Shown: positions 1-38,586 of the stretch, one piece after another
Layout: the number at the start of each line of letters is the position of its first letter
How positions within the stretch are numbered: the stretch's first letter is position 1
Assembly (NCBI GenBank): GCA_015039365.1
Contig: WION01000504.1
Coordinates: 1-38,586, forward strand
Reading direction: 5' to 3'
Length of the DNA stretch: 38,586 nt
DNA from: Amanita rubescens
Lineage: Eukaryota > Basidiomycota > Agaricomycetes > Agaricales > Amanitaceae
Translations under genes and position numbers: made by a program
The notes under the pieces: model-generated
Databases searched by the model: none
What the model saw: the letters and a program-made list of their open reading frames with translations, nothing else
Told to the model about the DNA's origin: nothing

Positions 1-1158
1 AAACTCAATGGGTAAGCGTTTACCATGATCAATGAACTTTTTGAAAAAACACCTGATTATATTTCAGCTCTGACATTGCGAACTTCTTTGAACCTGCCAT
101 AAAGAACATCATCAACGTTATCGAAGAGCAGTCCAGGAAAGCAGCGAAAAAGATTAAAGTGCGTTTTAGAGAACTTTGATGTCTCGTAACTCACAGCTTA
201 ACACGTAGGCAATCTTTCTAGTCGGAGGATTTGCTACCTCCGATTATCTGTTTTCCAAATTGGAAGAGCATTTTAAGACGAAGGATATCGACATTTTAAG
301 GCCAGACGCTTATTTGTGAGCAGAACCAATATTTCGCGTCATTTAACTTTAACGCTCTTTTATCAGAAACAAAGCAGTCGCAGAGGGTTCTATTATATAC
401 AAACTCGATCATTCTGTATCTGGTCGAGTTTCCAGATACACGTACGGAATCGAAAGTTGTACTGATTTCAACCCAAATCGTGCAGACCATCTTGCACGAG
501 AGCACACTTGTTTTGATACCATCGCCGGGGAGGTCTGGGTCCCGAACCGTTTCTCGGCGATACTACACAAGGTCAACTTGATGCTTTTATGCTCTATTTG
601 TCCTCTGATAATTTTCAACAGGATACCGAGGTTTCAGAGGAGACGGAATTCAGAGCATCTTTTTACAATGTCCTTAACAAGTCCCAGTTCCGTGCACTGA
701 AAACGAAGGCGGTTGACATCATATGTTACCGAAACCGTAGGGATAAACCTCCTGCTTGGATCGATCTAGACCCAGGTGTGTGACCAGTCGCCCTGTCAGA
801 TACCCAGGCAAACGAAGGTTTCTCCACAGACCATTTTGCCAATCTTTGTGAGATCACTGCCGATATGACCAAGCTCAAGAGCTCCATTCAGCCTAAGAAG
901 AATCACTTTGGTGCCAAGTACTATGATGTGGATTTCGACGTTGTTCTCCTTTTCGGGTTAACAGAGCTCAAAGCTCAAATAGCATGGAAACATAATGTGA
1001 GTCATAGGTTTCCCCGTACAGGATGCTTCTAACGCTGTACAATAGGGAGTAGAAAAACGGTACGTTTACCACAAACTTTATGATTCCATATACTCATTGA
1101 GAGCGTCAGGGGACCGGCATACATCGTGTATGATGTAGCTTCAACAGCGGACGTCTAA
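1..1158 (+). CDS. Hsp70-like ATPase, copy A (C-terminal part, cut by left edge)
   Basis: This is the C-terminal part of an HSPA12-like Hsp70 family ATPase. Exons read by eye are <1..11, 68..158, 209..315, 367..571, 622..775, 830..996, 1046..1059 and 1104..1158. All are in phase and end in TAA at 1156-1158. The exon at 209 carries the adenosine-contact motif VGGFATSDYLF. The exon at 367 begins with NKAVAEGS, where the nucleotide-binding domain passes into the C-terminal domain. Exon sizes of 91, 107, 205, 154 and 14 nt match those of copy D exactly, so the gene structure is shared. No lesion is visible in the part present. The ATP phosphate-binding motifs lie outside the window, so activity cannot be judged. 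Copy B follows in the same orientation about 600 bp downstream. Confidence 0.85.
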
Positions 1159-1754
1159 TCGTTCCTGCCAAATTGAGAAAAACGCAACTTTGACGATATC
1201 TTTGTGTCGAATGTGTTGATAATTGTAACAGTACTTCAGTGTCCAAATTACCGGGTCCAATCCAATCCTGACATTGACATGCTGTGTGCTCACATAAGCC
1301 GGCGTGAAACGTTTCGAGTAGGTAAGCAGCTATATATTGTGTCGCCACGCGTCATTATATTCTAGTCACAATTGGTATGCAGAGTCCCGGGGGTATGCGC
1401 TGGCAGCCGCAACAATAACAATGTAATGTCCCTAGCACTTGAGAGCAGAACGGGTCACACATTCTTACGGTAGTTGTTTGTTCTCCAGATCTGAAAGCGG
1501 ATTCATCGGAGATCTAGGACCAGGGAAGCTATGCTTCAGTGCTTCTTTAGTGACTCGGACGGGCCCCGGGCCGTATCAACATTTCTCATGACCACTCAAA
1601 AGGCCGTTTCTCTTCACCATGTGATCCAATGCGTGGAATAGACCGCCCAAGCGACTGGTGCTTGTAACCTACCATTACGCCAACGTAGGGTACAATCCCT
1701 AGACTCTTTCACGTCTATATCTGATCTTGTCCTTCTCAGGTACGGTACGTCAGG
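1159..1754. other. Intergenic spacer, nothing recognised
   Basis: This stretch separates Hsp70 copies A and B. Short open frames exist on both strands, but none has family resemblance or splice logic. It should contain the promoter of copy B. I see no clear TATA box at a convincing distance from position 1755. Confidence 0.5.
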
Positions 1755-4162
1755 ATGGCTACAAAGCCTTATAGCGGGTTTCAAAGAAAGCTTATAATTG
1801 CTTTCGACTGTTGGAACGACCTTCAGTGGCGTCTCTTACGCGGTTCTAATACCAAGGGAATTACCGTTAATTCATGGCGTTACCAAGTACGTGACCGCTC
1901 TTATAGTACTAGTAGTCTAATCTGCCAATGGACAAGTTTTCAGATTCCCAGGTCAGCACAAGTAGTGGCGGCGACTGCAAGATACCAAGTGTGGTTTGTT
2001 ACGATGAAAGGCGGAACCTGTCGTCGCCTGTTGGCTCAGAAGCTGACCCAGATGTAAACCCTGAGCTTTTGGAAGTTGAAGATCTCGTTAGGGCTGAATG
2101 GTACTACGCTTTCTCGTCATCATAAGACCTGGCATTTCAAGTATCTTATAGGTTCAAGCTACATCTCCGACCACCACATCTTGCTGCCGAGCAAGGGATT
2201 CAATGTCAAAGATATACCAGCCCTTCCACCGAAACAAAACAGTTATCGACATATTCAGTGATCTCCTGAAATACTTGTACCAATCCACAAAGGAGCACAT
2301 TCGACAGCGACTGGGGGGCAATATGTGGGAATCTTTTCATAACAATATTGACTTTGTCCTCAGTCATCCCAATGGCTGGGAGGGGAAGCAACAATCTGAA
2401 ATGCGCCATGCAGCTATCTCTGCAGGACTGGTAACCAGCAAGCCCGAAGCCATGAAGCGGATCAGTTTCGTGACAGAAGGCGAGGCCAGTCTTCATTTTT
2501 GCCTAAACAAGATACCAGATGCGCTTCAAGAGAGATACGTAAGTTGATTGTTCTGTTACGCTCATCCGGTTGTTGACGGCATGATGCTAGCGCAATGATG
2601 GAATACTAGTCGCTGATTGCGGAGGAGGAACTGTGGATATCAGTACATATGCACGATCTTCTGGAAACCAGTTCAAAGAAATAGCTCCAGCAGAATGTAC
2701 TACCCTTCCTCTTTCTATGATACGATGCTTACTTTTGTTCAGGTCTTTTGCAGGGTTCGATTTTCGTCAACAGAAGAGCACAAGCGTTTTTAACAGGTAT
2801 GTAAAACGGTCTCAAGACGGTCATAAATTAATGAATATATAGACAAGCTTCGTGGATCGAAATTTGGATCACCGGAAGATATCGATATCATGACTAGATA
2901 TTTCGATAAGACGACGAAGCCTAGTTTTAGAGGGTCTTCTAAATTATCTTTCATCCGCTTTGGTCTGAGAGAGAATGATCCCCAATTTGATATTCGAAAT
3001 GGCAACGTCAAAGTTGATGGGTAGGCCCTTACCTTATATTGCGGAACTGTAATAAAACTCGCATCTCAGGGCACAGATTGCAAAATTCTTTGAACCCGCC
3101 ATTCAAAGCATCATAAAAGCCATCGAAGGACAATTCAAGAAGGCCACAAAAGCGGTTAAAGTGCGATCCATAACAGTTTGGCGTGACCTAACTGAGCGTC
3201 ATCTATAGGTCATCGTTATGGTCGGAGGATTTTCCACCTCGGATTACCTCTTTTCACAGCTGGAGGATCATTTCAAGATGAAGGGTATCACTATCCTGAG
3301 ACCAGACGCCTATTTGTAGGTGGACTGTACTTCGTCCTACGATGATTGATTGACAAGTTTTGCACCAGAACCAAGGCCGTTGCAGAGGGCTCTCTTATGT
3401 TCACACTGGACCATTCTGTGTCTAGTAGAATGGCTAAATACACATATGGAATCGAAAGTTGCACTCTTTACGATTCAGAATGTACGGAGCATCGCGCACG
3501 CGTGCATACTGCGTTCCAGGCACTCTCTGGAGAGATTTTATTGCCAAAGTCCTTCTCGGAAATACTAGAAAAGGTCCACTTTACGTTTCATCAAGTACTT
3601 CTTTGCTAATGTCAATAGGATACTGAAGTGTCAGAGGGAACGGAGTTCACACTGCCTTATTCTAGCGAATATACCAGATCCCAATTTCGCAAGCTGACGA
3701 CCGAGTCCGTCATAATCAAATGTTATCGAAACCGCAACAAAAGGGCACCCGCTTGGATCGACATGGAGCCAGGTGAGTCAACTGCCTTCAAATCTTGAGC
3801 ACAGATTAACGATCATAAATCAACAGAGTTTTTCGTTGATCTCTGTCAAGTCACTGCGAATGTTTCTGGGATGAAAAAGTCGATTCAATCGCAACCTAAG
3901 CGCCGTCGTGGCGAAACTAGATTTTGGACGGCAGAATACGATGTGATTCTCCTCTTCGGGTCGACGGAGCTCAAGGCTCAGATAGCATGGAAAGAGGATG
4001 TGAGTATTTCTTACTTCGCTGCGACCTTTGCTTGATACTGTAAATAGGGTGTAAAAAAACGGTATACACGTATCTAACGCCATACTAGGACCGAATGCTT
4101 ATCCGAGTTCTAGGGGACCTGCTTCGATCATTTACGATGTAACGCCAACAGTAAATACTTAG
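1755..4162 (+). pseudogene. Hsp70-like ATPase, copy B (broken in the first three exons)
   Basis: This is a full-length-size copy of the Hsp70-like family. The start ATG is at 1755 and the last codon TAG at 4160-4162. The first exons are damaged. The phosphate-1 loop (DIGTTFSG in copy D) is destroyed near 1810 by one extra base. The second exon changes frame between its FPGQ-like start and GGDCKIPSV (about 1950-1975). The third exon has two further single-base insertions near 2200 and 2226. From about 2240 onward everything is open: FVTEGEASLHFCL, the phosphate-2 motif VADCGGGTVD at about 2610-2640, VGGFSTSDYLF near 3225, and the C-terminal domain through RGPASIIYD. The three-prime two thirds is therefore well kept while the ATP loop is lost. 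A sequencing or assembly problem is an alternative, but four separate lesions make decay more likely. Confidence 0.8.
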
Positions 4163-4370
4163 AAGTTCGACTGCGCGGAGAATCTGTATCGAATGTATTG
4201 ATATTTATTCGATAGTGTATTACTAGTATCCAGAGGCTTGGGATCCGTCCCTGACTGATACGCTTGTCACACTCCTTCTCACATGTGTATGAGGTTTCCC
4301 TAATCGTGATTGAACAGCTATCGCTGATACCAACCTCGTGTCGCCCCTGGCTCTATCTCTGGCTCTTAAC

Positions 4371-6738
4371 ATGCAGGAAGGAGCTGAACACGAGGCAATT
4401 GCAAAGTACGTGCGCAGCAACTACGGCAATATCACAAGCATATTGAAATTTGACCCTCCTAACCTGAGTTCTGCAGACGGATGGCCCCTCACCCGTATCC
4501 CAGTGACGCATCACGTCGTTCACGCCGAGCCAGTCCGCCATATGGCCCAAGTGCGTAGACCTAGCCAACAGCCCATCCTGACTTTTATGATTAACTTCCC
4601 GCCATAGTTGGCCACCCTCAACGCAGCCAATCACACAATACTAAACAGGAGCAGCAACAGAAGGAGAGATACGATGGGCCAAGTACGACGACAGACGGCA
4701 AACCGCTAACATCAGGTCCGTATCATATCTCCTCGAGCCTGAAGTATATGCTAAATTTCGTAACGCACCACAGCATCAACTCAAGCGGCGGCTCGTAATA
4801 ACGATCAGAACCGATATCACAATCCCCAAGAGCGCCCAAAGCCAAAGTCAGAATCTGATGAACATAACCGTTCGACACCCAAGCTCTCATATTCGCATGT
4901 GACCTCTCTGCCAGCCATCACTACTACAGGCACAAGTGCTGGTGGTCACGCCAACAGCCAAATGACTGGATCAAGCCAGCAAAACCCTCAGACAAATAGC
5001 TCAATGAGGCCAACCCATGCTACTACTACAAATACTGGTCCTGCTATTCGGCGCCAAAGTGAGACACCAAACCCGAAAAACTCGGGGAAAGGTAGTCCAG
5101 CTGGAGGCAACGGAAACGGGTCATCAGCTAACTCGTTCCATCATCAACGCGACGTGCGCTCGCCGAGAGCTGATAACTCTCCCGTAGTTGAATCCGGTGG
5201 ACCACCTGGACTACCGGTTAGTTTACCCAAATGTATGCATCGCAAACTGATACATCAGGCCAGCATAATTCGCGCGTAAGTAGTCCCATGCAGCGCAGGA
5301 GAAACGGTTCCGTGGCTGGTCCGGTTCAACGCGACACGTATGCGCGAAGAGATGAAAGCTCTCCTGCAGTTGAATCCGACTTAGAACTTGGACCGCGGGT
5401 AAATTCACCAAGTACTACGCATTCATATTTTTAACGGTGGATCGATAAAGCGCAAAGACGCAGATGACGCAATAGAGGATGTACTCCATCACCTGGACCG
5501 CCTGAGCGAACGCGAAGTCCGAGCCTACAACGAGCAAATCAGAGAAAGGGTGGAACTACAACATTCCTTGCGTAACTGTTTTAATATTCAGCAAAAAGAA
5601 TATGAACATACGTTTAACGAACAGCAATTCAAACTGTCGAACATTACGCATGAACGAGACGAGTTGCTTCGACAAATAAATGTAAGAAATGAAGTTGTTT
5701 GCATTTCATATCCTAATAGTACTATAGACACTACGAACCGACTTTGTAAATATGCAAAGGCAGCTTCATCAAGCCACAAGTTATGATCGGCCAGACCCTG
5801 TCGCCGTTGTGCCAACCAGCACCTTGACGCCGCACACGGCTGATGGTGTCTCGGGTCAAGATTTAATTCGAGATACTGAGCGATTGAACGACGAGATCTA
5901 CCAGTTTGCTGCACTTCTTGCAGAAGAGTTCGACAAAACGCCCAGGGAGCATAGCATGGATGTGCGTTCAATTGATACCCAGGACTTTGACGTGCTACGA
6001 AAAATTTTTGGGCGGAACAACGCCGATCTCGTTCTCCGGGCAAAGGCTCAACGAGAGCACTCGATGCTCGTGCACGCCGTCCAGACCTGCATGATTTCAT
6101 GCTGCAGCGGTGTCCTGATGACGTTGCTTCCATGCCGTAAAAGGTCTAGCACATTCGAAGACATGCATGACAAAATTAGAAAAGCGGGTAGGTCGTAAAT
6201 ATGGTACTCTGGCGTCAACACTGAGCTGATTTACGCAGAGAGCCAGGGCGTATCGGGGCAATGGAGATCCCTTATCTATCGTCATGGGCTGGACGTGACG
6301 GATCAAGACATTTTCGACAGCTTCAAAAAGAATATTTGGAAATTATGCACAGTTTTTAGACTTTCCTCAGCCATGGAGTCGATCTACCGCGACTCGCTAA
6401 AATCCATCGCCTCGAAAACGTTTCATCTGCACAGGATGATATATGCGGAAGTCCTTTCGGGGGATATCGAAATCATCTCGCCAGAGTATGGTACCCAATT
6501 CGATCCTGATACGATGGAAGCAAGCGAAGAGAGAAGCACAGATGCAAAGTCACTGCGCGGCAGATCCATCATGTGTACGACAGATATGGGTCTCATGAAG
6601 TCGGTCATCGACAAGGTGTTCAACGACGAGGAATATAAGTTCTCCGAGCACAGGACAACCATTCTGAAGGCAAAAGTGTTGCTGAGCTCTTCTCCAGCAG
6701 ACGACGAGTGGATTAAAGTCGGTAATAGGAGTTCTTAA
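4371..6738 (+). CDS. CC4: large coiled-coil protein with disordered N-terminus and the shared W-R/C-T-T C-terminal domain
   Basis: I recognise no named family. A phase-consistent model is join(4371..4550, 4649..4715, 4774..5216, 5264..5398, 5451..5681, 5728..6187, 6239..6738), giving 671 aa. An in-frame stop lies upstream at 4311, and 4371 is the first ATG. Residues about 70-275 are rich in S, T, N, P, G and Q and look disordered. Residues 276-352 form a charged coiled coil. Then follow the LNDEIYQFA helix, a helix matching the paralogues (HAVQTCMISC), and, after a phase-1 intron, GQWRS (about residue 512), FDPDTM and MCTTDMGL. These motifs and the intron position are shared with CC1, CC2 and CC3, so it is a divergent paralogue. 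It lacks an evident membrane segment. It sits between Hsp70 copy B (same strand, 208 bp upstream) and copy C (convergent). The function is unknown. Confidence 0.75.
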
Positions 6739-6769
6739 ACACATTTTCCATGCTTTCTTTTCACAGTAA

Positions 6770-6797
6770 TTTCGCTCACGACACATTGTGAGCGAAA
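6770..6797. repeat. Perfect 10-bp inverted repeat just downstream of CC4
   Basis: TTTCGCTCAC at 6770-6779 is followed after 8 nt by its exact reverse complement at 6788-6797 and then a run of A. It lies 31 bp past the CC4 stop codon, in the likely 3' UTR. It could form an RNA hairpin near the transcript end. A role is not established. Confidence 0.5.
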
Positions 6798-7197
6798 AAA
6801 CTGCGAGAAGTAATTCCATTTTATGATTTAGAACGTTTTGCCGTACACTTTTCTACGTAGTATCTGGACTGCACCAAGCACTGTGCCGCATTCCCAGTTT
6901 GTAAAGCAAAAGGTACGACGAGAGATTCGTTGACCACCGAAGTAACCGGTGACGTATGATTCAGAAAGCTTACTACTTCGTACACGTGTGCACCTTGAGC
7001 CCAACGCTGCGGGTCATTATTTCACAGCACGAGGATTTCATCTCCGTCTTTTGGCTTAGTTTGGATATTCGGAAAGGTTCCATGACAGACCTTCCATCAT
7101 AGAATATTGCCAAGTATATCAGTTATCACGGAGTAAGGCATGAGGTGTACCACATTTAAACTGAAATACAATTTGACGAGAATTGACATAAAATTTG
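6798..7197. other. Convergent spacer with one copy of the intergenic repeat R1
   Basis: This lies between the three-prime ends of CC4 and Hsp70 copy C. From about 6985 to 7090 it contains a sequence starting GTGCACCTTGAG, then TTTCACAGCACGAGGAT. The same block recurs upstream of CC2 genes at about 16200, 20490 and 25700, so it is a dispersed or duplicated intergenic element. No gene is visible. Confidence 0.45.
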
Positions 7198-9608
7198 TCA
7201 AGAAACGGAATCTGGGTCATAAACGATGGAAACAGGCCCTCTGAAGCCCCAAAGTCACATAACCATTTGGTTTGTAAATTAATCGTCAACGTACCGTTTT
7301 TCTACTCCCTGTTGACAGCGTCAGAGACGTTTCGTCATGGGGGAAAGGCAAGACGTACATTCTCGATCCATGCTATCTGAGCTTTGAGCTCCGTTAACCC
7401 GAGGAGGAGAACAATGTCGAACTCCAACGCGTAGTACTTGGAGCCGTGTGGACTATATTGAGGCTTAATCGAGTTCTTGACCTTCGTCATATCGGCAGTA
7501 ACTTTACAAAGATTAACGAAATGCGCTGTTGGGTGGAATGACTGTTAACAAGTCGTATACTAGGCAGCTTGAGTTATGCACCTGGGTCGACATCGATCCA
7601 AATAGGTGCATTGTCATTACGGCTTCGGTAGCAAATAATCTTATCTGACCAGGTTCGCAGAGACAGAGAGTTAAACGCAGAGCTAGAAAGGTAGAAGATA
7701 TAAGATGCTCTGAACTCTGTCTCCTCTTCAACCTTGGTATCCTATTGAAATTGTCAGTAAATGGATGGCATGGAAGTGTAAAGTCGACCTTTCTCAGTAT
7801 AGCTTCGAAGCCACCTGGAACCCAAATTTCCCCAGAGGGGGTTTCATAAGAAGTATGCGCTCGGGCAAGGTGGTCTGGACGACTTGGGTTGAAGGTAACC
7901 GAATAATCAGTTCCGTACGTGTATTTGGAGACTCGACTGGACACGAAGGGATCGATTGTGAATATTATAGCACCCTCTGCGACGGCTTTGTTTCTGATAC
8001 AAGAGTGTTAAATTAACGGATGTGAAGAAAGGTGTTTTTTGCTCACAGATAAGCGTCTGGTCTCAGGATGTCGATACCCTTCGGCCCGAAATGATCCTCC
8101 AATTTGGAAAACAGATAATCGGAGGTGGCAAACCCTCCGACCATAAATATAGCCTATACGTCAAGCTGTGAGCCATGACTATGACACATCCAGGCGTACT
8201 CTGATATTTGTCGTCGCCTTGCTGGTTTGTTCTTCGATGGCTTTGATAATTTTCTCTATGGCAGGTTCGAAAAACTTTGCAATGTTGACGCTAGATGCAG
8301 CGAAATTTATTATAGTATATCAAACATACGGTAGACGCAGTTTACCCATTGAGTTTGATACTTCCAGATCGAATATCGTGTTCTGGATCATTCTCATTTC
8401 GGCCAAAAGGTATAAAGTATGATCTCGAAGGTCCCCTAAAGCCAGGTTTCGTTATTTTATCGAAATACCTGGTCATAACCTCTATGTCTCTCTTCGTTCC
8501 GAACGGCGATCCACGAAGCTTCTCTAGAAATCATGATTAGATAAAGTACGTCTCATACGTGGTTATGCTGACCTGTCAGAAAAGTTTGCGCTCTATGAGT
8601 GACAAAGACCGAGCCCTACAAAAGACCTGAAGAAACGTAAGTATTGAGCTATGGAACAAGAAGCACCCGTACACTCTGCCGGAGCGATTTCTTTGAACTT
8701 GCTCCCCAACGTCATTGACTTCGACCGCGTATATGAACTAATGTCCACGGTTCCTCCTCCACAGTCAGCGACTAGTATGCCGTCATTGGCCTGTCACGAG
8801 TCAACAAGTCGGACACTGTAGAAGAATTGACCTACGTATTTCTTGAAAATATCAGGGATTTTGCTTAGGCAAAAATGAAGACTGGCCTCGCCTTCGGTCA
8901 CGAAGCTGATTCGTGCCAAGGCTTCATTTGCATTGACCAACCCTGCATTGATTGCCGCATGGCGCATTTCGGACTGCTGTTTACCCTCCCAGCCATTGGG
9001 GTGACTGAGGACGAACTCAATGTTGTTCCCAACAGATGCTAACATGTCACGGCCTTGTCGTTGTCAGATATACTGCGTTGTGGATTCATACATGTATCTC
9101 AACAGGTCACTGAAGATGTCGATGGCTGTCTTGTTCCCGGGAAGGCGAGGTATTTGTTCGTCATTGAACCCTTGCTCAGCAACAAGATGAGCTGGTCGAA
9201 GATGTAACTTAAACCTATATCACCATATTAGGAGAGAAGCGGCTAATAAAGAGTCGAAGCACACCATTCCGCTCGAATAAGATCTTCAACTTCCAAAAGT
9301 TCATGATTGGTCTCTACATCCGTTTCCGAGCCAACAGCAACAAGATTTCCACACTTGTCGTAACAAACGACACTGGGTATCTTGGAGTCACCGCCGACTG
9401 CTTGACCAGGGAACCTGGAAATGAACTCCAAGATGAGCTGTTTGCTTACCACTAGAACGGCAACTCACTGGGTAACGCCATGAATCACGGGCGTTTCGTG
9501 GGGTCTCAAAAACACGTAGGAGACGCCACTGAAGGTCGTGCCAATGTCAAGCGAAATAATGAGTTTCCTTTGAGATCCGTTATAAGGTTTTATTTGCGGT
9601 AAAGACAT
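7198..9608 (-). pseudogene. Hsp70-like ATPase, copy C (two nonsense codons)
   Basis: This copy has the same 13-exon plan as copy D. The start is ATG at 9608-9606; exon 1 is 9469..9608 and exon 2 begins at 9414. The phosphate-1 motif DIGTTFSGVSY and the phosphate-2 motif are present. The last codon is TGA at 7200-7198. Two stops interrupt the frame. TGA at 9066-9064 stands where D has CGA (in YIRQRQG). TAG at 8618-8616 stands where the others have CAG (in LLQG). Both are C-to-T changes on the coding strand. The exons checked are otherwise in frame, including NKAVAEGA and the C-terminal domain ending in RGPVSIVYD. It was therefore intact until recently. It is convergent with CC4. Confidence 0.82.
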
Positions 9609-9704
9609 GTGGGAGATGTTAGCTGGGCGTAGAGTTCTGAGACGGAAGTGAAATGGAAGTTCCACTCGGTCTCTCTTCCTGGCGCGGATTTGACCAAGAC
9701 CACG

Positions 9705-9893
9705 GCGATACACGAGACATCCAAGCAGCGGACGGCAATTCACGAGACTGAAGCAACGGTGATGCGCGAGACACAAGCGGCGCACGGCAATTTCCGGGAC
9801 AGCAGCGTAACTTGAAGCAATGGCGATACGCGAGAGCGATTCGCAAGATATACTACACCTGGCCACTGGCAATACTGCAAGGAAGATGCGATT
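9705..9893. repeat. Imperfect tandem repeats plus a 73-bp sequence repeated at 12612
   Basis: The motif GCGATACACGAGAC at 9705 recurs in altered form at 9759 and 9823, giving three units of about 54-64 bp with shared CACGGCAATT-like cores. The stretch 9821-9893 is repeated at 12612-12684 in the same orientation with only three differences, all transitions. The block lies just upstream of the start of Hsp70 copy C. Confidence 0.6.
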
Positions 9894-10082
9894 TGGCAGA
9901 AAGTGTGTGTCCGTTTAGAGCATTGTCACTCCTTTGAAGGATATAACAGGTATGTAATACCTTAGAGTCTCATGCGTGTGATGGCTGACAAGGTTGTCAT
10001 CAATTATGATACACAAGGATGGTAATCAAATCTACATAAAATCATGGGAAGAGGTAAGCGGTACAGAGAGAGAGCTTTGAAA

Positions 10083-10502
10083 CTAATTTCCACAGATGTA
10101 ACTGTAACAAACCAATTGATCGTGGACGGCAGTGCCAAAACACGACGAGTCAGCCGAGTTCGGGTAACACGTTCCTTGCAAACTCCCATCTCCACCATCC
10201 ACATAAAAGTCCCAATGTCCATCGCCCTGCTTGTAAAAATTCAATTGGCCCATACCACAAAGTCCCGCTATGGTAGAGAAAAAGTTGTCGGGGAGAAGTC
10301 CCACCCCTTGAAAGTTGACCACAACTTGTGCTGCACGATCACCGTCCAACAGACATTTGCAGTTGTAGTAATTTGAAGGGCAGGCTTGTAGACTTGCAAT
10401 GCTGCGATTAGGGACAACCTGTACGACGTGGAAGTCGGCGAGGGTGGAAGGGATGGTGAACGATGCACTGATTAGGAGTGCGAGTGACTGGGCGAGTTTC
10501 AT
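10083..10502 (-). CDS. Small cysteine-rich secreted protein, 139 aa
   Basis: This is an intronless gene with start ATG at 10502-10500 and stop TAG. The protein starts with a clear signal peptide (MKLAQSLALLISASFTIP, probable cleavage near TLA/D at about residue 22). A mature part of about 115 residues with eight cysteines follows, including the cluster CPSNYYNCKC and later LCGMGQ, GTCYP and CYSYICG. Even cysteine number, small size and signal peptide fit the class of fungal small secreted proteins. I do not know a function for this group and cannot tell an effector from a structural or antimicrobial protein. The gene stands alone in a repeat-rich stretch. An open frame on the opposite strand (10399-10998) overlaps it and is judged a shadow. 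Confidence 0.8.
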   Translation of the reverse strand: MKLAQSLALLISASFTIPSTLADFHVVQVVPNRSIASLQACPSNYYNCKCLLDGDRAAQVVVNFQGVGLLPDNFFSTIAGLCGMGQLNFYKQGDGHWDFYVDGGDGSLQGTCYPNSADSSCFGTAVHDQLVCYSYICGN

Positions 10503-10759
10503 GATAAGTTGCACTACGCGCCCAGTTAAACATCAGCGAAAAGAGGGGCATACACTGCGAGCGACACGTACGGGCTACCTTGAACGGAGGAGAACAATTT
10601 ACGAGTGGGTGATATGCAGTAGACCTGAGCAATGGGAGGATGTTGTTTGGAAAATCCGTGGATCCGGACTATTTATTCCTAACTTGCACGGTGAACTTCC
10701 GCCGCTTTGTGAACAGCCTCGTAAATGTATCATCAATGAAACGAAGGTATACGTATGGA

Positions 10760-11240
10760 TGCAATACGGCCACAGAAATGCCTTGGGCCTTCGTGCACCT
10801 GTCTGGGAGGGCAGTTTATGCCTTCGTTGGGCAGCAGTGGGCGATTTCAGGGTGCATTGGGAAGCAGTACAGGGCTATATGGTGTGCACGGAAGCCCCAC
10901 TGGGCATGGGTATGCACCTAGGTGTACGGCAGTGGCGGTTTCAGGGTGCGTCAGGTCACACACGGTGGGCTGTTTGGGGTGGGTGGCGCGTTTTTTAGCC
11001 TCGCCTGTAATAGGATGGACGTGGTACGCACCCAGGTGGGCGGCGGAGGGACAGTTTTGGGCTTTTTTGGGTGGCAGTAGCTGTTTGAGTGCGGAGGGCT
11101 TTGTTAGCCTTACAGCAAGGCATGGGATGGGTGCTGTACGGGCACCTGGATCATTGCAGCGTGTTGTTTTTGGCTTCGTTGGACGGTGGTGGGAGATTTT
11201 GAGGCACGCGGGGTGGCGGTTCGATGCGATAGAGGCATAT
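10760..11240. repeat. G/T-rich stretch with imperfect internal repeats
   Basis: The top strand is unusually rich in G and T. It holds recurring phrases such as GCAGTGGGCGATTTCAGGG (10834) and GCAGTGGCGGTTTCAGGG (10929), and GGCATGGG followed by a CACCTAGG/CACCTGG-like end. A long frame is open here, but its translation is Gly/Trp/Ser-rich and looks like a by-product of composition. I read it as a degenerate repeat, not a gene. Confidence 0.4.
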
Positions 11241-11289
11241 CACCTGGAGATCCCAGTATTTGAGCCTTTTGTGACTGGGCTAAGATGAA

Positions 11290-11955
11290 GATAACCCACT
11301 AGTAACGAGGCTCAAAATTGTGTTTTCTCGACACCAGCGTTAAATCTTCGTGTAATTTTTGGGGATCGAGAACAATTTTCCGAGGCCTGAATCTCTTAGT
11401 CGGACGGGATTTGCCGACGAACCCTTCCGGTGTTTCGCGAGACATGCTACGCGATGGCATTTTGCACAACTAGTACATGATATAGAGTAATTTTTCACCA
11501 CTAACCTTTACTTTCATCCATATCATTCATGGCAGGATGTATCATCAATATTGTAGCAAAGGCATAGGGAACTATGTGTATCATTGGGTTAACTGCCAGA
11601 ACATGAACACGAACACAATGACTAAAGCAAACATTTAGCATATCCTTTACCCACGGCGGGCATGCCTGAATAACTCTTTCTGCGCGCCACGTCAGAAGAG
11701 GGCATTGCGCAGATAACGCGACAACTCACCCTAGCACTCGTCTACGCCCATGGGGACGACTACAATATCGCCTCCGGAGTCCGAGGTTACCAATAAACGA
11801 GAGCAGAGAGCAAAGAAGGGTTTGGCCTTTGATGGGTATGTTCTTTCAAAAATGATTAAAGTAGTATGCGTTTCAAGAGGCGAGAGGCGTGAGAGTTGTC
11901 TCGTGGGTAGTCGCATGATAACAAGTGCGTGCGTCAGCTGAGAGCCTGAGACCAG
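11290..11955. other. Gene-free stretch, nothing recognised
   Basis: No frame with family resemblance or splice logic is seen on either strand. The composition is ordinary. It separates the G/T-rich block from the GTCTCGC-rich block. Confidence 0.4.
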
Positions 11956-11959
11956 GACG

Positions 11960-12560
11960 CGAACGTGCCGGGATGTCTCGCGTCTCGCCGGGTCGTGTCT
12001 CGCAACTTGTCGGCTGGATGACCGGTGTATGTGTTAGCCACAGGAGGTGCAGTGGACGGCCGAGACAAGAGCACCAAGACTAGGCGCAGAGTCAATTCCG
12101 CATCCAAGGTTCTGCAGCTCTTCGTGTTAGCCGCAGGAGGCGCTGCGATCCTGAGAGTCGTCTCGCTGTACGTCCGTGAGTCTCGGATCCAGCCGTCATG
12201 ATGACCAGAAACAGCCATCCCAGGTGGTCTTCTCGCCCAACATACCAGAGGAAGAGCAACGAGCAGGAGACGGTCATCATGTCTCGGATATTGATGTAGA
12301 TGTGTTGGGGAAAGGTCGCGTCCGAGTCTAAAAAGCATCACGGTCTCGCGTCTCGTCGCAGCGAGTAATGCCCTAAGTGTGAAGGCGCAGCGTAGCAGAT
12401 GTCGAGTCTCACCGAAGAACACTTGAGGAGTTGCCGTGGCCAGCAAGCATACGTCGGGTCTCGCCGTACGTCTCGCGTCTGGCCGGAATGTTGGCCGGAA
12501 AATGCCGTCCGGACTAGCGTGTCTCGCGTTTTTCCGGTGCAAGTTCCGGTGCAAGAACCG
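11960..12560. repeat. GTCTCGC-rich block
   Basis: The heptamer GTCTCGC or close variants occurs about a dozen times (near 11972, 11995, 12160, 12340, 12460, 12470 and 12520 among others). It ends in two adjacent copies of TTCCGGTGCAAG at about 12534-12556. The complementary form GCGAGAC recurs in the repeat block at 9705-9850. The two blocks lie on either side of the small secreted-protein gene and may be related degenerate satellite or mobile-element remnants. Confidence 0.45.
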
Positions 12561-12611
12561 GACCTAGCCGCACCAGCAAGATATACCGAGTCCTTTCACA
12601 GGCCTCGGAAA

Positions 12612-12684
12612 TGGCGATACGCGAGAGCAATTCGCAAGATATACTACACCTGGCCACTGGCAATACTGCAAAGAAGATGTGATT
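12612..12684. repeat. Second copy of the 73-bp direct repeat
   Basis: This is nearly identical (70 of 73 positions by eye) to 9821-9893 and in the same orientation. Both copies contain AAGATATACTACACCTGGCC. The 2.7 kb between them includes the secreted-protein gene. Confidence 0.6.
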
Positions 12685-13367
12685 CATCCTGCTTCTTGAG
12701 AGACTCAGTCTCATCTACAACGTGCTCGTTGTTGTTCGCCCTTGCTTCCTATCTAAGTCTGAAGTCACCATTTCTTTCCTACTAACAGCAAGAAGTACAT
12801 AATTTGACAGATGATCGATAGATTGGCAGTGGTGGCACTATCTCAGAAGACCGTCGTGCTGCGCAACTAGAATGGCAGACTCAAAGGCCTCAAACCTTAT
12901 TTATATGACCACCATAACGTAATTCGCGTATCAAATGCTCTCGACAAGGGTCACATGTGAGCCACCGCTTCGTGTGGCATGGTCCGAGGCCAGGGCCTCA
13001 TATATATAGCTAGCTGCACAGGCATGGTTCATTTTTCGCGCACGCGTGGACCTCGAGTCGAAGGTCCGAGCACTCGTTTCACAGCATTGTTGGCTTGGTT
13101 TGGAGACAGTTCTTTGATGGGAGTAAGGCACGAGGCGCGTCAAAACAACAGACGCGCCGCGGAGTTGGAGCACACCGGGCCGTGTCAACGTCGTGGATGG
13201 CCCTGATAATCTTTTTTTGTACCTTAAATAAGAATTCCAGGCATCGCTAACTCGGCACATTTGCTAATAGGTTAATGCGACCGTAGCGGCACTTGTGACT
13301 CGAGACCTATTACATTTAAACGGAAATACATTTAACGCAGAAATATCATATAATCCGTCAAGAAACG
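12685..13367. other. Intergenic stretch with an R1-like repeat copy
   Basis: No gene is seen. From about 13030 to 13160 the sequence CGCACGCGTGGACCTCGAGT, then TTTCACAGCATTGTTGGCTT and TTTGATGGGAGTAAGGC, matches blocks found upstream of the CC2 genes (about 16090-16280 and 25430-25790). It lies just past the three-prime end of Hsp70 copy D, so the repeat is not tied to one gene end. Confidence 0.45.
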
Positions 13368-15794
13368 CTAGGGGTCTGGGTCATAAACGATGGATGCGGG
13401 CCCTCTGGAGTCCAAAGGTCAAATAAGCATATCGTTTGTCATGTTCGTCATCAACGTACCGTTTCTCTACTCCCTGTTGCACAGCGTCAGAGATATTTCG
13501 TCATGGGGAAAAGTAAGAGACACCGCACATTCTCAATCCATGCTATCTGCGCCTTGAGCTCCGTTAGCCCAAAGAGCAGAACAACATCAAATTTTAGTTG
13601 GTAGAACGGGACACCGCCGCGGGAATTGTATTCACGTTGAATGGAGTTCTTGACCTTGGTAACATCGGCAGTGATTTCGCAAAGGTCAACGAAGCGAGCT
13701 GTGGATGGGTTGGACAGTCAACAAGTCGTTTACGATGTAGTGCCTTAACTGAGGAACAAACCAGGGTCTACATCGATCCATGCAGGAGCGTCGTCCGAAC
13801 GATTTCGGTAGCATTTGATCTCAACAGACTTGGTCTGCAGATTGCGGAATGCAGAGTGAGAAACCACAGAAGTATAGGATGATCTGAACTCTGTCTCCTC
13901 TTCAACTTCGATATCCTATTGAAAATATTAGAGGCTGAATGGCATATAAGTGCGAAATCGACCTTTTTCAGTATGGCTGAGAAGGAATTTGGAACCCAGG
14001 TTTCCCCGGAGGGAACTTCATAACAAGTGTGTTGCCGGGCAAGGTGATCTGCACGATGCGAGTTGAAGACGTGGGAACATTGAATTCCGTAGGCGTATTT
14101 GGAAACTCGACTGGACACAAAAGGATGGATTTTGAATATTATAGCACCCTCTGCGACTGCTTTGTTTCTGACACGAGACCCATAAGTTAATGAATGTGAA
14201 TCGCAGCGTTTATTTTTGCTCACAGATAAGCGTCCGGTCTCAAGATGTCGATACCCTTCAACTTGAAATGATCCTCCAATTTGGAGAATAGATAATCCGA
14301 GGTGGCAAATCCTCCGACCATAAAGATACCCTGTACGTCAAGTTGTTGACTATGACACATCCAACTTCCTTCGAGACGTACCCTGATCCTTGTCGTCGTC
14401 TTCCTGGTCTGTTCTTCAATGGCTTTTATAATGTTCTTTATGGCAGGTTCAAAAAACCTCGCAATGTCGGCCCTGTATGCAATGAAAATTTAATACAGTA
14501 CACGGAATGTATGGTAAACGTATACCCGTTGAGTTTGATACTGCCAGATCGAATATCGTATACCGGATCATTCTCATTTCGACCAAAAGGTATAAAGTAC
14601 GATCTTGAAGGTCCCCTAAAGCCGGGTTTCGTCATTTTGTCGAAATATCTGGTCATAACTTCTATGTCTCTCTTCGTTCCAAACGTCGATTGACGAAGCT
14701 TCTCTAGAAAGCAGATTAGATCAAGTACAATCTCAGACTTGGTTTTGCCGACCTGTCAGAAAAGTTTGCGCTCTACGGGTGACAAAGTACGAGCCCTGCA
14801 AAAGGCCTAAGAAAAGTAAGTGTCGCACTACGGAAGAAGGAAGAGCATCCGTACACTCAGCCGGAGCGATTTCTTTGAACTTGCTCCCCGACGTCATTGA
14901 TTTCGATCGCGCGTATGAACTAATGTCCACGGTTCCTCCTCCACAATCAGCAACTAGTATTCCATCACCGGCCTACCACTAGTCAGCAAGTCGGACACTG
15001 CAGGAGAATTGACCTACGTATTTCTTGAAAGTATCAGGAATTTTGTTTAGGCAAAAGTGAAGACTGGCCTCGCCTTCGGTAACGAAGCTGATTCGTTCCG
15101 GGGCTTCATTTGCGTTGACCAAGTCTGCATTGATTGCCGCACGGCGCATTTCGGATTGCTGTTGACCTTCCCAGCCGTTGGGGTGACTGAGGATAAACTC
15201 AATGTTATTCCCAACGGATCTCAACATATCATCTCCTTGTCGTTGTCGGATATACTGCTTTGTTGATTTATACATGTATCTCAACAGGTCGCTGAAGATG
15301 TCGATAACTGATTTGTTCCGAGGCAGGGCAGGCATGTCTTTATCGTCGAACCCTTGCTCAGCAACAAGATGAGCTGGTCGAAGATGTAGCTTGAACCTAT
15401 ATCATGTTAGAAGAGAGGCCGCTAATAGTAATAAAAGGTCGGCGCACCATTCAGCTCGAACAAGACCTTGGATTTCTCGAAGTTCAGGATTGGTCTCTAC
15501 GTCTGTTTCCGAGCCAACGGCAACGACGTTTCCATACCTGTCGTAACAAACGACACTTGGAATCTTGGAATCACCGCCGACCGTCTGGCCAGGGAACCTG
15601 GAAAGTTACAATTCTAAGGTGAGGTGTCCGGTTGCCACTAGAAGGGCGACTCACTGGGTAACGCCAAGAATTACCGGTGTTTCGTGAGGTATCAAAAACA
15701 CGTAGGAGACGCCACTGAAGGTGGTGCCAATGTCAAATGCAATAACGAGTTTCCTTTGATACCCCTCATAAGGCTTTCTTTGCGGCAAAGGCAT
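13368..15794 (-). CDS. Hsp70-like ATPase, copy D (intact, 598 aa)
   Basis: This is the best preserved Hsp70-family gene here. The exons are complement(join(13368..13404, 13460..13473, 13529..13698, 13762..13915, 13963..14167, 14224..14330, 14382..14472, 14526..14703, 14753..14806, 14855..14972, 15018..15396, 15448..15597, 15655..15794)). All phases agree and introns are 45-63 nt. Motifs are phosphate-1 DIGTTFSG (D21), connect-type FVTEGEASLHF, phosphate-2 VADCGGGTVD (D232) and adenosine VGGFATSD (about 375). The nucleotide-binding domain ends at NKAVAEGA (407-414). A C-terminal domain of about 180 residues follows, lacking the normal Hsp70 substrate-binding sequence and lid. This matches the HSPA12-type architecture: a cytosolic ATPase with unknown clients. 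It is divergent from a CC2 gene about 630 bp away. Confidence 0.9.
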
Positions 15795-16421
15795 TCGGGA
15801 CATGCTGGCTGAGTGTGGATTGGTGCTTAGTCTAGATCCCTTGAGAACATTTAATACGTACGATTAGGGTGAACAAAACAGGGCTAGGGCTATCCTTGAG
15901 AATGGTGACATTGACAGTTGCGCAGCACGACGGCCTTCTGAGAATCATAGTAGTCATGGTGTTGGCTTCGATCACTGCCAACCCGATCTCCGTAGGTTTA
16001 CTTTCGTCTTATCATGCCCGGATTCAATCCCATCGACTATCATCGTATGATGTATAGGATGCGATTTAAATGTAAATCGGTTGCGGAGCGTCGCACACGC
16101 GTGGACCTCAAGTAGCATCCGTTGGTATTGACGGGAACGAAGTGCCACGTGTCCTGATCGATATAATTTTTACCTATACTCATTGGACTGTACCCTTGAA
16201 TCTCCTTTCACAGCACGGGGATTCTATCTTCATCGCATCGCTTGGTTGGAAGGTTCTTTGATGGGGGTCGGGGTGTCAAAATAATCATTAGAGTTCCGGC
16301 CCCCGACCCTGATATTACCCCTCACCCGAATGCCCGCTGACAGACGAACTTCGAGTACCACCGAACAACGACGAAGTTAGATTCTCTTTGCTTCGTGGCC
16401 TCACATATTGCTGACACTTAC
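15795..16421. promoter_or_regulatory. Divergent intergenic region between Hsp70 D and CC2 copy 1
   Basis: This spacer separates two divergently transcribed genes and so should hold both promoters. It contains an R1 copy at about 16075-16280 (CGCACACGCGTGGACCTCAA, then CACAGCACGGGGATTCTATC). It also holds a block at about 16300-16420 that is strongly conserved at 20820-20935 and 25858-25985, before the other CC2 genes. Within that block AACTTCG (16347-16353) and CGAAGTT (16372-16378) form an inverted repeat with an 18-nt spacer. The same spacing occurs at 20862 and 20887. Promoter activity is inferred from position and conservation only. Confidence 0.5.
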
Positions 16422-17781
16422 GTGAATTTCGCCTCCTTCGTGCTTCGCGTAGAAAGCTGTTTCAGTACACGTGTAAGCTGTATATTTTGCTTTGAATAAC
16501 AACCTCGCTAACATCAACAATAGCCCGTGAATGAGATAGGCCTTGACCCAAGGCGCACGAATGGAGGGTCCGTAACACCAGAATACCAGGTGAGCGTGAC
16601 AAAGTGCAACCGTCGATAGCGTTAAATTTTTAATCGGTTACTACAGAATACTGGTCCAAGTCCAGAGGTATAATACGATGCCCATCATGTTGTTTGACGG
16701 AATCACTAATAGCTTTCCAGGTCCTCCAATTACACCAGCGCGCCGATCAGTTACAACTCGAGCTCGAACGTACCAAGCAGGTATGATACTGTGGCCACAT
16801 TCTTTGACAGAATCGCTAAGAGCTTTCAAGGCCCTCCAGCTACAGCAGCGCGCCGATCAGTTACAACTCGAGCTCGAACGTACCAAGAAAGATTTGAGCT
16901 TGACAAAGCAAGGGTTCGAATTGGATGGAGTCTTTGGTAACAAAGCTGACATCGTCTCGGAGACGAACATTATAAACAAAGTGAAATCTCTGAACGACTG
17001 CATCTACCAGTTGGCTTCTGCAGTTGCAGATGCACATGTGGATAATGTCATCCAGCTTTCCGAGAATCAACCGTGCAACAATGCGAAATCACTCTTTGGC
17101 GAATCCTTGTGCAACTTCGTAGTGGATGCTAAGCAAAACTCAACACATCCAAGAATCTTGGTTTCGCTTCAAGCTTGTATGAACCACTTTTGTGTTCTAG
17201 TTCTATCCTCCGAATTCTATTCCCTCCTTAATCCAGAGAAAACGCAGAAGCTCCAACAAATCCTTGATGCTATAATGGAGATCCGTAAATAAGCAATTTT
17301 CCCCCTTCCTATTACCTATCTGATCCTCTACATTACAGAGCCAGCTCGGTGGAGAGAGCTGGTATACTCGGACAAACAAGCTAGTCAAGCCCTGAGGCAA
17401 ACTCTTTTCAGCGTGCTAATGCGCCGGCTGATACACCTTCTGTCACGCTTGTATGGTTTTCCGGAAAAACAACTTCAGTCCATCTTCGAGGAGGACTTTT
17501 CAAATCTTGTCAAGGAGACGATGGATCTGTGGAAAATGATGGATGGAGATTACGTTTCGGCATTTGCTCCTTCACCAGGAAGTGAATTCGATCCGGAGAA
17601 GATGCAAGCGGATGGTCCGATAGGCAGGATGCAAGTGGCTGGGCCCATCATGTGCACGACGGCAATAGGAATCACTCAGAGGTTGTATATCCGGCGGCGA
17701 CGTCAAGGAGGTGGATGGGTCGACGAAGAGGAACACAACGTGCTATGTCGAGCCAACGTTGTCGTAAGCTTCGACGATTGA
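16422..17781 (+). CDS. CC2 copy 1: coiled-coil protein, frame open but start codon lost
   Basis: By comparison with copy 3 the exons are 16422..16472, 16524..16589, 16647..16667 (7-codon microexon), 16721..16780, 16831..17284 and 17339..17781. All are in phase, about 364 codons. Copy 3 has ATG as first codon; here the same position reads GTG. No other suitable in-frame ATG is seen upstream, so the product may be untranslated or start differently. Exons 4 and 5 begin with the same LQL(H/Q)QRADQLQLEL coiled-coil segment because an exon plus its intron was tandemly duplicated. Later motifs are LNDCIYQLA, ILVSLQACMNHFC, then after the conserved phase-1 intron ARWRE, FDPEKM and MCTTAIGI. There is no membrane segment. 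It is divergent from Hsp70 D. Confidence 0.7.
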
Positions 17782-18395
17782 GATACCGTATTTATTGAAA
17801 ACACGAAGATATTTACTATGGAACTACCTTCTGTATCGTAATCGTTGTAGTTGGTATATCATACGTACCCTGTAGACTTCGTATCGTACAATAGAATCAC
17901 CGAGTCTTTCTCTCTCTGATAGACTCAATTTATTGACATGAGATTTCTCAGTGTTGACTGGTGCGGAAGACGACGTTCATCTTGGCGTGAGCGGGTTGAT
18001 TGCGCACATAACACGACTCAGAGATTCCACGTAACGTGGCTAGTTCCGTGCTGACAAGGAAGGGGACCTGACCGGGTATGACGTCATACCTGCTGCCTCC
18101 TTCACGGCATCCACCTCCACGACGGCTGTCGCCTCCTCGCCCCGCCTCTCCTCGTGTGTCCGTCTGCCCCATGACGGCATTGTCCACCACCCCCAACTCG
18201 TCTCCTTTCATTATGCCGAGCTAGACAAGACAACCTGCTCAGGAGCCAAATCAAATTCATTTCATTGCTGCAGTTACGCGTTCACCGGCTGCGAAACGAA
18301 AGGCAAAAAAATTACAAAGCACAGGTACTACAAGAGTGATAACTTTTAGAAAATACAGCGCGGTCGCCTAGCGCAGCGCAAGTATCCAGCGAACC
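17782..18395. other. Three-prime spacer; no gene recognised
   Basis: The first 110 bp match the spacer that follows the other CC2 copies (GAGATACCGTATTTATTG and on to GTACCCTGT), but no CC1 gene follows here. An open frame at 17948-18211 on the minus strand is Gly/Arg-rich without family resemblance, and I do not call it a gene. Confidence 0.45.
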
Positions 18396-19532
18396 TCACA
18401 AGGGGTTAACCGCAACGTTGTACAAACTCGTGGCAAGAGTAGCCGATCCCTGTCCAATGATCAGTGATCTCTCGATACGATGAACGATGAGGCTGCTCAC
18501 CTTCACGGGCTCGGTACCTGACTCCAAACCTACCAAGTACTGGCTGCTCTCGACACCCTGGTGGTCAATCAAGTATTGGAAGAACCCGTTCAAATCAGCG
18601 GAGAATTTCTTGATGTCGGAGCCTTGGCAGAGGAAGGAGAAGACAGTCCAACCTTGGTTAGTGCCCTTCCAGAGCTTCCAGGTGTGTCCAGCAATGCTAG
18701 TGGTGGCAATTGGGGAGCCAATGGGTCCCATTCTATCGGGCGAGGTTTTAGTGAACTGTCATGTGAGGGCGACGGCCGACGTACCCTCCAACTTTGCTGA
18801 GCCAGATCATGATTTCGTCTAGAGTCGATTTAGGCGTGGTCCTTCAATGCACATATGAGAGGGAACAGAAAACGACTCACATGTGGATACGCCGGAAACA
18901 GCTTGGGCGGACCAAGGGGGGCTGACAGGAGAGGCCTGAGTGAATACTTAGTTTAGTTCATGATCCTGGATACCTTGAAACAATTGCTGACCGCGAACCA
19001 GATGTCGTAAGACACATCCGCCACGACGTTATTTTGGGCAGTGTAAGTCCAATGCCAGTTGCTCCGACAATTGGTGATGTTGGAAAGCTGGATGGGGAGG
19101 TTCTGTTTGAGAGCCACATTGGAATCTTGCATATCAATGTCAGAGGCACCCGTGATACATTTCGGGATGTGAGCTTGCTCACAAGATTTAATTTCATTAG
19201 ATCCGCCGCTCCAATCGTACGAAGTGGTCCAGGCGATGTCGTGACGACCCGAAGTTTGCCTCTGAGCGGTTTGCCACGATCGCGAAGCAGCTATTTATCG
19301 TGGCGGCAATTAAGACGCTGATCATACAGGCTTGCTCACCTGAAGATTTTCCCCACAGGTTCAGACACAACAAGTAGTGTGAGGCACCCTGCGCTTCACA
19401 TTCGTACTGTGCGCGCAAGACTGCGCCAGCCTGGGTACTTCGGGCTGCGATGTCCGAGTCGGTAGATGGAACTGCGACGGACGCGACGAGAAGGGCGAAG
19501 AAGAGCGCGGAAGAAATAGCAGTGAAAAACAT
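18396..19532 (-). CDS. GH12 family glycoside hydrolase (endoglucanase or xyloglucanase), 294 aa
   Basis: This is a secreted plant-cell-wall hydrolase of glycoside hydrolase family 12, acting on beta-1,4-glucan or xyloglucan with retention. The model is complement(join(18396..18449, 18501..18732, 18785..18818, 18881..18935, 18974..19290, 19340..19532)), in phase throughout. A hydrophobic signal peptide starts at MFFTAISSALFFALL. Family landmarks are LNLWG, IAWTTSYDWSGG, NWHWTY, VADVSYDIW, the nucleophile motif YEIMIWLS, GPIGS, WKLWKG, DLNGFFQYL and the acid/base motif SGTEPV. Both catalytic glutamates are present. The second intron, at 38 nt, is unusually short, so that junction is the least certain. 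The 51-nt last intron is in frame and its removal is inferred from family fit. It is unrelated to its neighbours and interrupts the Hsp70/coiled-coil array. Confidence 0.88.
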
Positions 19533-19594
19533 GTCTAGCTTAGAGGGAAGTCCCAGTTGGCCCTGCTTTTAGTTGTCAAAGGCCTGAATGCGAT

Positions 19595-19603
19595 CTTTAT
19601 ATA
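19595..19603 (-). promoter_or_regulatory. TATA box of the GH12 gene
   Basis: The minus strand reads TATATAAAG here, about 63 nt upstream of the GH12 start codon. This is a good TATA element at a plausible distance. Confidence 0.6.
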
Positions 19604-19620
19604 GTGTACTTACTGTAGTA

Positions 19621-20047
19621 TTACGACCATAGATTCACGGCATGTTACGCGTTTGGGATTGGGATCACTGCAGTTGTCCGTTGTTATATGTTACCGGATT
19701 CACTTGCAGCACATGTGGGTGGCACAATACTTATGTCATCTAGAAATGATCTCTCTTTTTTTCGGAATAGGAAATTTATTTGTTGACATCTCTCTTAGTA
19801 CTCGTCCAGAGGTGATGTCAAAATTTCCATTCAGTTATTGCCGCCGGAGTCCTCCTCAACGCCCGACATGATGATCAACAAACCACAGCCGATTATCAGA
19901 GAAGCACATTTACCATTCCCCCCGGATATCCGACGCGTTTTGGAGGGGACGAAGCATGGCAGCCTGCTGCCCAAGTATTCGTAGCAACCGTGCGCAGTAG
20001 CGGCCCATAAGTGGTAGAGGTGGAGGCAGTTACGACCATAGATTCAC
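19621..20047. repeat. Pair of 18-bp direct repeats in the spacer upstream of GH12
   Basis: TTACGACCATAGATTCAC occurs at 19621-19638 and again at 20030-20047. Each copy is followed by GTTACGCG- or GCGTAAC-like sequence, and GTAACGCGTAAC also occurs near 20095-20106. The 409-bp interval has no gene. It may be a remnant of a small non-autonomous element, but no target duplication was identified. Confidence 0.4.
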
Positions 20048-20261
20048 ATAATGCGTAACAAAGGGTCATGCCATGATGCATCATGAATTGAATCCGTAAC
20101 GCGTAACATCTCTCAATGAATTCCCAAACCACCAAAACCAACTATTGTGGCGGGTCCAAGGCCCTTTTTTTGAGAGTAGAGCATCAAGTCACCTTGTCCT
20201 GGACCTCTCTCGCGACTCTAACGGTATCCGTCCTTTTCAGAATTGCTGTTGATTTGTATGG

Positions 20262-21055
20262 AAATCGGTTGCGGAGCGTCGCACACGCATGGACCCCAAG
20301 TAGCATCCGTTGATTTCGTTCACGATATTGACGAGAACGATGAAACTGCGACAAGAAATTCAATTTCGTGGTTCCAAACGTCAACGAGTCCAGTGCCACG
20401 AGTCCTGATAGTGATACTATTGCCATTAGCCGTTATTGTACACATGATATAATTCAGAATAGCTTACCTACTCATTGGACTGTACCCCGGTGCACCTTGA
20501 GTCTCATTTCACAGCACGAGGATTCTATCTTCATCTCATCCCTTGGTTTGGATATTTCAAATTTGGAAGGTTCTCTGAATCTGATGGAACGACGCTCTAC
20601 GTTCGGCAATCCTCGGCCGGCCAAACAAGGCATAACATCTTACCCTCTATAAATAGCATACTTATCTAAATCATCATCTACTATCACACGGGCATAATTA
20701 TTAGTAGTCGTGTGCCTCAATCTTACTCTCAGCCTTCTATCTCCGAACGAATCTGTTCAACAAAAACAATCATTAGACGCCACAGTGTTCTGGCTCAGAG
20801 CACGGCGAAAATCGTGCCCCTGAGATTACCCCTAACCCGAGACTGGCATGCCTGCTGACAGAACTTCGAGTACCGCCGAACAGCTACGAAGTTAGGTTCT
20901 CTTTTCTTCGTGGCCCCACATATTGCTGACTCTTACGCGTAGAAAGCTGGTTCGGTGCCAAAAGTGGACGTGTAAGCTGTATATTTTGCTTTGAATAACA
21001 CCCTCGCTGACATCAATAATAGCCCGTGAATGCGATAAATCCCATTACGGCTCTG
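20262..21055. repeat. Duplicated upstream region of CC2 (R1 copy plus conserved promoter block)
   Basis: This corresponds to 16074-16523 upstream of CC2 copy 1: AAATCGGTTGCGGAGCGTCG, CGCACACGCATGGACC, TTTCACAGCACGAGGATTCT, then the block with AACTTCG/CGAAGTT and the intron ending AATAG. It is longer than the first copy. It contains the orthologue of CC2 exon 1 with the start region deleted. The CC2 copy and its flank were duplicated without the adjoining Hsp70 gene. Confidence 0.6.
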
Positions 21056-22281
21056 ATGCAAGCGGAACTTGACCCAAGGCGCACGAATGGAGGGTCCGTA
21101 AGACCAGAAGACCGGGTGAGCCTGACAAAGTGCAACCGTCGATAGCGTTAACTTTCTAATCGTTTCCTACAGAATACTTGTCCAAGTCCAGAGGTATGAT
21201 ACGGCGCCCCGTTGTTTGACAGAATCACTAATACCTTCCAGGTCCTCCAACTACAGCAGCGCGCCGATCAGTTACAACTCGAACTCAAACGTACCAAGCA
21301 GGTATGATACTGTGGCCACATTCTTTGACAGAATCGCTAAGAGCTTCCAAGGCCCTCCAACTACAGCAGCGCGCCGATCAGTTACAACTCGAGCTCGGAC
21401 GTACCCAGAAAGATTTGAGCTTGACAAAGCAAGGGTTCGAATTGGATGGAGTCTTTGGTAACAAAGCTGACATCGTCTCGGAGACGAACATTATAAACAA
21501 AGTGAAATCTCTGAACGACTGCATCTACCAGTTGGCTTCTGAAGTTACAGATGCACATACGGATAATGACATTCAGCTTTCCGAGAATCAACCGAGCAAC
21601 CACACGAAATCATTCTTTGGCGAATCCTTGTGCAACCTGGTAGTGGATGCTAAACAAAACTCGACATGTCCAAGAATCTTGGTTTCGCTTCAAGCTTGTA
21701 TGAACCACTTTTGTGTTCTAGTTCTATCCTCCGAATTCGATTCCATCCTTAATCCAGAGAAAACGCAGGAGTCACGTAAATAAGCAATTTTCCCCCTTCC
21801 TATGACCTATCTGATCCTCTACATTACAGAGCCGAAAGCTGCCTCAGCTCGGTGGAGAGCATACTCGGACACCCAAGCGCTGAAGCAGGACCAACAGTTT
21901 CTTTTCGCCCTGCTGACACGCCATCTGTCACGCTTGTATGGTTTTCCGGAAGAACAACTTCGGTCCGTGTTCGAGGAGGACTTTTCAAATCTTATTAACG
22001 AGACGATGGATCTTCGGAAAATGATGCATGGAGATTACGCTTCGGGTAACGTGAAGGTATTTGCTCCTTTACCAGGAAGTGAGTTCGATCCGGAGAAGAT
22101 GCAAGCGGATGACCCGACAGGCAGGACGCCGAAGCCGGCGGCTGGGCCCATCATGTGCACGACGGCAATAGGTATCACTCAGACGTTGTATATCCGACGA
22201 GGTCAAGGAGGTGAACGGGTCGACGTAAAGGAGCATAACGTGCTATCTCGAGCCAACGTTGTCGTAAGCTTCGACAATTGA
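21056..22281 (+). CDS. CC2 copy 2: coiled-coil protein, 338 aa, shortened N-terminus
   Basis: The model is join(21056..21115, 21173..21193, 21242..21301, 21352..21775, 21830..22281), in phase. The original first exon has lost its start region, and the first in-frame ATG is now at 21056 in the former second exon. The gene has the same 7-codon microexon and tandemly duplicated 60-nt coiled-coil exon as copy 1. The main exon has an in-frame deletion before the conserved phase-1 intron. After it come ARWRA, a basic helix, FDPEKM, MCTTAIGI and LSRANVVV. No membrane segment or named domain is seen. It converges on the CC1 half of chimera E across 127 bp of conserved spacer. Translation from 21056 is an inference. 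Confidence 0.7.
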
Positions 22282-22408
22282 GATACCGTATTTATTGAAA
22301 ACACGAAGATATTTTACTATGGAATGGCCTCTGTCTCGTAATCGTTGTAGTTGGTATATCATACGTACCCTGTGCGACTTGAGTGGTAATATAGTATGAA
22401 GCGTATAA
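22282..22408. repeat. Conserved convergent CC2/CC1 spacer
   Basis: The same sequence (GAGATACCGTATTTATTG, then TTGTAGTTGGTATATCATAC, then GAAGCGTATAATCAAG) occurs with changes after CC2 copy 3 (27267-27400), remnant 4 (about 31360-31490) and remnant 5 (about 34640-34710). It marks the repeated CC2-to-CC1 tail-to-tail unit and probably carries both polyadenylation regions. Confidence 0.6.
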
Positions 22409-25093
22409 TCAAGATGCGTGAGTATCAAGGGCTACTCTCGGTTTCAACAACATCCGTTGTCCTCCAGCGCGATTTTGCAAAGCGAGACCAAGCTCTACCG
22501 TACAGAGGACAGGTGCCTGGACCCCGGGAGACGCTTGCCCTTCTGCGTCCATCAAGGATGGGTTGAAGTGCTGCCCAGCCCGCACATACGTGACCTGCAA
22601 GTCGTCCGAGACGAACTCCTCGCGGATCATCTTAGACGTCTTGGCCACGAATGTAGCGATCTCGTTGATGCAAACGCTCAACTCTTCAAGTAAAGCCTTA
22701 ATCTGCCTCGTCTCGACTTTCCAACCGATACAGATCAGGAGGTGTGACAGGAGGGTATAGATTTCGCGTTGAACTTGATCGCCACTCATATTGCATAGCT
22801 GTTTATGTGTCAGGGCTCTCCAGTGGGGCCTGCAACGGTTTGCTTCTCTAAAACGCGTCGTTAGCCATGCAGCAGACTTTGAGGAAGACGTGTATCGCTG
22901 GCCCAGATCTGTTCGTATGCGAGGTTGAGAATCCCATGCTGAGGTTCGTGGCCACGCCCAAAAACCCATGAAGAGATGGCGGAAAAGCACACGTGAATTA
23001 TGCCACTCTGGAAAGCGAGGATAGGGAATGACTTGTCCTCTTGTCCGATGGTTTGCGCGAGGTGAAGCAATCGCTCGCCAATGACACTGACAGAACAGAT
23101 CCGTGCCTGAACCTGCAGGCGTTCCATATCCGCCGCGGGTGCAGGGAGGGCTGTAGGAGGGGCGGGTTGTTCGATAGAGATTAACTGCACAGCTGTTTGG
23201 TATATGGCGGAATTGAGGCCTTGTACTGTCGGTCGCTGAGACCTGGTCGGTAATGAAAGTGAACTCGCGTGCGGCGGTCAGCTCGACGGCTTGCGTGTCG
23301 ACGAGCTTCTTGAGCGCGTCCCTCTGTTCACGGAGAGCCTGAAGCTCGTCTTGCGCCGCTCTCAGTTCTCTGTTGTATTCTTTCTGAAGCAGGTCAAAGT
23401 CGTTCTTCGTAAGACGGCGTTGCGGTTCACTGGACACAAAATATTCGATTTTGAATATCATAGCACCCTCCGCGACCGTTTTGTTTCTGATGCAAGAGCC
23501 TTAAGTAAATGAATGCGAAGCGCAGCGCTTTTTTGCTCACATATAAGTGTCCAGTCTCAAGATGTCGATACCCCTCAACTTGAAATGATCCTCCAATTTG
23601 GAAAACAAATAATCGGAGGTAGCAAATCTTCCAACCATAAAGATAGCCTATCGTTTTCAGTTATGACACATCCAACTTTCTTGCAGACGTACTCTGATCC
23701 TTGTCGCCGTCATCCTGGTTTGTTCGTCGATGGCTTTTATAATGTTCTTTATGGTAGGTTCAAAAAACTTCGCAATGTCGATGCTATATGCAATGTAATT
23801 TTATCACTGTACATTGAACGTATGATAAACGTTTACCCATTCAGCTTGATCGTGCCAACTCGAATATCGTGTTCTAAATCTTGCTCATTTCGACCAAAAC
23901 GTATCAAGTATGATCTCGAAGGTTCACTAAAGCTAAGTTGGGTCACTCCGTCAAAATATCTAGTCATAACTTCTATGTCTCTCTTCGTTCCAAACGTCGA
24001 TCGACGAAGCTTCTCTAGAAAGCATGATTAGATCAATTACATCGCAAAATTGGTTATGCCGACCTGTCAGAAACGTTTGCGCTCTACGGGTGACAAAGAA
24101 CGAGCCCTGAAAAAGGCCTAAGAAAAGTAAGCTTTGCGTCAGGGAAGGAGAAGCACCCGTACACTCAGCCGGAGCGATTTCTTTGAACTTACTCCCTGAC
24201 GTCATTGATTCTGATCGCGCATATGAACTAATATCCACAGTCCCTCCTCCACAGTCCGCGACTAGTATTCCATCACCGGTCTATCACCAGTCAGCAAGTC
24301 GGATATTGTAGTACACTTGACCTACGTATTTCCCGAAAGTATCAGGACATTTGTTTAGGCAAAAGTGAAGACTAGCCTCGCCTTCGGTGACGAAGCTGAT
24401 CCGTTCGGGGGCTTCATTTGCGTTGACCAAATCTGCATTGATTGCCGCAGGGCGCATTTCGGATAGCTGTAGGCATTCCCAGCAGTTGGGGTGACTGAGG
24501 ATAAACTCAATGTTATTCCCGACGGATCTCAGCATGTCATCTCCATGTCGCTCTCGGATATACTGGTTGGTTGATTTATACATGTATCTCAACAGGTCGC
24601 TGAAGATGTCGATAACTGACTTGGTCCGAGGCAGCGCAGGTATGTCTCTATCGTCGAACCCTTGCTCAGCAACAAGATGAACTGGTTGAAGATGTAGCTT
24701 GAACCTATATCATGTTAGTAGAGAGGCCACTAATAAAAGGTCGGCGCACCATTCAGCTCGAACAAGACCTTGTATTTCTCGGAGTTCAGGATTGGTCTCT
24801 ACGTCCGTTTCCGAGCCAACGGCAACGACGTTTCCATACCTGTCGTAACAAACGACACTTGGAATCTTGGAATCACCGACGCCCGTCTGCCCAGGAAACC
24901 TGGAAAGTGATCCTAAGATGAGGTGTCTAGTTACCACTAGAAGGGCAACTCACCGGGCAACGCCTTGAATTACTGGCGTTTTGTCAGGTATCAAAAATGC
25001 GTAGGAGACGCCACTGAAGGTGGTGCCAATGTCAAATGCAATAATGAGTTTCCTTTGAAATCCGTCATATGGCTTTCTTTGCGGTAAAGGCAT
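22409..25093 (-). pseudogene. Chimera E: Hsp70-like nucleotide-binding domain fused to CC1, coiled-coil half broken
   Basis: The Hsp70 part starts with ATG at 25093 (exon 1 24954..25093). All its exons are open, with DIGTTFSG and VADCGGGTVD intact, but the adenosine motif reads VGRFATSD. After NKTVAEGAMIFKI and FVSS the frame runs straight, at about 23430, into CC1 (EPQRRLTK, matching EGQRRITK of intact CC1). The Hsp70 C-terminal domain and the CC1 membrane anchor are both missing. Downstream the CC1 part is damaged. An 11-bp deletion near 23230 shifts the frame just before the LNSAIYQ helix. A small insertion alters the W-R-A region near 22825. The last exon is otherwise open to the stop at 22409. 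The fusion is real in the sequence. The protein, if made, would be truncated after the coiled coil. Confidence 0.8.
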
Positions 25094-26003
25094 ACGGGAC
25101 ACGCTGAATGAACGTAGGAGGGTACTTAGTCTAGATTCTTGAGAGCATTTAGTACGCACCATTATGATGATTGTGATGTGGTAGTCACAAAAACAGGGTT
25201 GCGGGCTATCAACGTACGGATGGGTCACACACGCAGCACAATGGCGTTCTGAAAGTTAATCGGCCCGCGCATCTGTCGAATCACCGTGAGTTGCCTTTGT
25301 CACCGTCATGCCTTTCAATTCCCAAAGAAGTGTCAGATGACGTATAGGGTGCGATTCAGATGGAATGGGTTCTTATGGCCTGCAAGAGCTTCGCACATGT
25401 GGAATCAGATTCTAAGGTTTCAGGTCATCGTTTCACAGGATCTGTTGGCTTGATTTGGACACTCATTGATAGGAAGAATTTTATATGCTTTTCAGTGATT
25501 TCGCCCACCATACGAACGGGAACGACAAAACTGCGATAAATGATTCAGTTTCTTGGTAAATTTTTTACAGTCACAGGATTTCAGCAAGCTTGGATGCCAG
25601 AAAGTAAATGAGTCCAGTGCCACGTGTATCATTGATCGTTATTATTAGACAAGGTAGAAGAGCGCACTATCCACTGTGGCACGATGATATATATGTACTG
25701 TGTCAGTCACACAGCACGAGGATTCTAGTATACAGTATCTCGCATGTTATGGCTTGGTTCGGAAGTTGGTGTGATTGGAGTGAGGCATTACTATAATAGT
25801 AATACTACCAGGCGTACACGTGTCAAAACAACAGGTGTCCAAACTAGCAAGAGCAACCCCGTCCCCCGACCCTGTCATTACACTTCAGCCGAGACTCTTG
25901 GCACATGCCTGCCGAAAGACGAACTCGTATCATTGAACAACAACGACGTTAGATTCTCTTTGCTTCGTGGCCTCATAGGTTACTGATACTTACAATTACG
26001 AAC
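25094..26003. promoter_or_regulatory. Divergent region between chimera E and CC2 copy 3
   Basis: No gene is seen in these 910 bp. R1-like sequence appears twice (about 25330-25460 and 25690-25800). It is followed at 25858-25985 by the conserved block that precedes all CC2 genes (GTTAGATTCTCTTTGCTTCG). The inverted repeat seen in the other copies is degraded here. The region should hold both promoters. Confidence 0.45.
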
Positions 26004-27266
26004 ATGAACATCGGCTCCATCCTGCGTCGCGTAGACAATTGGCTCGGTGGCAAAAGTGGACGTGTAAGCCGTATATCTTTGAATAACACCCTCGCTGACG
26101 TCGACAATAGCCCCCCGTAAATGAAATAGGTTCGCCTACATCTGCTGGAGAGCCTTCATCCGCTCTCGTGCAAGTGGCACCTGACCGGGACCCAACACGC
26201 GCGAATAGAAGGTCTGCAAAAGCGGATCAGGTGAGGGTGACAAAATGCAACCATCGTTCTTTGGTAGAATCACTAAGAGCTTTCCAGGTCCAGGTCCTCC
26301 AACTACAGCGGCGCGCCGATCAGTTACAACTCGAACTCGACCGTACCAAGAAAGAATTGAGCTTGACAAAGCAAGAGCTCGAATCGAATAGGGTCTTTGG
26401 TAACAAAGCTGACGTCGTCTCGGAGACGGACATTATAACCAAAGTGAACGCCCTGAACGACTGCATCTACCAGTTGGCTTCTGGGATTGCAGACGCACAT
26501 CAGGATAACGCCATCAAGCTTTCGAAGGATCAACCGAGCAGCAACACGAAATCATTCTTTGGCGAATCCTTGTGCAACTTCGTAGTGGATGCCAAACAAA
26601 ACTCGACACATCCAAGAATCTTGGTTTCGCTTCAAGCTTGTATGAACCACTTTTGCGTTCTAGTTCTATCCTCCGAATTCGATTCCATCATTAATCCAGA
26701 GAAAACGCAGATGCTCCAACAAATCTCTGATGCTATAAAGGCGTCACGTAAATAAGCGCTTTCCCCTCCCTATGAGCCATCTGATCGTCTGCGTTACAGA
26801 ACCGAAAGCTGTCTCAGCTCGGTGGAGAGCACTGGTATACTCGGACAATGAGGCTAGTCGGATCTTGAAGCAGGACCAACAATCTCTTTTCAGTCTGCTA
26901 ATACGCCGTCTCTCACGCTTGTATGGTTTTCCGGAAAAACAACTTCAGTCCATGTCCGAGGAGGACTTTTCAGAACTTATCAACAAGACGGTGGATCTTC
27001 GGAAAATGATGTATGGAGATTACGTTTCGGGTGACGTGGATGTATTTGCTCCTTCACCCGGAAGCGAATTCGATCCGAAGAAGATGCAAGTGGATGATCC
27101 GAGAGGCAAGTCTCAGAAGCTGGCGGCTGGGCCCATCATGTGCACGACGACAATAGGAATTGCTCGGACGTTGTACATCCGGCGGCGTCAAGGGGATAGA
27201 TGGGTCGACGAAGAGGAGTACAACGTGCTATCTCGAGCCAACGTTGTCGTGAACTTTGACGATTGA
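26004..27266 (+). CDS. CC2 copy 3: coiled-coil protein, 368 aa, complete
   Basis: This is the reference CC2 copy. The model is join(26004..26063, 26111..26230, 26288..26747, 26800..27266), in phase, with ATG at 26004. Residues 1-20 are a short basic/aromatic start. Residues about 61-95 form a strong coiled coil (LQRRADQLQLELDRTKKEL). LNDCIYQLA is near 116 and ILVSLQACMNHFCV near 185. After the conserved phase-1 intron come ARWRAL (220-225), FDPKKM (about 304) and MCTTTIGI (about 327). Only one copy of the coiled-coil exon is present, unlike copies 1 and 2. There is no signal peptide or membrane span, so the protein is probably cytosolic. It is divergent from chimera E and convergent with a CC1 remnant. 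Function unknown. Confidence 0.78.
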
Positions 27267-27399
27267 GATACCGTTGTTGTAATGAACGCAAAGATATGAT
27301 ACGTACTATGGAACTGCCTTCTGTCTCGTAATCGTTGTAGTTGGTATATCTTACATACCCTGTGCAACTTGGGTAGTAATATGGTATAAAGCGTATAAT

Positions 27400-27912
27400 C
27401 AAGCAGGTGTCTGCGTATCGAGGGCTACCCTTGGTTTCAACAACAGCTGTTGTTCTCCAGCACGATTTCGCAACGCGAGACCAAGCTCTACCGTACCGAG
27501 GACAGGTGCCTGCAAATCATCGGAGACGAACTCCTCGCGGATCATCCCGGAAGTCTTGGCCGAACTCGGCGATGCACTCTCTCAACTCTTCCCTAAGCAA
27601 CGCCCGAATATGCCGCGGCTCGGCACTCCAACCGACAGAGATCAGGAGGCAAAACAGGAGGCCATGGATTTCGCGTTGGACTTTATCGCCATTCATATTG
27701 GATAGTCATGTATGTGTCAGAGCTCTCCAGCGGCCTGCAACCGCTTGCTTCTCTGTAGCGCGTCGTCAACAATGCGGTCGATGTTGATTGTGGAAATTTT
27801 AGGCACGTACCGCTGGCCCAGATCTGTTCGTATGTGACGTTGAGAATTTCATTTTGAGGTTCGTGGCCACGCCCAAAAACCCATGAAGAGATTGGGGAGG
27901 AACATACGTGGG
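27400..27912 (-). pseudogene. CC1 remnant, C-terminal half
   Basis: The minus strand matches CC1 from the ISSWV(Y/F)GRGHEPQNE region through the W-R-A motif and the EEFVSDDLQ region to its end. It carries an internal deletion before the C-terminal motif and several frame changes. It sits in the usual convergent position after CC2 copy 3. The missing upstream half lies inverted at 28268-28487. Confidence 0.72.
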
Positions 27913-27938
27913 CGTCTTTTCCACCTTCACTATATGAT

Positions 27939-28238
27939 GTGGCAACTCTCTTTCCCCCTCCAAAACGTAAAAAACTTCACCATGGTGTTCCAGAACCTAA
28001 GCAGGAGCTCACAAAGCAAGCATCTAATGTCATAGTCCAGTTTGTGTCTGACGTTGACGGCGAGATCGCACTATCACCATCCCTGAAAATCTCCCCCCTC
28101 GAAACACTCGTCAACAAGCTTAGGCCCAATGACGACGAACCGGTGCCGTTTGCCTTCCACCTAGTCCCAGTGCACCGGATGTCCGTTGGTGGCCCAGCAG
28201 GAACAGGTTCCCCCAAAATAATTTCGGGAGCGGCATAA
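27939..28238 (+). pseudogene. Fragment of a Notchless-type (NLE1/Rsa4) ribosome-assembly gene
   Basis: The open frame reads as the N-terminus of a fungal Notchless homologue: PPPKRKKL at the start, then an NLE domain (NVIVQFVSDVDGE, SPLETLVNKL, DDEPVPFAFHL). This family acts in 60S subunit maturation and normally continues into eight WD40 repeats. Here the frame stops at 28238 and no WD repeat follows. The first codon reads GTG where ATG is expected. It is therefore a displaced five-prime fragment, lying inside an inverted segment between two halves of a CC1 remnant. Identification rests on remembered family sequence and is fairly sure. Confidence 0.65.
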
Positions 28239-28267
28239 AGGCGCGGAATGCCAAGCTGACTGGCGGG

Positions 28268-28487
28268 TTTGGTAAAAGATATACCAAACTTCTATCCAGT
28301 TAATCTCCATCGAACAACCCGCTCCTGCTACGGCCCCCTCTGCATCATCCGCCGCGGATACGGAACGCTTGTAGGTCCAAGCACGAATCTATTCCGTTAG
28401 TGTCATTGGCGAGCGATTGCTTCACCTCGCGCAAACGGTCGGACAAGAGGACGAGTCGTTCCCGATCCTCGCTTTCCAGACTCCAGA
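28268..28487 (+). pseudogene. CC1 remnant, upstream half, inverted
   Basis: On the plus strand this reads YQTSIQLISIEQPAPATAP, a stop (TAG after ERL), then VQARIYSV, IGERLLHLAQTV and FPILAFQ, where similarity ends. It continues exactly where the minus-strand remnant at 27912 begins (AHVC). Inverting 27913-28487 would therefore make the two halves contiguous on the minus strand. Confidence 0.72.
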
Positions 28488-28665
28488 TAGATGATCGTGC
28501 GTTATGTGACAGGATGTGACACGCTGGCGGACTTGATTAATTCATCTCCTGTCAATCACGTTCTAGAGTCCAGGGTTTGGGTTACGAGTTGACTGTACAC
28601 GCGGAGGTTGAAATGACTGGTTGGGGTTCGGAACTCTTTCGCTTCTTCACCCTCCTACCTCCGCA

Positions 28666-30848
28666 ATGCCCACCCTCGCTAATACTGTAGGAATTATTGG
28701 CACCGGTCCTGCCGGTCTTATCACTGCTCACGTCCTGATACAAGATGGGTTTGACGTCCAGCTGCTTACAGAGGACAGCTCTCCTGGAGGCGTCTGGGCC
28801 AGGCATCGTATCTACCCCGGCATGAAGATTAACAAGTACGTTACCTGGACGCTTGTCCCTCATCTGTTAAATGATTTGCCATAGCCCCCATGGAGAGTAT
28901 TGCTTCTCTTCTTTGTCCATGCCATTGCCTGAGGACTCCGCAAAGACTGGCGGTCGACTGTCCGGAGAACATTTATGCAATTACATGGAAACGTTTGCGG
29001 AGACATTTTTGAAAGATAAAATCAAATTTGAGGTTGAGGTCCTCAACATACGGCGGTCTCCTAGCGGCTCCTGGAACGTGGATATCAAGGACAAGCGCGA
29101 GGGAACCATAACAACCCTTGAATACTCCCGACTTGTCCTGTGCACTGGCGTCAGTACTCAGTTTGAAAATGTTTGAACAGCTTCTGAAGTATGCGTATTT
29201 ACAGGGTTGCCATTTACCCAGTGTCCCTAAAGCCTTGTCGGAATCGGCTGCGGAAGCTGCTGGATTCGACGGCCTCATCGTCCATTCAAAGAACTTTGCG
29301 TCAAATTTGGATAACATTCTTGAGCGGACCAACTCTGAGAGTGAACCCAAACACGTCGTCGTCGTAGGAGGCGGTAAATCCGCCCAAGAGTAGGATATCG
29401 CGTTCTCTTGCACCCGCTCCAAGAATCTGATATTCTGGTAGTGCGTCCTGCCACCTGGTAAATCAGGGTCGAAATGTTGCCATTGTGTTTAACAAAGCAG
29501 ATGCCCCGCTAGCCAACAAGAAGCCGCTCCCTAACTATCTTCGCAGAAGTCGGCAAGTGGCAAGTCATCGCTCTTCTCTTCTGATTACTGAATTTGTTCA
29601 AATAAGATTGTTGAGCACACTGTCCCCTCATATTGAATTACGGACACGCCTAGAGTCAGTCTTTGACCTTTCCCCGATCTCTCGTTCTCCTCACGATAAT
29701 CCTCTAGACGATTCTTACACACGACCTGGCTGGGGAGTAAAATCACACATTTCGTTTGGGATACATTATCTTCGTCATCGGTACATAATTTCCGTTACCT
29801 CCATCATACGACCCAGCTGTCTGACACTCCACCATTAGCTTGACGTACTCGAAGTCCCCCAAAACTCTCCACTCCGAAACACTAAATCACTTTTCTGGAA
29901 CATGCACAGCACTGATGAGGGGGTATACCGCCCAGACAGCTTCTATGCTGCAGTCAGTCGGCGAGACATCCAGGCTTTCCCTTCAACCCATGTGGAAGGC
30001 TTCGGTGCGGACGGCCGCTCTGTGATTCTGAGTACGGGCGAAAGCTTGCCGGCGGATGTTGTCATTTTAGCCACAGGCTTCACATCATCTTGGAGCCGTC
30101 TATTTGATGGTTCGTTTTTGTTCATCGTGGTTTTTTGGGAACGTGAGGCTGAAAGTTATGTATCTTGTTACTAGCCGAGACGGCAGAAGAGCTGGGGATT
30201 AACAAGCATCCTCCACAAACACAGGTGAAGGATGCTTGGGAGTCCTTTATGACCCTGAGGGATGCGCCGGCAGCCCATCCGGATAGCGAACAATGGGCGT
30301 CCTCGATCCATCGTGGCATTGTTCCCGCGAAGAACATTGAAAAGCGTGATTTTGCTATTAACGGTGCTATTGTACGTAGTCAAGCCGTCAACCCATCGAA
30401 TCTATTCTCACACATGCTTGCAGTTTGGGGCCAATATTGGCTACACATTAGAAGTTGCGGCTCACTGGATATCTTCGTACTTCCTCGAAGATATAATGCA
30501 GCTTCCGTCTTCTGCAGAAGAAGCACTGGTTGCTGGGGAGTACTATGCTGCATGGCTGAGGAAGCGGTTCCCAAATGAGTGTATGCTCGTCAACGAGAGC
30601 TACTGCGGTGCTCTCTGCTTGTGGGAGTAAGTTCTTCAGCATAAATGTCGCTTTTTTGGTTGATCTTTTGTTTTTTATTCAGCTGGTGTCAACATGTGGA
30701 TACATTACTCATGGATATGCATCTTCCTTATATGCGAAGTGGTGGAAATTGGTTCACGTGGCCTTTCCAGGTGATCGAGCAGAAGGAGATCGCAACACTT
30801 GGTGAAGAGCGGCGGGTGAGGAGGCTTGCCATAAGTTCGTCGTCCTAG
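28666..30848 (+). pseudogene. Flavin-containing monooxygenase, interrupted in the middle
   Basis: This is an FAD- and NADPH-dependent monooxygenase of the FMO type. Exon 1 (ATG 28666) has the FAD Rossmann motif GIIGTGPAGL and the GGVWARH segment. It splices at MKINN into HGEYCFSSLSMPLPE. The exon at about 29205 has the NADPH motif VVVGGGKSAQ, followed at once by an in-frame TAG (29391-29393), and the next 500 bp cannot be read as one continuous gene. From about 29910 to 30848 it is open again: YRPDSFYAAV, VILATGF, GYTLEVAAHWIS, and a C-terminal WPFQVIEQ exon ending in a stop. Both ends look functional, so the break is probably recent. An unrecognised intron at GA/GTAGGATATC is a weaker alternative. 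It is inserted between module copies and has no obvious tie to them. Confidence 0.7.
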
Positions 30849-30999
30849 TGCTTTCTTTAGCACATTTTGATTGGCTCGCACATTGTAACACCCACCGTCG
30901 TATATCCGGTCGTTCCCCTGGCCATTGATTGCTTCACTTATGTTCCACGTAGCTTCTCATTCATATTTATATAGTTGTAGCCTGTTTGTCATAGGGTAG

Positions 31000-31360
31000 G
31001 ACTCGCCTGTCACGCTTGTATGGTTTTCCGGAAAAACAACTTCAGTCCATGTTCGAGGAGGACTTTTCAACAAGACGGTGGATCTTCGGAAAATGATGTA
31101 TGGAGACTACGTTTCGGGTGACGTGGAGGTATTTGCTCCTTCACCCGGAAGCGAATTCGATCCGAAGAAGATGCAAGTGGATGATCCAAGAGGCAAGTCT
31201 CAAAAGCTGATGGCTGGGCCCATCATGTGCGCGACGACAATAGGAATTGCTAGGACGTTGTACATTCGGCGACGCCAAGGAGATAAATGGGTTAACGAAG
31301 AGGATAATAAGTTATAACGTGCTATATCGAGCCAACGTTGTCGTAAACTTTGACAATTGA
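31000..31360 (+). pseudogene. CC2 remnant 4 (C-terminal part)
   Basis: The sequence is close to CC2 copy 3 from LSRLYGFPEKQLQ to the end. A deletion of about 10 bp near 31068 shifts the frame in EEDFS, and an insertion near 31310 breaks the end (WVNEEDNKL then stop). The five-prime half is missing at the FMO insertion side. It keeps its convergent position to chimera F. Confidence 0.75.
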
Positions 31361-31489
31361 GATACTGTATATATTTACTGTAATGAACGCGAGGATATGA
31401 TATGTACTATGGAACTGCCTTCTGTCTCGTAATGGTATATCATACATACCCTGTGCGACTTGGGTAGTAATATAGTATAAAGCGTATAA

Positions 31490-34337
31490 TCAAGCAGGTG
31501 CGTGAGTATCAAGGGCTACCCTCGGTTTCAACAACATCTGTTGTCCTCCAGTGCGATTTCGCAACGCAAGACCAAGCTCTACCGTGCCGAGGACAGGTGC
31601 CTGGACTCCGGGCGAAGCTTGCCCTTCTTCTGCGTCCATCAAGGATGGGTTGAAGTGCTGCCCAGCCCGCACATAAATGACCTGCAAGTCATCCGAGACG
31701 AACTCCTCGCGGATCATCCTGGAAGCCTTGGATACTAACGCGGCGATCTCGTCGATGCACTCTCTCAACTCTTCCTCGAGCAAAACGCGAATCTGCCGCG
31801 GCTCGGCTTTCCAACCGATACTGATCAGGAGGTAGAACAGGAGGGCTTGCATTTCACGTTGAACTTTATCGCCGCTCATATTGGATAGCTGTTTATGGGT
31901 CAGCGCTCTCCAATGGCCTGCAACGGGTTGCTTCTCTACAACGCGCCGTCAGCAATGCGGTTGACGCCAATTGTGAAAAAGGGCGACGTACCGTTGGCCC
32001 AGATCTGTTCGTATGCGAGGTTGAGAATTTCGTTCTGAGTTTCGTGGCCACGCCCATAAACCCATGAAGAGATAGCGGAAGAGCACACGTGGGCTATGCC
32101 ACTCTGGAAAGCGAGGATAAGGAACGACTCGTCCTCTTGTCCGACGGTTTGCGCGAGATGAAGCAACCGCTCGCCAATAACACCAACGGAATAGATTCGT
32201 GCCTGGACGTGCAAGCGTTCCGTATCCGCGGCGGATGCAGAGGGGGCCGTAGCAGGAGCGGGTTGTTCGATGGAGATTAACTGGATAGAAGTTTGGTATA
32301 TGGTAGAATTGAGGTCTTTTACCGTCCGACTAACGTTGGCCGCTGAGACCTGGTCGGTCATGGGGGTGAACTCATGTGCGGCGGTCAGCCCGACGGCTTG
32401 CGTGTCGACGAGCCTCTTGAGCTCGTCGGTCTGCTCACTGAGAGCCTGAAGCTCTGCTTGTGCCTGGTCGGTCATGAAAGTAAACTCGCTTGCGGCGGTC
32501 AGCTCGACGGCTTGCGTGTCGAGGAGCTCCTTGAGCTCGTCGGTCTGCTCACGGAGGGCCTCAAACTCGTCTTGTGCCGCCCTCAATTCTCTGCTGGATT
32601 TCTCTTGAAGCCGGTCAAAGCCGTTCTGCAGTTTCGTAAGACGGTGATGCGCTTCACAGCCTGGGGACACAAAAGGTTCCATTTTGAATATTATAGCACC
32701 CTCTGCAACAGCGTTGTTTCTGATACAAGAGCCTTAAGTTAATGGATGCGAAGCGCAGCATTTTTTGCTCACAGAGGAGCGTCCGGTCTCAAGATGTCGA
32801 TACCCCTCAACTTGAAATGATCCTCCAATTTGGAGAACAGATAATCGGAGGTAGCAAATGTTCCGACCATACAGATAGCCTTTACGTCAAGTTGTTAGTT
32901 ATGACACATCCAACTTTCTCAGAGACGTACTCTAATCCTTGTAGTCGTCTTCCTAGTCTGTTTTTCGATAGCTTTTATAATGTCCTTTATGGTAGGTTCA
33001 AAAAACTTCGCAATGTCGATGCTATATGCAATGAAATTTTATTATAGTACATTGAGCGTATGATAAACGTTTACCCATTGAGTTTGATACAGCCAGACCG
33101 AATATCGTGTTCTGGATCATGTTCATTTCGACCAAAACGTATAAAGTGCGGTTTTGAAGGTTCCCTAAAGCAGGGTTTCGTCGTTTTGTCGAAATATCTG
33201 GTCATAACTTGTATGTCGCTCTCCGTTCCAAACCTCGATAGATGAAGCTTCTCTAGAAAGCATGATTAGATCACATACGTCACAAACTTGGTTATGCTGA
33301 CCTGTAAGAAAAGTTTGCGCTCTACGGGTGACAAACAACGAGCCCTGCAAAACGCCTAAGAGATGTAAGTGTTGCGTCAGGGAAGGTGAAGCACCCGTAC
33401 ACTCAGCCGGAGCGATTTCTTCGAAATTGCTCCCCGACGTCATTGACTTCGATCGCGCATATGAACTGATGTCCACAGTTCCTTCTCCACAGTTAGCGAC
33501 TAGTATTCCGTCATTGGCCTACCACAACTCAGCAAGTCGGATACTGTAGTAGAATCGACCTACGTATTTCTTGAAAGTATCAGGAATTTTATTTAGGCAA
33601 AAATGAAGACCGGCTTCGCCTTCGGTGACGAAGCTGATTCGTTCCGGGGCTTCAATCGCGTTGACCAAATCTGCATTGATTGCCGCATGGCGCATTTCGG
33701 ATTGCTGTCGGCCTTCCCAGCCGTTGGGGTGACTGAAGATAAACTCAATGTTATTCCCAACGGATCTCAACATGTCATCTGATCTCTGTCGGATATACTC
33801 CTTCGTGGATTTATACATGTATCTCAACAGGTCGCTGAAGATGTCGATAACTGACTTATTCCGAGGAAGTGCAGGTAAGTCTTTATCATCGAACCCTTGC
33901 TCTGCAACAAGACGAGCTAGTCGAAGATGTAGCTTGAACCTTATATCACCTTGTTAGGAGAGAGGCAGCTGATAAAGAGTTGGAGCACACCATTCCGCTC
34001 GAACAAGACCTTCAACTTCCAGGAGCTCAGGATTGGTATCTACGTCTGTTTCCGAACCAACAGCAACGACATTACCATACGTGTCGTAACAAACGACACT
34101 TGGAATCTTGGAATCACCGCCGACTCGGAATTGCCCAGGGAACCTGGAAAGGAATCCTAAGATGAGGTATCCGCCGGTTACCACTAGAAGGGCAACTCAC
34201 TGGGTAACGCTATGAATTACCGGCGTTTCGTGAGGTATCAAAAATACGTAGGAGACGGCACTGAAGGTGATGCCAATGTCAAACGCAATAACGAGTTTCC
34301 TTTGAGATCCGTCATCAGGCTTTGACGCGCGGGACAT
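31490..34337 (-). CDS. Chimera F: Hsp70-like nucleotide-binding domain fused in frame to CC1, 795 aa, fully open
   Basis: The model is complement(join(31490..31935, 31992..32719, 32773..32879, 32931..33021, 33075..33252, 33302..33355, 33401..33518, 33564..33939, 33991..34143, 34201..34337)). All junctions are GT...AG and all phases agree. Residues 1-424 are the Hsp70-like ATPase domain through NNAVAEGA and FVSP. Residues 425-795 are CC1: coiled coil, LNSTIYQ, FLILAFQSGIAHVC, GHWRAL, FNPSLM and VELGLAL. The Hsp70 C-terminal domain and the CC1 anchor (CC1 residues 1-80) are absent. A 38-residue unit of the coiled coil is duplicated (about 453-528). Nucleotide-contacting motifs are altered: DIGITFSA for DIGTTFSG, VANCGEGTVD for VADCGGGTVD, VGTF for VGGF. 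ATP hydrolysis is therefore doubtful, yet no stop or frameshift exists. It may be a pseudo-ATPase or a very young pseudogene. Confidence 0.8.
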
Positions 34338-34429
34338 GCTGGCGCCCTGAGTGTAGATTGGTGCTCAGTATATAGATGATAAATCTCTCAGTGGGGGCAT
34401 TTACATAATACGCACGATTATGATGATTG

Positions 34430-34645
34430 TGTTTATATGGTAACTAATGACGTGGAGGTATTTGCTCCTTCACCCGGAAGCATATTCGATCCGGAGAAGA
34501 TGCAAGTGGATGATCTGAGAGGCAAGTCTCAAAAGCTGGTGGTTAGGTCCATCATGTGTACGACGACAATAGGAATTGCTCGCATCGCGTTGTACGTCAA
34601 GGAGATAAATGGGTCGACGAATGTTGGATATTTACTGTAATGAAC
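34430..34645 (+). pseudogene. CC2 remnant 5 (short internal fragment)
   Basis: It matches CC2 from DVEVFAPSPGS through FDPEKMQVDD and IMCTTTIGIA, then degenerates. It starts only about 100 bp upstream of the start codon of chimera F and lies convergent with the intact CC1 gene, so it is the leftover of another module copy. Confidence 0.7.
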
Positions 34646-34709
34646 GTGAAGATATGATATGTACTACCTTCTGTCTCGTAATGGTATATATGTAGTATGA
34701 AGCGTATAA

Positions 34710-36010
34710 TCAAGCAGGTGTGGGAGTATCAAGGGCTACCCTCGGTTTCAACAACATCTGCTGTCCTCCAGCGCGATTTCGCAACGCGAGACCAAGCTCT
34801 ACCGTACCGAGGACAGGTGCCTGGACCTCAGGCGAAGCTTGCCCTTCTTCTGCATCCATCAAGGATGGGTTGAAGTACTGCCCAGCCCGCACATACGTGA
34901 CCTGCAAATCGTCCGAGACGAACTCCTCGCGGATCATCTTGGAAGTCTTGGCCACGAACTCGGCGATCTCGTCAATGCACTCTTTCAACTCTTCCATAAG
35001 CAACGCCTGAATATGCCGCGGCTCGGCACTCCATCCAATAGAGAGCAGGAGGCAAAACAGGAGGCCATGGATTTCGCGTTGAACTTTATCGCCATTCATA
35101 TTAGACAGTTGTGTATGTGTTAGAGCTCTCCAGCGACCTGCAACAGCTTGTCTCTCTATAACGCGTCATCAGCAATGCGGGTCGACGTTGATTGTGGAAA
35201 TTTTAGGCACGTACCGCTGGCCCAGATCTGTTCGTATGTGACGTTAAGAATTTCATTCTGAGGTTCGTGGCCACGCCCATAAACCCATGAAGAGATGACG
35301 GAGAAGCACACGTGGGCTATGGCGCTCTGGAAAGCGAGGATCGGGAACGACTCGTCCTCTTTTCCGACGGTTTGTGCGAGGTGGAGCAATCTTTCACCAA
35401 TGGCATTGATGGTATTGTTTCGTGCCTGAACCTGCAGGCGTTCCATATCCGCGGCGGGTGATGCAGAGGGGGTTGTAGTGGCAGGAGTGGGTTGTTCGAT
35501 GGAGATTAACTGCATAGCAGTTTGGTATATGGCGGAATTGAGGTCTTGTACTGTCCGACTAACGTCGGCTGCTGAGACCTGGTCGGTCATGAAAGTGAAC
35601 TCGCGTGCGGCGGTCAGCTCGACAGCTTGCGTGTCGACGAGCTTCTTGAGTTCGTCCCTCTGCTCACGGAGAGCCTGAAGCTCGTCTTGTGCCGCTCTCA
35701 GTTCTCTGCTGTATTTCTCCTGAAGCCGGTCAAGGTCGTTCTGCAGCTTCGTAATACGGCGTTGCCCTTCAGTGGCCTTCGTATTCCAATTATTCTCTTT
35801 CGTTTTGAAGGCCCGGGCTGCATCGTTCGCTCTGCCTTTTACCGATGAAACGTCTCCCTGTAGTTCATCGATTTTGCTTTCCTGTTCCCTATTTGCGTTT
35901 GAGAAGCTGTCACATTGGCTCTGTAGACTCCGTATATGCTGCTGTTGCCTGAGAACGTAGTAAAGGATGAGCACTGCGACAAAAAGCAACAACACGGGGA
36001 GAACAATCAT
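34710..36010 (-). CDS. CC1: membrane-anchored coiled-coil protein, 413 aa, intact
   Basis: The model is complement(join(34710..35155, 35215..36010)), with ATG at 36010 and one 59-nt phase-1 intron. Residues 2-20 (IVLPVLLLFVAVLILYYVL) form one membrane segment or signal anchor. About 130 residues of coiled coil rich in Q, E, K and L follow. Then come LNSAIYQTA (157-165), a low-complexity P/A/T linker, FPILAFQSAIAHVC (222-235), and after the intron the conserved GRWRAL (272-277), FNPSLM and VELGLAL. This is the only CC1 copy with its own N-terminus; E and F carry its residues from about 80 onward behind Hsp70 domains. A tethering role, with the coil facing the cytosol, is inference. It belongs to no family I can name. 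CC3 lies upstream on the same strand. Confidence 0.85.
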
Positions 36011-36431
36011 TGTGAACGAAAGAGACCGCAGCAGCGTAAGGCTTAGAAATAGCCCTACGAGCGCAGTTGCTGTGTAGGCGACACAAGGCCAGCGTGCTGT
36101 CCAGAGGCGCTTTAAAGTTTACGTGATGGCTTCCCAAATAAGTCACTGATACAACTATCTACGCGCTTTCCTGCCATAACTGACATAAAGCCAGCGTCAC
36201 TTCTTCTACACAGCCAATAACCTGTAACCACATGCTTGACATGCGAAGATGGTGACAAGTGAAAGGAATCTAGGTTAAGGTTATAGAAGTTGCATATTGT
36301 TTATATCAAAGGCAACTAGAAAACATGTACAAATACACGATCGTATGTCATAAATAGCATCTGATGTCATGTCCGTCGTTATCAAACGTATGGTAACGCT
36401 ACACTAGATGAGTATATCCTGAATCCAAATC
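36011..36431. other. Spacer between CC3 and CC1, nothing recognised
   Basis: This is the presumed promoter of CC1 and the three-prime region of CC3. No gene, repeat or clear TATA element was found. Confidence 0.45.
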
Positions 36432-37930
36432 TCAGCTGTCTTCATCGCTCGCGACAATGGCATTCAGTTTAGATTGCAGGACGATTTTCGGCCTTAGGAG
36501 GACCGAGGATTTCCAATCGTTTTCTTTAACCTTTTCATGTCGGATAAGACCTAAATCCGTCGTACAAAGCACGCCTTCAGTCGCTACTCCGTTTTCTTTT
36601 ACTGACTGGTCCTGGAAAGTGTCTTCCATTGTGGCCTCGTCGTAAACTTGATCCGGCTCAATGTAGAGCATTTCAAGCTCACATGACGTTACGTCTTCCC
36701 CCAGTACCTTTTTCAGTTCCTGTGATTTTCTGACGATCTTTTCAACATCGCCGGAGAACCTGGACTGTATTATATCAGCGACGTGGGAGTGCTCCTTATT
36801 CAGGCCAGCCGCAACCAGGATCGTGACAAATGCATCCAGGAAATACATCGTCAAATCTGGCCCTTCGCCTATCATCTGCTGGACGTGTTTTCTCGTCATT
36901 GCCCTCCATCGTCCGTATATCGCTTGGTCCTCTAGATGGATTTGATCGTCAGATCGGTAGGATCGCGAGGATACGAAGACTTACCCGAATCTCTGATATG
37001 AGTGTACACGTCCCTCAATAGTTGCTCGTTATCAGGGCTCTCAAAGTACCAGGATGATATGATCCATTGGACGTATGCGCAGAGGCCACCCTGAAAGGCT
37101 ATTTGGACCAGTATCGGATCCTCGTTGTGTTCAGAAGCCGTGAGCAGCTGGACCATGCGTGGTCCGACGGTCTCGGTAGCACGAGCAAGTGCTTCTTCGA
37201 CATCTTCTGAATTAATATCCCCTTCTCCCCCATTCTTCGGCCCGAACGTAAATGCATCCGCGACCAAAGCGGAAACCTGGAGTATCTCCGCATTAAGCGC
37301 GTCGACCAGGTTTACGACATCGACATTGGACAGTTTATCCGCGGTCGTCAAGAACGCCTGAGCGGCCTTGAGTTCCGCAGTCCGGGTCTGGAGCAACTCC
37401 TGCGCTTGCTCGTATTTCACCCTCACGGCGTCTAGCTCTCTCCGACTCTGCCATAACCTTTCCTCCAACATTACCAGCTCTCTTTTCGCGACCGTCGTCT
37501 CATTACGCGCCTCCAGCAACAGCCGTTGCGTCTCGTCCACGTCCAATTTCAGACGATCCGTTTGCGTTTTTAAAGCGCCCACCGCAGCCTCTCGCACCTG
37601 CAGTTGACTCAGAGTTGCCTGCAATTGCTCCTGAACGTCAAACGATGTTCCTTTCAGACTATCTGTCTGAGTTTTGAGAACGGCAATCGCATCGTCTCGC
37701 GCCTGCAGTTGGGCACGCGTGTCATCCAAAGTTCGCTGGAGATTGGCAATGTCCGCATCCTTCCTTTCCTGCAACTCCTTCATTTCGACTTCTTTACGTC
37801 TTCTTTGCCGAGAACCATTCGACCAGAACTTTGCGCCTCCACAAAGGGACGCAACGACGCCAACGACGGTAGCCATGCGGATGATTGTGACTGTAGAGAG
37901 AGAGTTGGCCAGGGCATTCTTCACGAGCAT
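36432..37930 (-). CDS. CC3: coiled-coil protein with N-terminal hydrophobic segment, 481 aa
   Basis: The model is complement(join(36432..36931, 36985..37930)), with ATG at 37930 and a 53-nt phase-1 intron at the same place as in CC1, CC2 and CC4. Residues about 12-36 (TVTIIRMATVVGVVASLCGG) are hydrophobic enough for a membrane anchor and are followed by a basic stretch (RQRRRK). A coiled coil of about 150 residues contains two similar units (LKTQTDSLK, LKTQTDRLK). Then come LNAEILQVSALVADAF, ILVQIAFQGGLCAYVQW, GRWRAM (about 322-327), YDEATM, LCTTDLGL and LLRPKIVL. The architecture parallels CC1. It is divergent from Hsp70 G across 238 bp, which suggests a shared promoter. Function unknown. 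Confidence 0.85.
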
Positions 37931-38168
37931 GATGTAGTTGCTTCCCTGCCTTACTTAGCTGGAACTCCATGAGGTTTAGACCTTTAAAACGTGTGAAATG
38001 CCCGATTTTTTTGATGTCCGGATTGCCTCGTGTTTGGATTGAGGCACTGCGGATAAACGTAAGCTTTGAACGCGTTTCACAAACACGCCTGAACACGCTT
38101 CTCCCGCAGTCTTATTAAAACCTGTGCTTTCATCACCTCACACTCAACGTTCCTCTCTGATCACGGTC
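37931..38168. promoter_or_regulatory. Bidirectional promoter region between CC3 and Hsp70 G
   Basis: Only 238 bp separate two divergent start codons. TATTAAAA at 38113-38120 lies about 50 nt before the Hsp70 G start. A TTTAAA element at about 37983-37988 lies about 55 nt before the CC3 start on the other strand. I saw no clear heat-shock element (inverted GAA units). Co-regulation is an inference from the arrangement. Confidence 0.55.
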
Positions 38169-38586
38169 ATGGCGCCAGAACAGCGAGGTCCGTTTTCAGG
38201 GGGCGCAAGAAAGCTGGTGATGGCATTCGATGTTGGCACGACCTACAGCGGTGCATCATACGCGTTATTGGATCCCGGTATCGTGCCAGAAATACACGGA
38301 GTGACTAGGTACACGGTTTTCTGCGCCTAATGTTTCCAACTTTATCCACGCTCTTATAGGTTTCCAGCACAGCAGAGAGTCGGTGGTGATTCTAAAATCC
38401 CAACTGTCTTGTATTACGACAAAGAGGGCGAGGTTCGCGCAGTCGGAGCTGAAGCCACTCAGGATGATTTCATAGAGGAAGCAGAAGACAATGAATTTGT
38501 TAGAGTTGAATGGTACGCGCTCTCGACGATAACGACGGCGTTAATTCCCGTTCATTATATACTAGGTTCAAGCTTCATTTACGCCC
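38169..38586 (+). CDS. Hsp70-like ATPase, copy G (N-terminal part, cut by right edge)
   Basis: Exons are 38169..38308, 38360..38512 and 38566..>38586. Intron positions and phases are the same as in copies A-F. The protein starts MAPEQRGPFSG and carries an intact phosphate-1 motif, DVGTTYSGASY, then FPAQQRVGGDSKIPTV and VRVEW. It is clearly more divergent from copies A-F than they are from each other. It is a separate older paralogue rather than part of the recent array. Whether the rest is intact lies outside the window. It is head-to-head with CC3. Confidence 0.85.

Follow-up and report, generated by a model that had tools for sequence, protein, structure and literature searches.

A chimeric gene joining an HSPA12-like Hsp70 nucleotide-binding domain to an Amanita coiled-coil family in a tandem array of Amanita rubescens

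The window, that is, the whole stretch of 38,586 nucleotides analysed here (contig WION01000504.1, hereafter C445, of the 75.7 Mb Amanita rubescens assembly), contains a fused gene, F2, on the minus strand at 31490..34337. Spliced translation of 34337-31490 gave ten exons (34337-34201, 34143-33991, 33939-33564, 33518-33401, 33355-33302, 33252-33075, 33021-32931, 32879-32773, 32719-31992 and 31935-31490, all on the minus strand) that encode 795 codons and a stop, without internal stops and with nine GT-AG introns of 45-57 nt each, in agreement with the preliminary description, which had read the gene as ten exons joining into 795 open codons. A nine-exon model of 810 codons was dropped, as it had overlooked the 45-nt intron 33400-33356; in full-length relatives, P0003 among them, AEC-LLQGS is read across this intron, supporting the ten-exon model. 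The homologue search and the pairwise dN/dS estimates reported below used the 810-codon version, in which 15 codons are intron, and the branch dN/dS estimates used the 795-codon version.

The 5′ part of F2 (32665..34337, minus strand; residues 1-423) corresponds to an HSPA12-like Hsp70 nucleotide-binding domain (NBD). The 3′ part (31490..32656, minus strand), beginning at about residue 427, corresponds to CC1 in its coiled coil and C-terminal domain. CC1 stands alone as a coiled-coil gene whose product has a hydrophobic N-terminus (34710..36010, minus strand; two exons, 413 aa, 99% identity to database protein P0121). It is of the parent type of the 3′ half of F2, which showed 86-88% DNA identity to 36010-34710. 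In self-alignment of the window, Hsp70 similarity ended at 32665 and CC1 similarity began at 32656, so the junction (32656..32665, minus strand) lies in frame some ten residues past the AVAEGA helix, where the end of the NBD had been placed. The fusion enters CC1 at about residue 83, and approximately the first 80 residues of CC1, including the hydrophobic N-terminus (residues 1-20 of P0121, by eye), are missing from F2. The earlier proposals that the membrane anchor of CC1, here regarded as a putative anchor, had been dropped and that the Hsp70 C-terminal domain had been lost were both borne out, the latter by the family C-terminal domain being unmatched in the fusion proteins P0001, P0002 and P0005. 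An Hsp70-type NBD fold was predicted by fold search for the protein of the F2 allele on contig C777, in a model whose CC part was barely probed. With stand-alone CC1 as the query, the fold search found no match at E 0.001, which says little given a low-confidence model (pLDDT 57). Pfam searches with single exons yielded no more than weak matches, none reaching the curated cut-offs, and a single-sequence search of PDB with P0003 generated no match.

A 38-codon in-frame tandem duplication within the coiled coil (32349..32578, minus strand) is present in F2 and its two alleles and is absent from the other fusion copies C94, F1, C777a and C133a. The environmental protein P0134, encoded on a 1,769-base contig, shows this duplication too when inspected by eye, which suggests that an independent sample also contains an F2-like gene. 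Immediately upstream of F2, window positions 34448-34580 are a 133-base copy of 31119-31251, the 3′ part of the neighbouring coiled-coil gene; the promoter of F2 may therefore be short or borrowed.

Full-length HSPA12-like relatives in the window include HspA (7152..9625, minus strand; located by self-alignment) and HspB (13312..15811, minus strand), which has a normal C-terminal domain and has splice sites in common with F2. Open frames at 16600-17781, 21232-22281, 26111-27266 and 31000-31317 (plus strand) and at 36432-37954 (minus strand) encode a coiled-coil part followed by a C-terminal domain of the W-R-A/C-T-T type. They alternate with the Hsp70 genes and appear by eye to be distant CC1 relatives; the frame at 31000-31317 generated no Pfam match. 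Scrambled and partly inverted CC1 fragments with 77-94% identity to other copies, a remnant of exchange in the array, occupy 27506-28480, and open pieces at 28871-30630 (plus strand) resemble, by eye, a flavin-dependent monooxygenase. A different CC1 chimera was seen at two further loci of the assembly, L047 (contig C649) and L035 (contig C117), where the C-terminal part of CC1 follows upstream sequence without Hsp70 similarity and the break lies at about residue 103. The description of the Hsp70 and CC1 families as repeatedly adjacent held in the window and extended to other species, as relatives of both were found on contigs of equal size, with close locus tags, in A. polypyramis (28,899 and 8,834 bases) and A. 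inopinata (24,923 bases). Co-location was not found among the listed matches of A. phalloides and A. thiersii, giving three of five species including A. rubescens.

The A. rubescens assembly was searched for further copies with a 501-base probe over the F2 junction. The probe matched 32 places, 10 of which span both sides of the junction, with 83 to 98% identity to F2, on contigs C445 (two copies, F2 and F1), C50 (two), C777 (174,126 bases; three), C133 (two) and C94 (107,967 bases; one). An assembly join near 32660, named in the preliminary description as an outcome that would undo the fusion, is thus rejected, the junction being common to ten copies on five contigs. The state of each copy was judged by projecting the F2 exons onto it. 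Only F2 and the C94 copy keep an open frame from end to end together with conserved splice sites; the other eight are broken, whether by frameshifts or stops, by the loss of splice sites or by replacement of the 5′ part. The second fusion copy of the window, F1 (22409..25093, minus strand), has a frameshift and a lost splice donor in its CC1 half, and a stop close to the junction interrupts its relative on C50. Single-base insertions break the F2 alleles of C50 and C777, C777a and C133a carry several frameshifts each, and the first exons of C777b and C133b are replaced. The F2 allele of C50 contains five 1-nt insertions inside 115 nt of exon 10, yet only 2 of 446 aligned bases differ. Such clustering of insertions amid few substitutions suggests sequencing error, in which case eight broken copies of ten may be too many; the four insertions that were classified extend no homopolymer, which speaks against sequencing error. 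The F2 versions on C445, C50 and C777 are 98.4-99.4% identical to each other, and as all three occur in one assembly, the array is present in more than two versions.

The annotation of the arrays is uneven. P0001, derived from the frameshifted C777 allele, is annotated as a full fusion in which two NBD stretches are skipped at the 1-nt frameshifts of that allele, and it is consequently no independent proof of a fused protein. The open C94 copy is represented, among the matches listed, by P0126 (268 aa) only, which covers just the last 268 aa of the copy. The chimeric gene, part known Hsp70 and part a coiled-coil family of Amanita without a name, is real, and its protein product is predicted.

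As the copies have one junction in common, a single fusion event followed by duplication is indicated. In the best NBD tree, which was built without four misoriented or badly aligned rows (HspD twice, HspC of C777 and Hsp of C94), full-length HspB was nested within the fusions with supports of 88 and 92. A single fusion clade was not rejected by the NBD data (AU p 0.063), and the nesting of HspB could be explained by gene conversion in the array. The CC tree was weakly supported and included one badly aligned row (C649). The C777 allele of F2 showed 24 differences in the 446 bases of exon 10 and 22 in 2402 bases elsewhere, an excess that looks like a gene-conversion-like exchange.

In the homologue search with the NBD, 7,990 candidates were scored and the best 120 of 154 matches were listed. 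A family C-terminal domain was matched, at least in part, in 115 of the 120; the five exceptions were P0001, P0002, P0005, P0016 and P0030. A search of Agaricomycete proteomes for an HSPA12-like domain followed by the W-R/C-T-T domain had been suggested, and proteins that carry CC1 behind an HSPA12-like NBD were found (P0001, P0002 and P0005), in A. rubescens only, among the matches listed. Stand-alone CC1 as the query also matched the fusion proteins P0005 and P0002, and the CC half of the C94 fusion matched the CC1 protein P0121 at 1.0e-143. CC1 matches came only from Amanita and from sequences without an organism name (17 in one search and 7 in another). One CC1 relative, P0128 (A. polypyramis AX15_005103; 576 aa), has a long repeat-rich stretch as its N-terminal region and generated no Pfam match.

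The ATP site was examined at 16 motif positions in an alignment with 117 homologues, which were the 120 listed minus the three fusion proteins; proteins with two NBDs were represented by one NBD. F2 departs from its relatives at five positions in the motifs named phosphate-1, phosphate-2 and adenosine in the Hsp70 literature, none of which is intact in F2. These are Ile for Thr (Thr in 112 of 117) and Ala for Gly (Gly in 103) in phosphate-1, Asn for Asp (Asp in 114) and Glu for Gly (Gly in 112) in phosphate-2, and Thr for Gly (Gly in 113) in the adenosine motif. The remaining 11 positions are unaltered. As the five sites were picked as those where F2 departs from its relatives, five of five is by choice, and the distribution over the homologues served as the control: 102 of the 117 had no change at these sites, ten had one, one had two, one had three, two had four and one had all five. 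All three F2 alleles carry the same five changes, the C94 copy retains all five residues, and F1 alters one and keeps four (adenosine motif VGRF). The label of ATPase domain given to F2 in the preliminary description is therefore doubtful.

The homologue altered at all five positions is P0030 (A. polypyramis AX15_002042), the only one of the 117, in which the NBD ends at 417 and a BTB/POZ domain (PF00651, 3.4e-8) lies at 448-562. With the same boundary and a decayed ATP site, this NBD-BTB arrangement raises the prospect, at the level of sequence, that swapping of the C-terminal domain may recur; alternatively, the gene model of P0030 could be mis-merged. P0016 (Suillus subalutaceus, 921 aa) has two Hsp70 NBDs, an unmatched family C-terminal domain and, in the aligned NBD, changes at four of the five ATP-site positions, and is possibly another pseudo-ATPase arrangement.

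Selective constraint was estimated for each half of the fusions. Neutral evolution of F2 along the entire branch (synonymous divergence about 0.12) would be expected to leave about 10 stops, and none was observed; an open frame by chance was therefore rejected for F2. With HspA as the outgroup, branch dN/dS of the NBD was 0.44 (0.25-0.78) for F2, 0.41 (0.26-0.66) for F1, 0.56 (0.31-1.05) for C94 and 0.15-0.19 for HspB. With C117 as the outgroup, branch dN/dS of the CC half was 0.59 (0.34-1.29) for F2, 0.46 (0.24-1.04) for F1 of C50, 1.17 (0.62-4.05) for C94 and 0.18-0.29 for CC1. The values of the fusions were thus about 1.6 to 5 times the parental ones, and with these outgroups the intervals reached 1 in C94 for the NBD and the CC half alike and in F2 for the CC half; the value of the C94 CC half was indistinguishable from neutral. 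The same triples with HspC as the outgroup gave intervals too wide for use. Pairwise dN/dS between F2 and C94 was below 1 in both halves (810-codon version), and a few F1-type pairs exceeded 1 on very few differences (F1-C133a, 1.76; C777a-C133a, 1.11). Divergence between F2 and C94 was 0.144 in exons and in introns alike. Of the indels between these two copies, all nine in exons have a length divisible by three, unlike four of the six in introns (Fisher p 0.011), a contrast that mostly restates openness, because C94 was picked as the other open copy. Frame-breaking exon indels separate F2 from F1 (3), F1 of C50 (2), C777a (2) and C133a (6). We read these data as indicating that, during much of their existence, the fusions were translated and retained, selection being weak or recently lost; recent neutrality is possible because the branch dN/dS is raised.

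Tentatively, and with a probability of roughly 0.45, we propose that F2, born once in the tandem array, encodes with its NBD-CC1 open frame a soluble protein that has ceased to cycle on ATP and acts as a scaffold or decoy. A single recombination inside the Hsp70/CC array would have created the fusion, which would then have been duplicated. Lacking the Hsp70 C-terminal domain, the NBD would be unable to power the usual substrate cycle; the CC1 part, having lost the hydrophobic N-terminus, would be soluble; and the coiled coil would oligomerise the NBD into a multivalent scaffold. Such a protein might compete with, or bridge, the stand-alone Hsp70s and CC1 of the array. In the F2 lineage, the ATPase would have become a pseudo-ATPase with an ATP-independent action, the C94 copy having kept its ATP site. 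We infer the scaffold step purely from domain logic, and the CC1 model, at the pLDDT given above, is of low confidence.

A serious rival, though judged the less probable, is that the fusions are functionless by-products of unequal exchange and that F2 and C94 are merely the copies still without a lesion. Such decay would account for the raised dN/dS, which is highest in the CC half of C94, for exon divergence equal to that of introns, for eight broken copies of ten with 2 to 6 frame-breaking indels between F2 and the four copies compared, and for the lost ATP site of F2. It fits poorly with the absence of the stops expected in F2 under whole-branch neutrality and with pairwise F2-C94 dN/dS below 1, and sequencing error may account for some of the lesions seen in the F2 alleles of C50 and C777. 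It is unlikely that the fusion is a working ATPase whose NBD powers the CC1 part through an ATP cycle; the NBD fold predicted for the protein of the C777 allele and the complete ATP site of C94 would allow for this, whereas in F2 the residues T, G, D, G and G of most homologues are replaced by I, A, N, E and T, and both of its alleles agree. Less probable still are two genes read as one, with an Hsp70 gene ending and a CC1 fragment beginning inside exon 9: P0126 does start at a Met inside the CC half, but this start would lose the coiled coil, and the junction lies within one open exon, with no stop, intron or spacer, in both F2 and C94. An assembly or sequencing artefact at 32660, conceivable on a short contig (38.6 kb) of an assembly with several near-identical array versions, is highly improbable for a junction found in ten copies.

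Hsp70s usually couple one NBD to one substrate-binding domain. A gene in which this coupling is severed at the domain border and a coiled-coil partner put in its place, with a possible second swap, to BTB in the sister species A. polypyramis, would show that the NBD of an Hsp70 can serve anew as a module on its own, perhaps independently of ATP. The fusion further suggests a connection of HSPA12-like proteins with a coiled-coil family of Amanita to which the matches give no functional name. More speculatively, and with little confidence, the HSPA12-like NBD of Amanita might be an exchangeable recognition module, in which the ATP site decays and the C-terminal domain is then swapped (CC1, BTB), forming a fast-turning decoy or scaffold family comparable to modular immune or allorecognition receptors.

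A literature search yielded nothing on an HSPA12-like NBD-CC1 fusion in the matched portions of the papers listed, including PMC2266713 and PMC7550596, and nothing among the listed matches on a role of HSPA12-like proteins in fungi. Human HSPA12A/B are termed the most diverged Hsp70 group in the portion of PMC2266713 that was matched. With the HSPA12-like Hsp70s of Agaricomycetes, some of which carry the database labels 'Heat shock 70 kDa protein 12A' or 'Heat shock protein 12A' (P0041, P0047 and P0086), F2 shares the NBD at 35-75% identity to the other listed homologues, but it has CC1 in place of the C-terminal domain and a degenerate ATP site. Ssz1 is an atypical Hsp70 of the ribosome-associated complex; unlike F2 it has no coiled-coil fusion, and the comparison stays at the level of the fold. 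The double-Hsp70 proteins of Agaricomycetes (P0004, P0006, P0016 and others) likewise place an Hsp70 NBD in a multi-domain chain, but as two tandem Hsp70 units with no CC1 part. The Amanita CC1 proteins (P0121, P0122, P0125, P0127 and P0136) share the coiled coil and C-terminal domain with F2, whereas those whose sequences were read (P0121, P0122, P0125 and P0127) have no NBD but an N-terminal part of their own that includes a hydrophobic stretch. P0030 resembles F2 in its HSPA12-like NBD, in the same five altered ATP-site positions and in a C-terminal domain missing from the same boundary, and differs in that a BTB/POZ domain, not CC1, follows the NBD.
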